Both the position numbers and the translations under genes were made by a program. The notes beneath the pieces are model-generated. The model was given only the letters and a program-made list of their open reading frames with translations. It did not search any database and was not told the origin of the DNA. This document shows, piece after piece, positions 1 to 64,000 of a DNA stretch of 64,000 nt. Every line of letters starts with the position of its first letter. Positions within the stretch are counted from its first letter, which is position 1. The DNA is from an uncultured Ligilactobacillus sp. (GTDB taxonomy: Bacteria; Bacillota; Bacilli; Lactobacillales; Lactobacillaceae), in contig CAKPZY010000002.1 in the NCBI GenBank assembly GCA_934215475.1, positions 1 through 64,000 of the forward strand. Direction: 5' to 3'.

Positions 1-26
1 AGTTCCCTTTTGGATTGAAATGGTCA

Positions 27-512
27 TCTCTCCCAATGGATAGGTCAATGGGTAAAATTTAAGCGGTGTTTTACCCAATGGAATGTCTATTGGATAAAAC
101 ATGGGCTTCTTTTTATCCATTGACTCGTTCATTGGATAAAACTTCTCTTAGTTTTTATCCAATGGCTGTATCATTGGCGAAAACTTCTCTCTACTTTTAT
201 CCAATGAGCCTTTCATTGGATAAAACATGGGCTTCTTTTTATCCATTGACTCGTTCATTGGGTAAAACTTCTCTTAGTTTTTATCCAATGGCTGTATCAT
301 TGGCGAAAACTTCTCTCTACTTTTATCCAATGAGCCTTTCATTGGATAAAACATGGGCTTCTTTTTATCCATTGGCTTGTCCATTGGGGAAAAATCCTTT
401 TAGTTTTTATCCAATGGTTGTGTCATTGGCGAAAACTTCTCTCTACTTTTATACAATGGGCGTTTCATTGGAAAAAAATCCCGCCATTTTCACCAATTAC
501 CTTTTCCCATAG
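27..512. repeat. Tandem array of a 42-bp palindromic repeat (array 1, about 11 units)
   Basis: Units begin at 27, 69, 111, 153, 195, 237, 279, 321, 363, 405 and 447, with a decayed one near 489; the period is exactly 42 bp. A unit is TTTTATCCAATG, a 7-nt loop, CATTGGATAAAA and an 11-nt spacer, so the arms are inverted repeats able to form a 12-bp stem. Variants include TTTTACCCAATG, TTTTATCCATTG, CATTGGCGAAAA and CATTGGGTAAAA. Because 42 is a multiple of three, a 148-codon reading frame (66-512, GTG start, no Shine-Dalgarno) stays open and reads as a 14-residue FYP...DKT repeat; I regard this as a by-product. The 126 bp at 111-236 and 237-362 differ at one base, indicating recent expansion. 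The same family recurs at 26693-26902. Function unknown. Confidence 0.9.
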
Positions 513-661
513 ATTTATTTCTCTAGCGTATCAAATTTATTTTGCAATTTATCAAAATAAGCTTTTGGACCGCTAAGCCAGTCCTCAAGTTGCTTTGCTT
601 AATTTTGACGAGGCTCGGACAAACCTGTCTTTATACTGAGCAAAAATTTGGTGATTAATTG

Positions 662-696
662 AAAAAAGGCCAGATAGTTTACTAACTATCTAGCCC
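662..696 (-). terminator. Rho-independent terminator after the GntR gene
   Basis: Read on the minus strand, a stem of about 12 bp (GGCTAGATAGTT with AACTATCTGGCC, one T.G wobble) and a 4-nt loop are followed by six T residues. It closes the galactonate operon/regulator transcript and separates it from the repeat array. The stretch 513-661 shows nothing recognisable. Confidence 0.85.
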
Positions 697-733
697 ATCA
701 TTTTCTCTTGCCAAAAACTGTATCTTCCCACCG

Positions 734-1414
734 TCAATAACTCTCGTCAATCTTCTCAAGCGGATCGATCATTGAATTGATATGCATTTCCATCAACTTC
801 CTAGCTTCTTCACCATCCCTGGTCAGAATAGCGGATGCAATTAATTGATGATACAAAGCTGCCTTGGTCCTCATTTGCGGCAGTGTATTCGTCATGCGCC
901 GAGTTGATATTTGATACTTTGAAAGAGACAGCGACATTATCAATAAAGCTGGCTGAGCAGCACCTTCAGCGATCAATTGATGAAATTTTAAATCGGTAGT
1001 TAAAAAACTGTCACCGACCTGCATTTCCTGGTCAAGCTGATCAGCGACGTTTTGAATTTGTTGTTGTAAACTTTCGTCACTGTTTTGCGCACATAAAAAG
1101 GCTTGCTCGGGTTCGATCAGTAAACGAGCCTTTAGCATTGAGAGCAGTGGTATTTTGGAAATTTCTTTGTTATCAGAGGCGTAGACTGAGTTAGGGTCAT
1201 TGCGCAAATAAATTCCTCTCCCATGTTCTATACTTATGACACCCTGATCTGCCAAAGTATGCAGTGCCTCACGCACGATCGTGATGCTTATCCCCATCTC
1301 ATTCGCTAATTGCTTTATAGTGGGCAACCTCTGACCAGCCTGCCATCTTTTATTTTTGATGTTTTTATTTAAGTTAGTCAGTGCCTGTTCATACACCGAT
1401 GGTTTTGCCTTCAT
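734..1414 (-). CDS. GntR-family (FadR/FCD) regulator of the galactonate operon
   Basis: A 226-residue transcription factor. Residues 1-70 form the GntR winged helix (LPTIKQLANEMGISITIVREAL, then a GRGIYL wing). Residues 85-215 form an all-helical FCD effector domain with the DLKFHQLIAEGA segment and later histidines in LYHQL and MEMHI that in this family bind a metal and a carboxylate ligand. FCD regulators of this kind control sugar-acid catabolism (DgoR, UxuR, LldR types). The ATG follows AAAGGTGG. It is the last gene downstream of the permease, beyond a hairpin at 1461-1503, and probably represses the operon until galactonate or a derivative is present. Family assignment is firm; the ligand is inferred from neighbours. 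Confidence 0.88.
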   Translation of the reverse strand: MKAKPSVYEQALTNLNKNIKNKRWQAGQRLPTIKQLANEMGISITIVREALHTLADQGVISIEHGRGIYLRNDPNSVYASDNKEISKIPLLSMLKARLLIEPEQAFLCAQNSDESLQQQIQNVADQLDQEMQVGDSFLTTDLKFHQLIAEGAAQPALLIMSLSLSKYQISTRRMTNTLPQMRTKAALYHQLIASAILTRDGEEARKLMEMHINSMIDPLEKIDESY

Positions 1415-1460
1415 GACTGGCCCACCTTTTTAACGTAATTTAGTTTTATTCTATTTCTTA

Positions 1461-1503
1461 ATAAATAAATAGACCGCTTAATTCACTATCCAATAAGCGA
1501 TCT
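1461..1503 (-). terminator. Hairpin between permease and regulator genes
   Basis: On the minus strand AGATCGCTTA and TAAGCGGTCT form a 10-bp stem (one mismatch-like wobble) with a 13-nt loop, followed by ATTTATTTATT. It may end the dgo operon or reduce read-through into the regulator gene, which would then need its own promoter. Confidence 0.6.
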
Positions 1504-1519
1504 AATCTCAACTTTTGAC

Positions 1520-2854
1520 TCAGACGAAAAGTGAAAGTGTCAAAACTGAAAGTAAGCCAACAACCCCAATAACACAAGTTAACGGAGACCATGCTGTAAA
1601 CGTTTCTTTTAACGATAAGTTGAAGTATTGTTTGACCATCCAAAAACCAGCATCATTAACATGGCCGCCAAAGACACTGCCGGCACCGACTGCTAAGACC
1701 ATCAGAGCTGGGTTAGCACCTGTTGAAGCAATCAACGGACCAACCAAACCAGCACCTGTTAAAGCAGAAACAGTCGAAGAACCTAAGCTAACGCGCAGTA
1801 CCGCGGTAATGATCCAGGCAGCTATTAGAGGCGACATATTCATATTGGTAAATAGGTGTGAAATGTAATCCGAGATCCCACCATCAACTAGGACTTGTTT
1901 GAATGCACCGCCACCACCGATAATAAACAGCATGCCAGAAATCTGAATGATAGCATTTTCGAAAGTCTGTCCGATTTTTTTCATGCTGATATGTTGATAA
2001 ATCCCCATTGTAAAAATCGAGAAGATCAAAGAAAGCAGCATCGCAAAATCAGGGTTACCGATAAATGTAATGATTTGAGAAATTAATGAATGTTTAGGCA
2101 AAATGAATTCAAAGATAGTTGCCACTCCGATCAAAATAACCGGCATCATGGCAGTTAAGACACTGATTCCAAAATTGGGTGTTTTATCTGTGTCAAACTC
2201 CTGTATATTTCCTAAAGCAGGATTATCATGTTGCACTCGATAAACCCTTGGATACCATTTGTGTAGCAGATAATTGTAGACCGGGCCTGAAATAATAACG
2301 GTCGGGATGGCTACAATAATTCCGTAGATAATAACTTGTCCGATATTGGCATTAAAGATCCCAGCAATCGCTGTTGGCGCTGGATGAGGCGGAATAAAAC
2401 CATGCATGACATTTAAAGTAGCTGCCATAGGAATTGCCAATGTCATCAAAGGCATCTCTAACTCCCGTGCAATGATAAAGATTATTGGCAGTAAAACAAC
2501 TAAACCGACTTCAAAGAATAATGCCAAACCAACAATGAATGATGCTAAAATAACCGCAATTTGGATCCGCTTTCGTCCAAATTTTTCAATTAAAGTGTGA
2601 GCGATCTGATGACCGCCGCCGGCATCTGAAATCAGCTTGCCCATCATTGAGCCCATCCCAAAGATGATCGCTAGGCTGCCCAATTGGGAACCAAGGCCGC
2701 CGGTGATGACGGTAGGGATCTTATCTAATGGTATTCCCAAAACAACCGCTACAACGAAAGACGTAATGATCAAGGAAACAAATGTATTTAATTTTAATTT
2801 GGTAATTAAAAATACTAAGAGAATAACTCCCAAAACAACTATTAATAGGGGCAT
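1520..2854 (-). CDS. GntP-family gluconate/galactonate:H+ symporter
   Basis: A 444-residue membrane protein with about 12-14 hydrophobic segments and GntP landmarks: a glycine-rich GMGSMMGKLISDAGGG segment near residue 70, a HGFIPPHPAPTAIA signature near 150, and a late GGHVNDAGFW motif. GntP proteins import gluconate and related aldonates with protons. In this operon, with galactonate dehydratase, KDGal kinase and KDPGal aldolase, the most likely substrate is D-galactonate; this is inference, since the usual DgoT transporter is an MFS protein. The gene starts with ATG after GGAGG, 38 bp after the aldolase gene. Length is normal and no lesion is seen. Confidence 0.9.
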   Translation of the reverse strand: MPLLIVVLGVILLVFLITKLKLNTFVSLIITSFVVAVVLGIPLDKIPTVITGGLGSQLGSLAIIFGMGSMMGKLISDAGGGHQIAHTLIEKFGRKRIQIAVILASFIVGLALFFEVGLVVLLPIIFIIARELEMPLMTLAIPMAATLNVMHGFIPPHPAPTAIAGIFNANIGQVIIYGIIVAIPTVIISGPVYNYLLHKWYPRVYRVQHDNPALGNIQEFDTDKTPNFGISVLTAMMPVILIGVATIFEFILPKHSLISQIITFIGNPDFAMLLSLIFSIFTMGIYQHISMKKIGQTFENAIIQISGMLFIIGGGGAFKQVLVDGGISDYISHLFTNMNMSPLIAAWIITAVLRVSLGSSTVSALTGAGLVGPLIASTGANPALMVLAVGAGSVFGGHVNDAGFWMVKQYFNLSLKETFTAWSPLTCVIGVVGLLSVLTLSLFV

Positions 2855-2892
2855 AGCATTTAAACCTCCGCTCTTTTATGTTTTAATCCCGC

Positions 2893-3513
2893 TTAATCAA
2901 CAACATTTAAAAATTTGTCTACGGATTGTGTCAAAGCTTGTTCATCGAGATTTTTCACATCCGCTTTGTTAAAGAAACTAGAACCAATTCCCAAGTAACT
3001 AGCTCCATTTTTCAAGAAATCAGCAGAATTTTGCAAATTCACTCCGCCCACAGCCATTAATCTCTGGGGGCCAAGCGGACCTTGAATTTGTTTAAAAATG
3101 GTCGTTCCCGTCGTAATTGCCGGGAAGATCTTGACAATATCAGCCCCGCGTTCAAATTGATCATAAACTTCTGTTGGTGTCATAGCACCAGGTACAGTGA
3201 TAACACCTTCCTGTTTTGCCAATGCAAAAATATCAGCGGTAAATTTTTGCGGACCAAGCATAAATTTTGCACCAGCTTGAATTGCTTCTTTTGCCTGAGA
3301 AACTTTTAAAACTGTTCCTACCCCGATATCAACCTGATCACCATATTGATCGTTTCCGTCTTTAATAATTTTGAGGTAATCAGGGTTGTTAGTGGTGACT
3401 TCGACACCAACTTTATGGTCATAATGACTTAAAATTTTGATGATCACCATCGCCTGTTCATAACTATAACCACGCATAATTACCGTCAATTTTGGATAAT
3501 TTTCAATTTTCAT
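2893..3513 (-). CDS. dgoA: 2-dehydro-3-deoxy-6-phosphogalactonate (KDPGal/KDPG-type) aldolase
   Basis: A 206-residue class I aldolase of the KDPG/KDPGal family. It cleaves 2-keto-3-deoxy-6-phosphogalactonate (or -gluconate) to pyruvate and glyceraldehyde-3-phosphate. The Schiff-base lysine lies in the VKIFP motif (K128), the general base is E38 in GVEVT, and the PGAMTPTE turn near 108-115 is typical of the TIM barrel. It sits 17 bp downstream of the 2-keto-3-deoxygalactonate kinase gene, which supplies its substrate. The ATG follows AGAGGTAA. The neighbourhood favours the galactonate-pathway role; a dual KDPG activity is possible. Confidence 0.87.
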   Translation of the reverse strand: MKIENYPKLTVIMRGYSYEQAMVIIKILSHYDHKVGVEVTTNNPDYLKIIKDGNDQYGDQVDIGVGTVLKVSQAKEAIQAGAKFMLGPQKFTADIFALAKQEGVITVPGAMTPTEVYDQFERGADIVKIFPAITTGTTIFKQIQGPLGPQRLMAVGGVNLQNSADFLKNGASYLGIGSSFFNKADVKNLDEQALTQSVDKFLNVVD

Positions 3514-3529
3514 CAGAGTTACCTCTTTT

Positions 3530-4519
3530 TTAGATTATTTTTGCTGCCTTAGCGATTTCGATCGCACCTAAACCAGCCAAATGACTAATGTCTTTTGTCT
3601 CCACAGTTCCCTTTAACTGGTTGTCATTTTGAATAAGCGTTTCTAAGGCCCCGCTTAATGCTTTTTTCCCGACGATTATGACATCGTCTTGTTCGCTCAG
3701 GGAAAATGCTGCCGTATTTTTGATAGCTTTGATATCATTTTCCAGCACAGCGCCCAACAAGTAATTAGCGCGCTGATTTCTGGAATAGTCAGTGAACATT
3801 CCTAACAAGCGCACAGAAAAAGCAGTCCTTCCAATTCCATTGACAGCACAAGCCTGGGCTCCCAGAGACAATGCTTCTTCATCCAAAGATTCAGTAAAGT
3901 CAGCATCTAAAGAATCAGCTAAAATAGAATTTTTGGTCAAAAGCTCTAGAAGTTCGCCCGTAATAGAGGTGATCGAGCCTTCTATCTTTCCTTTATCATC
4001 CACCTTTATGATTTTGGTGTGCGAACCAGGCAAAATTATAATGGTATTACCATTATTCTTTATTTGAGAAAGAGCCCCAATTGTTTCAACCTCTTCTCCG
4101 CGCATGATATCCATATTCATAATGTTTTGCGGAGTAATTTGTTTCTCTGAATTTTTAACTCCTGGGATAAACCAGATCGGCTGATCAAAAACGTCACTGA
4201 TGTTTTCCTTTACCAGACCTTGAGCCAAATCAGTTAAGCCTGCCGGGGCTTTAATATGTGGAACCTCTACTAACCCCAAGTCAGAAGTGATCATTCCAGA
4301 GGAAATCACAGTAACTTGCCTGTGGTCCTTGATGTCAGCCTGACCTAAAACTTTGTCGATAGCTTTTTTAACTGCCTGTTTTAACTGCTTCTTACTGCCA
4401 GAAATTGCTGTATTCCTCACTCCGACTGGTTCAAAATCTTCAGCCGTAACCGTGTCTTGATCCCACAAAACAGCCCTAGTATTCGTAGTCCCGGTGTCGA
4501 TAGTTACTATTTTATTCAT
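3530..4519 (-). CDS. dgoK: 2-dehydro-3-deoxygalactonokinase
   Basis: A 329-residue DgoK-family sugar-acid kinase (ASKHA fold). The N-terminal IDTGTTNTRA is the phosphate-1 loop. A central GSHTKII segment and LLGAVLENDIKAI are characteristic of DgoK. It phosphorylates 2-keto-3-deoxygalactonate at C6 using ATP. I chose the ATG at 4519 rather than the one at 4525 because AGGAG lies 8 nt before the former and only 2 nt before the latter. It is 20 bp downstream of the dehydratase gene and 17 bp upstream of the aldolase gene, so the three pathway steps are encoded in reaction order. Confidence 0.9.
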   Translation of the reverse strand: MNKIVTIDTGTTNTRAVLWDQDTVTAEDFEPVGVRNTAISGSKKQLKQAVKKAIDKVLGQADIKDHRQVTVISSGMITSDLGLVEVPHIKAPAGLTDLAQGLVKENISDVFDQPIWFIPGVKNSEKQITPQNIMNMDIMRGEEVETIGALSQIKNNGNTIIILPGSHTKIIKVDDKGKIEGSITSITGELLELLTKNSILADSLDADFTESLDEEALSLGAQACAVNGIGRTAFSVRLLGMFTDYSRNQRANYLLGAVLENDIKAIKNTAAFSLSEQDDVIIVGKKALSGALETLIQNDNQLKGTVETKDISHLAGLGAIEIAKAAKII

Positions 4520-4539
4520 CAACATTTCTCCTCATCAGA

Positions 4540-5691
4540 CTACCATTCAGCGATAGTTCCGTCTTCATGCCGCCAAACTGGATTATGCCAATCAGTCGGT
4601 TTGGCAGCCTTTTCTCTGACTAGATCTTCGTTAACAATTACGCCTAAACCTGGTAATTGAGGAATCTTAACGTAACCCTTGTCGTATTCGAAAATCTCAG
4701 GATTTTTAATGTAGTCCAGTAAATCATTTGTTTTATTATAATGAATGCCCAAGCTCTGTTCTTGAATAAACGCATTATAGACTGTGGCATCTACTTGCAA
4801 GCAGGCCGCTAAAGCAATTGGTCCAAGCGGACAATGGAAAGCAACAGCAACGTCATAAGCTTCTGCCATCGAAGCAATTTTTTTACATTCAGTGATCCCG
4901 CCTGCATGTGACAGATCTGGTTGAATAATATCCACATTATTGCTGTGCAAAAGCTCCTTGAAATCCCACCGGGTAAACATTCTTTCCCCTGTCGCAATTG
5001 GAGTTTGTGTCAATGAGGTGATCTTGTCCAAGGCATCATTATTTTGCGGCAAAACCGGCTCTTCAATGAACATCAAATTATATGGCTCTAGCGCTTTGGC
5101 TAAGACTTTAGCCATTGGTTTGTGGACGCGGCCGTGAAAATCAACGGCAATACCAAAATAAGGTCCGCAACTGTCTCGAATAGCTTTCACCCGCTCAACA
5201 ACTTGGGCCACCTTGTCATAAGTATCAATGATCTGCAATTCTTCAGTCGCATTCATTTTGATTGCTGTAAAGCCAATTTCTTTACGTTTCAAAGCTTCCT
5301 GCCCTACGTCACTCGGCCGGTCTCCGCCGACCCAGGAATAAACTTTAATTGAGTTGCGGACAGCTCCGCCCATTAATTGGTAAATGGGTTGATTTAAAGC
5401 CTTGCCTTTAATATCCCATAAAGCCTGATCGATCCCGGCAATAGCACTCATTAAGATCGGACCGCCACGGTAAAAGCCGCTACGGTACATTTTTTCCCAG
5501 GCATCTTCGATCCTAGAGGGATCAGAACCAATCAGAGAATCCATCAACTCATGGACGGCTGATTCAACAGTCAACGCGCGGCCTTCAATGACAGGCTCGC
5601 CCCAACCACTGATACCTTCGTCTGTTTCGACTTTTAAAAACAACCAGCGCGGTGCTACACGAAAAGTTTCGTAACTTTTGATTTTCATCAT
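4540..5691 (-). CDS. dgoD: D-galactonate dehydratase
   Basis: A 383-residue enolase-superfamily acid-sugar dehydratase. Mg ligands are D184 (VDFHGR), E210 (FIEEP) and E236 (TGERM). H186 and H286 (AFHCPLGP) are the catalytic histidines expected for galactonate dehydratase, which converts D-galactonate to 2-keto-3-deoxygalactonate. The N-terminal capping domain (1-120) and C-terminal [11 protein letters not shown] ending match DgoD closely. It is the first gene of the operon, transcribed from a promoter with an overlapping cre-like palindrome at 5758-5786. Two tandem ATG codons are possible starts; the first is used here. Identification is firm. Confidence 0.93.
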
Positions 5692-5715
5692 TGATCTCTC
5701 CTTAGGTAATGGTAT

Positions 5716-5786
5716 AGATACGATGTATCTTTCTTTGATACTATCTATTTAATTAAAATAGTAATCGATTACAATTATAATGTCAA
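5716..5786 (-). promoter_or_regulatory. dgo promoter with cre-like palindrome and second dyad
   Basis: On the minus strand, -35 TTGACA (5786-5781), a 17-bp spacer and -10 TACTAT (5763-5758) form a near-ideal sigma-A promoter. A perfect 12-bp palindrome GTAATCGATTAC (5761-5772) overlaps the -10; on the minus strand it reads TGTAATCGATTACT, close to the CcpA cre consensus. A second dyad, AGATACGATGTATCT (5716-5730), lies just downstream in the leader and may be the GntR-regulator operator. No terminator is seen between gnd (ends 5863) and here, so read-through from the gluconate operon is also possible. Confidence 0.75.
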
Positions 5787-5862
5787 GCGCATTCACACTT
5801 TGAAAATGATCTGTGCATGAGCAGCTTTGGCTTTGTCGTTACCTATTATAAAAATAACTTGT

Positions 5863-6765
5863 TTACTTCTTATCGACAGCATGGCCGCCAAAACCGTTTC
5901 TTAAGGCTGAAACGACTTTTCCTGTCATTGTATCTGCCTCTTCAGACCGGTATCGCATCATCAAAGCGCTACTGATCACAGGTGTCGGCACATGAAGTTT
6001 AATAGCTTCTTCCACTGTCCATGCACCTTCACCAGAGGAATGCATGATGCCCTTAATGTCATCCAAATTAGCATCCTGTGCAAACGCATCCTGCGCCAAC
6101 TCCATTAACCAGCTGCGCACCACTGAGCCATTGTTCCAAACTTTTGCAACTGCTTCGTTATCGTAATCAAATTGGCTCTTAGATAAAACTTCAAATCCTT
6201 CGCCAATGGCTTGCATCATGCCGTATTCCACGCCATTATGAACCATTTTTAGAAAGTGGCCAGAGCCGTTTTCACCGGTGTACAAGTATCCGTTTTCTGC
6301 GGAAATCTTTTGAAACAGAGGTTCGATCTGCGGGAACACATCCTTGCTGCCGCCGATCATAAAATTCCCACCATGACGTGCGCCGGACATTCCACCAGAC
6401 GTACCAACATCAAAGAAGTGAATTCCCTTTTTATTTGCTAATTGTGCGTGTGTAATAGAATCCTTATAGTATGAATTACCGCCATCGATCAAGATATCGT
6501 CTTTCGCCATTAACTTGACTAATTCATTAACGCTTTGACTAGTCGGTTTGCCAGCGGGAACCATCAACCACACTATGCGCGGTTGCGGCAAAGACTTAAT
6601 CAGTTCTGCTAAACTTTCCCGTACATTTATCTTCTTTTGAGTCTCTGCTGCCTTTTTTCTGGTTTGCTGATCGACGTCGAAAACATCCACGCTAACATCA
6701 TGATCCAACATGTTTTCCATCAGGTTCCAGCCCATTTTGCCTAGGCCAATCAATCCAATTTGCAT
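5863..6765 (-). CDS. gnd: 6-phosphogluconate dehydrogenase (short, YqeC/GndA-like, decarboxylating)
   Basis: A 300-residue enzyme of the short 6PGDH class (the usual form is about 470 residues). It oxidises 6-phosphogluconate to ribulose-5-phosphate and CO2, often with NAD. Residues 1-30 form the Rossmann motif GLIGLGKMGWNL. GGNSYYKDS (about 93-101) and the substrate-binding DVGTSGGMSGAR (about 117-128) are intact, as is the catalytic lysine in HFLKMVHNGVEYGMM. It lies 67 bp downstream of the gluconokinase gene, which makes its substrate. The ATG follows a GAGGAGG site. No obvious terminator follows. Confidence 0.9.
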   Translation of the reverse strand: MQIGLIGLGKMGWNLMENMLDHDVSVDVFDVDQQTRKKAAETQKKINVRESLAELIKSLPQPRIVWLMVPAGKPTSQSVNELVKLMAKDDILIDGGNSYYKDSITHAQLANKKGIHFFDVGTSGGMSGARHGGNFMIGGSKDVFPQIEPLFQKISAENGYLYTGENGSGHFLKMVHNGVEYGMMQAIGEGFEVLSKSQFDYDNEAVAKVWNNGSVVRSWLMELAQDAFAQDANLDDIKGIMHSSGEGAWTVEEAIKLHVPTPVISSALMMRYRSEEADTMTGKVVSALRNGFGGHAVDKK

Positions 6766-6832
6766 TTTATCTTCCTCCTCATTGACTTTATACTTTCCCT
6801 CATCTCGTCCGAAACAGTAAAAAAATCATTTA

Positions 6833-8380
6833 TCACTTCTTGGCCGAGTTGCTGTGTTTGATCTGAAAACGTGCAATATTTGCGTATTCTGGCCCTAGTT
6901 GCCGAGTCAAACGAATATAGATGGGGATCAATTCACGGTAAACATCGTAATTAGCGGGGTTGGGTTGATAGGTATCTGTACCCCCGATAAATCGTTTAAC
7001 AACACTTAAATCTTCTACCATTCCTAAAGACTTCATACCGATAATTGCTGCCCCAAGACATGAAGATTCAAAATCCTCGGGGATCGTCACTGGCTTTTCA
7101 AAAATATCAGCCAACAATTGGCACCAAAACTTAGAGCGGGCAAATCCGCCTGTTGCTAAAATTTTCTTTGGCTGTCCAACGACTTCTTCTAAAGCAAGCA
7201 GAACCGTATAAAGGTTATACACTATTCCTTCCAAAAGCGCCCGAACCATATGCGCTCTGGTATGCATTTGTGTTAGGCCAAAAAATGATCCCCTTGCGTT
7301 TGCATCCCAGATCGGGGCACGCTCACCACCGAGGAAGGGATGAAATAGCAGCCCACCAGCACCTGCCGGAACCTTTGATGCTATTTCAGTTAATAAGTCA
7401 TATATATTTTCATGTAGTAATTCTGCGGAACTTTTTTCAGCGTCGAACAGGTTGTCACGAGCCCAGCGGAAGACGACTCCACCATTATTGACTGGCCCGC
7501 CAACAACATAGTGTTCTTTATCAACGGAATAACAAAAGATCCGTCCCTTAGGGTCAGTGACAGGATGATCGGTCACGACCCTGACAGCGCCAGAGGTACC
7601 AATGGTGACCGCTACGACGCCATCGTCAATTGCCCCGACACCTAAATTAGAAAGAGCCCCATCAAACGCACCTTGAATAAAGGTAGTAGCACCAGGACAA
7701 CCAGTAGCTTTAACGTATTCATCTTTTAGTCCTGAAAATTGATGATAAGCATCAACGACTGGCGGTAATTGTTTGGCAGAAACACCGACTAATTCCAGTG
7801 CTTCATCATCCCAATTCTGGTTAAAAATGTTTAACAAGCCTGTACAACTGGCGACTGAAATATCCATTTGCCAGACACCAAACAAACGATAGAAAATATA
7901 CTCTTTGATGCCGCAATAATAAGCAGCTTTTTGATAAATGTCTTTCCGTTCATTTTTTAACCATAGGATCTTACATAATAAAGACATCGGGTGGATCGGG
8001 GTACCTGTTTTTTCGTAGATTGCTTGACCGCGCGGAGAGTTCTTAATTTGCGCAGCATATTTGGCCGGCCTTGTATCTCCCCATGTAATGACACGGGTCA
8101 AAGGCTGATGCTCTTTGTCCAAGGCAATCAGAGACTGGTTAGCACTTGAAAATGAAACCCCTTTTAAATTGTCCTTAGTCAAATCTATCTCACTAACAAC
8201 CTTGCGTAACGCCGTAGTCACAGCTGTCAGTATTTCTTCTTGATCCTCTTCTGCCATGCCGGTTGCATCACGATATAGCGGGTAGCTTTCATTTGCATGG
8301 CCATATACTTTCCCGTCTTCACTGTATAAAACAGCTTTTGTACTTGTTGTTCCAATATCCATTCCAATGACATAGTTCAT
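6833..8380 (-). CDS. gntK: Gluconokinase (FGGY family)
   Basis: A 515-residue FGGY carbohydrate kinase. The N-terminal MDIGTTSTKAVLY is the ATP phosphate-binding loop. QGAFDGALSNLGVGA and GTSGAVRVV in the middle and GGFARSKFWCQLLADIF near residue 440 are the conserved FGGY segments. With the 6-phosphogluconate dehydrogenase gene directly downstream, gluconate is the clear substrate (gluconate to 6-phosphogluconate). The ATG is preceded by GGGAGG at 8 nt. It is divergent from the RpiR regulator gene, which probably controls it. Confidence 0.9.
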   Translation of the reverse strand: MNYVIGMDIGTTSTKAVLYSEDGKVYGHANESYPLYRDATGMAEEDQEEILTAVTTALRKVVSEIDLTKDNLKGVSFSSANQSLIALDKEHQPLTRVITWGDTRPAKYAAQIKNSPRGQAIYEKTGTPIHPMSLLCKILWLKNERKDIYQKAAYYCGIKEYIFYRLFGVWQMDISVASCTGLLNIFNQNWDDEALELVGVSAKQLPPVVDAYHQFSGLKDEYVKATGCPGATTFIQGAFDGALSNLGVGAIDDGVVAVTIGTSGAVRVVTDHPVTDPKGRIFCYSVDKEHYVVGGPVNNGGVVFRWARDNLFDAEKSSAELLHENIYDLLTEIASKVPAGAGGLLFHPFLGGERAPIWDANARGSFFGLTQMHTRAHMVRALLEGIVYNLYTVLLALEEVVGQPKKILATGGFARSKFWCQLLADIFEKPVTIPEDFESSCLGAAIIGMKSLGMVEDLSVVKRFIGGTDTYQPNPANYDVYRELIPIYIRLTRQLGPEYANIARFQIKHSNSAKK

Positions 8381-8531
8381 TGTTTACATCCTCCCATAAG
8401 GAGCTCACCAGAGATAAGCTTTAAAGTTAGAATAATTAGCTGCTCCATTCATTGCAGCCTGCTTGTCAGGCACTGACCGACAAAACAAAATTATTTTCGT
8501 GAAAAAAACCATCACTTTTTTTGATAATATG

Positions 8532-8560
8532 ATGACTTTCTTTTTCAAGTACATTATAAT
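8532..8560 (+). promoter_or_regulatory. Promoter of the rpiR-type regulator gene
   Basis: ATGACT (8532-8537), a 17-bp spacer and a perfect TATAAT (8555-8560) form a plausible sigma-A promoter about 100 bp before the ATG at 8661. The 8381-8660 interval also has to hold the divergent gntK promoter, which I could not place. Confidence 0.55.
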
Positions 8561-8660
8561 TGAAAATGGTTACATTGCAAGAACAAATTTGCTTGAGAGA
8601 AAATTTATCCACATGAACGTTCATAAAAAACGCTGTTGGTTAAAAATAGGAGGCAAGGTC

Positions 8661-9503
8661 ATGGAAAGTCAAATTAAGGAGAGAATTAAAAAGGGATACT
8701 CACAAATGGGCGGCAGTAGTCGTAAATTAGCCGATTTCATTATCAAAAATTACTCGCGATTGTCGTCGTTGACGTTAGCCCAATTAGCTCACGAAAGCCA
8801 CGTTTCTTTAGCTACAGTTTCTCGTTTTGCCAAAAGCATGGGTTACCAAAACTTTTCACAATTTAAGTGGGCTTTAGATAGCCAGGCAGTAAAGGCCAAG
8901 ATGAGTAGTACTAAAATTTCCAAAAAAGACACATTAAAGACCGTTTCACAAAAAGTTCTGAACTCAAATATTGAAACTTTGACAGAAACATTCGACTTGA
9001 TTCACGAAAAAGATTTAGCTACAGCAAAGAAGTTAATTACCAGCGCCAATAATTTATCTTTCTTTGGCTTGGGGGGGTCTAACATTGTCGCTTTTGATGC
9101 ATATCATCGGTTTCTGCGCATCCCTATTTATGTGTCCTATGACACGGAATATCATATGGCTTTAATGCAGGCTTCAAAAATGACCAAAAACGACTGTGCC
9201 ATAATCATTTCGCATACGGGCAACAACAAGGATACACTAACGATCGCCAAAACTTTGAAAAAAAGAGAGGTTCCTATGATAGTTATCACAAGCACCCCCA
9301 AATCAGCGTTAACTTTATATGGCAAAGTTTGTTTCTTTTCAATTTCCAAGTCGCTTCAATATCGTTCCAAAGCATTTTTGTCCATGACTTCTCAGCTGGC
9401 GATCACAGAATGTCTGTATATGCTGACTGCTCAATATTTTGGAGAACAAGCTGATGAAACATTTGACAGTTTGCAAGAAACCATCGAAAAACGCCATAAA
9501 TAA
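8661..9503 (+). CDS. RpiR-family transcriptional regulator (HTH plus SIS domain)
   Basis: A 280-residue regulator. The N-terminal helix-turn-helix (LTLAQLAHESHVSLATVSRFAKSMGYQNFSQFK, residues about 30-60) is typical of RpiR proteins. The C-terminal half (about 105-250) is a sugar-isomerase (SIS) domain with the FGLGGSNIVA and ISHTGNNKDT phosphosugar-binding loops. The start is set at ATG 8661 because AGGAGG lies 7 nt upstream; the open frame upstream to 8463 has no such site. Divergent placement beside gntK-gnd suggests that it senses 6-phosphogluconate or a related phosphosugar acid, as GntR of some lactic acid bacteria does. Confidence 0.88.
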   Translation: MESQIKERIKKGYSQMGGSSRKLADFIIKNYSRLSSLTLAQLAHESHVSLATVSRFAKSMGYQNFSQFKWALDSQAVKAKMSSTKISKKDTLKTVSQKVLNSNIETLTETFDLIHEKDLATAKKLITSANNLSFFGLGGSNIVAFDAYHRFLRIPIYVSYDTEYHMALMQASKMTKNDCAIIISHTGNNKDTLTIAKTLKKREVPMIVITSTPKSALTLYGKVCFFSISKSLQYRSKAFLSMTSQLAITECLYMLTAQYFGEQADETFDSLQETIEKRHK

Positions 9504-9562
9504 TTCTCTTTATTAAACTAACCCCACTGAGGTTGGCTGCTTTATGTAGATATGAACATCTT

Positions 9563-9694
9563 TTGCATAAACTATTAATTTTGGCTTCATTTAAAGATAT
9601 CCCTCAGGAAATTGATGATCTGCGTGCTGGCAAAATGACCGGCAGGCTGATAGCTGTCCAAGACTTGTCAACAGTTTTCGTAATTGATACATGA
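9563..9694 (+). pseudogene. Remnant of a zinc-type alcohol dehydrogenase C-terminus
   Basis: In frame 9563-9694 the text FKDIPQEIDDLRAGKMTGR followed by LIAVQ ends at TGA 9692-9694. The pattern ..DI..AIDDLRAGK..GR.. is the classic last 25 residues of medium-chain zinc alcohol dehydrogenases. No upstream catalytic or NAD-binding part and no start codon are present, so this is a decayed gene end. It may reach back to about 9530 in the same frame, but the resemblance there is weak. The region 9504-9879 otherwise holds only the terminator at 9763-9791. Confidence 0.7.
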
Positions 9695-9762
9695 GATATT
9701 AAAAAATAATATGCTTAATATTTACCTTAAATATTGATGGGCGCTTTGCTTTGCTTTGTATT

Positions 9763-9791
9763 AAAAAAGCTGGCCAACTGAGGCCAGCTTT
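9763..9791 (-). terminator. Terminator after the nitroreductase gene
   Basis: AAAGCTGGCC and GGCCAGCTTT form a perfect 10-bp stem with a 6-nt loop. On the minus strand a TTTTTT tract follows, so it ends the nitroreductase transcript; it may act weakly in the other direction too. Confidence 0.88.
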
Positions 9792-9879
9792 ACAGCTTTT
9801 TAACAATAAGCATATAACTATATTAACTTTTAATAGTCAGTCTTTTAACCAACGATCCTGATTCCTTAGTTCATTTGAT

Positions 9880-10536
9880 TTATAAGAATTCTGTCAACTT
9901 CTTAGAGTCATAACGATCCGATTTTAAGGGTTCTTCAGCCGCTTTCCCAAGCGCAACTCCCATCACTGGGATAAAACGTTCAGCAGAAAGCCCCAGTGTA
10001 GGAATGATCTTCTTGAAATCATAACCCGCAAATGGATTAGCGTCAAAGCCATGTGCCCGCGCCACTAACAGCAATTGCATTCCTACCATTGCCCCGTCCA
10101 CCGTGGCATCAAGTGTCAGGAACTCTTTTGATGCATTCTCGTAGAGCGGTAAAAATGTTTGGAAGATTTGATCTAATTTATCCTTAGTAATGCGGCCATC
10201 CTTATAAACTTTTGTCCACACATCGCGATACACTTCATGCGAATGAGTATCACCAGTAATAAAAATAATTGCTGATGAAGTATCGACCTGAGGATAATTA
10301 AACTTCATCACTGCGGGTTTGATCTTTTCCTTAGCTTCCGGTGTATCAACGACAACAAAGTGCCACGATTGCAAATTGCAACCTGATGGTGCAGTTGTTG
10401 CAGAACCGATCATCTCTTGTAGTTCTTCACGCGAGATTTTCACATTCGGATCAAATTTGCGCACCGAGTGCCGATTAAACATGATATCAGAAAAGTCGTT
10501 ATTAGTAATTCCCTTTTTGAGCGTTCCTTGTACCAT
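9880..10536 (-). CDS. Nitroreductase family protein (FMN-dependent NAD(P)H oxidoreductase)
   Basis: A 218-residue NfsB/NfnB-like flavoprotein. The N-terminal FMN-phosphate motif RHSVRKFDP (about 22-30), APSGCNLQSWHFVVV (about 49-63) and a C-terminal VALGKAAEEP segment are typical of the superfamily. Such enzymes reduce nitroaromatics, quinones or enones. The native substrate cannot be deduced. It is monocistronic, with an ATG after GAAGGA and a strong terminator downstream. Confidence 0.88.
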   Translation of the reverse strand: MVQGTLKKGITNNDFSDIMFNRHSVRKFDPNVKISREELQEMIGSATTAPSGCNLQSWHFVVVDTPEAKEKIKPAVMKFNYPQVDTSSAIIFITGDTHSHEVYRDVWTKVYKDGRITKDKLDQIFQTFLPLYENASKEFLTLDATVDGAMVGMQLLLVARAHGFDANPFAGYDFKKIIPTLGLSAERFIPVMGVALGKAAEEPLKSDRYDSKKLTEFL

Positions 10537-10759
10537 TATGATTCCTTCTTTCTTTTAGAATGCATCAAAACCTTAAGCCAAAGCGGATAAAACATTGCTA
10601 AAGACACCACGCTTAACTATGTTCAACCTCTTAACTGCTCCCCGATTATTAATAAATTTATCTTCCTTTTCATGTTCATGATACCGTTTTCACAAAGTCG
10701 TGTCAATGTATTCATTTAGCTGAAAAAAACCTAATATTAAGCATGTCTTATGGTTATAC

Positions 10760-10796
10760 AAAAAGCCAGGGACCTTTAAATTACTCGATTCCTGAC
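10760..10796 (-). terminator. Probable terminator after the sugar permease gene
   Basis: On the minus strand GTCAGG and CCTGGC pair around a 20-nt loop and are followed by a TTTTT tract. The stem is short, so confidence is moderate. The rest of 10537-10854 shows nothing recognisable. Confidence 0.5.
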
Positions 10797-10854
10797 CGTT
10801 ATATCATTTCTATTTCATCTTATCGAATTTCCATCTGAAACATAGTCAACTATA

Positions 10855-11742
10855 TTAAGCAAATTCTGTTACCGCTGCAGCAATTACAATGATAATTAAC
10901 CCAACCATGGTAACAAACATCTCTTTTTTGGTTTTCTTTTGCCCTAAGAACCAGATCCCTGTCAAAGTGGCCAGTACCACCGAAGTTTGGGACAAGACAA
11001 AGCCAGTAGCCAAGCCATTCATATCTGGTTGAGCCGAGATCAAGTATGTCAAGGCACCAAACGCAAAGAAAAAACCAGCGATGATCTGCTTGTAAGAGAT
11101 CTTAGATGTTAAAACATGCTCATCCTTGTTTTTCAGCGACATGATGAGACCGTACACTATTCCGACTATCAGCATCCCAATCGATTGCGGCAAAAAGGCG
11201 TGCATCCCGTCGATATTGGCAGCTTGCGGTGCGGCTGAATAAGCCCAGTAGCCAATTTCACCAAATGCGAGCCAAATGATTGCCTTCCTTAACAAACTGG
11301 CCTTTTCATGGGACTTTTTTTCTGTCCAGACAGTTAGGTAAGTGCCAAGAATAATGGCAACCAAAGCTAAGCTTCCGATAATCTTGGCTGCAACGCCGGG
11401 CCAGTTGCCTAGGTAAAAGACGCCCCACAATGAGGCTCCGAGTAACTGAAAAGCCGTTGTGACCGGCATTGCCCGTGATGACCCAATCAAGGTGAAACTC
11501 ATGAAGGTAACTATTTGAGCGCAAGCCCAACCGATCCCAGAGATGATGGCAAAAATGAGATCAATACCAGTTGGAAAGGCTAAACCATTGACCAAAGCGA
11601 ATATTATCGCAAAAATAAAAGTTCCTGTTGCTGCACCCAAAATTTGATGAGATGGTTTACCGCCGATTTTTGAAGCGACGGTCGGAAACAAACCCCAGCC
11701 CAAAAGGGGGCCCAGTCCAACTAAAAGGGCTACAATATCCAT
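10855..11742 (-). CDS. rbsU: GRP-family sugar (ribose/glucose) uptake protein, RbsU/GlcU-like
   Basis: A 295-residue protein of the glucose/ribose porter (GRP) family in the drug/metabolite transporter superfamily, with ten predicted membrane helices. Characteristic parts are LLVGLGPLLGWGLFPTVASK at the N-terminus, a GIGWACAQIVTFMSF helix near 68-82 and GTYLTVW near 131. These are energy-coupled uptake proteins for ribose or glucose. The ribose pyranase gene rbsD lies 111 bp upstream on the same strand, which makes ribose the likely substrate. No rbsK ribokinase gene is adjacent. The ATG follows AGGAGG. Confidence 0.85.
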   Translation of the reverse strand: MDIVALLVGLGPLLGWGLFPTVASKIGGKPSHQILGAATGTFIFAIIFALVNGLAFPTGIDLIFAIISGIGWACAQIVTFMSFTLIGSSRAMPVTTAFQLLGASLWGVFYLGNWPGVAAKIIGSLALVAIILGTYLTVWTEKKSHEKASLLRKAIIWLAFGEIGYWAYSAAPQAANIDGMHAFLPQSIGMLIVGIVYGLIMSLKNKDEHVLTSKISYKQIIAGFFFAFGALTYLISAQPDMNGLATGFVLSQTSVVLATLTGIWFLGQKKTKKEMFVTMVGLIIIVIAAAVTEFA

Positions 11743-11853
11743 TACTTTTCCTCCTGCTTAATACAAGTTTTCTTCTTTCCTAAATATTTTACTTCTACCA
11801 ATAATTATGGGTAATTTCAAATTCAAGCTAATTATTTAAAACGAAGTTTTTCT

Positions 11854-12249
11854 TTAAAAAACGACGTTGCTTTCTAACATAATATTAGAAAAAGGTGTCA
11901 TTTCACCTGTTCTGACAAAAGCTTTGCAGTCTTTCAGATCTTTTTTCAATTTATCATGTGTGATAAATTCGATCGGGGTATCCGGCAAACGTTTCTTGAT
12001 TTGCTTTAACATGTCGGGATTCTCCTTTTTGATCTCCTCTGCTAAGTATATTTTTTGGATCTCTAGCTCCTCTAGCACATTGTTTAAAACATCCATAAAA
12101 CTTGGGATGCCTCGTGTAACTGCTAGATCGATCTTTTCAGTGCCATCCGGGACGGGTGTGCCGGCATCGCCAATGGCTAATTTGTCAAAATGTCCCATTT
12201 GTGCGATGACACGTGATAGATCCGAGTTAATAACTTTGGTTTTTTTCAT
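11854..12249 (-). CDS. rbsD: D-ribose pyranase
   Basis: A 131-residue RbsD/FucU-type mutarotase that interconverts beta-pyranose and furanose ribose so that ribokinase can act. H20 and D28 in the [13 protein letters not shown] motif are the conserved active-site pair, and the [13 protein letters not shown] segment is a family signature. The ATG is preceded by GGAAGGA. It is first in a two-gene unit with rbsU. Confidence 0.93.
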
Positions 12250-12588
12250 CTTTATTTCTTCCTTCCGTATTCTTTTAAAACATCTAGTTATATGTATTCC
12301 TTATTGCTTTAAAAAAGAAATTATAGCAAAAAATTTAGATTAAACTACATAGTAAGTATAACAAATGTGTACTAATTTAGACTTATGATTGGGTTAAAAG
12401 TTGGTTAAAACGGGAAAATTAGCAGACTTTTTATCACGTGTTTTTAAAGATAAAAGAAGCGTTCTTCATAAATAATGTACATGCAGATACCTTCATCCGC
12501 TATCCATTTACACCTGCAGAACAGTATAATAGTAATTTTCTCCGCTAAAAAAGCTAGTTTTGCACGCCTTTTTTCAAAATACTAAAGG
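12250..12588. other. Intergenic region: rbsD promoter area and terminator of the upstream unit
   Basis: On the minus strand TATAAT (12325-12320) is a likely -10 for rbsD, without a convincing -35. AAAAAAGGC and GCTTTTTT (12547-12574) form an A/T-rich hairpin with a T-tract that probably terminates the broken aminotransferase gene. Nothing else is recognised. Confidence 0.5.
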
Positions 12589-13748
12589 TCAATCAGTTAG
12601 AGCAAGTTCGACCCCTTCTAGACCCTTTTTAACTTTAACTAAGGGACATGCCACGTTCATCCTTAAAAAATCGCTCTGGCCATAGTTTTCTCCAGACATG
12701 ATCCCCACTTTGCCCTTATTTACAAGCAAGTGTTGGAGCTCTTTGCTATCATACTTACATTCTCGCACGTCTATCCAAGCTAAGTAAGTTCCTTCTGGCA
12801 TTGCAAATTTAATATTCCACGAATTATTTGCAAAAAAATCCTTCACGACTTGCATATTCTTGTGGACGTAATCAACCATCTGCTCAACATATTCCCCATC
12901 CCAATAAGCAGCGATCTGCGCTTCCATTCCAAAAATACTTGCAGAAGACAATGCATTTTTGCCTTTTAATTCTACTAAAAATCTCTCTGTTAATTTTTGT
13001 TCGGGTTCAATAATATATGATCCTATCAGACCAGGAGTGTTAAACGTTTTTGAACAAGAACAGCAGAGGACAACATTTATCTGTGTTATATCTGTGATCG
13101 GAACATATTTATTTGGCTCAAAAACAATGTCTCTATGAATATCATCAGAAATAATAAAAACTCCATAAGTATTACAAAGCTGCACTATCTTTTCCAGCTC
13201 TTCAGTAGTAAATACTTTCCCGCTGGGATTATGCGGGTTGGTCAACAACAAGATCTTTGTTCTTTTTTGTGCAAGTATTGTACTAAGTGTATCCCAATCT
13301 ATTCCATAACCGTCATAGGCACTCCCCAGAGGTATTGGCGCCAAATTACGATCATTTTGGATGATCACACTATAAAATGCATCGTACATTGGGGTAAATA
13401 CAGCTACAGTATCAGCCGGCTCTGACATCATCCTGATGAAGGATGCAATAGAAAAAACTACGCTTGGGCTATAAGAGATCCAGTCAGCCCTAACGGTTGA
13501 CCGCCTCTGTTTTTAAACCAATTTATTATGCTTTCCTTATATTCGGGATTGTTCCACCTAGTATAACCATAAATGGGATGCTCAATTCTTTGCTTCAGCC
13601 GTTCCAAAACATTATCAGGGACAGCAAAATCTGTGTTCGAGATAGAGAATGGCAAAACGTCGCCCCTTCCAAATCGATCCGCAGCGTAATCCAATTGTGT
13701 GCTATAAGTATTATGCCGATCAATAACTTGATCAAAGTCATATTTCAT
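12589..13748 (-). pseudogene. MalY/PatB-like PLP aminotransferase/cystathionine beta-lyase, frameshifted
   Basis: Two frames together give a full-length (about 386-residue) class I/II PLP enzyme. The first (13748 down to about 13500) runs MKYDFDQVIDRHNT... to NWFKNRGG. The second begins at about 13505 with TVRADWISYSPSVVFSIAS and continues to 12589, including NPHNPSGKV, the ISDDIHRDIV motif and the PLP lysine in CSKTFNTPGL. Restoring one base in the GGCGGT stretch near 13497-13506 joins them. The family cleaves cystathionine or acts as an aminotransferase. It lies downstream of the fructose-type PTS genes. It is either a true pseudogene or a one-base sequence error; the rest of both halves is intact. 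Confidence 0.85.
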
Positions 13749-13937
13749 ACTAAAAAATCCTTTCCCAAAAACACTTAACTATTCCAATTTGAAGTTGATG
13801 ACCTTTATTTTCCGTTAAATAAGCAATTTCCATGTCTCAATAGCTTGCATTTCTTAATTCCTGTGACAATGAACACACAACAATTACCCAGCGCACTGCT
13901 TGTTTTATTTTCAATTAGTTAATTTACCGTATGCAGA

Positions 13938-15356
13938 CTAGCCTTTTTTCTGCCTTCTCAACGACATGCCTTTAAACCAAATAATGAATATAACATTCAA
14001 AATTAATCCGATGGCAAAAGCGCTGTAATAACTGTACCAAGGATGGATCAATCCAAGCACGGGATCAAATACACCAAGGCCTGGGGCTATTCTCTTGACC
14101 CCTAAAACCATGGATATTGCACCAGCAATTCCACCGGCCAAGGTGTTAGCTGCTATCATCGGAATAGGGGCGGCTAGGGCATACGGAATAGCTGGCTCTG
14201 TTGCAACGGTCATCCCAACCAAAAACGCAGGAACGCTCGCTTCTTTTTCCTGTTTGGTAAACATCTTTGGTTTCAGCCACGTTGCAATAGCTGCTGCCAT
14301 TGGAGGCAAAACCGTCACCACGCCGACCACTCCATACCAAGTGTATATATGTGAACTCAACAATGAAAAGCCGAAGAACCAGGCTGCTTTATTCACAGGA
14401 CCGCCCATGTCGAAGGCTAACATACAACCCGCAACGAAACCACCTAAAACTTTCATAGATGTTGGGATGCTGTTCAATACTTGTATCAAAGTCCCCATAG
14501 CCCAACCGACGAATGGCCCAATTAAGTAATAGGTCAACAGTCCAAAAATCAAAAGCGTCACAAATGGAATGATCAAATAGCCCATCGTGGACTGAAACGT
14601 TTTGCCGATATTAATTTTCTTGAAATATTTCACAAAATAACCAACGCTTAAACCCAAAACTATTGCGCCTAAAAATCCTGCACCAGTGTCTGTCCCTAGC
14701 AGGTCAGGGCTATTAGCCAAATACGTTGTTAAAAAAGCCGGGGCAAGTGCGGGTTTATCTCCGATGGAATTGGCAATATAGGCTCCCATAATGGGGATCA
14801 TAAATGAAAAGCCTAATTGACCAACGTTATTCAAGACCCACGCCAAACTGCCTAAACTGCCATCTTTAGGAGCAACATTAGGCGCGACAAATTGAATCAA
14901 AACACTGCCGATCGCTAGAAGCAAGCCACCGCCGATCACGAACGGCAAAGCAGCCGAAACACCCGCCATCAGGTGACTAATGATCCCAGTTTGGACACTG
15001 GCCTGGTTTGAACCCAATTTAACTTTAGAGGCTGTATATAGGTGCGCTTTCTCGGACAAATGATCTAAGAGATCTGGCACATCCTTTAAAGCATTGGAGA
15101 CCGGCAGCTCCACTACCTTTTTACCATTAAACCTTGCTCGTTCTTCGTCGGACAAGCCTTTTCCTATTGCAAGAATTACGTAGTCTGCCTGAGCGATCTG
15201 CTCGGGTGTTAGTGCGTGTTCGACTCCTGCAGCTCCTTGTGTTTCGACATGAATATCATAACCCCTCTTCTTTGCTTCTTTTTCAAGGGCTTCGGCAACC
15301 ATGTATGTATGAGCAATACCCGCAGGACAATTAGTAATGGCCACTATTCTCTCCAT
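13938..15356 (-). CDS. PTS fructose-type EIIBC component
   Basis: A 472-residue fused EIIB-EIIC permease of the fructose/mannitol PTS family. The EIIB domain (1-100) carries the phospho-acceptor C10 in ITNCPAGIAHTYMVAEAL. The EIIC domain (about 125-465) has 9-10 membrane helices, with FDMGGPVNKAAW and a TEPAIPYA motif. The start is ATG 15356, 8 nt after GAGGAG; a GTG at 15365 overlaps the stop of the EIIA gene. It imports and phosphorylates fructose or a related hexose/alditol using phosphate from the EIIA encoded just upstream. Exact sugar unknown: no 1-phosphofructokinase gene is adjacent. Confidence 0.9.
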   Translation of the reverse strand: MERIVAITNCPAGIAHTYMVAEALEKEAKKRGYDIHVETQGAAGVEHALTPEQIAQADYVILAIGKGLSDEERARFNGKKVVELPVSNALKDVPDLLDHLSEKAHLYTASKVKLGSNQASVQTGIISHLMAGVSAALPFVIGGGLLLAIGSVLIQFVAPNVAPKDGSLGSLAWVLNNVGQLGFSFMIPIMGAYIANSIGDKPALAPAFLTTYLANSPDLLGTDTGAGFLGAIVLGLSVGYFVKYFKKINIGKTFQSTMGYLIIPFVTLLIFGLLTYYLIGPFVGWAMGTLIQVLNSIPTSMKVLGGFVAGCMLAFDMGGPVNKAAWFFGFSLLSSHIYTWYGVVGVVTVLPPMAAAIATWLKPKMFTKQEKEASVPAFLVGMTVATEPAIPYALAAPIPMIAANTLAGGIAGAISMVLGVKRIAPGLGVFDPVLGLIHPWYSYYSAFAIGLILNVIFIIWFKGMSLRRQKKG

Positions 15357-15361
15357 AAAGA

Positions 15362-15805
15362 TCACTCCTCTCTAAGCACATCGCTGATAAATTGATACAC
15401 TTCTTGCTCATTACCATTTTTTAAAGTGTCCGTGAAATCTTCGTGTACTAACCTTCGACTTAATTTAGCCAGCAAATTCAGATGCACTTTAGAATCCTCT
15501 GCCGGTACGAGTATGGAAATGAAATTATTAACAGGTTTGCCATCGTGCGCACCCCACTCGATCTCATTTTGGGAACGAGCAAATATAATGATCGGCTCCG
15601 AGATGTTCTTGCTCTTGGCATGTGGGATAGCGATACCGTTGCCAAACCCTGTGGTTGCTTCTTTCTCTCTTTTTAAATAATCTTTATAGACTTTTCTCGG
15701 TTTATCTGTTACACCCACCTCAGAAGCTTTACTCGCTAATGACTTTAAAATATCCTTTTTTTGGGTTCCCTTTAAAGCAAAAAAAATATTTCCTCTATCA
15801 AACAT
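15362..15805 (-). CDS. PTS EIIA component (fructose/mannitol/Ntr type)
   Basis: A 147-residue PTS_EIIA type-2 domain. The phospho-histidine is H62 in GIAIPHAKS, and the TGFGNG segment before it is conserved. It receives phosphate from HPr and passes it to the EIIB domain encoded immediately downstream. Its stop overlaps the permease region with the AGGAG site embedded in its last codons, showing translational coupling. The ATG follows AGGGAG. Operon order: EIIA, EIIBC, then the broken MalY/PatB-like gene. Confidence 0.9.
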   Translation of the reverse strand: MFDRGNIFFALKGTQKKDILKSLASKASEVGVTDKPRKVYKDYLKREKEATTGFGNGIAIPHAKSKNISEPIIIFARSQNEIEWGAHDGKPVNNFISILVPAEDSKVHLNLLAKLSRRLVHEDFTDTLKNGNEQEVYQFISDVLREE

Positions 15806-16371
15806 AAAATAATCTCCCTGCTATAAATAACTTTTTTCTTGTTCAGATCCCCGCTCAAATTTGATCAGTACTTAACAAAAAGTTTGTCACTTTTTGGGAA
15901 CAAACGAAAGCAAATGCTCTCAGATATTAAAACGCATAACTTTGTTCTTCTTTGATCAACATATGATGCCAAAAAATTTAACACCATCTCACGTTCATCA
16001 TGCTGATAATAAGCTGCTTCAAACGTACTATTATGTGAAGTGTGTGCCTGACTCGCGGGTCATATCAGCGAGCTTTATAAATCAACTATAAGGAAATTTC
16101 CGATAATTTTAATCCATTTGCTCTCTGGATCCTGGGGAACCTTCGAACAGATAAGTTCTACTTTTGACCATATTATTTTTTATTATTTAGTTAACAATAA
16201 AGTTAAGTATTGCATGTTTTTTTGTTCACAAAACTGTATTCAGTTCTAGTTTTGTAAACCCTTACACATATGCTTGACAACCAAAATGACTAATATTATT
16301 TTTGAATTTAGGCGTAGTAGTAAGCATCAATAATTAACCTAAATGTTTAAGAAAGGATCGGTGGAAGGAAA
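15806..16371. other. Divergent intergenic region between PTS and GH43 genes
   Basis: This 566-bp stretch separates the leftward PTS operon and the rightward GH43 gene. A dyad AAAAAGT-ttgtc-ACTTTTT at 15877-15895 is a candidate operator for the PTS side. A promoter for the GH43 gene lies at 16274-16302. No open frame with a ribosome binding site or recognisable RNA was found in the middle 350 bp. Confidence 0.5.
16274..16302 (+). promoter_or_regulatory. Promoter of the GH43 gene
   Basis: A perfect TTGACA (16274-16279), a 17-bp spacer and TATTTT (16297-16302) lie about 70 bp before the ATG at 16372. Confidence 0.6.
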
Positions 16372-18285
16372 ATGTCAAAAAAAATAATTGGCAGGAGGAA
16401 AAGAATACATAAAATAAAACTTTTGTGTATTTTGGGGTTGTTTTGTGTATTCTTTTTTGGTGTAGGAACAAAAGCGCAAGCAAGTACTATCTATCAGACA
16501 AATTTTAATCATTCGAAGGGGTGGCAAAGTCTAACGGAAAATTCAGCTAACCAGTGGAAAAATGAAAACGGTAACTTTTCACGTAGCAGCAGCTCAGAAA
16601 GTAGTGTGATCCTCAGACACAAAAAATTTAGGGATATTGAATATAACGCTGATGTTACAGTAAACAAACAGGCTTCAGCCAAAAAGGGCCAGGCTGAGCC
16701 CGGAGCAGGTATAATATTTCGTGTTCAAAAGCCAAGTTCTGGCGTAAAAGGATACGAAGGTTATTATTTCGGGATAGACGTTGCTAAACAGGAAGTCATC
16801 TTTGGAAAAACAAGTAATAACACATGGCAACAAATTGCTACCAAAAAAATGACTCTCAAATACGGCGAAGCCTACAATTTAAAAGTTAGGGTAGCTGGAG
16901 ATCATATTCAGGGTTTTGTCGATTATGAACAAGACAATTATCCTCGTGTTGATGTAACAGACCAAGAATTTAAAATCGGCTCCATTGGGTTGAGTACAAA
17001 TTCAGCGACCGCTTCGTTCGATAATGTGGACGTTTCTACGTATCATGAACAACCAATTTATGGTCCAACCTATCAAAATGCTTTACTTCCAGACGCAGCA
17101 GATCCGGACGTTTCATATTACAAAGGCACCTATTACTTATACTGCACCACCCCTGGCGAAGAAGTCGGAGGAATAAAAGTTTATACTTCCACCGATTTGA
17201 CGAATTGGACAGATAAAGGTCTGGCAATGAAAAAAGGCCCAAACAACTGGGGTGAAAGCGGCTTTTGGGCCCCGGATCTGATCGAACGCAACGGCAAATT
17301 TTACATGTATTATGTTGCTAATGAACACTTAAATGTTTCTATCAGCAATTCCCCACTAGGACCGTTTAAACAAAAGAAAGTGGGCCCGATGCATACTGAC
17401 ACTAAAGAAATTGATGCTCACGCATTTAAAGATGACGACGGCCAATACTATCTTTACTTTGTACGTTTCGACAATGGCAATGTCATCTGGGGCGCTAAGT
17501 TAAATGATGATATGCTATCGATCGACGAAAAAAGCTTAACTAAGCTTTTGGTTCCTTCTCAACCATGGGAAAAAGATATGGCTAATATTAACGAAGGACC
17601 ATATATGCTGAAAAAAGATGGAACTTATTTCTTAACCTATTCAGGCTCTCACTTTGAAAGCCCATTGTATGGCTCGGGTTACGCAACAAGTAAAAGTCCT
17701 TTAGGACCATATAATAAATACAAGAATAATCCGATCATGCAATCAAATGCCATCGTTCACGGAACTGGGCACCACGGGATCACTACTTCTCCAGATGGCA
17801 AGGAACTGTTCATGGTTTATCACCGTCACTTTAATCTGAATCAAGCTAATCCGCGGCAATTTGCTATTGACAGAATGCGCTTTAACAAAGACGAAGATGG
17901 AAAAACAGTGTTAGAGGTTCACGGACCGACCGTAACGAAACAACCGATCCCGTCCGGTGCCGTTGATGCTAATAATTTTATCGAATCTGCACCCTTAGCT
18001 AAAAATGAGATCACCATTCCGCAATACTCAAGTCCTCACACTTGGAAATTACCACGGACCATCGACATCTTGACCTCCAAGAGTAAACCGGGAGAAAACT
18101 TGCAGGTGCGGGTCCTTTGGAACTTGCTGGAATACAATCCTTATAAGCGGGGTAAGCAAAAAATTCATGGCGTTATTATCTTGCCAAGAGGGACAGCTAA
18201 TTTAGGCAAGCAAAACCTACGAGTTTCAATCACAATTAATACCACTCCCCGAAATTGGCAGGCTAACGATAACGTACAAAAATAA
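16372..18285 (+). CDS. Secreted GH43-family glycosidase with N-terminal carbohydrate-binding-like domain
   Basis: A 637-residue exported enzyme. A basic, hydrophobic signal peptide (KLLCILGLFCVFFFG) ends with an AQA-S cleavage site near residue 37. Residues about 40-225 form a beta-sandwich (LamG/DUF1080-like) domain. Residues 235-530 form a five-bladed GH43 propeller with catalytic base D244 (ADPDV), pKa modulator D348 (IDAHAF) and general acid E408 (NEGP). GH43 enzymes act on arabinan, xylan or related side chains; the exact linkage is unknown. No LPXTG anchor is seen. It is monocistronic with a strong terminator and probably works outside the cell on plant polysaccharide. Confidence 0.88.
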   Translation: MSKKIIGRRKRIHKIKLLCILGLFCVFFFGVGTKAQASTIYQTNFNHSKGWQSLTENSANQWKNENGNFSRSSSSESSVILRHKKFRDIEYNADVTVNKQASAKKGQAEPGAGIIFRVQKPSSGVKGYEGYYFGIDVAKQEVIFGKTSNNTWQQIATKKMTLKYGEAYNLKVRVAGDHIQGFVDYEQDNYPRVDVTDQEFKIGSIGLSTNSATASFDNVDVSTYHEQPIYGPTYQNALLPDAADPDVSYYKGTYYLYCTTPGEEVGGIKVYTSTDLTNWTDKGLAMKKGPNNWGESGFWAPDLIERNGKFYMYYVANEHLNVSISNSPLGPFKQKKVGPMHTDTKEIDAHAFKDDDGQYYLYFVRFDNGNVIWGAKLNDDMLSIDEKSLTKLLVPSQPWEKDMANINEGPYMLKKDGTYFLTYSGSHFESPLYGSGYATSKSPLGPYNKYKNNPIMQSNAIVHGTGHHGITTSPDGKELFMVYHRHFNLNQANPRQFAIDRMRFNKDEDGKTVLEVHGPTVTKQPIPSGAVDANNFIESAPLAKNEITIPQYSSPHTWKLPRTIDILTSKSKPGENLQVRVLWNLLEYNPYKRGKQKIHGVIILPRGTANLGKQNLRVSITINTTPRNWQANDNVQK

Positions 18286-18306
18286 AATAATTCCTGCTAA
18301 TTTCAC

Positions 18307-18354
18307 AACAGGGTCGAAATTCTTGCACAAGTGAGAATTTCAACCCTGTTTTTG
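18307..18354 (+). terminator. Strong terminator after the GH43 gene
   Basis: ACAGGGT-c-GAAATTCT pairs with AGAATTTC-a-ACCCTGT (about 15 bp with one internal mismatch), followed by TTTTTG. Confidence 0.93.
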
Positions 18355-18401
18355 TTATGATTATCTTATCCATATGTTTATGAAATAAATGGGGCGATAA
18401 C

Positions 18402-18955
18402 ATGAATATCACTTTAAAAGAACTAAAGAATAACGAACTGCCAGATTTCTGGAATTTGGCATTCAGCGATCCCAATGCAGAATGGACGAAATGGAACGGG
18501 CCTTATTTTAATGATAAGCTGCCAACTAAAGAGTCTTTTTTGGACACTTCATATAAAAATCCTTATTTAAATGATCATTTCCATTAAATGATCATTTCCA
18601 TAAAATTATCTGGGCCGACAAACAGATGGTGGGAATGGTTTCTGCATATTATGCTGATGAACCCTTAGAATAATGGTTGGATGTCGGAATTACTGTCTAT
18701 CAACAGTTAAAATGGCATAGGGGGATTGGAAAAGCTGCTTTAAACCAATGGATAACTGAGCTATTTGCAACCACAACATTACCGCATATTGGCCTAACGA
18801 CCTGGTCTGGCAACCAGCGGATGATTGCCTTGGCCAAGAGTTTAGAAATGAAGAAAGAAGCCGAAGTTCGCCAAGTTCGCTATTGGCAAGGAAAATATTG
18901 GGATTCTGTAAAGTATGGCATTTTACGTTCAGAGTGGGAAAAAAGAGGGATTTAA
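18402..18955 (+). pseudogene. GNAT acetyltransferase, broken by a 17-bp tandem duplication and a stop codon
   Basis: The first frame (18402-18593) encodes the N-terminus of a RimJ/RimL-like GNAT protein and ends at TAA just inside a perfect tandem repeat of TAAATGATCATTTCCAT (18568-18584 and 18585-18601). Removing one copy restores the frame into HKIIWADKQMVGMVSAYYAD, but a second lesion, TAA at 18671-18673, then interrupts it before WLDVGITVY. The remainder (to 18955) has the acetyl-CoA-binding region (KWHRGIGKAALNQWITELF) and the LTTWSGNQRMIALAKSLEM end typical of the family. Two independent lesions argue for a genuine pseudogene. Confidence 0.85.
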
Positions 18956-19193
18956 AACATTGTTTTTTATTAAACACTCATGCTAAGCTCACCATTATCC
19001 TTTTGTTCAGCACATTTTATCCACAAAAAGCATACATTGCGCCAGGCTTAAATTTTTATTGTATTATAGTGGTGAAATTCTTCAAAATCAGCAAAGCATG
19101 CCTAATAAAGAATAAACTGTTTGACTGTTGTGATGCACAGCTTTTTACAATGCCATCACGCACTCATTAGCTGATTTGGAAAGGAGACATAAA

Positions 19194-19388
19194 TTGTATA
19201 AAAAATTGATCCTCAAGATATTATTAGGCCTTTTTGGTTTTATTCTCGTAGTATTTGGGGCCTTCCTGATCTTATTAAACTTACGCGAAATGTTTAACGA
19301 TTCAGTCGGCATAAATTTAAAGTTTTATATTGGAGCAATAATAGGAATAGCGGGTCTGGCAATCGTATATTTAGACGAAAGGCGGTAA
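19194..19388 (+). CDS. Small two-helix membrane protein of unknown function
   Basis: A 64-residue protein with two hydrophobic segments (about LILKILLGLFGFILVVFGAF and FYIGAIIGIAGLAIVYL) joined by a short polar loop, ending in DERR. I set the start at TTG 19194, 7 nt after AAAGGAG; an upstream in-frame TTG at 19176 has no suitable site. No homologue is recognised. The 18956-19193 gap before it shows no other feature. Confidence 0.6.
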   Translation: MYKKLILKILLGLFGFILVVFGAFLILLNLREMFNDSVGINLKFYIGAIIGIAGLAIVYLDERR

Positions 19389-19442
19389 CTCACACTACCC
19401 TTTATCGCTATCAAAGATCACTTTAAAAAACAATAAAGTTTT

Positions 19443-19472
19443 AAAAAAGTGAGCTCTATATCGGGCCCACTT
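19443..19472 (-). terminator. Terminator after the HAD phosphatase gene
   Basis: On the minus strand AAGTGGGC and GCTCACTT form an 8-bp stem with one mismatch, followed by TTTT. Confidence 0.75.
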
Positions 19473-19484
19473 ATTTTAGTGCTT

Positions 19485-20288
19485 TTAGTTCACTAACCGC
19501 TCTATATATCGTAGGACTCCTTGGTCATTATTTGTCCCGGTCAGATGATCTGCAACTCTTTTCACTTCTGGCGCAGCATTTGACATCGCGACCCCATCGC
19601 CTACAGCCCTGAGCATTTCCAAGTCATTTCCGCCATCTCCGAAGGCACACATCTGGTTTAAAGGAATATTCAACTTCTGGCTGAGATATTTTAGACCGCT
19701 GGCCTTGTGTACACCTGGTTGTATGATGTCAAAATTCCCGTGACCGCTCGTAGTGATCTCACCCAGACCAGCTAAACGTCCCTGCATATGCCACATAAAC
19801 TCGCCATCTCGTTTCGGATAATAGTTGAACGAATATTTAGTTATTTCTTCTTTGATCTCTGAAAATGAATCGACTATTTGCAGATGTCGGTTATAAAAAC
19901 GGGCAGCTTGCATAAACTTTTCATTTCTGTTAGGCAAGATATACGCACTGGAAAACCCGCTGACAACCAGCTCATCGTTCAGCCCTTTATAATATTCAAG
20001 GAGTCTTAGGATCTGGTCGGCTTTTTCACGCACGAAATGCGAACCAAAATATTTCGCGTTCTTTTTGCGGATGTTGGCCCCATTATCAGCAATATATATG
20101 GTTTCTGGATACTCTGAGAAAAAAGACTCCAACTGATAATACTGATTGCCGCTAGCAACCACAAACTGGATGTTGCGTGCTTGCATTTTTTTATAGAGCT
20201 CTGCAAAGTGTTGACGATCATATTCTTTTTTATCGGTCAAAAAAGTCCCGTCCATGTCGACGGCAACTAATCTGCAATTTGTAAGCAT
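19485..20288 (-). CDS. Cof-type HAD-superfamily phosphatase
   Basis: A 267-residue HAD-IIB hydrolase. Motif I is VAVDMDGTFLTD, motif II lies in VVASGNQYYQL, motif III is the lysine of GLKYL, and motif IV is AFGDGGNDLEML. The middle C2 cap (about 85-185) is typical of Cof/YbiV sugar-phosphate phosphatases. The start is ATG 20288, preceded by AGGAGG; an upstream ATG at 20318 lacks such a site. The substrate is probably a sugar phosphate or phosphorylated metabolite. It is monocistronic, divergent from the fluoride exporter unit. Confidence 0.9.
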   Translation of the reverse strand: MLTNCRLVAVDMDGTFLTDKKEYDRQHFAELYKKMQARNIQFVVASGNQYYQLESFFSEYPETIYIADNGANIRKKNAKYFGSHFVREKADQILRLLEYYKGLNDELVVSGFSSAYILPNRNEKFMQAARFYNRHLQIVDSFSEIKEEITKYSFNYYPKRDGEFMWHMQGRLAGLGEITTSGHGNFDIIQPGVHKASGLKYLSQKLNIPLNQMCAFGDGGNDLEMLRAVGDGVAMSNAAPEVKRVADHLTGTNNDQGVLRYIERLVN

Positions 20289-20360
20289 CTTGCCCTCCTG
20301 TTTCCGTCCGGCCTTCATTTCTTGTATTAACTAACATAACATAGGTTTAGTTCTGGTGCA

Positions 20361-20389
20361 TTGCAAAGCTCCTGGATATTCGCTATACT
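20361..20389 (+). promoter_or_regulatory. Promoter of the fluoride riboswitch-crcB unit
   Basis: TTGCAA (20361-20366), a 17-bp spacer and TATACT (20384-20389) place the transcription start just ahead of the aptamer at 20415. Confidence 0.72.
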
Positions 20390-20414
20390 ACCATCTATAA
20401 CCTTGAGAAAATAA

Positions 20415-20502
20415 TATTGGCGATGACGTTCGCCTAATGACCCGTGCCCACACGTGATGACGTCTAGTTATTTAAACGACTAGTTGGTGCGGGTTTTATT
20501 TT
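20415..20502 (+). ncRNA. Fluoride riboswitch (crcB motif) with expression platform
   Basis: The aptamer reads GGCGATGACGTTCGCC (20419-20434), a TAATGACC joining segment, a small CGTG/CACG hairpin and TGATGACGTCTA (20455-20466). This matches the crcB-motif consensus (GGCGATG..GTTCGCC ... TGATGAC..CCTA). The GACG and CGTC segments are complementary, as the pseudoknotted fold requires. A CTAGT/ACTAG hairpin and a GGGTTTTATTTT tract (20490-20502) follow and look like the terminator-type platform. Two FluC genes lie directly downstream, so fluoride binding should permit their transcription. Confidence 0.9.
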
Positions 20503-20581
20503 GCTCAAACTTGATCATATCTTACAGGAATGACGGGCAAATTAGGTCATATCATAATTTCCATTCAGAAAGGAGCTTTAT

Positions 20582-20965
20582 ATGGATCTGAAAAACATCA
20601 GCAGTGTTTATTTTTTTGGTGCCCTCGGTGGAAGTTGCCGCTATTATCTGGGACTGAAGTTCCCAGGGATCTCTACGACTCTTTTGATCAACCTTGTCGG
20701 CTGTTTTGCCTTATCCTTTTTGACGTATTACGTGATCGAACAAGGCCTTTTATCCGGGTGGCTCAATCTTGGCTTGGGCACTGGTTTCATCGGAGCTTTC
20801 ACAACATTTTCATCATTTTGCAACGATTTCGATCAATCACTGATAGACCGCCATTTCGTGAGTGGCAGTCTATACCTGGTAATTTCAATCATTGGTGGAT
20901 ACTTAATGGCTTTAACGGCCTTTAATTTGGCAAAAAAACTAGCCAAAAGAAAGGAGCGGTCTTAA
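20582..20965 (+). CDS. crcB: Fluoride channel subunit FluC/CrcB (first of pair)
   Basis: A 127-residue, four-helix Fluc-family channel protein that exports fluoride. GGSCRYYLGL, NLVGCFALSF and the TM3-break motif GTGFIGAFTTFSSF, with the fluoride-coordinating phenylalanines and central Na site, are all present. The ATG follows AAAGGAG. It overlaps the second crcB gene by one base. Paired crcB genes in lactic acid bacteria usually encode two oppositely oriented subunits of a heterodimer. It is controlled by the upstream fluoride riboswitch. Confidence 0.95.
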   Translation: MDLKNISSVYFFGALGGSCRYYLGLKFPGISTTLLINLVGCFALSFLTYYVIEQGLLSGWLNLGLGTGFIGAFTTFSSFCNDFDQSLIDRHFVSGSLYLVISIIGGYLMALTAFNLAKKLAKRKERS

Positions 20966-21321
20966 TGAATGTCCTGCTAACTGGGTTTGGTGCCGGGCTG
21001 GGAGCTAGTATCCGTTTCGTTTTTACAACGAAATTTAAACAATATTATACTATCTCTTTCCCCTGGGCAACCTTACTGATCAATCTTTGCGGTGCTTTTT
21101 TACTTGGATTGCTGGTTGACCTTGACTTACCCAAGTCCTGGTACATTTTCTTAGGTATCGGAATACTGGGTGGTTTCACTACTTTTTCTACCTTAAATGT
21201 GGAATTTATAACTTTAAAACGCAACAACGCTTTTGCATTGCCTCCATATTTAGCAGCAACTTATGTTGGCGGACCCCTTCTTTTATTTTTAGGGCTTTTA
21301 GTTGGGTATTTTCTGCATTAG
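20965..21321 (+). CDS. crcB: Fluoride channel subunit FluC/CrcB (second of pair)
   Basis: A 118-residue Fluc subunit. GAGLGASIRFVFT, NLCGAFLLGLLVD and GILGGFTTFSTLNVE are the family motifs, including the FTTFST phenylalanine region. Its ATG overlaps the stop of the preceding gene (TAATG), so the two are translationally coupled. With only one aromatic signature difference from its partner, it is the expected second half of a dual-topology heterodimer. Start and end are unambiguous. Confidence 0.95.
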   Translation: MNVLLTGFGAGLGASIRFVFTTKFKQYYTISFPWATLLINLCGAFLLGLLVDLDLPKSWYIFLGIGILGGFTTFSTLNVEFITLKRNNAFALPPYLAATYVGGPLLLFLGLLVGYFLH

Positions 21322-21332
21322 AATACAAAAAC

Positions 21333-21364
21333 AGTGCTTGCGGCGGATAGATCGGCGCTTTTTT
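21333..21364. terminator. Possible bidirectional terminator between crcB and GH1 genes
   Basis: AGTGC and GCGCT (one T.G pair) form a short stem around a GC-rich loop, with T-tracts on both sides (CTTTTTTA rightward, TGTTTTTG leftward). The short stem keeps confidence moderate. Confidence 0.5.
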
Positions 21365-21376
21365 ACACTTAATGTT

Positions 21377-22933
<1,557 letters not shown>

Positions 22934-22957
22934 TTATCACAGCGATTGAAGTTATTT

Positions 22958-22999
22958 AAAAAAGGTAAGAGCTGCCAAATCTCTTTGCCTACTCCTACC
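22958..22999 (-). terminator. Terminator between PTS EIIA gene and GH1 gene
   Basis: On the minus strand GGTAGGAG and CTCTTACC form an 8-bp stem (one mismatch) followed by TTTTTT. It should lower read-through from EIIB-EIIA into the phospho-beta-glucosidase gene. No cre-like or riboswitch-like element was recognised in 22859-23118. Confidence 0.7.
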
Positions 23000-23118
23000 T
23001 CTTAATTTTTTCGCTGCATGGCTTCCAATCAAACCGAGCTGCGCGAATATAGAAATTTTAGTTTTTCCTGCACACTAAAACTCGGAGCCCCACAGTTCTT
23101 GCTCGTATGCCTACGCTG

Positions 23119-23475
23119 CTATTTTTTTAATTGATCCAATTGTTCGTAAACATCAACAAAATTAGTAGCCAGATCCACAAACGTGATCGCGGTCATTAAA
23201 TGGTCTTGAGAGTGCACCATCAATAATGTTACTTTTGCATGCTCACCTTGAGCTTCTTTCGTCAACATTCCTGTTTGCGTGTTATGAGCATCTACCAGCG
23301 CTTTTTGTGCGTCATCCAGCTTGCTGTGAGCATCATCAAAATTACCAGCCTTGGCAGCTTTGATCGCCTCTACAGCAAACGATTTGGCATTTCCTGCGTT
23401 GATGATCAGTCCCATCGTTGTCTGTAACTGCAGCTCTTCTTCAGATTGTTGTGACTGTTTTTCTTCTTCGGCCAT
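23119..23475 (-). CDS. PTS lactose/cellobiose EIIA component
   Basis: A 118-residue EIIA of the lactose/cellobiose/diacetylchitobiose family. H88 in LLMVHSQDHLMTA is the phospho-acceptor, with H92 and D91 close by as in LacF/ChbA. It passes phosphate from HPr to the EIIB encoded 56 bp upstream. The first 15 residues (EEEKQSQQSEEE) form an acidic, glutamine-rich extension. The ATG follows GGAGG. No EIIC permease gene is present in the cluster. Confidence 0.92.
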   Translation of the reverse strand: MAEEEKQSQQSEEELQLQTTMGLIINAGNAKSFAVEAIKAAKAGNFDDAHSKLDDAQKALVDAHNTQTGMLTKEAQGEHAKVTLLMVHSQDHLMTAITFVDLATNFVDVYEQLDQLKK

Positions 23476-23531
23476 TTTAAACCTCCAGATCCCTTGATCG
23501 TTAAAATACTAACAAATGCCTAACTAAAGTA

Positions 23532-23852
23532 CTATTCACTCATCAGATCATAAGCCTGCTTGATGACTTTATCGCCTTGCATCATGCCATAAGCCTGCAT
23601 ATCAATGATAGCTAACGGGATATTCTTACCCTCTAACTTCTTCTTGAAGTCAGATTCCATATAACGAACTTGCGGCCCTAATAATACGCAATCAATTTCT
23701 TTGCTGTTAAGCTGTGTATCCGCATCAGCAGCAGGAACAGCGAAAACTTTAGCATCCTTGCCTTCATCGTCTGCAGCCTTTTGCATTTTTGTTACCAACA
23801 AACTGGTACTCATTCCCGCTGCACAACACAACATGATCGTCTTTTTAGCCAT
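23532..23852 (-). CDS. PTS lactose/cellobiose EIIB component
   Basis: A 106-residue EIIB of the cellobiose type. C10 in MLCCAAGMSTSLLVTKM is the phosphocysteine. The VLLGPQVRYM segment is also conserved. The start is ATG 23852, preceded by GGAGG; the open frame runs 20 codons further upstream without a site. It is the first gene of the EIIB-EIIA unit, facing the divergent GntR/UTRA regulator gene. Its partner EIIC must be encoded elsewhere. Confidence 0.92.
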   Translation of the reverse strand: MAKKTIMLCCAAGMSTSLLVTKMQKAADDEGKDAKVFAVPAADADTQLNSKEIDCVLLGPQVRYMESDFKKKLEGKNIPLAIIDMQAYGMMQGDKVIKQAYDLMSE

Positions 23853-23955
23853 AATAAAGACCTCCATCTTTATCTTTATATTTTTAAGCTCTTCATTTAA
23901 CATTCGTTTCAAGTAAGGCTTGCTTAATAAAGCGCTTTCTATTACAATATATATA

Positions 23956-23968
23956 TACCATATTGGTA
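23956..23968. promoter_or_regulatory. Candidate GntR/UTRA operator
   Basis: The dyad TACCA-TAT-TGGTA sits in the AT-rich divergent promoter region between the EIIB gene and the GntR gene. It resembles the ATACCAAT-type palindromes bound by HutC-subfamily regulators. Confidence 0.6.
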
Positions 23969-24012
23969 CGAATTTTACAAGTACCTTTAAATAATTTTAG
24001 GAGGACAGGTTG

Positions 24013-24726
24013 ATGGTTTTAAAATACAAAGAAATCGCGCAAGACATTGCTCATAAAATCGCGAGCGGTACTTTTACAGGTAAACTGCCAAGTGAATCTC
24101 AGTTAATGGACATGTATTTAGTGAGCCGCAACACCGTCCGCAATGCAATCAATGTTTTATACGATCAAGGACTGATCAACAGGATCCAAGGGAGCGGCTA
24201 TTTTATAAACCAGCCCTTACATAATGAAGACAACTTGATGAATTTGGCAAATAAAGTCGGCATGAATGCATTAAGTAACGAAGCGCCTGTAACCTCTAAA
24301 ATACTAGCGTTTGAAAGCATGCCAGCGGGTCGCGAAGTTGCCAAATTTTTGCATTGCAAAGTCGATGAGCCAGTGTATTATATCAAGCGTTTGCGTTGGT
24401 CAAAAAAATCTTTATTAAGCCTAGAAGAAGCTTATTATTTGCGCAAAGTTGTTCCCTATCTGAACGAGAAGATCTGTTCTCACTCCATATTTAAATTCAT
24501 CACTCAAAATTACAATATCGAGATCGTAAATGCTGATGAATACGTGAAGATCCACTATTTGACTCCTGAAGAGGCTAAACAATCAGGACGTTCCACAAAT
24601 GAAGCTACTCTGAAGATCGAAGAGATCAACTATCTCAAAAATGAACGGCCATTTAATTATTCTAAAACATGTTACTTTCAAAATGACCTGACTCTCTATT
24701 ACCACATCAGCAACTATTTACATTAA
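24013..24726 (+). CDS. GntR-family (HutC/UTRA) regulator of beta-glucoside genes
   Basis: A 237-residue regulator. The N-terminal winged helix (YKEIAQDIAHKIASGTF, LPSESQLMDMYLVSRNTVRNAI, GSGYFI wing) is followed by a UTRA ligand domain from about residue 90 (FLHCKVDEPVYYIKRLR; EEINYLKNERPFNYSKTCY). UTRA regulators respond to sugar phosphates or amino-acid derivatives. Divergent placement beside EIIB-EIIA-GH1 suggests control of that unit by a phospho-beta-glucoside. I prefer ATG 24013 (8 nt after AGGAGG) to the TTG at 24010. Confidence 0.87.
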   Translation: MVLKYKEIAQDIAHKIASGTFTGKLPSESQLMDMYLVSRNTVRNAINVLYDQGLINRIQGSGYFINQPLHNEDNLMNLANKVGMNALSNEAPVTSKILAFESMPAGREVAKFLHCKVDEPVYYIKRLRWSKKSLLSLEEAYYLRKVVPYLNEKICSHSIFKFITQNYNIEIVNADEYVKIHYLTPEEAKQSGRSTNEATLKIEEINYLKNERPFNYSKTCYFQNDLTLYYHISNYLH

Positions 24727-24944
24727 AAATAGTCTGCGACTCTCTTTTATTTTAGTCAGCACATTGCAAAGAGGCTTTTAATAACTGTAAATTTATACCT
24801 TACCCGCATAGTTACCCCTGTTAGAAATACCCACACTTAATTTTCCAGAATTCACTTTCTCTTCGTCAATATTCCCAGTTAAATCCCCTTATTTTCTCAC
24901 AAGTTAAAATGATACCAACAAATTTAACATATCTTGTTTAAAAC

Positions 24945-24983
24945 AGCACAATATGTGCTATATTATATTTGTAATCGTTATCA
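24945..24983 (+). promoter_or_regulatory. Operator palindrome and cre site upstream of the esterase gene
   Basis: AGCACA-ATA-TGTGCT (24945-24959) is a 15-bp palindrome overlapping the likely promoter (TATATT at 24959-24964). It is followed by TGTAATCGTTATCA (24970-24983), a full match to the CcpA cre consensus TGNAANCGNTNNCA. Position near the transcription start suggests catabolite repression of the esterase. The rest of 24727-25071 shows nothing else clear. Confidence 0.75.
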
Positions 24984-25071
24984 TCTATTTTTTATGTAAT
25001 TTTTTTGAATTGTTTTGGACAATTTTTAGTCCTTTCTTTGCTCTGATCATATATTGGGGGAGGTTTTTTTC

Positions 25072-26634
25072 TTGAAGCACGATAAGGTTTTCCAGACCGT
25101 TTTACTTAGTCTTTCGCTCCTGCTTTTCTCTGGCTTCACATATTCACACCATCCGATCCACAATCAGCATCCACTTGATCCTAATATTCCGGTAAAGGTC
25201 ACCGGGGGCCAAGTGACTGGGACATATTCGCAACATCACGATGTGGCTATCTACAAGGGGATACCCTATGCTAAATCGCCAACTGGAAATTTGCGTTGGC
25301 AAGATCCGAAGAATGTGTCTCCATGGAATGGTGTTCTGAAAGCCGACAAATGGGGCAAGAGCCCAATTCAAAATGATCCTGCTCCATTTGAGGAATGGTC
25401 GCAAGAATTTGTCAATGCCGATACAGGATTGTCCGAAGATGCGCTCAATTTAAATGTATGGTCAAAAACGGACCACAACAAACGCAAACCAGTGATCGTT
25501 TATGTTTACGGTGGGGGTTTTAATTCAGGCGGCTCGTCATGTCCAGTGTACGACGGCGAAAACATTGCGAAACAAGGTGCAATTTTTGTCAGTTTCAATT
25601 ATCGTGTGGGAACTATGGGATTTCTTGCCCATCCCGAACTAACTAAGGAATCCAAAGACGGCACATCAGGAAACTATGGTTTGATGGATCAAATCAAGGC
25701 CTTGCACTGGGTTAAACGTAATATTCAGCAATTTGGCGGTGATCCTAATAATATTACTTTAATGGGTCAGTCTGCCGGCGCCGAATCTGTCAATGACCTG
25801 ATGATCTCCCCGAAAGCTAAGGGATTATTTAACAAGGCAGCTGTTTTAAGTATTAACTACTACGAACGTAAGCTTCCATCCTTGGCTGAAAAAGAGGCAG
25901 AAGGAGCCAAGGCATTTGCAGGCAAATCCTTAACCCAGATGCGCCAACTTTCTGCCAAAGATGTGTTAGGTGCCAGTTATAAAGGCCGTCCGAACATAGA
26001 TGGCAAGGTTATCCCCGGCAACTATATTGATGAAGTCAAAAAGGGCAATGCGATGGACATCCCTGTTTTGGCAGGATACACACAAAATGACATCGAAGGC
26101 GAATTGCTATCTACCAATAATTTGACTAAATCGTCTTATGAACAACAAGTCCGTGAAAAGACTGGTCCTTATGCTGATCAATTCCTGAAGTTGTATCCAG
26201 CCACTGACGCGAACGTCAAAAAAGTTGCAGACAAATTGAATGTCGATGATCTGCTGGTCAAACAAAACGAGTTGGCGCGGATCAAAAATGCCAATTACCA
26301 TAGCCGTACTTACAATTATCTGTTCTCACACGTAATGCCCGGCCCGGAAGCTGATAAATGGGGCGCTTTCCACACTTCAGATGTCCCTTATTTTCTCAAT
26401 AATTTTTCAGACTTGCGCAAAGACTATTGGACTAATAATGACTTCTACCTTGGCTATACGATGTCGCGTTACCTGGTCAACTTTGCCTATACTAGTCAAC
26501 CGAACTCGTTTGGTGTTCCTGCTTGGCCTGCTAACAGAGGAAACTATGAATATATGAACCTCGATTCCCGTTCCAGCATGACACGTTTTTCCCCGGCTAA
26601 GATCAAACTATTCCAACAGCTGCATAATTATTAA
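25072..26634 (+). CDS. Secreted type-B carboxylesterase (PnbA-like)
   Basis: A 520-residue alpha/beta-hydrolase of the carboxylesterase type-B family. A signal peptide (KVFQTVLLSLSLLLFSGF) ends near residue 23, so it is exported. The nucleophile is S234 (MGQSAGAES), the oxyanion hole is YGGGFNSGG, the histidine is about H434 (GAFHTSDVPYF), and an acid residue lies near 340 (NDIEGE). I chose TTG 25072 as start, 8 nt after GGGGGAGG, over the TTG at 25054. Likely substrates are acetylated or feruloylated plant esters; this is inference. A palindrome and cre site lie upstream. Confidence 0.88.
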   Translation: MKHDKVFQTVLLSLSLLLFSGFTYSHHPIHNQHPLDPNIPVKVTGGQVTGTYSQHHDVAIYKGIPYAKSPTGNLRWQDPKNVSPWNGVLKADKWGKSPIQNDPAPFEEWSQEFVNADTGLSEDALNLNVWSKTDHNKRKPVIVYVYGGGFNSGGSSCPVYDGENIAKQGAIFVSFNYRVGTMGFLAHPELTKESKDGTSGNYGLMDQIKALHWVKRNIQQFGGDPNNITLMGQSAGAESVNDLMISPKAKGLFNKAAVLSINYYERKLPSLAEKEAEGAKAFAGKSLTQMRQLSAKDVLGASYKGRPNIDGKVIPGNYIDEVKKGNAMDIPVLAGYTQNDIEGELLSTNNLTKSSYEQQVREKTGPYADQFLKLYPATDANVKKVADKLNVDDLLVKQNELARIKNANYHSRTYNYLFSHVMPGPEADKWGAFHTSDVPYFLNNFSDLRKDYWTNNDFYLGYTMSRYLVNFAYTSQPNSFGVPAWPANRGNYEYMNLDSRSSMTRFSPAKIKLFQQLHNY

Positions 26635-26692
26635 GGTAAACTTTGACGACGAATTTCTCATTGAAGGGGAAGATACTTTATAATAATTGTAG

Positions 26693-26902
26693 TTTTCGCC
26701 ATTGACGGGTTCATTGGGTAAAAGATAGGTGACTTTTTATCCATTAAACCTTCCAGTGGGTAAAACATGCGGAGATTTTTATCCATTGACCTTTCCATTG
26801 GATAAAATATTGGGGAAGTTTTATCCATTGACCAGCCTATTGGGTAAAAGATTGGGAAAGTTTTATCCATTAAGCTTGTCATCGGGTAAAAGTGACGGAC
26901 GT
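26693..26902. repeat. Second array of the 42-bp palindromic repeat (array 2, five units)
   Basis: Units begin at 26693, 26735, 26777, 26819 and 26861, again exactly 42 bp apart, with the same TTTTATCCATTG / CATTGGATAAAA arms as array 1 but different loops and spacers. Because each unit is nearly self-complementary, both strands carry open frames reading FYP...DK-type peptides (26658-26882 minus, 26729-26926 plus). This points to selection on nucleic-acid symmetry, not on a protein. The array lies between the stop of the esterase gene and the shared terminator at 26941, so it would be transcribed as its 3' UTR. Confidence 0.9.
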
Positions 26903-26940
26903 TCTCCCAAAGCGACCCAAAATTAAGTTTGAATTAAAGT

Positions 26941-26989
26941 AAATAACGCTGCCCGCAATAGAATGTTTTTTGCGGGTAGCGCTATTTTT
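26941..26989. terminator. Bidirectional terminator between the esterase and ABC-F genes
   Basis: AATA-ac-GCTgCCCGCAA pairs with TTGCGGGtAGC-gc-TATT and has a T-tract on the plus strand (TATTTTTCC). It is placed between convergent genes and can serve both. Confidence 0.85.
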
Positions 26990-27003
26990 CCTTTCAAATA
27001 CAT

Positions 27004-28500
27004 TTATTTCTTGAGTCGTACTACTTTATCGGCCACTTCGCCAATAAAATGCTGATCATGTTCGATCAACAAGACTGTCGGTTGGGTTCTCGACAACAGT
27101 TGGATCAGCTGATCTTGGTTATACGTATCCAAGTAATTCAACGGTTCATCCCAAACATATAGTTCTGCCTCCTGTGACAAGGATTTGGCAACTTCTACTC
27201 GTTTTTGCTGCCCCATGCTCATATTCTCGATCCGCTGGTTAAATACTTCTCTTTCGAGGCCTAATTTGTGTAAATTATTCAAAAACATTTCGAAATCCAA
27301 CTGATGCTCGCTTGCAAAATCTTGAAGTGTACCCGTATTATTTTCGTACATTTGCCGAATGTAGCTAATGCTAATATTTGCAGGGATTCGAATTTCTCCC
27401 GTGACCTTTCCGGTAAACTTTCCTGTGAGAGCGCGCAAAATACTGGTTTTGCCACTGCCGTTCGGACCTTCTAAAGCAACGCATTGCCCGCGCTTGACAT
27501 TAAAACTAACTGGCGCAAATAATGAGTGCTTATCATAATGCAGTTCTAAGTTGGCAGTATGGACCAAAGTCTTGTGATGGGAACTTTTGTAAGCCAAGGA
27601 CAAGGGATCAATGAATTCAATATTCTTCAGCAATTTCTTCTTTTCACTGATCTCATTATCCATCCGCTTTTTCAAACTTTTTGAGCGCTTCATTGTTCTG
27701 GCTGCGCGTGCGCTAGTGGGGCCATCATGCCCCGTTCCACCACTGCCAAAAATATGCGGGTTGCCGTGGTTATCACTTTCACGTGATTCAGCCCACCGCT
27801 TTTTATCTGCACTTGTTTGTTTTAAACGACCAATATCCTTTTTCAGTTTGGTGTTTTGCTGAGTTTCATACTCATCTCGCAAGCCCTTTTCATGCTGATA
27901 AGTCGAATAATTTCCGTGATATAACTCAAGCTTCATTTTCTCAATGGCCAAAATATGGTTGCAACATGCGTCAATAAAGTCACGGTCATGACTGACTACC
28001 ACAAAGCCCTGTTTTTTATTCTTCAAATATTCTGCGACCTGGACACGACCATCAATATCCAGGTGATTGGTTGGCTCATCGATCAATGGAAATCCATTAT
28101 CGTCTGTAAAGAGCAAAGCCAGCATTAACTTAGTTTGCTCTCCCCCTGACAAAATTTCAAACGGGCGCCATAAAAGATCCGGATCAACCCCCATCTGGTT
28201 GAGCTCTCGTTCCAGTTGCCACTCTTCAAATGAATTATTTTCACTTAAAGCATAAATCGCTAACTGCGACTGATCAGTAGCTTCCTGCGGAAAATAGGTA
28301 AAATCAACTTGTTGCGTAATTTCTCCTTGATATTCCAATTTTCCCTGTAAGAGCTTGAGCAAAGTTGTTTTCCCACGACCGTTTCTACCAAACAGGCCCA
28401 ACTTCCACTCGGAATCCAGGTTCAGATCAACATCTTGGAATAGTGGCCTTTCCTGACCCGGATAGCTAAACGTTAAGTGTTTAATTTCAATTTGAGACAT
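27004..28500 (-). CDS. ABC-F family ATPase, Lsa-type (ribosome protection)
   Basis: A 498-residue cytoplasmic protein with two ABC cassettes and no membrane domain. The first cassette has GRNGRGKTT, LSGGEQTK and LIDEPTNHLD. The second has GPNGSGKTS, MSMGQQKRVEVA and VWDEPLNYLD. They are joined by a charged linker (about 200-300), the part that reaches the ribosome's peptidyl-transferase centre. Size and arrangement match Lsa/Vga-type proteins that displace lincosamides, pleuromutilins or streptogramin A. Start ATG 28500 lies 6 nt after GGGG inside the palindrome CAAAAGGGGCTTTTG. A long structured leader lies upstream. Resistance is inferred, not shown. Confidence 0.88.
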   Translation of the reverse strand: MSQIEIKHLTFSYPGQERPLFQDVDLNLDSEWKLGLFGRNGRGKTTLLKLLQGKLEYQGEITQQVDFTYFPQEATDQSQLAIYALSENNSFEEWQLERELNQMGVDPDLLWRPFEILSGGEQTKLMLALLFTDDNGFPLIDEPTNHLDIDGRVQVAEYLKNKKQGFVVVSHDRDFIDACCNHILAIEKMKLELYHGNYSTYQHEKGLRDEYETQQNTKLKKDIGRLKQTSADKKRWAESRESDNHGNPHIFGSGGTGHDGPTSARAARTMKRSKSLKKRMDNEISEKKKLLKNIEFIDPLSLAYKSSHHKTLVHTANLELHYDKHSLFAPVSFNVKRGQCVALEGPNGSGKTSILRALTGKFTGKVTGEIRIPANISISYIRQMYENNTGTLQDFASEHQLDFEMFLNNLHKLGLEREVFNQRIENMSMGQQKRVEVAKSLSQEAELYVWDEPLNYLDTYNQDQLIQLLSRTQPTVLLIEHDQHFIGEVADKVVRLKK

Positions 28501-28503
28501 CAA

Positions 28504-28878
28504 AAGCCCCTTTTGCTGTTGAAGAGCAATGAGACATTGCAGTATTTACTCGGCTGACTAGTAATCAAGCAAAGTTTGATCCATTGTAGAGACCAGCTTA
28601 AACTGCAATTTGATTATCATTGCTCGGATTTGAAGGGCAAGGTTGGAGCTTCAAAAATTAAATTTCTGCCATTGGTCAATGTTCAAGCACACAAAAAGAC
28701 CCACGGCTGAGATAATTTAACTTTAAGAACCATTATAGTGAACACTAAATAAGCGGTACTACCCACCTTGCCCAGTAACAATAGTTTTGTAAAGTTAAAT
28801 TAGTTTCTCAACGCTTGGATCGCTCGCTTTCGTTATTAAGTTATCAGTAGTATAGCAAAAACAGACGTAAAAAGCCAA
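28504..28878 (-). promoter_or_regulatory. Promoter and long structured leader of the ABC-F gene
   Basis: On the minus strand TTGGCT (28878-28873), an 18-bp spacer and TATACT (28854-28849) form a promoter, giving a leader of about 340 nt. It holds several inverted repeats: TAATTTAACTTTA/TAAAGTTAAATTA (13 bp perfect, 28713-28725 with 28790-28802); GAGCAATGA..ATTGCAGT with its complement (28524-28543 and 28602-28625, about 17 bp); an inner ATCAAGCAAAGTTTGAT; and CAAAAGGGGCTTTTG around the ribosome binding site. ABC-F resistance genes are commonly induced by leader attenuation, and this layout fits that. Confidence 0.6.
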
Positions 28879-28991
28879 GTGTATGATTACAAAATAATTC
28901 TGCTAATTTGTAAAAAATGCTTGCATTCTATTTCACTTTTGCCAGATTTGTAGGATAATGTGGTTAATGAAATAAGCAAGGAGATGTGTTT

Positions 28992-29171
28992 TTGATTTTT
29001 GAAACGATCCAAGCCCTTGCAGTTGCCAAAAATATCCCAGTTCGTACCATCGAAATTGCTTTAGGCCTGCCTGATGGCACGATTAGAACGTGGAATCAAA
29101 CGGCACCTTGCAATAAGCTCGCAGCGGTAGCCCGATACTTTGAAGTTCCAATAGAAACATTTTTAAACTAA
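28992..29171 (+). CDS. Tiny XRE-like helix-turn-helix protein
   Basis: A 59-residue protein that is little more than one helix-turn-helix domain: FETIQALAVAKNIPVRTIEI, then LGLPDGTIRTWNQTAPCNKL and a closing VARYFEVPIETFL. This is the standard XRE five-helix order. Start TTG 28992 lies 8 nt after AAGGAG; the GTG at 28986 is only 2 nt away from it. It faces away from the ABC-F gene. It is complete for the domain and could regulate itself or the neighbouring ABC-F leader promoter; the target is unknown. Confidence 0.75.
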   Translation: MIFETIQALAVAKNIPVRTIEIALGLPDGTIRTWNQTAPCNKLAAVARYFEVPIETFLN

Positions 29172-29184
29172 GTAAGCTAAAAAT

Positions 29185-29219
29185 AGCCTCGCACTTAAAA
29201 CCTGAGTGCAAGGCTTTTT
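29185..29219 (+). terminator. Terminator after the small HTH gene
   Basis: AGCCTcGCACT pairs with AGTGCaAGGCT and is followed by TTTTT. Confidence 0.92.
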
Positions 29220-29239
29220 AATTTGTATTCATGATAAAA

Positions 29240-29716
29240 CTAGGACGCTCCGATCCGCTTCAAATACGTCGTAGTTATTGGTTCATTTTTCACATAGCTG
29301 TATAATTTATACTGATTTTTTTCTAAAAACTGTTTTTGTTCAACGGTTGTGTCTTGTTGATCGCCTTTCAGCGCTGACCAAGTTTCGGGGATCAAGTTAA
29401 TTGCGCCAACTCCCTTAGTGACCAAATTATTAAAGGCTCGTTGGTCTTTTTGTTTGATTTCTGGTACTTTCTTAAGACCAATATAACTAAAATAGTATTT
29501 CATAACATAATGATATGTTGTCCTGTTCTTGTCGCCTGCTCTATTTGGTTCTACCAACTTACCATCGGGAAAAAGCAAAATTGCTTTACCACTCTGGCCC
29601 ACAAAATTTAGCTCCGCGCTGTCACTGACAAATTTTTCTAACGCTTGTGGATCAAACAATGGATTTGATTGTATCTGTGATCGTGCTTGCAGCTTTAAAA
29701 CATTCTGCTTGCTCAT
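29240..29716 (-). CDS. Conserved-looking hypothetical protein, 158 residues
   Basis: A soluble, lysine- and glutamine-rich protein (SKQNVLKLQARSQIQSNP at the start) with no signal peptide or membrane segment. The middle (ELNFVGQSGKAILLFPDGKL) suggests a beta-rich core. No family is recognised and no catalytic motif is evident. The ATG follows GAGGAG. It is 36 bp downstream of another small unknown gene on the same strand and probably co-transcribed with it. Confidence 0.65.
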   Translation of the reverse strand: MSKQNVLKLQARSQIQSNPLFDPQALEKFVSDSAELNFVGQSGKAILLFPDGKLVEPNRAGDKNRTTYHYVMKYYFSYIGLKKVPEIKQKDQRAFNNLVTKGVGAINLIPETWSALKGDQQDTTVEQKQFLEKNQYKLYSYVKNEPITTTYLKRIGAS

Positions 29717-29752
29717 ATTTCTCTCCTCGAATTGTTTTAACGTACTCTTTGA

Positions 29753-30037
29753 TCAGGGTTCAAGCAATTCAGCCAAGCGGACCAGATCAGCTTGGCTTAA
29801 TTGAGCCATCGGCTGCTCAAAACCTAATTGACCTAAACTTTCTGTCATTTGCTTTTTACCTGCGTTCAAAACATCTAGCTGTTTTTCATATTCATTCACT
29901 TTTTGCTTCAAAGTTTCTTCATTGGGGTTATCTTCTTCTTGTAATTTATTTAACTCAGCAATCGTCTGATTTAATTTGTCTGCTTGAGCAAAATAATGCC
30001 GTAGATATTTTTTTGCTTCATCTGAATTAATTATCAA
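29753..30037 (-). CDS. Hypothetical coiled-coil protein, 94 residues
   Basis: A short, strongly charged protein predicted to be almost wholly helical. Residues 15-70 (QADKLNQTIAELNKLQEE and EYEKQLDVLNAG) show heptad-like leucine spacing. No homologue is recognised. The start is uncertain: a TTG at 30037 lies only 3 nt after AAGGAGG, so translation may begin a few codons later. It is upstream of the 158-residue unknown gene on the same strand. Confidence 0.55.
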   Translation of the reverse strand: MIINSDEAKKYLRHYFAQADKLNQTIAELNKLQEEDNPNEETLKQKVNEYEKQLDVLNAGKKQMTESLGQLGFEQPMAQLSQADLVRLAELLEP

Positions 30038-30234
30038 AGACCTCCTTAACCTTTAAAGCTGACATTCTAACTTGCCTGGAGCATTTTTTCAAGTCAGGTT
30101 AGTAAAAAGAATTGACAGCTATCGTTTATTGTTTTTGTTTGGTAAACACCAGCTAAATTAATTCTTGACTAATAATAGTGAGTCATGATCACACATCACA
30201 TGAAACTACTATGTTTACCATCTTCCATCTGGAC

Positions 30235-31578
30235 TTAATAGAGGTATTGCAAGTCGCTAGCTGTAGTTGGATAGGCAAACAAAGTCCTTTTGACCTTCGC
30301 AGCTGAAAATTTCTCACCGATCAACAATTGCAAGTAATTGATCATCTCGTCGGCTGCGTAACTTAAACAAGCTGCTCCAACAACCTGATCATTCACTTTA
30401 TCTGTAATTAATTGAACCAAAGCTTCTTTTTCGTGTTGGCGCTTATATGTGATCCAACTTGCCACAGAAACAGTCTTGATTTGATAACGCACTTCATCTT
30501 TAAGAGCTTGTTTTTCTGTAAAACCTACTTGAGCTAATTTAGGCAAAGAAAATACAACCGTTGGGATCTGCGGGTAGCTGATCTCAGCGTCCTTGCCAGC
30601 AAGTTGAGACGCCACATATGCGGCTTCAAATCCTGCTACTGGTGTTAGTTTAGGAACAGGAGACGCTGCAGCATCACCGATAGCATATATATGGGCAGCT
30701 GTCGAACGCAGGTGCCGGTCGACGATCACTCCTTGGTTAGAGTATTCGACGCCCGCCTGAGTTAGACCTAGATCATCGACATTTGGCTGGCGGCCTACTG
30801 CAGCAAAGACTAGTTTGGTATCCTTCTCGAAGTTGCTTGACCCATTTACTTTGAACCCATTTTTCGTTTGCTTTACTCCAGATACTTCTTGGTCGAAGAC
30901 AAAATTGACGCCTGCCAAACGCATTTGTTTTACTAATGCTGCTACTAATTTACGGGGGAAGCTCTTCAAAGGCTGCGAATTATGGAGGATCACTGTAACG
31001 CTTGCCCCTGCCGAAACGGCGATCCCAGCTAACTCGAAGGCTACATAACCTCCGCCAATGACCGTAATGTCTGACGGCAAGCTGTCAAGGTCTAAGAAAT
31101 CCGTGCTTGTCCGGAGATATTCTTCTCCAGGAATATCCAACAAGCGTGGCCGCTGACCAGTGGCAATAATAAAGTTATCTGCCTTCAAGAGATGGGAGCC
31201 AACTTGAATAGTTTTGGAGCTCATAAAATTTGCATGACCCACATAAGTCTGAAGGCCGGATGAATCCAAACTTTTCTTGGTGGCTGGACTTATTTCACTG
31301 GTATAAGCACGCTTGTTAGCCATCAATTTCTGCCAATCGACCGAGATCTGAGGCTCCAAACCGTTACCAGCAAATAAACCAGCTCTCTGCTTCACTTCCA
31401 CGGCAGCATACAAAATTTTTTTCGGGTCACACCCGCGATTCGGACAGGTCCCCCCCCAGAGATCTTCTTCTATGATGGCCACCTTTTTACCTTGTGCCTG
31501 AATCGCAGAAGCAGCGGCGATCCCGCCGGGGCCAGCACCAATTACAATTGCAGCATACTTTTCTGTTTCTTGTGTCAT
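30235..31578 (-). CDS. FAD-dependent pyridine-nucleotide disulfide oxidoreductase homologue
   Basis: A 447-residue two-dinucleotide-binding flavoprotein. The N-terminal FAD fold is VIGAGPGGIAAASAI. The redox pair C45/C50 lies in GGTCPNRGCDPKK (C-x4-C, as in glutathione reductase). NAD(P) binding is ITVIGGGYVAFELAG and the second FAD motif is IYAIGDAA. The dimerisation domain ends in LFAYPTTASDL, where the family has H-P-T-x-x-E: the catalytic histidine is replaced by tyrosine and the glutamate is absent. The start is ATG 31578, after AAGGAG. It follows the osmoprotectant ATPase gene by 4 bp, so it is part of that operon. Substrate unknown. Confidence 0.85.
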   Translation of the reverse strand: MTQETEKYAAIVIGAGPGGIAAASAIQAQGKKVAIIEEDLWGGTCPNRGCDPKKILYAAVEVKQRAGLFAGNGLEPQISVDWQKLMANKRAYTSEISPATKKSLDSSGLQTYVGHANFMSSKTIQVGSHLLKADNFIIATGQRPRLLDIPGEEYLRTSTDFLDLDSLPSDITVIGGGYVAFELAGIAVSAGASVTVILHNSQPLKSFPRKLVAALVKQMRLAGVNFVFDQEVSGVKQTKNGFKVNGSSNFEKDTKLVFAAVGRQPNVDDLGLTQAGVEYSNQGVIVDRHLRSTAAHIYAIGDAAASPVPKLTPVAGFEAAYVASQLAGKDAEISYPQIPTVVFSLPKLAQVGFTEKQALKDEVRYQIKTVSVASWITYKRQHEKEALVQLITDKVNDQVVGAACLSYAADEMINYLQLLIGEKFSAAKVKRTLFAYPTTASDLQYLY

Positions 31579-31582
31579 TAGT

Positions 31583-32560
31583 TCATTCTCCTTGTTCTGC
31601 ATTTTCACTCAGATAGTTTAATAGCATTTGCCTATCTACATATCTTGACTCTTGACTATTAGGCATAGAGATTGCCACGTATTCCTTCTCACTTAAAGCT
31701 TTGAGTAGGTCTTGTAAAACCGCATCCGCAGGCAAATGGACGATGTTGTCCTTTTTTACAGGCGGTAATTGTGTCACATCTTGAACCGCTAAAAGAACTT
31801 TATCTACGGGAGTTTCGTAAATATTTTTAGAAATGCTACTTTGAAAGAAGTCGCGTACAAAGTCATTGGCTGGATGACGTGCAATCTCTTGCGGCGTAGC
31901 TGCTTGCAATAATTGTCCCTTGCTCATGATCCCGATCCGATCCCCTATTTTTAAAGCCTCATCCATATCATGAGTAACAAAGATGATCGTATTGTGCAGC
32001 TGTTCGTGTAATTTCAGTACGAGCTCTTGTAGGCTCGCACGTGATATCGGATCTAGGGCGCTAAAGGGTTCGTCCATCAAAACTATCGGCGGCTTCGAGG
32101 ACATCGCCCGTAAGATACCGACTCTTTGCTGCTCTCCTCCTGATAATTCACGCGGATAACGATCACGGTATTTTGTTGGGTCCAGGCCAACTTGCTCCAA
32201 TAATGAATCTGCTAATTCTTTTAGCTGTGCCTTAGGCGTACCCTTCATTTCAGGTATCAAATTGACATTTTGTGCAACAGTCATGTTAGGAAACAAGGCG
32301 ATCTGCTGCAAAACGTAACCCATCATCCAGCGCAGTTCTTTCAGTGGGTAACTTGCAGCTGGTTTACCATTGACAAATACCTCGCCAGCGCTGGGTTGTT
32401 CGAGCCGGTTGATCATTTTTAAGGAAGTAGTTTTGCCGCTCCCTGAAGATCCAACCAGCACAAATCGCTCTCCCTGTTGAATATTCATGTCCATATTGGA
32501 GATAACAGTATTGGTACCATAAGTTTTTTTAACATCACGAAACTCAATTGCAGCAGCCAT
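31583..32560 (-). CDS. Glycine betaine/carnitine/choline ABC transporter, ATP-binding protein
   Basis: A 325-residue OpuCA/OpuBA-type ATPase. Walker A is VGSSGSGKTT, the signature LSGGEQQRV, Walker B IVLMDEPFSALD and the H-loop VTHDMDE. A C-terminal regulatory segment (about 240-325), in the place of the CBS pair of OpuCA, is poorly conserved. It energises compatible-solute uptake under osmotic stress. The start codon directly abuts the stop of the permease/binding-protein gene (TAA-ATG), so they are coupled. The oxidoreductase gene follows 4 bp later. Confidence 0.9.
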   Translation of the reverse strand: MAAAIEFRDVKKTYGTNTVISNMDMNIQQGERFVLVGSSGSGKTTSLKMINRLEQPSAGEVFVNGKPAASYPLKELRWMMGYVLQQIALFPNMTVAQNVNLIPEMKGTPKAQLKELADSLLEQVGLDPTKYRDRYPRELSGGEQQRVGILRAMSSKPPIVLMDEPFSALDPISRASLQELVLKLHEQLHNTIIFVTHDMDEALKIGDRIGIMSKGQLLQAATPQEIARHPANDFVRDFFQSSISKNIYETPVDKVLLAVQDVTQLPPVKKDNIVHLPADAVLQDLLKALSEKEYVAISMPNSQESRYVDRQMLLNYLSENAEQGE

Positions 32561-34090
32561 TTAATCACCTTCCTTCAATAAGTTATGACTTACTAAATAG
32601 TGACGCGCCACGGTTGCAGGTGCTTTGTCTTGGACATTAACTTCGTAATTCATTTCTTGCATCTGCTTTTCAGTGATCTTACCGCCTAATTTATTCAAAC
32701 TCTTGACTATCTTTGGATGTTTGTCCGCAAAATCTTGTTTCATCAAAGGTGCCCCTTGATAGGTGGGAAACATATGCTTGTTATCTTGTAAAATACTTAA
32801 GTGGTACTGCCGCAATTCACTATCCGTTGAATATGCATCAACTATATTGACTCTATTCTTAGCAATTGCCTGATAACGCAATGCCGGCTCCATCGATTTA
32901 ACAGGAAAATTCAGGCCATAAGTCCGCTTGATCCCTTTTAACCCATCACCGCGGTCTATAAATTCTAACGTCATTCCACCTTGTAATAGCGGCTGAACAT
33001 TTTGCAAATCACTGATCGTAGATAAGTGGTGCTCCTTTTTAAATTCGTCTCTTACAGCTAAAGCATATGAGTTGTTATATTTCATTGGTTTCAACAGGTC
33101 CAGCTTATCTTGCTGACGCATTATTCCTTTTGCCTGTCTGTATGTTTCACCAGCAGTCAAGCCAGTCGTCTTTTGGGGCTTTTTGGCCAAAGTTTCTAAG
33201 ACTGTCCCCGTAAATTCCGGGTAAATATCGATCTGATCATTTTTTAAAGCATTGAATAAAAATGTGGTTTTCCCAAAATTGGGCTTCAAAGTGACCTTAA
33301 CGTGTGAATCGCTTTGCTCTATCATTTGTTTATACATATTGATCAAGATCTCCGGTTCAGAACCTAATTTGCCGGCGATAGTAACTGTTTCTGTTCGATT
33401 CACGTAAGCACTGTATCCGGTGCCGCCAACCAACAGGAGCACGATCACTGCCAACACTGAGATGGCAGTTTTAAAAGTGGCGTGCTCAAGCCATTTGATC
33501 AGGGCACTCATAGCGATCGCCAAAACACCTGAAGCAACCGCACCGATCAGTATCAGAGAAGTATTATTGCGGTCGATACCTAACAAAATAAACGTCCCTA
33601 AACCACCGGCACCAATCAAAGCAGCTAAGGTCGCAGTTCCAATTATCAGAACTAAGGCCGTCCTGATCCCTGAAATAATCGTAGGCGTTGCTAAAGGCAA
33701 CTCGACTTTAAAAAGCTTTTTCATGCGTGACATTCCAAAAGCATCAGCTGCTTCTTCAAGCGCCGGGTCGATCTGGGTTAAACCGACATATGTATTCTGA
33801 AAGATTGGCAGCAAAGCATAAACTACCAAGGCGATCACTGCGGGTATCGTCCCAATACCTACGAGGGGAATCAACAACCCAAGTAGTGCAAGAGAAGGAA
33901 TAGTCTGCAATACACCAGTGAATTGCAGCAAAAATTCAGCCACCTTGGGATGCTTTACGACCCAGATCGCCAGCGGGATCGCAATGACCAGTGCAATCAA
34001 AAGAGAAACTGTCGAGATCTGCAAGTGTTGGAGCAAAGCTTGCCAGAGTTCGCCTCTTCTTTCGCTAAAAGTTTGGATAATTTGTTCCAT
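32561..34090 (-). CDS. Fused osmoprotectant ABC permease and substrate-binding protein
   Basis: A 509-residue protein. The first 220 residues are an OpuCB/OpuBB-type permease domain (five or six helices, EEAADAFGMSRMKKLFKVELPLATPTIISG coupling helix near 115). After another transmembrane anchor (about 210-232) comes an OpuAC-type solute-binding domain (about 237-500) that starts VTIAGKLGSEPEILINMYK and has an IDIYPEFTGTVLE motif. Such fusions tether the binding protein to the outer face. Substrate is probably choline, carnitine or betaine; the exact one is not decided. The ATG follows AAAGGA. Confidence 0.88.
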   Translation of the reverse strand: MEQIIQTFSERRGELWQALLQHLQISTVSLLIALVIAIPLAIWVVKHPKVAEFLLQFTGVLQTIPSLALLGLLIPLVGIGTIPAVIALVVYALLPIFQNTYVGLTQIDPALEEAADAFGMSRMKKLFKVELPLATPTIISGIRTALVLIIGTATLAALIGAGGLGTFILLGIDRNNTSLILIGAVASGVLAIAMSALIKWLEHATFKTAISVLAVIVLLLVGGTGYSAYVNRTETVTIAGKLGSEPEILINMYKQMIEQSDSHVKVTLKPNFGKTTFLFNALKNDQIDIYPEFTGTVLETLAKKPQKTTGLTAGETYRQAKGIMRQQDKLDLLKPMKYNNSYALAVRDEFKKEHHLSTISDLQNVQPLLQGGMTLEFIDRGDGLKGIKRTYGLNFPVKSMEPALRYQAIAKNRVNIVDAYSTDSELRQYHLSILQDNKHMFPTYQGAPLMKQDFADKHPKIVKSLNKLGGKITEKQMQEMNYEVNVQDKAPATVARHYLVSHNLLKEGD

Positions 34091-34542
34091 GATATTTATC
34101 CTTTCACGTCATTATTTAAAATGAACTATAAGTTCGAACACACAAATAATTCGCGCCGCGCTGAGTTTTCGAGCTGCTTACCACAAATTTCGATAAGCCC
34201 CGATTTGAGCTCCTAAGCGCTTTCCTGCATTTACCATAGCAATTATTTAGCTCTGAGAAAAGAAAAATCCCTCACAGTATAAAACCAGCTAATTATGTAT
34301 GATTTTATAGCCCTTAACTTTACATCTTCGTATGCCTCTATTTATCATTACTTGAAATCATTACGATTCTTCTATTAGCTAAAAGTGAATATAGCATAAC
34401 ATTTAACTTAACATTGATTAAGTGCTAGGATGTATTTAATGACTCTTAGCAGTGATCAACCTCCTGGTATAAGAAAGTTAGAATTAACGGAAGCCACAAG
34501 GTTACCCATTCTTGATTTTGAACAGAAAGGAAGTTACCTGCT
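34091..34542. other. Divergent intergenic region (osmoprotectant operon / glycosyltransferase)
   Basis: This 452-bp stretch separates two divergent units. A minus-strand TATACT (34281-34276) is a possible -10 for the osmoprotectant operon. TTGATT near 34414 is a possible -35 for the glycosyltransferase. There is no convincing ORF, RNA or operator. Confidence 0.4.
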
Positions 34543-35610
34543 ATGAAAATTACTTTAGTGACACAATTTTTAGAAGGACACGGAGGAACTGAAAGAGTCA
34601 TTTCTGAATTGATCAACCATGATTTGGCCAATTGCTACCAAGTCTTAGTTACCAGCAGTGGCGAAAAGCCGGAATGGTTGCAGTGGATCACGCGCAAAGA
34701 AGGATACGAGGTGAAGATCTGCCATAAACCCGGAGAAGCTATAGTCAAAGAGTTTATTAAGTCCAACATCCTCAACTGCCGGCCTGACATCGTCATCGCA
34801 TTGGAAGGCCGAGCCAATCGAGTGGCTGACAAACTGCGGAAAGATCATGGTTTGGATTATAAAATTATTTCTTGGAGCCATACCTCGATCAAGGAAGGCG
34901 GCTTTTTTGTCCCAGAAGATTTAAAGCATGCTGATTATCATTTAGCGATCAGTTCAGGGATTCAAAGGCAGTTAATTGCCGACGGTGTCTCTGCAGATAA
35001 AATTTTCTTAGTCTATAATCCTGTGATCATCCAGCACTCAGACCCAATCAAGGCCCCGGCAGCTGGAAAACCGTTCCACCCAATTTTTATTGGCCGTATG
35101 ATCTTTGAAGAACAAAAAAATGTTCACATGCTGTTGGATTCGCTCAAGAATTTCCCTCAGCCTTGGCAGTTAGATATGTATGGCAAGGGATATGACATGG
35201 ATAAAATCAAAGGCTACGCAAAAAAGCTCGGCATTGCAGAGAACATCAATATGCATGGTTGGGTCCCTGACCCATGGAAAGATATCGATGAAGCAGACTG
35301 CTTGTTACTAGCATCAAACTACGAGGGATTCCCGATGGTGTTAGTCGAAGCGTTGTCCCGCGGCTTGCCGGTTATCTCCACCGACTGTCCTACTGGTCCG
35401 GAAGATATTGTGAACTCTAAAAACGGCATTTTAACCCCGGTCAATGACCCACAAGCTTTCGCCAATGCTTGTTTGGATCTCTATCAAGATCGGGCCACGT
35501 TTGATAGAAATGAAGTCCAGCATTCAATTGACAAATTTTCTGTATCCCATTACATTGACCACCTTGAAAAAATCTATAAAATCGTAGAGCCGGTACCTTC
35601 TGATTCATGA
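34543..35610 (+). CDS. GT4-family glycosyltransferase
   Basis: A 355-residue GT-B fold retaining glycosyltransferase. The N-terminal FLEGHGGTERVISELI holds the acceptor-side glycine-rich loop, and PIFIGRMIFEEQKN starts the nucleotide-sugar half. The E-x7-E motif is in EGFPMVLVEALSRGLPVI (about 263-280). It resembles WaaB/CapM-like hexosyl transferases that build cell-wall or extracellular polysaccharide, probably from UDP-sugars. No signal or membrane segment is seen. It is monocistronic; donor and acceptor are unknown. The ATG follows AAAGGAAG. Confidence 0.87.
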   Translation: MKITLVTQFLEGHGGTERVISELINHDLANCYQVLVTSSGEKPEWLQWITRKEGYEVKICHKPGEAIVKEFIKSNILNCRPDIVIALEGRANRVADKLRKDHGLDYKIISWSHTSIKEGGFFVPEDLKHADYHLAISSGIQRQLIADGVSADKIFLVYNPVIIQHSDPIKAPAAGKPFHPIFIGRMIFEEQKNVHMLLDSLKNFPQPWQLDMYGKGYDMDKIKGYAKKLGIAENINMHGWVPDPWKDIDEADCLLLASNYEGFPMVLVEALSRGLPVISTDCPTGPEDIVNSKNGILTPVNDPQAFANACLDLYQDRATFDRNEVQHSIDKFSVSHYIDHLEKIYKIVEPVPSDS

Positions 35611-35742
35611 AGTTAGGATGAACTAGATATGTTTCCTACCAGTTTTTAATTGAATCGATCCTAACAATTGACGCGTTGCTGCAAATTGATTGCCGCTTCG
35701 TGTTTTTTTATGGCTTAATTTAAGCTTGCACTATAACAAAAA

Positions 35743-35787
35743 GAACTCCCTAGCAGCAAAATTTATGAGGAGATTGCTAGGAAGTTC
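35743..35787. terminator. Bidirectional terminator between glycosyltransferase and NatB-like genes
   Basis: GAACTccCTAGCA pairs with TGCTAGgaAGTTC, with ATTTTTTC on the plus side and CTTTTTG on the minus side. It is placed between convergent genes. Confidence 0.85.
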
Positions 35788-35819
35788 GTGATTTTTTCAA
35801 GAGTATCTTATTTTAATTA

Positions 35820-37064
35820 TTAGGATTTAGAATATGCCAAGCCTCGCCTGAACCTCTTCCAAAAACTAGAATTATCCGTTTGCAACATTAATCCGCCGTA
35901 AATATGCCCGATGTATATTGCTGACAAGATAATAGCGGCCAGCAATACCAATAAGGAAATACTTATGCCGACCCACGAAACGGAATGGTCCATAATGCGC
36001 AATGGCATGAAAAAGCTGGAGAAAAACGGGACGTAAGACAAAATTTTAACTACTAGTGCGGATGCGTTGTCTTGAAATGGAATAGTCAAGAAGAAAGCAA
36101 GCATACTCAAGTAAACTGTGGGTTGTGCAGCCTTAGATGCCTCATCAGTGCTTGAAACAAGCGCACCGCTGAAAGCCGCCAGTATCGTATAAATTACCAC
36201 ACCAAGTAATAAAAAGAGCAAGTTTGCATTTAAAATATTTTGGAGCACTTGCTTGATCAGAGGCCCTCCAGTAGTTAAAAGCTCATGCACCAATTTAAGG
36301 TGCTTAAGTCCTTGGAAGATTGCCCAGCCCCCCACTAGATAAAGAAGGATCTGTGTCACAATTACGCCGACTATTCCTAAAATTTTGCCGTAAAAGTATT
36401 TAGTAGCGGTTGTACTGGAAAAAATAATCTCCATGATTTTGGTGCCTTTTTCTGATGCAATCTCGTTTGCTACAACTGAAGCATAATTAGCCAAAATGAT
36501 ATAGATTGCAACTACGATGATCCAAAAAGATAAAATTTTAGCAATTTTCTTAGTGGCATTCTGATTACCGTTGATTTTCTGTGAAAACTGCGGTTGTGTA
36601 GCCAATGTTTGGGCCTGATCTGGTTGTAAATTGGCTTTAGAATAATTGATCCTTTGTTGCACACTATTTAAAAATACAGTTGTTTTTGCGTTTAAAGAAT
36701 AGTCCATGCTATCGGTACCGTGATAGGTAGCACTCACACGACTAGCATTACTATTGACTACTAAATAACCAGCAATATCATTGGCATTTACTGCTTTTTT
36801 AGCAGCCGCTTGAGTATTGATCTCTTTGTTCACATCTGACTTATTCTGGTTAATATAAAGCCGCCTTAGGGATTTCTGGTCAGAGATAACAGCGATTTGG
36901 TCAGAAGTATCCGCTTCGTCAGATTCAGCAGCATAATAACTGGATAAACCAACGATCGCAAACATAAGGAATGGGGACAAAACAAAGATCACGAAACTCC
37001 AGCTTTTGACTTGGTGCGTGTATGTTTGCTTGATGATCGTCCATAATTTATTCACTAGGCTCAC
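35820..37064 (-). CDS. ABC-2 type exporter permease (NatB-like)
   Basis: A 414-residue membrane protein of the NatB/ABC-2 family. One N-terminal helix (about 22-42) is followed by a large extracytoplasmic domain (about 45-175), then five or six helices. The cytoplasmic motif VANEIASEKGTKIMEIIFSS (about 213-232) is the NatB hallmark. With the ATPase encoded just upstream it forms an exporter, possibly for Na+ or a toxic peptide/lipid. It overlaps the ATPase gene by 17 bp. The start is GTG 37064 or, less likely, GTG 37055. Substrate unknown. Confidence 0.86.
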   Translation of the reverse strand: MSLVNKLWTIIKQTYTHQVKSWSFVIFVLSPFLMFAIVGLSSYYAAESDEADTSDQIAVISDQKSLRRLYINQNKSDVNKEINTQAAAKKAVNANDIAGYLVVNSNASRVSATYHGTDSMDYSLNAKTTVFLNSVQQRINYSKANLQPDQAQTLATQPQFSQKINGNQNATKKIAKILSFWIIVVAIYIILANYASVVANEIASEKGTKIMEIIFSSTTATKYFYGKILGIVGVIVTQILLYLVGGWAIFQGLKHLKLVHELLTTGGPLIKQVLQNILNANLLFLLLGVVIYTILAAFSGALVSSTDEASKAAQPTVYLSMLAFFLTIPFQDNASALVVKILSYVPFFSSFFMPLRIMDHSVSWVGISISLLVLLAAIILSAIYIGHIYGGLMLQTDNSSFWKRFRRGLAYSKS

Positions 37065-37947
37065 CTGCTTTCATTCGAAAGATTGCATCGAGTGTCGGCG
37101 GTTGTTGACTAAATTCTGTGATATACTTTCCACCGGTCAGCTGCTGGAAAATTTCAGGGCCAGCTGCTGGATCGTCAAGATGTAACAAGTACCGCTCCTG
37201 TTGATGCAGTTTATGAACTGATTGTACATGGGGCAGTGTCTGTAATTCTTCGGGGGCTTTTGTGGTGGTAACATACAATTCTGTGCGTCCAAATTGTTCA
37301 CGGACCTCATCCAGCGTTCCGTTTAATACCGCCCCACCATCACGCAGCATCACAAGACGGTCACAAACGGCGGTAACATTAGACATGTCATGGCTGGAAA
37401 AGATTATAGCGGCTCCTTTTTCTTTCATTTCCATTATTGCATCCATAAGTAAATCAGCGTTAACTGGATCTAACCCACTAAAAGGCTCATCCAAAATTAT
37501 TAACCGTGGTTCATGGATCAACGTACAGATAAGTTGAACCTTCTGCTGATTACCTTTAGAGAGGCTTTTGATCTTATCGGAAATCTCACCTTTAACTTGA
37601 AATTTTTCCATCCATTCAGGGATCAAAGGCTTGATCTCCTTGGCGGTTTTTCCTTTAAGCTTTGCTAAGTATACAATATGCTCCTCGATCGTCATTTTTG
37701 GCAGCAAGCTGCGTTCTTCTGGCAAATAGCCGATCTCATCCAGTTGTGCCTCAGTGACTGGCTGGTCATTCCACAAGATTTGACCATCATAATGCAAAAA
37801 ATTAAGTATGCTATGAAAGGTCGTCGTTTTACCCGCTCCATTTTGTCCGATCAAGCCCACAATTTTCCCTGTTGGAACGGTAAAGGATAAATCATCGACA
37901 GCCTTAACATCTCCAAAGTTCTTAGATAAATGTTGAATTGCTAACAT
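37048..37947 (-). CDS. ABC exporter ATP-binding protein (NatA-like)
   Basis: A 299-residue ATPase. Walker A is IGQNGAGKTT, the signature LSKGNQQKV, Walker B LIILDEPFSGLD and the H-loop FSSHDMS. A DUF4162-type C-terminal extension (about 220-299) is typical of NatA-like exporters. It pairs with the downstream permease, whose gene overlaps its last codons. The ATG follows AAGGAGG. Upstream 37948-38316 holds its promoter, which could not be pinned down. Confidence 0.9.
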   Translation of the reverse strand: MLAIQHLSKNFGDVKAVDDLSFTVPTGKIVGLIGQNGAGKTTTFHSILNFLHYDGQILWNDQPVTEAQLDEIGYLPEERSLLPKMTIEEHIVYLAKLKGKTAKEIKPLIPEWMEKFQVKGEISDKIKSLSKGNQQKVQLICTLIHEPRLIILDEPFSGLDPVNADLLMDAIMEMKEKGAAIIFSSHDMSNVTAVCDRLVMLRDGGAVLNGTLDEVREQFGRTELYVTTTKAPEELQTLPHVQSVHKLHQQERYLLHLDDPAAGPEIFQQLTGGKYITEFSQQPPTLDAIFRMKAGEPSE

Positions 37948-38316
37948 AATTTCCTCCTTTCATCTCTCTGAATATGTACATAATACACAAATTCAATATT
38001 ATTTCATAATGTTATGAATATTCACACGGCTAATATTTAACGTTACCATAACACACAGGCCCAGGACTTTTTGGCACTTGAAGGTCCTGAGATCAAATAT
38101 ATTACCCTTTATTACTCATTTAACACAATAAAAGAGTACACAAATAAAGCTTCACTTTAACCTGGCTTTAAAGGTAAAAACCATAGCTCTTGTAAAGGAT
38201 GCACAAAAGCTTACAAATAGAGAGCAAAATTTATAAAAAAGCATATATTTTTTAGCATGCCTAATTAAAATGTTTGTTGGATCAACTATTACGATTCCTT
38301 TATAACCTACAGGTTG
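37948..38316. other. Intergenic region without recognised feature
   Basis: This holds a weak hairpin (AGGACTTT with AAGGTCCT near 38060-38090) lacking a T-tract. Nothing else is recognised, and no coding signal is visible. Confidence 0.4.
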
Positions 38317-39078
38317 TCAGTGTGATCCAGGACGTCCTTGCAAATATTTTTTGGTTAAATATTCATTTTGTTTATTTAAACTTTGTATTTCTTTTTGTAT
38401 TTCACCTAATAATTGCATTTGCATTTTCTGTGCCTCAAATGTGTTGGGTTGATCATTTTCAATCAGATGATCTAGTTTAGAATGCAGCAGTCTAATTTCT
38501 GCTTCTGATTTGTTGTTGACTTTAAAATCATTTTCAGCTTGCATGCGATCATGTTCTGCAGCTCTATTTTGAGACATCATGATCAATGGTGCTTGCAAAG
38601 CAGCCATTATGCTTAAGAATAAATTTAAAAAGATAAAAGGATATGGATCAAAATGGCGAAATAAAACGGGCACAGAATTTACCGCGACCCAGGCACTCAC
38701 TACTACACCAAAAAATAAAATAAATTTCCAGCTGCCACAAAAACGTACAAGTATATCTGCCACTTTATCGCCAGTCGTCTCCCGTTTACGGACGTCTTCA
38801 TTTAAATTTGTGATCTGGTAATGTCTTGAAGCCATTATGCGGCTAAACCGGCGAGATATTTTGTTATTTTCGTTTTTATCTTGCATCCTCATATGAGCTA
38901 ATTTATACATGCGGATCGAAAATAGATGATCCAGACAAATAAAATCTCGTGGATCTTCTTTACCAATTTTTCTATATATTAAATTTTGCACTCCTTGGTC
39001 TAATGAACTTATTAAAACTGCTTGCCTAGGATCACAAGGCTTTTCATCAATTACACAAGTTACCTTAGTATTGTCCAT
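38317..39078 (-). CDS. DUF1003-family membrane protein
   Basis: A 253-residue protein. Two membrane helices (about 112-132 and 143-165) flank the family's diagnostic FDPYPFIFLNLFLSIMAAL stretch, and LQAPLIMMSQNRAAEHDR follows. The N-terminal half (residues 1-100) holds a CVIDEKPCDP cysteine pair and a charged region. The C-terminal 70 residues are predicted coiled coil (LLHSKLDHLIEN, QMQLLGEIQKEIQSL). DUF1003 proteins are inner-membrane proteins of unknown activity. The ATG follows AAGGAAG. Confidence 0.88.
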   Translation of the reverse strand: MDNTKVTCVIDEKPCDPRQAVLISSLDQGVQNLIYRKIGKEDPRDFICLDHLFSIRMYKLAHMRMQDKNENNKISRRFSRIMASRHYQITNLNEDVRKRETTGDKVADILVRFCGSWKFILFFGVVVSAWVAVNSVPVLFRHFDPYPFIFLNLFLSIMAALQAPLIMMSQNRAAEHDRMQAENDFKVNNKSEAEIRLLHSKLDHLIENDQPNTFEAQKMQMQLLGEIQKEIQSLNKQNEYLTKKYLQGRPGSH

Positions 39079-39402
39079 TTTTTCACTTCCTTATCATGAG
39101 AACGAACCCTCAGAGCAGTAATTGGTTATCTGCAGAAAGCTCCCAATTTCCTACTTTATGGCTCAAGGATAAAAGTATTTAAGCTTGATAAGCAAATAAA
39201 AAGTATTTGCAATCGGCTTATACACACTAAACGATATTGTCTAAAGTGAACACTAAGCATATAATTACTAGCATGACAATTTAAGACGAATAAACTAGCA
39301 AATATACCAATAGCTGACAATTTGAATCTCACAATTAGTTGGCCAAATAATTTTAATTTTTCATAGAAGAAACGCAACAGTGTAAAAGGAAGAGGGTAAT
39401 TT
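39079..39402. other. Intergenic region upstream of the ABC exporter gene
   Basis: This 324-bp AT-rich stretch should hold divergent promoters, but no clear pair was found. AGTGAACACT near 39246 is a small dyad. Confidence 0.35.
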
Positions 39403-41034
39403 ATGAACGTTTGGAAATACGTCAGGAAAGAATGGAAAATAAATAGTATTGTATTCTTTCTTGATGTTATATCATCATCATGCGTGACTCTGAATGGGTT
39501 GGCTTTGGCAAATATCCTGACAGAAATAGTGCGGCCGAATTTATCCGCCGTTTTTATCTGGGTCCTTGTTTTGGTAGGGACGAGTATATTAAGGTCAACC
39601 GACATCTTTATGCACAAAAGATGTTTCACAATAGCTATGCAAAAAATGGATACCGACATAAGAAATGATATCACTATTTATTTAGTTGATTCAGGATATA
39701 CGAAATTCCATAAAAACAATCCCTCGGTTTATGTATCTTGGTTGACTAACGATATTAATACCATTAATGAATATGGTTTTGAATGTTTGGAAATGGCCAT
39801 TGCTCAAACTATTACGATCTCAATGAGCATTGCCACGATTGTTAGTTTCCATTATTCGCTAATAATCACAGTTCTTGTTTTATTTGTCGTTATGTATTTT
39901 GTCCCCAAATTGTTTTCGAAAGTGATGAATCAGACCTCACTAAAAGCATCAAAGGCTGCAGAAACAGCCACCAGGAAAATATCAGATTTCTTGACAGGCT
40001 TTGATGATCTTCTGGTGATGAATTTGAAAAAGCATATAGTTGAAGCAATAAATCAAAGTTCCTCGATTCTAAAAAAAGCAAAGGTAAACCAGGAGACGGC
40101 GGTTGGAAGTATGATGGGGGCTTCTAATCTCAGCAGTTTGTTAAGCCAGAATATTGTTATTGGTCAGGCTTGTTTTCTTTACGTGATCAAAGTAATTCCT
40201 ATTGGGGGAATTAGTGGAGCAGGTTACTTTGCGGGAAACATTTTTGCTCTTACGACAGGGATGCTAGCTAATTTTATGGAAGTAAAAACTACTGTACCTG
40301 TTTTTGAAAAATATGTCTCGTTCTCAGTGGAAAACAATCTCAAGCCGCAAAACTCAAGGAAACTAGATAAATTGGATAAACAAACTCCTGAAATCACATT
40401 TGCTTCGGTTGACTTTAGCTATGATGCCAATCCCGTATTGAAAGAATGTTCATTTAAATTCGCTGCTTATAAAAAATATTTACTGACTGGTGATTCAGGA
40501 ACTGGCAAAACGACGATCCTAGATTTGATTGCAATGAAAAATGTCCCACAAAAAGGCAGTATCTTTTTTGATCACACTAATTATGCTGACATTGCTGCAG
40601 CTGACATATATGACCAACTGATGTATATCAAACAAAAACCACACATTTTCAATGAGACGCTGGAGTTCAACATTACACTCGGTCAGCCTATTCCGAGAGA
40701 GGAAATTGAGCACGCTGTGCTGCTAAGTGGCCTTGGCTCTCTAATAGCTCAACTTCCAGCTGGGTTAAAAACGCAGATTGCAGAAAACGGAGAGAAACTT
40801 TCGGGCGGACAAGTCCAACGGATCGCTCTTGCCCGCGGTTTAGTCCAAAAAAAGCGGATCTGGTTAGTTGATGAAGCCACTTCATCTTTGGATCCCGCAT
40901 CCAGACAAGACATTGAGGATCGTTTAATGTCGCTTACAGGTATTACGCTGATTATGGTCAGCCATAACACCACTGAGCGATTGAGGAATCAAGTAGATGA
41001 AGTTGTGCACCTTGCCAATGGTCACATTCAATGA
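39403..41034 (+). CDS. ABC exporter with fused membrane and ATPase domains
   Basis: A 543-residue half-transporter. The N-terminal membrane domain has six helices (residues about 15-300). The ATPase domain starts near 325 with TGDSGTGKTT (Walker A), followed by LSGGQVQRIALARGL, IWLVDEATSSLD and VSHNTTE. The arrangement is that of homodimeric peptide, lipid or drug exporters. No N-terminal peptidase domain (C39) is present, so it is not a bacteriocin-processing type. It lacks a partner gene and its substrate is unknown. The ATG follows GGAAGAGGG. Confidence 0.87.
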   Translation: MNVWKYVRKEWKINSIVFFLDVISSSCVTLNGLALANILTEIVRPNLSAVFIWVLVLVGTSILRSTDIFMHKRCFTIAMQKMDTDIRNDITIYLVDSGYTKFHKNNPSVYVSWLTNDINTINEYGFECLEMAIAQTITISMSIATIVSFHYSLIITVLVLFVVMYFVPKLFSKVMNQTSLKASKAAETATRKISDFLTGFDDLLVMNLKKHIVEAINQSSSILKKAKVNQETAVGSMMGASNLSSLLSQNIVIGQACFLYVIKVIPIGGISGAGYFAGNIFALTTGMLANFMEVKTTVPVFEKYVSFSVENNLKPQNSRKLDKLDKQTPEITFASVDFSYDANPVLKECSFKFAAYKKYLLTGDSGTGKTTILDLIAMKNVPQKGSIFFDHTNYADIAAADIYDQLMYIKQKPHIFNETLEFNITLGQPIPREEIEHAVLLSGLGSLIAQLPAGLKTQIAENGEKLSGGQVQRIALARGLVQKKRIWLVDEATSSLDPASRQDIEDRLMSLTGITLIMVSHNTTERLRNQVDEVVHLANGHIQ

Positions 41035-41342
41035 CGGTTTAAGTGAACTGCCGGAAAGTTCAAAACTTCAATGCATATGTCGTGCGAGTTTCTGGAACAA
41101 TTTTCACCGATACAGGGCCCTCGACATACTCGTCTTAATTATCTATATATGTGCTTAATGCGTTATTTTCAGCGCGCTTATACACGATGAGTGATAATTG
41201 TAATTATATTTATGTTTGTGAGCGGACTATTTTAAAATCCTGCCAACATACTGCTATACTCAAATGGTAAAGAGCTTTTCGCAAAAGATAAAAAATTATG
41301 AAAAGACAGTTGAGGCTAAATCTTTTTGAAAGGAACATATTT
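41035..41342. other. Intergenic region upstream of the DoxX-like gene
   Basis: This 308-bp region has a TATACT near 41260 that could be the -10 for the DoxX-like gene, without a matching -35. Nothing else is recognised. Confidence 0.35.
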
Positions 41343-41720
41343 ATGGTTTATATATCCTGGATTTTACAAATTATCATTGCAGTGATTTTTATCCCCAGCG
41401 GATGGGAAAAAATCGTTGGTTATTTTAAGCAAAAAGGATCAACTGATTCCCCAAAACCGACTTCACTTTTACAGTCACCTGGATTTTTCTTTTTCATAGG
41501 TATTTGCGAATTCTTAGGCGGTTGGGGAGTTATGCTGCCTAATTTATTCGGAATTCTGCCAATTTTAACGATTTTGGCAGCGATCGGTTTGATCATTATT
41601 ATGATAGGGGCTACTCAGCTTAATCTTAAGATGCACAAAACTCCAATGGTCGCTTATACCATTAGTCTTATAGTCGCGATGATCATTATCATTATCTTTA
41701 GATCACTGACCAGTTTTTAA
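41343..41720 (+). CDS. DoxX-like four-helix membrane protein
   Basis: A 125-residue membrane protein with four hydrophobic helices. FIPSGWEKIVGYF near residue 15 and GICEFLGGWGVMLP near 55 are typical of the DoxX/DoxD family. Start ATG 41343 follows AAAGGAA at 7 nt; an in-frame ATG at 41298 has no site. These small proteins are often linked to redox or membrane stress, but the role is not established here. A strong terminator follows at 41753-41786. Confidence 0.8.
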   Translation: MVYISWILQIIIAVIFIPSGWEKIVGYFKQKGSTDSPKPTSLLQSPGFFFFIGICEFLGGWGVMLPNLFGILPILTILAAIGLIIIMIGATQLNLKMHKTPMVAYTISLIVAMIIIIIFRSLTSF

Positions 41721-41752
41721 TTAAAACTGAAGGATTTTTAATTAGATTTGCT

Positions 41753-41786
41753 AAAAAGGAGGGCCGCTTTGCGGTCACTCCTTTTT
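41753..41786 (+). terminator. Terminator after the DoxX-like gene
   Basis: AAAAAGGAG-gg-CCGC pairs with GCGG-tca-CTCCTTTTT around a 3-nt TTT loop, and the CTCCTTTTT arm carries the T-tract. The region 41721-41963 otherwise holds no gene. Confidence 0.85.
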
Positions 41787-41963
41787 CTATTAGCCCAAAA
41801 ACAATATTATTCTGCCTTTCTGTGATACCATGCTCTAAACCTGAATAAACCAGTGCTCAAGTATCAATACTATGCTGAAGAAGACTGTTGTTCTGTGAAA
41901 ATTCCGTCTTAAATAGTATTATTTTTAGGTAAGATACTAATTACTTAAAAAGAGGTTTTCACA

Positions 41964-42455
41964 GTGATAGTTACTTTTGGTCAACCACACGAACAAGATT
42001 TGCAAAGGATCATGGAAATTGAAAGATCTGGTTTTTCTGCAGCCGAAGCAGCAACTAGAAAAAGCATGTTAGCTCGGATCAAATTAATTCCAGAGACCTT
42101 CATTGTCGCTTATGATGAACAAAAACAGCCATTAGGTTATATTGTCGGTCCAGCATCAAGAGAACGTTATATTTCAGACGATCTGTTTGATAAGACTACT
42201 CCAAACTCAATGGAAGCTCCCTACCAAACTATCCTTAGTTTGGTGGTCTCACCAGAAAAGCAAAAAATGGGACTGGCTGGTCAATTGCTGCAGCAATTAA
42301 AAAAGGCAGCTCAAAAACAAGGACGCAAGCTAATAACGTTAACCTGTTTAGAAAAATTAGTCCCTTTTTATAAAAAATACGGCTATCAAGTCGACGGAAT
42401 TTCTGATTCTCAACATGCTGGCGAAGTTTGGTATAACATGACCCAAACTCTTTAA
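41964..42455 (+). CDS. GNAT-family N-acetyltransferase
   Basis: A 163-residue acetyltransferase. The acetyl-CoA loop is LSLVVSPEKQKMGLAGQLL (motif A, about 90-108). Its C-terminal KYGYQVDG and YNM segments close the fold. Resemblance is to arylalkylamine/RimI-like members. The GTG start follows AGAGG at 8 nt. The acetyl acceptor is unknown. It is monocistronic with a strong terminator. Confidence 0.85.
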   Translation: MIVTFGQPHEQDLQRIMEIERSGFSAAEAATRKSMLARIKLIPETFIVAYDEQKQPLGYIVGPASRERYISDDLFDKTTPNSMEAPYQTILSLVVSPEKQKMGLAGQLLQQLKKAAQKQGRKLITLTCLEKLVPFYKKYGYQVDGISDSQHAGEVWYNMTQTL

Positions 42456-42465
42456 GTAAGCAAAA

Positions 42466-42507
42466 AGCTAGACCCTAATTTTGGACAATAATTAGGGTCT
42501 GGCTTTT
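42466..42507 (+). terminator. Terminator after the acetyltransferase gene
   Basis: AGACCCTAATT pairs perfectly with AATTAGGGTCT (outer AGC/GGCT pairs add to the stem), followed by TTTT. Confidence 0.92.
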
Positions 42508-42680
42508 AAAATTCTCCCCTTAATTTCAAACGTAAAATTAATAAGGTTATTAAATCAATCATCCTTAAGTGCCTTGATTCAATAATGACTCCTGCAGTAA
42601 TCCTCTGCTTCACTATAATGATTAACTAATAACTGTAAACTCGCTCACTTAAACTATATTTCAGGTAAGAATGCTTCAAC

Positions 42681-43472
42681 TCAGATCGTACTTACAGAAC
42701 CAGCATCTACCCGGTATTCTGCGCCATTTACGAAACTGGACCTTTCAGAACAGAGAAAGGCTATAACATTAGCAACTTCTGCAACTTTCCCGCGGCGCTG
42801 ACTGGTCATGAACGGTCTTCTGTCTGAAAGAAAACTTTGAATCGCCTCGTCAAATGAAACATTCAGCTGCTTAGACCTTTTTTCCATCATACGATCAGTC
42901 ATCGGTGATTCAATAAAGGCCGGTGAAACTGAATTAACCAGGATATTTTCTTTACCCAGCGTCCGTGACAATCCTTTAGCCAAGGCTAAAATACCCGCTT
43001 TGGTACAACAATATGGTATCTCGTCCGAGTATGGCTGTTGTGCATCTTCCGAAGCGAGAAAGATCAACCTGCCCCACCCTTTTCCTTTAATATCAGGTAA
43101 AAATTCTTTGGTGGTATTTACGGCACCAAATAAATTAATATCAAAGACATTATGCCATTCGGCCAGTGGAATATCGGAAAAATTACCCTGTGGTCCGGTG
43201 ATACCTGCGCAATTAATGATGATATCAGCTGTGATTTGCAGTGAATTCAATTTTTGATGGACTTGCTGCAAGTTATCCGGTTGGGTAACATCGCATTGGT
43301 AACTTATCACATTTTTGGGATCAGAAAATTCATCTAAGTCAATTTTGTCAATATTTTTATCCAACAGAATAACCATAGCGCCTTCTTGGTTTAACAACTT
43401 AGCTGTTGCTAAACCAATTCCAGATCCGCCCCCAGTTATTAGTGCTTTTTTACCTCCAAGACCAAGTTCCAT
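42681..43472 (-). CDS. Short-chain dehydrogenase/reductase
   Basis: A 263-residue classical SDR. The NAD(P) motif is TGGGSGIG, followed by NCAGITG. The catalytic serine (FLASED) and the Y-x3-K pair (YCCTKAG) are intact. The C-terminal AFLCSERSSFVNGAEYRVDAG is standard. I set the start at ATG 43472, 7 nt after AGGAG, since the ATG at 43478 is too close to it. Substrate unknown. It is divergent from the TetR gene 434 bp away. Confidence 0.86.
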   Translation of the reverse strand: MELGLGGKKALITGGGSGIGLATAKLLNQEGAMVILLDKNIDKIDLDEFSDPKNVISYQCDVTQPDNLQQVHQKLNSLQITADIIINCAGITGPQGNFSDIPLAEWHNVFDINLFGAVNTTKEFLPDIKGKGWGRLIFLASEDAQQPYSDEIPYCCTKAGILALAKGLSRTLGKENILVNSVSPAFIESPMTDRMMEKRSKQLNVSFDEAIQSFLSDRRPFMTSQRRGKVAEVANVIAFLCSERSSFVNGAEYRVDAGSVSTI

Positions 43473-43906
43473 ATGCATACTCCTTTCAGAATCAACAAAA
43501 TGATATAACTCAACTAACTAATAAGAGCAAAACAATTGAAAGACTCAAGCCTTCCAATTTCAGACTACCGACTACTTGATTCGGCTCAAGATTAACATAT
43601 TTTTGCCGGCCGATTAAGGAAAAAGCAATCTAACGTTTTTAATTGGATCAAAAGAGCTGACCTTCTCCGTTTAAACTTTACGCTAGCATTTGGATGCCAT
43701 TAAGTAAGGGAGTACAGTAGAATTTATTGTCAGTCAAGTTCCTTTTCAATTTGCTTTATCCTGAGGTGGTACAAACTTTAACGGTCCTGACAGACGAAAA
43801 ACAACTAAAAAACTTTGGTAAGTGAAATGTGCTAAGATATTTGTGATCGAAGATAATTGTCTCATGCAGAAATTGTTTGAATTACACAGTTCGAGGAGGA
43901 CTAAAA
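43473..43906. other. Divergent intergenic region between SDR and TetR genes
   Basis: In this 434-bp stretch no clear operator, promoter pair or RNA was recognised. AGGAGG at 43894-43899 is the ribosome binding site of the TetR gene. Confidence 0.4.
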
Positions 43907-44512
43907 GTGGGTAAAACACACCGCAAACATGGAGCCGAGCTGGAGAATGCGATCTTAAACGCTACGCTCAAGACAATGGAAAATATAGGTTATGAAAAAA
44001 TGACGATGGATGACATAGCCAAAACAGCCCACACTAATAAGGCCGCAATATACCGCCGTTGGGATTCGAAGTATGCAGTAACTGTACAAGCAATTATTAG
44101 TTCATCGTTGCGAAACCAAATATTCGCTGGTTTAAGGGCACCAAACACCGGAAGATTGCGCGATGATCTGATAGAGCTAATGCAGCTACCAATAAAATTT
44201 TTCACACTTGTTAGTTTTAAAAACCTGCAAGACCTTTTTAGAGATGGTCTTCCATGGATCTCCAAAAACTTACTGCAAAATATTAATAGTCAGTCCGAAC
44301 CAAATTTTTTTCAGCGCTTTTTAGAAAATATTTTGGAACGAGCTTACACCAGAGAAGAGATAAGGAACAAACCACAAAACTTAAATGCCACAACAAAAGA
44401 TCTGCCTTTAGTATTGTTATTGCTGCAGATCACAGCCCGATCAACATATACAACTGAAACAGCAGTTCAACTGGTAGATACGATTTTGTTACCTGTTTAT
44501 ACGGCAAATTAA
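43907..44512 (+). CDS. TetR-family regulator of the adjacent efflux gene
   Basis: A 201-residue repressor. The N-terminal helix-turn-helix (MENIGYEKMTMDDIAKTAHT, then NKAAIYRRWDSKYAV) spans about residues 15-60. The remainder is a helical ligand domain. GTG 43907 is 7 nt after AGGAGG, so upstream in-frame codons back to 43877 are ignored. It sits 227 bp upstream of a DHA2 multidrug transporter gene on the same strand. A 26-bp dyad at 44660-44685 over that promoter is its likely operator. Confidence 0.87.
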   Translation: MGKTHRKHGAELENAILNATLKTMENIGYEKMTMDDIAKTAHTNKAAIYRRWDSKYAVTVQAIISSSLRNQIFAGLRAPNTGRLRDDLIELMQLPIKFFTLVSFKNLQDLFRDGLPWISKNLLQNINSQSEPNFFQRFLENILERAYTREEIRNKPQNLNATTKDLPLVLLLLQITARSTYTTETAVQLVDTILLPVYTAN

Positions 44513-44624
44513 AATATTAATTTGAAAGATGGTCCTTAATTGACCTATTTCAAATTATTTTTTTGGTTTTTTCCATGCATAATACCCTTTTATCAAAAAC
44601 ATTTTAATTTTTCGGCAAAAACTA

Positions 44625-44685
44625 TTGTAATGAAATTCAAATGGTAGTACACTACTCACCAATAAGGAACTAGGGTGCCTTATTG
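44625..44685 (+). promoter_or_regulatory. Promoter and TetR operator of the DHA2 gene
   Basis: TTGTAA (44625-44630), a 17-bp spacer and TACACT (44648-44653) form the promoter. CAATAAGG-n10-CCTTATTG (44660-44685) is a perfect 8-bp dyad starting at the transcription start, well placed for repression by the TetR protein. Confidence 0.75.
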
Positions 44686-44739
44686 TAAAAACTCACATTT
44701 TTAGTTGTTCTATTCTTCACTCAGAAAGGAAGTAGTCAA

Positions 44740-46266
44740 ATGGCAAAAGAGAGAAACAATGCCATCCCTCATTCAATTACAGTCATAGCGTGGACTTTGG
44801 TTCTCGGCGCCTTAGCCCCACTCCTATCGACCACAATGGTAAACGTCGCTGTAAACGATATTAGTAAAGACCTGCATAGTCCGATCTCTACGGTCCAATG
44901 GGTCATCACTGGTTACGTACTGGCCACAGCAATAGTAGTGCCCTTGTCAAGTTGGTTATTAAATAAATTTGACGGAAAAACTGTTTTTTTAGCCAGTGAG
45001 ATCCTTTTTGCAGTTGGATCAGCCTTATCAGCGCTGGCTCCAAACGCGAATATCTTGATCCTCTCTCGTTTAGTGCAAGGTTGTGCGGCTGGTATTATTA
45101 TGCCTCTGCTAACGACTTTGCTTGTTCAAACGTCGGGTTCTGAAATCATGGGACAAATCATGGCAACAGTCGGGTTACCTATTATCCTCGGCCCCTTGAT
45201 CGGACCTGTTTTTGGTGGGATGATCGTCAAACTTCTTTCCTGGCGCTGGATCTTCTGGATCAATGTCCCAATTACGGCACTCTCAGTTGTAATGATATTT
45301 TGGAAAATGCCTTCCTATCCAGCTCAAAATAGGACCGCAAAACTTGATCTCCCAGGTATAGTCTTACTAGGTGCAGGATCTGCCAGTGTCATTTACGGGA
45401 TCGTTCAGGCATCAAAAGAGGCTAGATTTAATAACTTTACGACCATGGCTTGGATAGGATTTGGGGCGGCGTTTTTGGGACTTTATATAATCTGGGGGAT
45501 CATTCGAAAAAAGCAAGCAGTTCTCCCGCTAAATCTATTTAAATTTAGCTCATTTAATGGCTCGGTCCTTGGTTTGCTGGTTTCCGGTATGATATTAAAC
45601 GGTGCCATGCTCGCTTTGCCATTGTTTTTCCAAAATATCAACCACATGAGTGCAATGGAAGCTGGCCTAGCATTGATCCCTCAAGGTTTAGGAATGTTGG
45701 TTTCACGGCCGATCACAGGTAGGCTGACAGACGATATCGGAGCCAAGATGGTTGTTATCATAAGTGCCCTGATAACTGCAGTTGGTACGTTACCGTTCTA
45801 TTGGATCGATCAAAACACAACTTATTGGTTAGTGGCTATCATCTTGTTCATCCGTGGAATTGGTGCCGGCGGAATCTTAACGCCATTAATGGCAGACTCA
45901 TATACAGGAATGACTCCGACTCAAATCCCCGCCGCCTCGCTAGGTTCAAGAACTATTCAAAATATAGGTAGTGCTTTTGGAACAGCTATCGTGACAACAG
46001 TGATCGCAGGTTATTCTAGTGTTCATGCTGCACTATTAAAGCAAGGGATAGCAAGTGGAAAGTATCCTGTCACTTCTGTTCACACACATACTTTTATCCA
46101 GCAACAAATGGGACTGATCCAACTCCATGCTTTTCACGTTGGATTTTTGATCATAACCTTGGCGGCTCTGCTAATTATTTTGCCTTCACTGTTGCTGACA
46201 AATAAGATGGAACAAAACAACGATGAGGAAAAAACAACAGCTGATCCAAAGACCGTCAAAGAATAA
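44740..46266 (+). CDS. DHA2-family (EmrB/QacA-like) multidrug efflux MFS transporter
   Basis: A 508-residue transporter with 14 predicted helices. The N-terminal LDISTTMVNVA-type segment is LLSTTMVNVAVNDISKDLHS. Motif A region is LNKFDGKTVFLASEI, and motif C is GLPIILGPLIGPVFGG, the antiporter signature. It exports drugs or toxic compounds against protons. The ATG follows GAAAGGAAG. Regulation by the upstream TetR protein is likely from the operator dyad in between. Confidence 0.9.
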   Translation: MAKERNNAIPHSITVIAWTLVLGALAPLLSTTMVNVAVNDISKDLHSPISTVQWVITGYVLATAIVVPLSSWLLNKFDGKTVFLASEILFAVGSALSALAPNANILILSRLVQGCAAGIIMPLLTTLLVQTSGSEIMGQIMATVGLPIILGPLIGPVFGGMIVKLLSWRWIFWINVPITALSVVMIFWKMPSYPAQNRTAKLDLPGIVLLGAGSASVIYGIVQASKEARFNNFTTMAWIGFGAAFLGLYIIWGIIRKKQAVLPLNLFKFSSFNGSVLGLLVSGMILNGAMLALPLFFQNINHMSAMEAGLALIPQGLGMLVSRPITGRLTDDIGAKMVVIISALITAVGTLPFYWIDQNTTYWLVAIILFIRGIGAGGILTPLMADSYTGMTPTQIPAASLGSRTIQNIGSAFGTAIVTTVIAGYSSVHAALLKQGIASGKYPVTSVHTHTFIQQQMGLIQLHAFHVGFLIITLAALLIILPSLLLTNKMEQNNDEEKTTADPKTVKE

Positions 46267-46300
46267 ACGCGTGACTTTAACAGATATTGGTTTAATTAAA

Positions 46301-46347
46301 AAAGAACTTGCCCAAATATCATTTGAAGATTAGGGCAAGTTCTTTTT
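46301..46347 (+). terminator. Terminator after the DHA2 gene
   Basis: GAACTTGCCC pairs with GGGCAAGTTC (10 bp) followed by TTTTT, with A residues on the upstream side. The following 46348-46675 stretch shows nothing recognisable besides the HIT ribosome binding site GGAAGGA. Confidence 0.93.
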
Positions 46348-46675
46348 CGGGTCTACACTTTTAGTACTGATGAGTAAATTCACCGGCAATGTTTTTTCTG
46401 ACTGCTATAATTCTGCTCCTTTGCTAAATTGGAATATACGTCTTTGAATTTTTACGGCTCCGGTAGTTCTGTAAATAATGTAAGTGGGATGATATTCATC
46501 TTTTCTTCACTTGAATAATAGACTCAAATTTGTCTTTATATTGAAAAAAGACTTGAAAGCATCGCTGTGGTGTGACGGTCAGAAATATTCTGGTTAAAAA
46601 ATCCCTTAATTTTCACTGATGCATGTTAGAATCATAAAGAAGAAACAATACTTTTCTTCGTGGAAGGACTCGTCA

Positions 46676-47095
46676 ATGGAAAAATGTATTTTTTGCCAAA
46701 TAATCTCACATCAGGTCCTAAGCAAAGTGATCTGGGAAAATGAAAGCGTCCTCGTCATCTTGGACACAGCTCAGGACGTCGATTATCATCTGCTGGTCAT
46801 GCCTAAAAAGCATGTGGCCACTCTTTTAGACTGCGATCAGGACACACTACTACAATTAATATTAGCAATCCAAAAAGTGGGAAATCGTTGTATAGAAAAG
46901 GGTTTTAGCGGTTTGAATGTCTTAAGTGCGAGCGGCACTCCAGCAGGACAATCTGTTCCTCACTTGCACTTTCATTTGATTTTGCGCAAAGCTGGAGACG
47001 GTATCGATGCTTGGCCAAAATTTAATGGAAGCACAGTTTCATTAGAAGATGAGTATTCAGTACTTAAATTTTCAGACAGGAGTGAAAATAGCTGA
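46676..47095 (+). CDS. HIT-family nucleotide-binding hydrolase
   Basis: A 139-residue histidine-triad protein. The HxHxH motif is H96-H98-H100 in VPHLHFHLI; CIFCQII at the start carries C4 and C7, which in many HIT proteins bind zinc. HIT proteins hydrolyse adenosine phosphoramidates or dinucleoside polyphosphates. Start ATG 46676 follows GGAAGGA; an upstream frame back to 46619 lacks a site. Length is normal for the Hint branch. Confidence 0.9.
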   Translation: MEKCIFCQIISHQVLSKVIWENESVLVILDTAQDVDYHLLVMPKKHVATLLDCDQDTLLQLILAIQKVGNRCIEKGFSGLNVLSASGTPAGQSVPHLHFHLILRKAGDGIDAWPKFNGSTVSLEDEYSVLKFSDRSENS

Positions 47096-47199
47096 AATTA
47101 CGATTGATTTGTGCAAATTTTTTCTCAAAATTATAAGCAACAATATTTTGCAAAATCTAAATTGTAATATTTTTGTAATTCTTAATATTCGCCTTTTAG

Positions 47200-47324
47200 T
47201 GTTATACTGTAACCACTGAGGGTCATTAAGTGGCTCGATATACGCCTGGATGTGTAGTATACGCTCTATATTTCCAGTGCCCAATATGTTTGCATAAAAA
47301 AGCCGGCTATTGGCCGGTTTTTTT
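47200..47324 (+). ncRNA. Candidate small RNA with extended -10 promoter and terminator
   Basis: TGTTATACT (47200-47208) is an extended -10. From about 47215 the sequence forms CCACT...AGTGG hairpin (near 47214-47234), a CGATATACGCC segment and a strong terminator at 47296-47324 on the same strand. No start codon with a ribosome binding site occurs. It sits between the HIT gene and a convergent permease gene, so it is a self-contained transcription unit of roughly 110 nt. It belongs to no RNA family I recognise. Confidence 0.5.
47296..47324. terminator. Bidirectional terminator beside the permease gene
   Basis: A-tract, GCCGG, short loop, CCGG and TTTTTTT (47318-47324). The stem is short but very GC-rich. 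It can end the candidate RNA (plus) and the permease (minus). Confidence 0.75.
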
Positions 47325-47357
47325 GTTGTTCTTTTTAATAGATATCTTGGAAAATTT

Positions 47358-48863
47358 TCACACCATTTTTTGGCGCACCCCTGACAATTTTTTTTCGGAG
47401 AAATGATAGAACAACCAAGCAATGAAACCAAAGAAGATCGGACCAGCAATTGTCCAAAATGCTGTCTGATAATCATGAATCAGTATTGGTTGAACGCATG
47501 TAAAGCCGATCCCACCAATTAATATGATCATAATCACTGTTACGATGACATTCGTCCACTTTCGATTCGTATATATTTCAAAGGGCCTCTTTAAATCCTC
47601 GCGTTTTTTGAAAAACGGAAATGCTCCGACTAAGAAAAGATAAGGGAAAGATGTAGAAACATTAGCCATATCGGTCAAAATTGTGTAAAACTTCTGTGCT
47701 GCGGAACCGCCAAACGCGACCAAAAAGATAAAGAGAGCTACTACACCCATCTGTAACCACATCGCGTTTGCCGGCATATTATGCTTATTCATTTTAGTCA
47801 TTTTCTTTGGCCACAAGCTAGGATCTGACCCAATAATAAATGATTTGATAGGCGAGTATACCAGAACAAAAAATGCACCCAAATAACCCATAAACATTCC
47901 AATTCCTGCAAATCTCGTCATTAAAATACCCAAGACTGACCCCGTGGAAGAAGACAAGCCCAAAGAACTGCCCAGCTGAACCCCAAGGTTATTCATCAAA
48001 ACATAGGTGATATTACCCAAGTTGACTTCTGAACCACCTAAGACTGCTTTCCAATTGGTGCTGACGCCCCAGAAAAATATCATAAGTGCATAACCGACAG
48101 TAATAAAAACCGTGGAGATGACTAAAGCTTTAGGGAAAGTCTTTTCTGGTTTTTCAACATCTTCCATGACCCCTCCCATTGATTCCATACCACCATATGC
48201 AAAAATAGCATAAATAACAAAGGAAACTAAAGCGATGGAACTGCTAAATTGTGAATTAGGGGACAGGAAAAAACTCGTTGTTCCATGGAAAGGCTGCGCG
48301 AGTGTTCCTCCGTTAGCTGCCCAAACAACCATACTTGCTGCTAAAAAGACAACATCCAAAACTACGATAAAGAGTCCGCCCAGCGATGAGACCTTCGCAA
48401 TAAAGTTTATACCATGAGTCGTAGTATATGTAACAAAGAAGATCCACAGTATCCCCAGCAGACCGATCGTTTGGGTCGGATTCAAGCCAAAAAGACTCCA
48501 AGACTGAGTAGCATCATTACCAAAAATCAACGCAGATAACGGGATCCAGACCTTTGAAGAAGTCGAAACTAACCAAATGATCCATGAGGCAAGCCAAATG
48601 AATGTCCCAATAAAAGCCGGCTCCTCACCGATCGATCCTTCCAACCATGAATAGATCCCGCCTTTAGCTTCTTTAAATGATGCCCCATATTCTGCAAACA
48701 TCAATGAGCTGGGTAAGAAAAACAGCAAAGCCGCTAGAATATACCAGAAAATACTTGCATAACCCATTTGGTAGTATGCAACAGTAGTATTAGCGAAACC
48801 AAAGATCGAAGAAAATGTCATCATCACGAGGGCGCCGGTTTTAATTTTTTGAGATCTTTGCAA
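47358..48863 (-). CDS. APC-family amino-acid permease (YjeM/glutamate:GABA antiporter-like)
   Basis: A 501-residue membrane protein with 12 or more helices. The N-terminal MTFSSIFGFANTTVAYYQMGYASIFWYILAALLFFLPSSLMFAEYG-type region, GGIYSWLEGSIGE near residue 71 and a GGMESMGGVMEDVEKPEKTFPKA loop are typical of the YjeM/glutamate-GABA antiporter subfamily. It moves amino acids; the specific one is unknown. Start TTG 48863 lies 8 nt after AGGAG, while the GTG at 48872 overlaps that site. Monocistronic. Confidence 0.83.
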   Translation of the reverse strand: MQRSQKIKTGALVMMTFSSIFGFANTTVAYYQMGYASIFWYILAALLFFLPSSLMFAEYGASFKEAKGGIYSWLEGSIGEEPAFIGTFIWLASWIIWLVSTSSKVWIPLSALIFGNDATQSWSLFGLNPTQTIGLLGILWIFFVTYTTTHGINFIAKVSSLGGLFIVVLDVVFLAASMVVWAANGGTLAQPFHGTTSFFLSPNSQFSSSIALVSFVIYAIFAYGGMESMGGVMEDVEKPEKTFPKALVISTVFITVGYALMIFFWGVSTNWKAVLGGSEVNLGNITYVLMNNLGVQLGSSLGLSSSTGSVLGILMTRFAGIGMFMGYLGAFFVLVYSPIKSFIIGSDPSLWPKKMTKMNKHNMPANAMWLQMGVVALFIFLVAFGGSAAQKFYTILTDMANVSTSFPYLFLVGAFPFFKKREDLKRPFEIYTNRKWTNVIVTVIMIILIGGIGFTCVQPILIHDYQTAFWTIAGPIFFGFIAWLFYHFSEKKLSGVRQKMV

Positions 48864-48996
48864 AAGAAACACTCCTTATGTAACTAGCTAAATAAAGAAA
48901 TTCATGGTCAAACATTTATCCTGGCAGGTTGGTTGGGTAAAATTCTGAGCCTTCAAACAACCTTGAGTTGCAGCAGTAGCGTTCAGTGGACCCTAG

Positions 48997-49038
48997 AAAA
49001 AAAGGCCATGTACCAACTATTGTATGCTGCACATGGCT
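48997..49038 (-). terminator. Terminator-like hairpin upstream of the permease gene
   Basis: AGCCATGT and ACATGGCC pair around a 19-nt loop, followed by TTTTTTT on the minus strand. It lies between the ATPase gene and the permease start, so it is either the distal terminator of the former or an attenuator of the latter. The rest of 48864-49278 is AT-rich without other signals. Confidence 0.6.
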
Positions 49039-49189
49039 GACCAAGTTAACTCTAATAAAATTTTTATTCATTATACGTAAAAATAATGGATTTTTATTCC
49101 CTAACTCGACCAGTATACCACTGTAATAACCATTTATTTGAATAAATATATTTTCTTAGCAAATTCAAATTAAAATTTAATTTTATACT

Positions 49190-49230
49190 AAAAAATCCGG
49201 GACGATCGTTATTTTCGACCATACCCAGAT
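49190..49230 (-). terminator. Probable terminator after the P-type ATPase gene
   Basis: ATCTGGG and CCCGGAT (one mismatch) form a stem with inner GTCG/CGAT pairs, followed by TTTTTT on the minus strand. Confidence 0.6.
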
Positions 49231-49278
49231 CTTATTCAGTTGATAATTTTTTATTTTTCACCGCCAGTTTTAGACAGA

Positions 49279-52086
49279 CTAATTTGCTAACGTTTCACTA
49301 GGAACCGAAAGTTTGCGGGAAAAATATTTCCGCACCTCATCCAGAAAAATCAGCGGCAGAGGTATGCAAAATAAGAAGATCCAGTCGCGCAGTACTAAAG
49401 GCGCCGTTCCAAATACTTGTTGCAAAAACGGAACGTAACACATGCATAAAAGTAACGCACCTTCAAAAATTATTCCACCATAAATCAATCCATTTGAGAA
49501 AAATCGATTACGGTGAAACAGAGATTCTTGGTTATAACGACAGTTCAATACGGCCGCCATTTGGCAAAAGATGACTGAACCTAAAACTACTGTTGTCGCC
49601 TGCCGATAATCCATTCCCGAAGCAGCTAAGTTCGGATAATAGTGACCATCCACTGCATTACTAAAGAAATATCCGCCGATAGAAATAACAGATGCCAAAG
49701 CTCCGTACCAACAAAAAGCCTTGACCAAGAGTTTCTTTGTGATCAGATGTGTCGAAGGCCTTCGCGGAGGACCAGACATAACTTCCGACTCAGGCACTTC
49801 ACGCCCTAGGCCAAGGGCGGGGAGCATATCCGTACCAAGGTCGATCAATAATATTTCCATAACAGTTAAAGCCAGTGGTATTTTGCCTCCACTGAACAGA
49901 AACAACGCGGATGGTACTGCTTCTGGAAGGTTAGAATTGAGAATATAGAGCAGAAACTTTCTGATGTTACTATATACTCCACGTCCTTCTTTGATGGCAG
50001 CCACGATCGAGGCAAAATTATCATCAGTTAACACCATATCCGCAGCTTCTTTAGCAACATCAGTCCCAGTCTGACCCATTGCGACACCGATATCCGCTTT
50101 CTTTAAAGCCGGCGCATCATTAACACCATCGCCGGTCACAGCCACAATATGGCCCATTTTTTGCAGCAACGAAACCACACGATATTTTTGTTCAGGGGCC
50201 ATACGTGCAAACACGATCTGACCGGCCAAGGCTTTCGTTAATTCTTGATCAGTCATTTTTTGCACTTGCGGTCCAGAAACAACGTTAATATCTTTTTTGC
50301 TATCCACGATCCCGATCTTCTTTGCGATCGATTCTGCCGTTAATCCATTATCACCAGTGACCATAATGACTTTGATCCTAGCTTTCCGACATTCCTTTGC
50401 TGCTTTAACTGCTTCGGGACGCGGCGGATCATACATTGCAACCAATCCCAAAAAAGTCAGCTCTGTTTCTGCTTGACTTTGTGTGATCTTGTCACTATCC
50501 AAAGATCCCTTTTTAGCTAGTCGCTTACCGGCCACTGCCAGCACTCGCAGCCCTTGCTTAGCATAACCATCATTGGCCTCATTTATTTCTCCTTTTTGAC
50601 TAGAAGTGAGCTCCTTTTCTTCTCCCTTAACAAAATAAGTAGTACATTTGTCGATCACGCTGTCTGGAGCGCCCTTAGTGTAACTGTCAAACTGCCGTTG
50701 GTCCTTTCTTTCAACCAGGACGGTCATCATTTTACGATCAGAATCAAAAGGAAATTCACGCAAGCGCGGATGCTTTTTCCTTTCCTCTTGCGTGTCGATC
50801 TTAGCCTTTTGTGCGACTACTTCTAAACAAGCTTCTGTCGGGTCCCCAATGACTGAATAGCCTGGATGGCCCTTTGAAGGCCCCTTGATCTTAGCATTCT
50901 CAGACAATAAACCTCCTGCCAATAATTCATCCAATTCAGGATCCTGGCCAGTATGCATCCTTTTTGGCCCATTAAAGATCCCACCATTCGGGTCATAACC
51001 AGGGCCAGTCACATGATACGAATCCATCAACGTCCACAAATGACCGACCGTCATTTGGTTACGGGTTAAAGTACCAGTTTTATCCGAACATATCACTGAA
51101 GCAGAACCCAATGTCTCCACACTCGACAACCTCTTAACCAAAGCATTTTTCCTGGCCATGCGTGAAACAGCGCCTGCTAGGGAAAGAGTCACAGTCGGCA
51201 GCAACCCTTCTGGAATGAAGGCAACGATCATACCCAAGGCAAAAACAAACGAATCTACCACAGGATAATGAACGAGGAAGGCCGCACTTAAAAAGAAGAT
51301 CAAACCGATCGAGACCGCCAACAAAGAGATTTGCTTAGTCAATACGTTAAGTTCTTTTTGCAATGGGCTAAGTTTATTGGCGACGTTTTGTGTGAGAGCA
51401 GCGATTTTGCCAAAATCAGTTTCCATCCCGATTTTGACCACCACACCCGTACAATGTCCCTTCATGACTGATGTTCCGGAAAAAACTATATTTTTAATAC
51501 TGGAGTGCTCTGTGCCCTTTTGGGTATACACCCGCTCATTTTTATCTATCGGGTCTACTTCACCCGTTAAAGTTGATTGGTCCACTCTTAATCCAGAAGC
51601 ACTTAATAACCGGATATCGGCTGGAACACCATCGCCTTCATCTAAAATAACGATGTCGCCGGGAACTAAGTCATTTGCTAGGACTTTAGTTTGCTTGCCA
51701 TCGCGAACAACCTGGCTATTTTGCGCTAACATACTGTTCAAAGCTGCAGTAGCCTTGCTCGCTTGAAACTCTTGCCAAAAACTAAACAAACCGTTGATCA
51801 GATTCACTGCCCAAATGGCGATACCAAGCTCGACCAATCCCGCAACAAATGCGATACCGCCCGCGATCCATAATAGAATGGCCATCAGACTGGTGAAATT
51901 TTTAAGGAAGGTCAATGCCAGCGGAGTTGATTTTCCCTTGCTTAAAATATTCGCCCCAAATTGGGAGCGGCGTGCTTTGGCTTCCTCACTTGTCAGTCCT
52001 TTTTTCCCTGTTCCTAATTGGGTAAAGACGTCTTCTTCCTTAAGCCCAGCTGCTTTTTCAATATTATTCTCGGTAACCTTTCGCAT
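49279..52086 (-). CDS. P-type cation-transporting ATPase (type II, Ca2+/Na+,K+-like)
   Basis: A 935-residue P2-type ATPase. The actuator has LTGE (STLTGEVDPID), the phosphorylation site is D about 334 in CSDKTGTLT, the nucleotide-binding domain has KGAPD, and the hinge is TGDGVNDAPALKKADIGVAMG. FIPEGLLPTVT in TM4 and a six-helix C-terminal membrane domain place it in the P2A/P2C range. Transported ion is not settled; Ca2+ or Na+ are the candidates. Start ATG 52086 follows AAGGTGAG; an upstream frame to 52143 lacks a site. Monocistronic. Confidence 0.9.
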   Translation of the reverse strand: MRKVTENNIEKAAGLKEEDVFTQLGTGKKGLTSEEAKARRSQFGANILSKGKSTPLALTFLKNFTSLMAILLWIAGGIAFVAGLVELGIAIWAVNLINGLFSFWQEFQASKATAALNSMLAQNSQVVRDGKQTKVLANDLVPGDIVILDEGDGVPADIRLLSASGLRVDQSTLTGEVDPIDKNERVYTQKGTEHSSIKNIVFSGTSVMKGHCTGVVVKIGMETDFGKIAALTQNVANKLSPLQKELNVLTKQISLLAVSIGLIFFLSAAFLVHYPVVDSFVFALGMIVAFIPEGLLPTVTLSLAGAVSRMARKNALVKRLSSVETLGSASVICSDKTGTLTRNQMTVGHLWTLMDSYHVTGPGYDPNGGIFNGPKRMHTGQDPELDELLAGGLLSENAKIKGPSKGHPGYSVIGDPTEACLEVVAQKAKIDTQEERKKHPRLREFPFDSDRKMMTVLVERKDQRQFDSYTKGAPDSVIDKCTTYFVKGEEKELTSSQKGEINEANDGYAKQGLRVLAVAGKRLAKKGSLDSDKITQSQAETELTFLGLVAMYDPPRPEAVKAAKECRKARIKVIMVTGDNGLTAESIAKKIGIVDSKKDINVVSGPQVQKMTDQELTKALAGQIVFARMAPEQKYRVVSLLQKMGHIVAVTGDGVNDAPALKKADIGVAMGQTGTDVAKEAADMVLTDDNFASIVAAIKEGRGVYSNIRKFLLYILNSNLPEAVPSALFLFSGGKIPLALTVMEILLIDLGTDMLPALGLGREVPESEVMSGPPRRPSTHLITKKLLVKAFCWYGALASVISIGGYFFSNAVDGHYYPNLAASGMDYRQATTVVLGSVIFCQMAAVLNCRYNQESLFHRNRFFSNGLIYGGIIFEGALLLCMCYVPFLQQVFGTAPLVLRDWIFLFCIPLPLIFLDEVRKYFSRKLSVPSETLAN

Positions 52087-52482
52087 AATCTCACCTTCAT
52101 CTTTGGAATCATACCAATTGATAAAAATAAACCAGCAGACCAATTTTGTGTTGCTGGTTATAAGATATTCAGACTCATTATAGTTCTATCTAATCAAACT
52201 AGGTACCAAAAACATTCCAGATATTTCTAAAAAATCATAAACCTCAAAAATGATTGTGAAGCCATATTTAAAGCTGAACAATCAAACTTAATTCAACCTC
52301 TTTCTAAAGTGAACGGCACAAAAAATCATTACTTATTATTGAACGACGTGATTCATTTGTTAGAACTCATCATTAAATTAGGTGATATCTTTGTTATTTC
52401 TAAATAATTGAAAAATTTTAGATATAAGTTTACGGTAAATGTAAGCGGTTACTTGAGATGTTTTTAGAAAGGAAGTTTAACC
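52087..52482 (+). promoter_or_regulatory. Intergenic region with promoter and cre site of the GH5 gene
   Basis: TTGAAA (52408-52413), a 17-bp spacer and TACGGT (52431-52436) form a weak promoter. TGTAAGCGGTTACT (52440-52453) directly after it matches the CcpA cre consensus closely. The remainder, which should hold the divergent ATPase promoter, shows nothing clear. Confidence 0.65.
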
Positions 52483-53760
52483 ATGAAAAAAACCAGTTTC
52501 ATCAGGTTTTTGTTGACCGTAACGGCTGCAGTTCTTTTGTTCGCTATCCCTTATGCCGTTCGCGCCGATTCCTTGCCTATGTTAGGAACAAGTGGGAAGC
52601 AAATTGTAAATTCTTCTTCTAATCAAGAAGTCAAGTTGCGCGGAGTAAACGCCGGCGGTTTATTTGTGACAGAAGACTATATGACCAATCGTCCGAGTCC
52701 TTCACACCCAAGCGGTGCTATCCAATACGAGGATGATGTGGATATGATGAATCAGTTAGAAAGTCAGTACGGTGATGAAAAAACACAACAAATCACCAGC
52801 AAATGGCAAGACAATTATTGGACGGAGCAAGATTTTGAGAATGTAAAGAATATGGGAATGAATGTCATCCGTCTGCCTTTTGCCTATTACAACCTGATCG
52901 ATTACGCAAATTACGATCCAAGTTCAACTTCAGAAGTAACCTTACGTGACGGCGCTTTTGATAAGCTGGACTCATTCATTGACCAAGCTGGTCAACATGG
53001 GCTCTATGTTATTTTGGACCTTCATGGAGCGTTTGGATCACAAAGCGGACAAGAAAATTCTGGTGACAAAACCACTGACCCGAAGCTTTTCAAAGACGAT
53101 TCAGAGGGCCAACGCGATCGTGCTTTGACTAACAGTTTGTGGGAAAAAGTCGCTGAACATTACCAAGGTAACTCGACAGTTGCCGGCTACGATCTATTAA
53201 ACGAACCAAAGAATTACCAAGATGGCAGTGGTAGGACAGACAGCCAAGTCTTTGATTACTATGACCAATTGATAAATACCATCAGAGGAAAAGATAGTGA
53301 CCATATCATCTTTCTAGAATCAACCTGGGAACCAAGCGATATGCCAAACCCGGCAGACAAAGGCTGGACAGACAACAATATCGTCTATCAATATCACTTT
53401 TACGCTTGGGATCCAGATAATTCCTCAGCTGATGCCATCAGAAATTTCTATAACGGCAAAGTTGACGAAATTTCAGAGGCTAACTATAACGTTCCGGCCT
53501 ATATCGGCGAGTTTAGCATTCCGCAAAACAGCTATGCTCCAACAAGTGATGATTGGCAGAATGTTTTAAGTACCTTTAATAAAAATGACTATTCATGGAC
53601 TATTTGGAATTACAAAACTACAGCTGACATGAACACATTTGGTTTATATCAAGAAGATCGGCAAAATCAAGATCCAAACTCTGACGATTGGGGTCAAGCC
53701 CAGAACTTACAACCAAATACTACGATTCAGCAAGCTGTGAAAAATACGATCGGTCAATAG
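52483..53760 (+). CDS. Secreted GH5-family beta-glucanase/cellulase-like enzyme
   Basis: A 425-residue exported enzyme. The signal peptide (MKKTSFIRFLLTVTAAVLLF) ends near AVRA-D29. The TIM-barrel motifs are RLPFAYYN, DLHG (179-182), acid/base E241 in YDLLNEP and nucleophile E343 in YIGEFS. It resembles exo-beta-1,3-glucanase/cellulase-like GH5 enzymes. No anchor or binding domain is visible. The ATG follows GAAAGGAAG and a cre site lies upstream, so it is probably glucose-repressed. Likely substrates are plant or yeast beta-glucans. Confidence 0.9.
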   Translation: MKKTSFIRFLLTVTAAVLLFAIPYAVRADSLPMLGTSGKQIVNSSSNQEVKLRGVNAGGLFVTEDYMTNRPSPSHPSGAIQYEDDVDMMNQLESQYGDEKTQQITSKWQDNYWTEQDFENVKNMGMNVIRLPFAYYNLIDYANYDPSSTSEVTLRDGAFDKLDSFIDQAGQHGLYVILDLHGAFGSQSGQENSGDKTTDPKLFKDDSEGQRDRALTNSLWEKVAEHYQGNSTVAGYDLLNEPKNYQDGSGRTDSQVFDYYDQLINTIRGKDSDHIIFLESTWEPSDMPNPADKGWTDNNIVYQYHFYAWDPDNSSADAIRNFYNGKVDEISEANYNVPAYIGEFSIPQNSYAPTSDDWQNVLSTFNKNDYSWTIWNYKTTADMNTFGLYQEDRQNQDPNSDDWGQAQNLQPNTTIQQAVKNTIGQ

Positions 53761-53820
53761 CTAACATATTTTTTAATGATGGGCCGGTAATAAATAACTG
53801 CATGCAGTAGATACAAATTA

Positions 53821-53849
53821 TTGCATGTAGTTTTTGTAAGCGCTACACT
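53821..53849 (+). promoter_or_regulatory. Promoter of the acetoin reductase gene with overlapping cre-like site
   Basis: TTGCAT (53821-53826), a 17-bp spacer and TACACT (53844-53849) form the promoter. TGTAAGCGCTACAC (53835-53848) overlaps the spacer and -10 and resembles a cre with a mismatched end. Confidence 0.6.
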
Positions 53850-53890
53850 TGTATTACATTCAGCTAATATAAGGATAGGAGGAATTTTAA

Positions 53891-54667
53891 ATGTCAAAAA
53901 AAGTTGCCGTAGTTACAGGTTCAGCCGGCGGTTTAGGCAGAGGGATCGCAGAACGTTTGTTAAAAGACGGATTTAAAGTAATGGTCCATGACATCAACGA
54001 AGAAACATTAAGCGCTACAGAAAAAGAACTTAAAGCCCAAGGTTACGATGTGGGCAGCTACGTTGGTGATGTTTCTAAAAAAGAAGATCAGGAAGGGTTA
54101 GTGGCTGCGACTGTTAAAAAATTCGGCCAACTAAATGTGTTTGTCAATAATGCTGGGATCGAGGCTGTCACTCCATTCTTGAAGATCGACGAAAAAGAAT
54201 TGGAAAGAACATTCAAGATCAATGTTTTTGGGACAGTCTTTGGTTCACAGGCGGCCGCTGAACAATTCATCAAACAAGGTACACCTGGTAAGATCATCAA
54301 TGCTTGCTCGATCGCAGGCCACGAAGCATACGAAGTATTAGGAACATATTCAGCAACTAAGCACGCTGTTAAGGCCTTTACCTATGTTGCTGCCAAAGAA
54401 TTAGCCTCCAAGCATATCACTGTTAACGCCTATTGCCCAGGAGTGGCCAAAACAAAGATGTGGGATCGGATCGATGCCGAAATGGTCAAGGCAGATCCTT
54501 CTTTGAAACCAGGAGAACCATTCGCAAAATTCTCTGGCGAAATTGCTTTAGGCCGGTACGAAAAACCGGAGGATGTCGCTAATTTAGTTCACTTCTTGGC
54601 TTCTGACGATTCAGATTACATTACCGGACAGGCGATCTTAGTAGATGGCGGACTGGTTTATAGATAA
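53891..54667 (+). CDS. budC: Diacetyl/acetoin reductase (2,3-butanediol dehydrogenase-type SDR)
   Basis: A 258-residue [20 protein letters not shown] is the NAD(H) motif. [11 protein letters not shown], the serine of [11 protein letters not shown] and the YSATK catalytic pair (Y-x3-K) follow the (S)-acetoin-forming diacetyl reductase pattern, as do the substrate loop [14 protein letters not shown] and the C-terminus. It reduces diacetyl to acetoin and probably acetoin to 2,3-butanediol. It lies 3 kb from an acetoin-dehydrogenase-type operon, suggesting shared metabolism. The ATG follows AGGAGG. Confidence 0.88.
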
Positions 54668-54682
54668 CTAAACATTTAAAAA

Positions 54683-54722
54683 GAAGCATCCGCCATCTGG
54701 TTTGACGGCGGGTGTTTCTTTG
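54683..54722 (+). terminator. Terminator after the acetoin reductase gene
   Basis: GAAGCATCCGCC pairs with GGCGGGTGTTTC (one or two wobbles) and ends in TTCTTTG. Confidence 0.8.
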
Positions 54723-54735
54723 TATACTCAGATAA

Positions 54736-55815
54736 TTAACCATTAAAACTGGCAATTTTTTCTGCATCCAAGTCTCGCAAGATCGCAACCACTAATTGAA
54801 CAGCATGTTGAAAATCATCCAGTGATGTCCAATTATAGGCAGTGTGTTCATAACGAACAGGGATCCCAACAACTATGGTTGGAGCGCCATTCCAATATTG
54901 GATAGCAGCACCATTTACGCCGCCGCCAGTCCGCACGGAACGCGTATGGGGTATCTTATTTTTAATAGCTATTTGATCAGCATATTCCTCAAATAGGGGA
55001 TTAGCTATAAAAGAGGTATCCATATCGCGTAACATTGGCCCTTTTTTTAAGCCGGTTTGAATTAACCAATCTTCTTCGAAGGTATCGTCACACGGGCAGC
55101 CCTCAAAAACGATAGCCAGGTCGGGTGAAACCTTGCGGGCGGTGACCTTAGCACCCCGCAGCCCCACTTCTTCTTGGTTCGATAAAGCAGTGTTAATATC
55201 CACCGCCAAATTTTGCCCATGTAACTGGTCTAATACATCAACGAGTGCAGCGGAACCAACTCGGTTGTCAAAGTCTTTACCCAGAAATAGTCTGGTAGAA
55301 GGATAATATTCGCAATCAACGTCAGGTACAATAGGACAGCCTGTGTCAATTTTAAAATCTCGCAGCGTTTCTTCACGGCTTGTTGAGCCGACATCGATCG
55401 ACATTTCGGCAATCTGCGGAACGTGCTTCTTTTCCGCTGCGGTCATAAAATGCGGCGGCTTGCTGGCGACCACACCCTTGATATATTTACCATCTTTATT
55501 TCTAACTCTGACCTTGGTAGTTGGAATATTAGTCGGGACCCAACCGCCTAAAGTCACAAATTTCAACAATCCATTTGGGCGGACTGCTTGCGTGATAAAG
55601 CCCACGGAATCAGCATGTGCATCTAATTGAACAGTTGGTCTTTTGCCGGTATTTTCAAAGCGATCCACATAACTATTGAACAGCCCATCGCGAGTTACCT
55701 TGCCAAAAGAACCAGTTCGCTTGGCAAAATAATGCGCCACTTCTGTTTCGAATCCTGGAGCTCCATTGAGATTAGAAAAATCCTGAATAAGTTGGATCTC
55801 TTCTTGTTCTTGCAC
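54736..55815 (-). CDS. M42-family metallo-aminopeptidase
   Basis: A 359-residue zinc aminopeptidase of the FrvX/glutamyl-aminopeptidase family. The metal and catalytic positions are seen as LDAHADSVGF, GKDFDNRVG, NQEEVGLRGA, FEGCPCDD and VGIPVRYEHT. Such cytoplasmic enzymes remove N-terminal residues from peptides, and some M42 members are linked to sugar operons. The start is GTG 55815, with AAGGGG upstream. Monocistronic. Confidence 0.88.
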   Translation of the reverse strand: MQEQEEIQLIQDFSNLNGAPGFETEVAHYFAKRTGSFGKVTRDGLFNSYVDRFENTGKRPTVQLDAHADSVGFITQAVRPNGLLKFVTLGGWVPTNIPTTKVRVRNKDGKYIKGVVASKPPHFMTAAEKKHVPQIAEMSIDVGSTSREETLRDFKIDTGCPIVPDVDCEYYPSTRLFLGKDFDNRVGSAALVDVLDQLHGQNLAVDINTALSNQEEVGLRGAKVTARKVSPDLAIVFEGCPCDDTFEEDWLIQTGLKKGPMLRDMDTSFIANPLFEEYADQIAIKNKIPHTRSVRTGGGVNGAAIQYWNGAPTIVVGIPVRYEHTAYNWTSLDDFQHAVQLVVAILRDLDAEKIASFNG

Positions 55816-56048
55816 TAAGCATCTACCCCTTTATCCAAACCGCGTGCTTGAGGTGAGAATATTTAAGTTGCTACTAACTGCACAACTACGTCCTTTAAAT
55901 TAGCAAGCTCTCATCTAATAAGCTGAGTATATCCAAATGTTACCGTCTTTTCAAGGTTACTCTACGGTTATAGATACAAATAAATAGATATTAAACGGTT
56001 TATTAGCCGTATATTGATATTATATTATTATAAAAGCTAAAAATATGC

Positions 56049-56226
56049 TTGACGGAATGAGAAGCTTATAATATAATAATATTAAATTGAATTCCGTGTT
56101 ATATCAAGAACTAGCGAGTGGTTACACACTTTGACCTAGTAGCAACCTGCCTTGAGGTAAGGTGCTTCACTGTAAACGGATATACGTCACTCAACCGTGT
56201 TCGTATTTCCGAACGCGGTTTTCTTT
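56049..56226 (+). ncRNA. Attenuator-like leader RNA with strong promoter and terminator
   Basis: TTGACG (56049-56054), a 17-bp spacer and TATAAT (56072-56077) form a near-consensus promoter. From about 56084 the RNA contains GAGTG (56116-56120) able to pair with CACTC (56188-56192), GTTACA with TGTAAAC, an inner GCAACCT..AGGT..TGC element, and then a terminator AACCGTGTTCG/CGAACGCGGTT with TTTTCTTT (56193-56226). The gene at 56269 starts 43 bp later, so this is a cis-acting riboswitch or attenuator or a separate small RNA. No Rfam family could be named. The rest of 55816-56268 is AT-rich. Confidence 0.65.
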
Positions 56227-56268
56227 ATTAATAATAAAGTCCAAGTGACGTTAAAAGTGGAGGAAACT

Positions 56269-56610
56269 ATGATAAATTTATCAGAATCATTGGAAGACGG
56301 TTTAAGGACGCTGCTACTGAAACAATACGGGTTTGAAAGGGCAATTAATGGAGAAGATATTTCCGATGAAGATTTGGAATTAATTAAGCAAGCGTGTGCT
56401 GATCAACGTATTCAAACCAAGATTGCACACATTCAGATCAAGCGACGTGATGATGAATTACAGGCAGCCCTTGAGAGTTATCCGCACTTTAAGCATCCAA
56501 ACAGCTTCTCTTCAGGTATGCTGAGCAAAATTTACCATGATAGACTTATAGCAGCACTGCCGACCGCTGATGATCAACTCAAGAAAATGATTCAAAAAGT
56601 ACTCGAATAA
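56269..56610 (+). CDS. Hypothetical helical protein downstream of the structured leader
   Basis: A 113-residue soluble protein rich in charged residues, predicted all-helical (NLSESLEDGLRTLLLKQYGF, LELIKQACADQR, IKRRDDELQAALESYP). Start ATG 56269 follows GGAGG at 5 nt; the in-frame upstream stretch to 56197 runs through the terminator hairpin and lacks a site. Size and helix pattern are in the range of bacteriocin-immunity-like proteins, but no diagnostic motif supports that. Function unknown; control by the upstream leader is likely. Confidence 0.6.
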   Translation: MINLSESLEDGLRTLLLKQYGFERAINGEDISDEDLELIKQACADQRIQTKIAHIQIKRRDDELQAALESYPHFKHPNSFSSGMLSKIYHDRLIAALPTADDQLKKMIQKVLE

Positions 56611-56724
56611 AGCTTATCCTGTTTGTTGGTTCATCTATAGAGATTAAAAAATGGAAAAAATCCTTTCTCTTTTTAATTATTTTTCAGCAAGCAGTTGTAA
56701 AATTTATCAAGTACTTTATAAAAT

Positions 56725-56765
56725 AAGCTGGCTTTAGGCTGAATTTCTAGCCCTAGCCAGCTTTT
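56725..56765. terminator. Bidirectional terminator between convergent small genes
   Basis: AAGCTGGCTttAGGCT pairs with AGCCctAGCCAGCTT (15 bp with two mismatches), with TTTTCC on one side and TTATTTT on the other. Confidence 0.9.
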
Positions 56766-56787
56766 CCATTTTATTTAAGGATCTGGA

Positions 56788-57093
56788 TCAAAACAGTTCA
56801 TCTCCGCTTTTGAACTCTAAACCTGGGTGGTCATCAAAACGAACCACTCCAACAGCAATGTCATTACTTACTGCTTCCTTAATTTTAGCTGTCCCGATTA
56901 TGCCAAATCCACCGCATAGTTCGAGCGACTTAACACCTTGTCCTTCCATCTTTTTTGCCGCCTTAACAGCATCGGAGTAATCTTTTGCTCCGATCACATT
57001 TAGGAGCACTCCTGGCGTTTTTACAACATTATGATCTTTTTGATAATCGGCTCCAGGAGCCAAAAAGATAAAACCAGCTAGTAATTGTTCCAT
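56788..57093 (-). CDS. DUF6506-like small conserved protein
   Basis: A 101-residue protein starting MEQLLAGFIFLAPGADYQKD, with GVLLNVIGAKDYSDAVKAAKKMEGQGVKSLELCGGFG and KIKEAVSNDIAVGVVRFDDHPGLE-type segments. These are typical of a small alpha/beta protein family (DUF6506-like) of unknown function. Start ATG 57093 follows GGAGG; codons back to 57108 are not needed. It lies downstream of the acetoin-dehydrogenase operon, separated by a terminator (57148-57184). Confidence 0.7.
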   Translation of the reverse strand: MEQLLAGFIFLAPGADYQKDHNVVKTPGVLLNVIGAKDYSDAVKAAKKMEGQGVKSLELCGGFGIIGTAKIKEAVSNDIAVGVVRFDDHPGLEFKSGDELF

Positions 57094-57147
57094 ATTGCAA
57101 ACCTCCACAACTAATGCTTTTAATGATTCGCTTTTTGCTGAACTGTT

Positions 57148-57184
57148 AAAAAATACCTGATTTGACGTGAACGCAAACCAGGTA
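57148..57184 (-). terminator. Terminator of the acetoin-dehydrogenase-type operon
   Basis: TACCTG and CAGGTA pair around a 19-nt loop and are followed by TTTTTT on the minus strand. The hairpin is 50 bases beyond the stop of the E2 gene. Confidence 0.8.
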
Positions 57185-57201
57185 CTAATTAGCGCTTTAT
57201 G

Positions 57202-58422
57202 TCATAGGATCAGCTTATAAGGATTCTGTAAATTGTCTGCGATCTTACCTAAGAATTGGGCTGCCTGTTGTCCATCAATGATTTGGTGATCAAACGTCAA
57301 ACTCAAAGGCAACGTTGCTTTGGTCCCGATCTGTCCGGATTCATTCAAGGTCAATGCCTTTTGCAAGACACCAACACCCAAAATACCAATTTCTGGCGGA
57401 TCAATAATTGGTGTGAAGTATTCGATCTCTTCACGTCCCATGTTCGTGATAGTAAATGTCCCGCCAGTCATTTGATCAGGTGTCAGGCTGCCTTCGCGAG
57501 CTAAATCTGCCATGTGGTGTAATTCACGCCCCAGCATTGTCAAATTCATGTTCTGAGCATCTTTAATGATCGGCACCAGCAAGCCCTCGGCCAGACCGAC
57601 AGCCTCGCCAATATTAACTGAGTCAATTTGGGTCAACTTACCATCGACATAATTACTGTTCATTTGCGGTGTGTCTTGCAGGGCTAGGATAGCAGCACGA
57701 GTGATCAGCGTGTTGATGCTCAATTGGCTGTCTTGCAACTGATCGCCAGCTTTTGCCTTGATATCGCTCCTAAATGTCATTAGGGCATCCAAATCAACTT
57801 TACGCTGCAATGTGACCTGAGCAGTTGTATTCAAACTCTGCATCATATTTTGCGCAACAGCCTTGCGCATTCCTTTTAGACCGGCACCCCAATTTGCTGC
57901 ACCAGCCGCTGCAGTTGATGGAGCCGCTCCTTTTTCCGGCTGATTTGCTGCAAAATGTTCTATGTCACGCCGTGTGATCCGCCCGTTGCCGCCAGTTCCG
58001 ACGACTTGCGTATAATCTACACCTTTGTCTTGGGCAACTTTGCGAGCCAACGGAGTAATAAAGATCCTTTCCCCTTCTTTTCTGGCAGGTCTTTGCGGGC
58101 CAGCTTGCTCTTTGCCTGCCTCTTGTGGCTCCTTCTTTGTCTCTGGCTGTGTTTCTTTTGGAGTACCGCCTTCGATTTTTTCACCCTTTTCACCAATAAA
58201 GCCCATGTTTTCTTTGATTGGAACCTCATCGCCTTCTGGAACTACAATTTTTAAAAGTGTCCCGCTGGCCGGAGCCTCGACATTAGAAGACAATTTTTCG
58301 GAACTGATCTTAGCGACCACTTCTCCTTTTTTGACCGAATCACCTTCATGTTTTTTCCATTCTTCTACTGTCCCTTCATTCATTGTCAGACCAAGTTTGG
58401 GCATTGTGATAGCTGTAGCCAT
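57202..58422 (-). CDS. Dihydrolipoamide acyltransferase (E2) of a 2-oxoacid/acetoin dehydrogenase complex
   Basis: A 406-residue E2 component. One lipoyl domain (1-75) carries K43 in ISSEKLSSNVEAP as lipoylation site. A charged linker (80-115) precedes the E3-binding domain (about 118-150, ITPLARKVAQDKGVDYTQVVG). The acyltransferase core (175-406) has the active-site DHQIIDGQ, a variant of DHRxxDG. It transfers the acyl group formed by E1 to CoA. The ATG follows GGGGGG, with the E1-beta gene 14 bp upstream, so it is the last gene of the operon. The acetoin-type assignment comes from the E1 genes. Confidence 0.88.
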   Translation of the reverse strand: MATAITMPKLGLTMNEGTVEEWKKHEGDSVKKGEVVAKISSEKLSSNVEAPASGTLLKIVVPEGDEVPIKENMGFIGEKGEKIEGGTPKETQPETKKEPQEAGKEQAGPQRPARKEGERIFITPLARKVAQDKGVDYTQVVGTGGNGRITRRDIEHFAANQPEKGAAPSTAAAGAANWGAGLKGMRKAVAQNMMQSLNTTAQVTLQRKVDLDALMTFRSDIKAKAGDQLQDSQLSINTLITRAAILALQDTPQMNSNYVDGKLTQIDSVNIGEAVGLAEGLLVPIIKDAQNMNLTMLGRELHHMADLAREGSLTPDQMTGGTFTITNMGREEIEYFTPIIDPPEIGILGVGVLQKALTLNESGQIGTKATLPLSLTFDHQIIDGQQAAQFLGKIADNLQNPYKLIL

Positions 58423-58436
58423 ATTAATTCCCCCCC

Positions 58437-59471
58437 TTACCGTGAACTCTTCAGATCGTCAATGAGCTCTGCCGCTTCATCGAGTACACGTTCAGTATTT
58501 GGCAAATACTCTTGTTCCAGGTTTGTTGCAAATGGGACTGGGGTATTAGGTGCAGTAACACGTTTGATAGGACCATCCAAATAATCGAAAGCCTTATCTG
58601 TTACCGTAGCGGCAATATCCGTTGCCGTATTGTTATGCGGCTGTGCTTCATCGATCACGATCAAGCGCCCGGTCTTTTTAACGGAGTTGATGACAGTTTC
58701 TTGATCCCACGGAGCCACTGTCCGCAGATCGATGACTTCTACATCGACACCTTGATCAGCTAACTTATCAGCAACATCCATTGCAACAGAGACCATTTTG
58801 CCGATCGTAACGATTGAAAGATCCTTGCCTTCGCGTTTGATAGCAGCTTTGCCCAAAGGGATCTTATAGTATTTCTCAGGGACCTCACCTTTAACGCCAT
58901 ATAATGTCTTGTCTTCACAGAAGATAACGATATTGTCTTCTTCAATAGCTGAAAGCAAAAGGCCTTTTGCATCATAAGGGTTAGAGGGAACTACCACCTT
59001 GATACCAGGGATCGCCGCGAAAATGCCATAATAAGCGCCTGAATGCTGAGCGGCAGCACTAGCTCCAGCACCGATCGTAGTCCGGATAGTCAATGGAATT
59101 TTTGCCTTGCCGCCAAACATATAACGCATCTTCGAACCCTGGGTCAATAACGAATCAAAAGAAACGCCGATGAAATCATTAAACATCAATTCAGGGACTG
59201 GACGCAAGCCGGTAACAGCAGCACCGACAGCGGCTCCCATGTAACCTTGTTCAGAAATTGGTGTATCGATAACACGTTTCTTGCCATACTTGGGTAATAA
59301 ACCCTTGGTCACGCCAAAACAGCCGCCCCAGGCATCTTCATTCTTTTCTTCCAAATGCTTGACAGTTGCACCGCCGGAAATGTCCTCACCCATTAGGAAA
59401 ACTTTGTCATCTTTTGCCATTGCTTCATCCAATGCTTGGTTGATCGCATCCATACATGCTATTTTAGCCAT
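58437..59471 (-). CDS. acoB: E1-beta subunit of acetoin dehydrogenase-type complex
   Basis: A 344-residue transketolase-like subunit. The opening ACMDAINQALDEAMAKDDKV, then GEDISGGATVKHLEEKNEDA and WGGCFGVTKGLLPKYG, is the AcoB pattern rather than PdhB. Conserved E (EDIS) and H (QHSGAYYG) residues of the TPP site are present. With the alpha subunit it uses thiamine diphosphate to cleave acetoin (or decarboxylate pyruvate) and load lipoate. The ATG follows AAGGAGG, 27 bp after the E1-alpha gene. The acetoin preference is inferred from family resemblance. Confidence 0.85.
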   Translation of the reverse strand: MAKIACMDAINQALDEAMAKDDKVFLMGEDISGGATVKHLEEKNEDAWGGCFGVTKGLLPKYGKKRVIDTPISEQGYMGAAVGAAVTGLRPVPELMFNDFIGVSFDSLLTQGSKMRYMFGGKAKIPLTIRTTIGAGASAAAQHSGAYYGIFAAIPGIKVVVPSNPYDAKGLLLSAIEEDNIVIFCEDKTLYGVKGEVPEKYYKIPLGKAAIKREGKDLSIVTIGKMVSVAMDVADKLADQGVDVEVIDLRTVAPWDQETVINSVKKTGRLIVIDEAQPHNNTATDIAATVTDKAFDYLDGPIKRVTAPNTPVPFATNLEQEYLPNTERVLDEAAELIDDLKSSR

Positions 59472-59498
59472 AATATTTTCCTCCTTGCTTACCGTGCG

Positions 59499-60467
59499 CT
59501 ATTCAGCGAAAACGTCAGTGTATAGCGTTTCCGGCTCGGGAATTGGACTTTCTTTAGCAAATGAAACTGCATCTTTAACATCTTGTGCTGCCTTTTTTTC
59601 GATCCTTTTAGCTGTTGTTTCGCTAAACAATTTTTGCTTGATCGCATATTTTCTAAATTCTTTAGTAGGATTACGCTTGCTAAAATCAATTTCTTCCTTA
59701 GAATCATACTTATAAGTCTGTTCCTCACCTTCAAAATGTCCATAATCCCGGTAGGTATAGCATTCGATCAGAGTCGGCCCTTCTCCTTTTCGAGCACGAT
59801 CAATTGCTTTGCCAGCAGCTTCATAAACTGCCATAAAGTCTTTGCCGTCAACTTTTTCTCCTGGGATGTTATAAGCTGCGTGGCGTTGTGCGATCGTTTT
59901 GGAAGCTGAGGCATAACGTTGCGGAGTTGCTTCACCAAAAGTATTGTTTTCGTTAACGAACACTACCGGTAATTTCCAAATAGACGCCATATTCAGACAC
60001 TCATGGAAGTTGCCCTCGTTGGCAGCACCATCGCCGAAGAAACAAACCGCAACATCCTTCGTACCTAAATATTGATTACGCAAGCCTGCTCCAATGGCTA
60101 ATGGAAGGCCGCTGCCGACGATACCATTTGCACCAAGCATCCCTTTATCCAAATCAGCAATATGCATTGAACCGCCCTTGCCCTTGCACAATCCGGTGGA
60201 CTTACCAAAGATCTCCGCCATCATACCTTTCATGTCACAACCCTTGGCAATACAATGCCCGTGGCCCCGATGGGTACTAGTGATATAGTCGCTGTCTGTC
60301 AGGTTAGAACAAACTCCCACAGCAACGGCTTCCTCACCAGCATACAAGTGAACAAAACCAGGGATCTCACCTTTGGCAAAAAGATTGTGTAGTGTGTTTT
60401 CAAAGTCACGAATATCAGTCATTTTCTCAAAAGCCTTTTTTGCTTTTGCAGGTGTTAATTTTTTCAT
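59499..60467 (-). CDS. acoA: E1-alpha subunit of acetoin dehydrogenase-type complex
   Basis: A 322-residue TPP-dependent E1-alpha. STHRGHGHCIAKGCDMKGM (about 65-83) and the TPP/Mg motif GDGAANEGNFHECLNMASIW (about 145-164) with VNENNTFGEATP are intact. It matches AcoA-type subunits of the acetoin dehydrogenase complex better than pyruvate dehydrogenase. The ATG follows GGAGG. The preceding 167-bp gap (60468-60634) holds a cre-like site, so an internal promoter serves E1-alpha, E1-beta and E2. Confidence 0.85.
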   Translation of the reverse strand: MKKLTPAKAKKAFEKMTDIRDFENTLHNLFAKGEIPGFVHLYAGEEAVAVGVCSNLTDSDYITSTHRGHGHCIAKGCDMKGMMAEIFGKSTGLCKGKGGSMHIADLDKGMLGANGIVGSGLPLAIGAGLRNQYLGTKDVAVCFFGDGAANEGNFHECLNMASIWKLPVVFVNENNTFGEATPQRYASASKTIAQRHAAYNIPGEKVDGKDFMAVYEAAGKAIDRARKGEGPTLIECYTYRDYGHFEGEEQTYKYDSKEEIDFSKRNPTKEFRKYAIKQKLFSETTAKRIEKKAAQDVKDAVSFAKESPIPEPETLYTDVFAE

Positions 60468-60560
60468 TAATATGACCTCCAGTCACTTACATCTGGCTAA
60501 ACACAACAGATACTGCTTTTAAATCCTGCTGCATAAAAATCCTATTCCTATTGCTTTTAA

Positions 60561-60574
60561 TGTTAGCGCTTACT
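60561..60574. promoter_or_regulatory. cre-like site upstream of E1-alpha
   Basis: TGTTAGCGCTTACT matches the CcpA cre consensus with one end mismatch. It lies in the 167-bp gap between the E3 gene and E1-alpha. A promoter for E1-alpha is expected here, though the hexamers were not certain. Confidence 0.6.
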
Positions 60575-60634
60575 TTATGTCGATCACTAAATTATTCGTA
60601 TGGCATCCCTCCAGCCATCACTGAGATACTTGTT

Positions 60635-61978
60635 TTATTTGTTCGTCGACTTTCCCAGTACAATTTTTGCGGCATCATTGATAGCTTCTGAATAAGTCGG
60701 ATGTGCAAACAGGGTTTCGCTTAACTCATCAACTGTTCCTTCGCATTGAACTACGGCTATAATACTATGCAATGTTTCAATTGCGTCTGGACCAACTACA
60801 ACCGCGCCCAGTATCTGATGATATTGTTTTTCGCTAATAATCTTTACAAACCCTTCTCCGCCAGCTGTTAAATTTCTACCATTAGCTGCTAATGAGCTCA
60901 CGGCCACCTGAGTATCGTAACCGTGTTCTGCGGCCTGCTTAGCGCTATAACCAAAATGTGCAACTTCGGGCTCGGTATGCAAGAATAGCGGTAACAAATG
61001 ACGATCAACAGGCGGTTCCGGATGATCGGCGATCGCCGTTGCTGCCTTCATGGCTTCTGCCATTGCTTCACCGGCCAGCATATAGCCTCCAATCAAATCA
61101 CCAGCAGCGTACACGCCTTTGACGCTTGTTTGATAATGGCGGTCAACTTCCACGTGTCGTTTCCAATCATCCAATTTTAGCCCCAAGGGTTTGGCAACTG
61201 ATAGATCGACCTGCCGTCCAGTAACGACTAATAATTGATCAAACGAATAACTTGTTCCCTGCTCTGTTTTTACCGTATGAGGCTGGATCTCTGCGATCTT
61301 CACACCAGAATAGATCTCAACCCCCATCTGTTTCAGTTTATTTTTGATAACCTCACGAGCATCTGGATCTTCTGTTGCCAATATTTCTGGTGCAGCATCG
61401 ATCATAGTAAGCTTGACTCCTAATGGAGCGAGGACAAATGCCATATCCACTGCAAAAATGTCGCCGCCAATAATTACCATCTTTGATGGGAGTTCTGTAA
61501 GCATAAAGACGTCATCCGTCGTCAAATAGTCGACTTTAGCCAAACCTTTAAAGGGAACGACTTTAGGGCCGCTGCCAGTTGTTAACAGCAATTTTTTGCA
61601 TTTATATTTCTTATCACCAACTGTGACTGTCCGGGGATCTTCTACTTTGCCTCTGCCTTCGATCAAATCTATATTATGGGTTGTAAACAACGATTTAATA
61701 CCATTTTGTAACTGAGAAGTGATTTGATCTTTGCGCTCTTTTATTACCTGAAGATCAATTTTTTCTATTTTAGCCGTAATTCCTAACTCTTCAGATTCAC
61801 CTATTCTAGCTGCTAACCGACTGGATTCCAGATAGGCCGTGGTTGGAATACAACCATAATTAACACAAGTACCGCCAATTTTTTCGGAGATCACACCTAC
61901 TTTCAGTCCTAATTCAGCGGCACGAATGGCAGCTGTATATCCGGCTGGCCCTGCCCCAACTACGATCAAATCATACAT
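60635..61978 (-). CDS. Dihydrolipoamide dehydrogenase (E3)
   Basis: A 447-residue flavoprotein. It reoxidises the lipoate of E2 with NAD. The FAD fold is VVGAGPAGYTAAIRAAELG. The redox disulfide is C38/C43 in GGTCVNYGCIPT, where the usual following lysine (IPTKAL) is threonine. NAD binding is MVIIGGDIFAVDMAF, with an unusual GGDIFA instead of GGGxxG. The C-terminal FAHPTYSE carries the catalytic His-Glu. The upstream 61979-62445 region holds a cre site at 62168. The E1-alpha/beta/E2 genes follow, so it is the first gene of the cluster. Substitutions suggest a specialised complex partner. Confidence 0.87.
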   Translation of the reverse strand: MYDLIVVGAGPAGYTAAIRAAELGLKVGVISEKIGGTCVNYGCIPTTAYLESSRLAARIGESEELGITAKIEKIDLQVIKERKDQITSQLQNGIKSLFTTHNIDLIEGRGKVEDPRTVTVGDKKYKCKKLLLTTGSGPKVVPFKGLAKVDYLTTDDVFMLTELPSKMVIIGGDIFAVDMAFVLAPLGVKLTMIDAAPEILATEDPDAREVIKNKLKQMGVEIYSGVKIAEIQPHTVKTEQGTSYSFDQLLVVTGRQVDLSVAKPLGLKLDDWKRHVEVDRHYQTSVKGVYAAGDLIGGYMLAGEAMAEAMKAATAIADHPEPPVDRHLLPLFLHTEPEVAHFGYSAKQAAEHGYDTQVAVSSLAANGRNLTAGGEGFVKIISEKQYHQILGAVVVGPDAIETLHSIIAVVQCEGTVDELSETLFAHPTYSEAINDAAKIVLGKSTNK

Positions 61979-62445
61979 ATGGCTATCACCACCTTATTAA
62001 AATATAACCAAATACAAACAGCTTCACGCGACAAAGCAAAAGAAAACATTTTAAATTAAAAAGCTGATTTACCATGACATTTTAATAAGCAAAAATGAAT
62101 TTCCTTTTGCTAAACTAATTATTTAAAAATAGACTGGTCATGCTGACAAATGCTGATTTGACTTGAATGTAAACGCATTCATCACTTGAATCATATCATA
62201 AAAATATATTATTGTGGACACTTTTGTCCGTATGTTTGGATAAAAATAAAACTTATATTTAAATTTAAAATCGAAAACGCAAAAGCTTTGAAAAAATCTA
62301 TTTTATGCGTTTATATCACTAAAATTAATGCAACTAGTTTCAGCTTTCTGGAAAAACATAAAATTTTTACAGTTTTTACTGCCCTCTTTAATAATTCAGG
62401 ACATAAAAAACCGGATGCCTTTAAAAAAGTTTCATCTGGCTTTTA
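61979..62445. other. Intergenic region with cre site and DedA terminator
   Basis: TGTAAACGCATTCA (62168-62181) matches the cre consensus and lies upstream of the E3 gene. On the minus strand GCCAGATG and CATCCGGT (one mismatch) with a following TTTTTT (62406-62441) form the terminator of the DedA gene. No other gene is seen. Confidence 0.65.
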
Positions 62446-63057
62446 TTACCCTTTTTTCTTAAAATGTCTGATCAGCAAATAAATTAGTCCAACGATAACG
62501 ACCCCACCCAAAATAATGTAGAGCCATTCATCTACCACAATCAGCATTTGCCGCCAAGCCTTGCCTGCATAATGGCCAACATTGATCAAAATAAAGTTCC
62601 ACACTAGCGTTCCGCTTAAGGTCAGCAAACTAAATTTCAATAACGGATACCTAGTCATACCGGCGGGGATCGAAATTAAGCTGCGAATCACGGGAATACA
62701 CCGTCCCAGAAAAATCGCCCAGCCGCCATATTTATTGAAAGTTCCTGCTGTTTTATCAATATCCGCTTCTTTAAGACGAATAATTTGACCAGCCTTACTG
62801 CGGGACAACTTTTTTAGCTGATCGACATTCAAAAAACACCCGACGCCATACAAGATCAATGCTCCAAGGTAAGCCCCGGCAGTGGCTGCGATCGTTGTGC
62901 CAAACAATGATATCTGGGTATGCAGCGTAGAATAGCCCGCAAAAACCAACACAACTTCCGACGGTATGGGAGGAAAAACATTCTCTAGCGCGATCAAAAA
63001 AGCAATACCCCAGTACCCATACAGGTCAATGGCATTCATAATCATTTCAGTGTTCAA
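62446..63057 (-). CDS. DedA-family membrane protein (VTT domain)
   Basis: A 203-residue protein. ENVFPPIPSEVVLVFAGY (about 25-42) with the reentrant-loop proline pair, FLGRCIPVIRSLISIPAGM (about 116-134) and the VWNFILINVGHYAG stretch are DedA signatures. Five or six membrane segments are predicted. DedA proteins are undecaprenyl-phosphate or phospholipid flippase-type transporters. The start is TTG 63057, with GAGG 7 nt upstream. Confidence 0.9.
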   Translation of the reverse strand: MNTEMIMNAIDLYGYWGIAFLIALENVFPPIPSEVVLVFAGYSTLHTQISLFGTTIAATAGAYLGALILYGVGCFLNVDQLKKLSRSKAGQIIRLKEADIDKTAGTFNKYGGWAIFLGRCIPVIRSLISIPAGMTRYPLLKFSLLTLSGTLVWNFILINVGHYAGKAWRQMLIVVDEWLYIILGGVVIVGLIYLLIRHFKKKG

Positions 63058-63305
63058 ATGGGTGCCTCATTTCTCTTCTATAATGGTTTACTCATTGTAT
63101 GATCTAAACAAATCATAGCAAGCACCGAACAAGAGCTCAACATTTTTGACCATCGGACACAAAAGGCGCAAGTCACAAACTTGCCTGAAGTTCGCCCTAT
63201 GACCTCATTTTTTTCCAGTAAAAAAGACAAGGTCTATCATTAACTACCATCAAATCAAAACACGACTTGTGGAAGCTGCGACAATCCTTGCCTTTTCGTT
63301 ATTTA

Positions 63306-64000
63306 TCACTGTTTATTTTTCTTGATTTGTTCAACAAACTCGGGTGTATCATCCCATTGGTCGATCAAATCGGGTACTGGATCCGGATTCTTAGGATTAT
63401 GCCAACCAAAATCGGAATACCACAGACTCCGCTTGCCTTGGTCCAAATTTTCTATTTCAGCCAGATCATCGGCTGATAATTGAAAATCACCAACTTGGCT
63501 GTTTTCAATGATCCGTTTCTCGTGAACTGACTTCGGGATCGTAACCGCACCTTCCTGAATGTCCCACTGTAAAATCACTTGTGCTGCAGTTTTATTATAT
63601 TTTTCTGCTAATTTTTTAACGGCTGGATCATTCAACGAAGCACCTCCACCAAGCGGCGACCAAGCTTCCAATTGAACTCCCTGTAACTGCATCGCTTGAC
63701 GAATTTCTTTTTCTTGGTTGAGTGGATTGAATTCCAATTGGTTAACAGCCGGAGTCACATCAGAATTATCCAACAAGTTTTGCAACCGGCCAGCATCGAA
63801 ATTGGAGATCCCGATTGCCCTGATCCGACCCTTACGGTACAATTCTTCTAAAGCATGCCAAGTGTCTAAATAAGTGTTATCAACTGGCCAATGGATCAAG
63901 TAAAGGTCCAAATAATCCAACTGCAATTCTTCCATAGTCTCCTCAAAACCATGCAAGGCTGCTTTATAGCCTGCATCACCATTAAAGACTTTCGACGTTA
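63306..64000 (-). CDS. Aldo/keto reductase, truncated by the window edge
   Basis: At least 231 residues of an NADPH-dependent AKR5-like reductase; its N-terminus lies beyond 64000, as the frame continues to the end (VFNGDAGYKAALHGFEET). Seen are the catalytic-region LYLIHWPVDNT, GISNFDAGRLQNLL, VNQLEFNP, and the C-terminal cofactor loop VTIPKSVHEKRIIEN. It reduces aldehydes or ketoacids; the substrate is unknown. The upstream catalytic Asp/Tyr are outside the window. A long-loop GGCAAGG/CCTTGTC pairing with TTTTTT at about 63219-63296 may be its terminator. Confidence 0.9.
   Translation of the reverse strand, partial: TSKVFNGDAGYKAALHGFEETMEELQLDYLDLYLIHWPVDNTYLDTWHALEELYRKGRIRAIGISNFDAGRLQNLLDNSDVTPAVNQLEFNPLNQEKEIRQAMQLQGVQLEAWSPLGGGASLNDPAVKKLAEKYNKTAAQVILQWDIQEGAVTIPKSVHEKRIIENSQVGDFQLSADDLAEIENLDQGKRSLWYSDFGWHNPKNPDPVPDLIDQWDDTPEFVEQIKKNKQ

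What the first reader, a model, noticed from the sequence alone, without database searches (positions are those of the whole stretch)
27..512. Tandem 42-bp palindromic repeat array of unknown function (array 1)
About 11 units with exactly 42-bp spacing each carry an inverted repeat TTTTATCCAATG / CATTGGATAAAA. Loop (7 nt) and spacer (11 nt) vary but repeat across units, unlike CRISPR spacers. With about 10.5 bp per helical turn, 42 bp equals four turns, so all half-sites face the same side of the helix, as in protein-binding arrays. Each unit can also form a 12-bp RNA hairpin. It lies just beyond the terminator of the galactonate operon and is not part of any recognisable gene.
Basis: partly seen in the sequence, partly recalled or inferred. 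Interest (0 to 1): 0.8.

Follow-up and report, generated by a model that had tools for sequence, protein, structure and literature searches.

The report
Tandem intergenic hairpin arrays in lactobacilli
The repeat is real and is one of many intergenic arrays, in six related lactic acid bacteria, built of a constant short linker plus a hairpin whose sequence changes between arrays while its two arms stay complementary; most of the arrays measured lie in one direction relative to GC skew, and my paper searches found no description of them.

Summary
Array 1 is 11 units at exactly 42 bp (27-477, first unit degenerate), with a 126-bp three-unit higher-order repeat; a sister array lies at 26693-26891 on the other strand. 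Covariance models then found the same architecture in 5 of 397 Lactobacillaceae genomes, all in one genus and the five best ABC-F matches to the window there. The unit is a conserved 13-nt linker (CTTTGCCNGACTT) plus a 9-11-bp hairpin. Linker and a CCA/TGG core are conserved; the other stem pairs covary between arrays. In 44 arrays not used for the model, a register set by the linker alone gives 72.7% Watson-Crick pairs, against 19-29% in shifted registers. Period 41 in 13 of 71 arrays, and no third-position bias in array 1, speak against coding. Orientation follows GC skew in 52 of 58 arrays; array 2 of the window is an exception. G-T pairs are not clearly favoured over A-C, so RNA selection is not supported. 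Two arrays sit at orthologous loci with different stems. REP/RAYT, CRISPR and coding readings fail tests; a KOPS-type word is not supported. Best reading: a new family of DNA-level hairpin satellites acting or evolving at the replication fork. Any trans-acting factor is unknown.

The parts
27..477 (+). Array 1: 11 units of 42 bp (unit starts 27, 69, 111, 153, 195, 237, 279, 321, 363, 405, 447; first degenerate). Linker reads on the + strand.
   Evidence: R2 hits at 184-238, 310-364, 436-490 (+) and a weak one at 106-154; orientation score difference only 4.8
89..477 (+). 126-bp higher-order repeat (three units), 3.1 copies at 94% matches: recent amplification inside array 1
26693..26891 (-). 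Array 2: five 42-bp units, linker on the - strand, between the esterase gene 25054-26634 (+) and the ABC-F type gene 27004-28503 (-), which converge
667..696 (-). Intrinsic-terminator-like hairpin between the GntR gene and array 1
   Evidence: 1 found, 1.2 expected from shuffles
734..1414 (-). GntR/FCD regulator gene, nearest gene to array 1
66..512 (+). Open frame (148 codons, GTG) running through array 1; read here as a by-product of the 42-bp period, not a gene

Best explanation
Arrays 1 and 2 belong to a clade-specific family of intergenic hairpin satellites. SHOWN: each 41-42-bp unit is a conserved 13-nt linker (CTTTGCCNGACTT) followed by a hairpin of 9-11 bp with a nearly invariant CCA/TGG core and otherwise variable but complementary arms; units are alike within an array and differ between arrays; in most arrays measured the linker lies on the C-rich strand, which by GC skew means a fixed orientation to replication. 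INFERRED: they act and evolve as DNA. When the strand is single at the replication fork the hairpins fold. Copying of one arm from the other (template switching at imperfect palindromes) and slippage rewrite the stem while keeping it self-complementary. The constant linker, core and period are kept because an unknown clade-specific factor binds linker plus hairpin in one orientation relative to the fork.
For: Covariation: 44 double-change cells against 21.1 +- 3.7 in shuffles, score 0.494 against 0.197 +- 0.028, best slid register 0.221. Independent register test: 72.7% Watson-Crick against 18.8-28.8% shifted in 44 arrays / 181 units outside the model. Over 17 stem clusters the non-core pairs are 59 of 102 against 31.6 +- 5.1, 0 of 5000 shuffles. 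Distribution: 5 of 397 family genomes; in the genus 20 of 26 genomes have no hit and one has a single weak hit. Orientation: 52 concordant, 6 discordant with GC skew, unchanged with arrays masked; 18:3 where flanking genes point in opposite directions; by contig 29 concordant, 5 discordant, 1 mixed. No significant G-T over A-C preference. Two orthologous loci with both flanks conserved carry arrays with different stems in the same orientation. Array 1 folds far better than shuffles as ssDNA, z -12.4.
Against: Array 2 of the window itself is oriented against the skew, as are 5 of 23 arrays of G187. Within arrays 1 and 2 the arm changes are not compensatory (arm permutation P = 0.75-0.84), so pairing is not tightly held unit by unit. 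Four of 17 stem clusters pair at only 2-4 of 9 positions. No factor was found, and binding, folding in the cell and any phenotype are untested. Orientation is judged from local GC skew, not from mapped origins. Arrays of one genome fall into stem families and are not all independent (17 clusters among 59 arrays). The arrays were fetched because the model hit there.
Confidence: 0.5

Rival explanations
1. Double-stranded protein-binding array: a dimeric nucleoid, partition or regulator protein binds CCA...TGG dyads spaced about four helical turns apart.
For: The CCA/TGG core at stem positions 5-7 is nearly constant; the period is 41-42 bp in nearly all arrays; convergent gaps exceed divergent ones (19 to 5, P 0.007).
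Against: The outer and inner stem pairs covary across arrays, which a fixed recognition sequence does not need; 41-bp arrays drift in helical phase; orientation to GC skew is not expected of a symmetric site.
Confidence: 0.23
2. RNA element: tandem hairpins in 3' ends of transcripts that stabilise or end mRNA, or a hairpin RNA sponge with repeated linkers.
For: Covarying stems; array 1 folds as RNA with z -13.5; many arrays follow a gene.
Against: G-T is not clearly favoured over A-C (27 against 18 arrays); orientation follows GC skew rather than the neighbouring genes in 4 of 5 arrays flanked by two lagging-strand genes; no Rfam match to the arrays in the window or in five relative loci.
Confidence: 0.12
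3. Purely neutral satellite: hairpin-driven slippage and template switching alone create and keep the arrays; orientation reflects different stability in the two orientations.
For: Alike units and a higher-order repeat, no unit-level compensation, several contig ends at arrays.
Against: The same linker and CCA/TGG core recur in 59 arrays of six species with different stems, and arrays persist at two orthologous loci.
Confidence: 0.25
4. REP/BIME/REPIN family moved by a RAYT (Y1) transposase.
For: Extragenic palindromes in tandem; P. fluorescens has tandem REP arrays in opposite orientation on the two sides of the chromosome (PMC3116915, passages read).
Against: G187 and G384 carry arrays but no Y1 transposase domain was found in their draft assemblies (PF01797); stems are not one conserved palindrome per genome.
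Confidence: 0.05
5. Translated repeat: array 1 encodes a 14-residue repeat peptide (FYPM...LDKT).
For: A 148-codon frame is open through array 1, the equivalent linker-strand frame of array 2 is also open, and one predicted protein in a public set resembles it.
Against: In array 1 differences between units fall equally on codon positions 1, 2 and 3 (27, 31, 27 cells); 13 of 71 arrays have period 41; 44 of 71 arrays have no open frame on the linker strand; no Pfam domain.
Confidence: 0.03

Closest known systems
Tandem REP arrays / BIMEs / REPINs (enterobacteria, Pseudomonas)
   Same: Extragenic palindromic units in tandem, dispersed in one genome; tandem GI-GIII REP arrays in P. fluorescens SBW25 are forward at about 2 Mb and reverse at about 4 Mb (PMC3116915, passages).
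   Different: There the palindrome is conserved and tied to a RAYT; here the palindrome varies and the linker is conserved, and no Y1 transposase was found in two array-bearing genomes.
Quasi-palindrome template-switch correction
   Same: Makes imperfect inverted repeats more perfect; would keep arms complementary without conserving sequence (start of abstract of PMC3820800 in a search listing).
   Different: A mutational process studied in yeast in that paper, not an array family; a link to these arrays is inference.
KOPS/Chi-type replication-oriented motifs
   Same: Fixed orientation relative to replication (recalled).
   Different: Those are single dispersed words (recalled); outside arrays the linker words are not among the most over-represented skewed words, although some purine-rich ones are skewed, as purine-rich words generally are.
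CRISPR arrays
   Same: Regular repeats with palindromic parts (recalled).
   Different: The parts between palindromes recur and are themselves the conserved linker; no unique spacers.

Membership tests
REP/BIME/REPIN | Extragenic palindromic repeats | tested here: met
REP/BIME/REPIN | One conserved palindrome sequence (or few) per genome | tested here: not met
   17 stem clusters in 59 arrays; G321 has arrays in 11 clusters and G187 in 6
REP/BIME/REPIN | RAYT-type Y1 transposase in the genome | tested here: not met
   PF01797: 0 in G187 and G384; 1 in G321, 1 partial in G368, 2 broken fragments in G359; 14 of 26 genomes of the genus have a match, 11 of them without arrays (G376 counted as without). 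Draft assemblies.
REP/BIME/REPIN | GTAG-type tetranucleotide at the hairpin foot (recalled) | not tested
   linker ends C-T-T at the 5' foot in most of 248 units; no dedicated test
CRISPR | Unique spacers between identical repeats | tested here: not met
   loops and spacers recur between units
Tandem-repeat protein gene | Period a multiple of three and open frame throughout the family | tested here: not met
   13 of 71 arrays have period 41 only; 44 of 71 have no open frame on the linker strand. In the window both arrays do have one open linker-strand frame.
Tandem-repeat protein gene | Differences between units concentrated in third codon positions | tested here: not met
   array 1: 27, 31, 27 non-majority cells at positions 1, 2, 3
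Functional RNA | Covariation of stem pairs | tested here: met
   (also expected of DNA hairpins)
Functional RNA | Excess of G-U over A-C on the transcribed strand | tested here: inconclusive
   6.5% against 4.4% of cells; 27 against 18 arrays, 14 ties; 63 against 37 cells in 28 hand-set arrays
KOPS/Chi-type motif | Over-represented, skewed word outside arrays | tested here: inconclusive
   AAGTCAGG 7 against 14 (G321), 5 against 4 (G187); GGCAAAG 65:37, 69:76; but GGCGAAG 39:10, 26:11 and GGGAAAG 36:12, 33:24 are skewed; none is in the printed top over-represented lists
Protein-bound array | Specific binding in vitro or in vivo | not testable with these tools
   none

The most novel reading that the evidence does not exclude
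A replication-fork-oriented DNA hairpin array system: a factor confined to one lactobacillar clade reads linker plus hairpin shape, not stem sequence, on single-stranded DNA at dozens of intergenic sites, leaving the stems free to be rewritten by template switching while geometry, period and orientation are kept.
Probability: 0.3. Interest if true: 0.88.

Novelty: new variant of a known kind. Interest (0 to 1): 0.72.

Why it matters
Bacterial palindromic repeats are normally recognised by a conserved palindrome. Here the palindrome varies and the spacer is conserved, with orthologous arrays whose stems differ completely but still pair. That makes a direct test case for how palindromes keep their symmetry (selection or template switching), for what fixes the orientation of repeats to replication, and for a possible shape-reading factor. 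The arrays also lie at several assembly breaks in these species and could serve as variable typing loci.

Tried and rejected
Exact palindrome pattern in genome contigs and viral contigs: none. With up to 3 mismatches in 397 family genomes: scattered hits in 34 genomes, no array; the backward control pattern rings in 28 by my count of the listing. A looser pattern hit 4 of 26 genomes of the genus; the eight loci looked at showed no tandem array and were taken as chance. Plasmid and phage blastn with array 1: no match. Megablast of window 1-25000 and 25001-50000 against plasmids: none and one 71% hit over 3%; 50001-64000 was not sent. Rfam: no family in the window; in five relative loci no match to the arrays. 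Coding: one 94-aa predicted protein, P0001, resembles the frame and also the sequence just after the array, so it is probably the same locus with about three units in a relative; its DNA was not fetched. KOPS-type word not supported. RAYT rejected. R1's first hit in G359 (E 0.003 per genome, 1 of 397) was not significant by itself over 397 genomes; the later tandem hits and R2 made it so. R1 with lax filters on nine chosen genomes also gave one weak hit in G204 (E 0.32), not confirmed by R2. R2 in order and class samples rings only in the centre genome G187 itself, 1 of 158 and 1 of 136. Literature, listings only except where stated: half-site words (seven lumpy-skin-disease papers, unrelated), linker words (four unrelated papers), topic searches: no description of such arrays noticed; PMC3116915 was searched for passages.

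Species name: not established. In the ATPase search G321, G368 and G384 gave no match at the 1e-200 limit, so their closeness to the window rests on the ABC-F search of one genus. My guess of a Ligilactobacillus-like genus is recall from genome sizes and GC only.

Full report
What is there. Array 1 is a true tandem array with a period of exactly 42 bp. Eleven left arms can be placed at 27, 69 ... 447; the first is degenerate. A three-unit, 126-bp higher-order repeat at 94% shows recent amplification and explains why loops and spacers recur. A second array, 26693-26891, sits on the other strand between two convergent genes. Outside the two arrays no palindrome of this kind scores above 6 bits in the 64 kb: the 16 units score 24-44 bits, the best of five shuffles 8.3 (the matrix was trained on 15 of those units). 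At lags 20-130 the window has self-similarity only at 42, 84 and 126 at the threshold used.

First surprise: the half-site is private. The palindrome pattern has no match in genome contigs (one genome for each of 84,980 species) nor in viral contigs, and only scattered near-matches in 34 of 397 family genomes, much like the backward control. No genome is held for the window. Within one genus (26 genomes held, unnamed) G359, G187, G321, G384 and G368 give the best ABC-F hits, 64-67%; for the P-type ATPase G187 and G359 lead at 70-71%, while the other three gave no match at the strict limit.

Second surprise: the architecture is not private. A covariance model of two units (R1) rang in 1 of 397 genomes, G359, and with lax filters also in G187 and G321, with a weak hit in G204. 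Those arrays have the same period but different palindromes: TTTTAGCCGATT/AATTGGCTAAAA, TTTGTTCCAAA/TTTGGAACAAA, TTTTAGCCAGT/ACTGGTTATAA, GCTCCAGAG/CTCTGGCTC and more. Lag spectra over 376 kb of G187, 350 kb of G321 and 80 kb of G359 peak at 41-42 bp and multiples; G187 also has three lag-33 repeats. Stretches of G141, G284, G092, G368, G384 and G331 (40-200 kb each) have no array at lags 40-43. The G368 and G384 stretches had missed those genomes' few arrays, which the second model found later.

Anatomy of the unit. Aligning units from different arrays shows a conserved linker, CTTTGCCNGACTT, then a hairpin of up to 11 bp, then two bases. Stem positions 5-7 (CCA/TGG) hardly vary; the others vary and pair. 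On the 19-row alignment 79.8% of cells pair, with 44 double changes against 21.1 +- 3.7 in shuffles and a covariation score of 0.494 against 0.197 +- 0.028; the best slid register gives 0.221. That alignment was hand-oriented, with 9 of 28 printed units dropped, so I repeated the test without stem information: units were placed by the linker alone in arrays with confident orientation (248 units, 59 arrays). In the 44 arrays (181 units) outside the alignment, 72.7% of the first nine pairs are Watson-Crick, against 18.8-28.8% when one arm is slid by 1-4 bases. Collapsing to 17 stem clusters and leaving out the core, 59 of 102 pairs are Watson-Crick against 31.6 +- 5.1 (0 of 5000 shuffles); four of the 17 clusters pair at only 2-4 of 9 positions. 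In G368 and G384, never used for the model, the first C-G of the core is T-A instead (GCGTTCAGT/ACTGAACGT).

Distribution. The second model (R2) hits 5 of 397 family genomes: G187, G321, G359, G368, G384. In order and class samples only the centre genome G187 rings (1 of 158, 1 of 136). With the window this makes six species.

Coding, DNA or RNA? Of 71 distinct arrays in fetched DNA, 13 have period 41 alone and 54 period 42 alone. A frame is open through array 1 and the equivalent linker-strand frame of array 2 is open too, but 44 of 71 arrays have no open linker-strand frame, and differences between the units of array 1 fall equally on the three codon positions (27, 31, 27), so I do not think the arrays code. 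If the linker strand acted as RNA, G-U pairs should far exceed A-C pairs; they are 6.5% and 4.4% of cells, and 27 arrays favour one, 18 the other, 14 tie. An earlier count with WC-defined stems in 28 hand-set arrays gave 63 G-T and 37 A-C. I call this inconclusive but not in favour of RNA. Orientation, in contrast, is strong: the linker lies on the C-rich strand in 52 of 58 arrays with confident orientation and skew of at least 0.02, also with arrays masked; 29 contigs are wholly concordant, 5 wholly discordant, 1 mixed. Where the flanking genes point in opposite directions, so that gene polarity is neutral, it is 18 to 3. Including low-confidence arrays it is 57 to 12. Against this, array 2 of the window and five G187 arrays are discordant, and local GC skew is only a proxy for replication direction. 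Array 1 (+ strand, negative skew) agrees, but its orientation score is low and it is not among the 58.

Place and history. By a simple caller of frames of at least 80 codons, flanks are convergent in 19, tandem in 36 and divergent in 5 of the 60 arrays with both flanks (convergent against divergent P 0.007), so promoter-type gaps seem under-used; one array ends just before a start codon (L267). Two arrays are positional orthologues with both flanks conserved: G187 L330 with G321 L316 (83 and 75% flank identity) and G321 L323 with G359 L243 (88 and 71%). Linker, orientation and approximate period persist (42 and 42; 42 and 41) and the stem is different. Within the window's arrays, arm changes are not compensatory (P 0.75-0.84), so complementarity shows between arrays, not unit by unit.

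Mechanism. The facts to be joined are a constant linker and core, variable but complementary stems, alike units within arrays, a fixed period and an orientation to GC skew. Selection for a fixed duplex half-site does not need stem covariation. RNA selection is not supported by wobble. DNA hairpins at the fork join them best: folding on single-stranded DNA, with template switching at imperfect palindromes and slippage rewriting stems symmetrically (inferred; a known mutational process, for which I saw only the start of the abstract of PMC3820800), and an unidentified clade-specific factor reading linker plus hairpin in one direction (inferred). A purely neutral version remains a serious rival.

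Known relatives. REP/BIME/REPIN elements are the closest kind; tandem REP arrays of P. fluorescens also lie in opposite orientations on the two sides of the chromosome (PMC3116915, passages). But no Y1 transposase domain was found in the draft genomes G187 and G384, and the palindrome is not conserved. I found no description in the paper searches listed under tried and rejected.

Noticed in passing
window 4540-5691 (-): The galactonate dehydratase is 84-85% identical to Weissella sagaensis and W. hellenica, while two other window genes match their nearest held relatives at only 67-71%: the operon may have been acquired horizontally.
   Followed up: partly
P0001 (ENA, 13,869-bp contig): A predicted 94-aa protein matches the frame through array 1 and the sequence just after it, as if the same locus in a relative had about three units: copy-number variation.
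   Followed up: partly
L177; L233 8673-9261 (G321): Arrays with different stems lie head to tail without a gap and share the linker register, as if one array had switched stem sequence part way.
   Followed up: no
G321 C7, C22; G359 C52, C55, C28; G187 C5: Several arrays lie at or near contig ends, so short-read assemblies of this clade may break at them and counts may be too low.
   Followed up: partly
L233 10996-11237 (-): T-box-like leader just below Rfam's gathering score (86.5 against 93 bits) about 1.7 kb from an array.
   Followed up: no
window 18567-18610: Short 17-bp tandem repeat (2.6 copies, 92% matches), of a different sequence and period from the 42-bp family.
   Followed up: no
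window, outside the arrays: Single half-sites above 9 bits number 26 against 12-13 in five shuffles; whether these are decayed units or base composition was not tested.
   Followed up: no
L340 1821-2005: Sub-threshold resemblance to Enterococcus sRNA RefB11 (39.1 against 54 bits) in G187.
   Followed up: no
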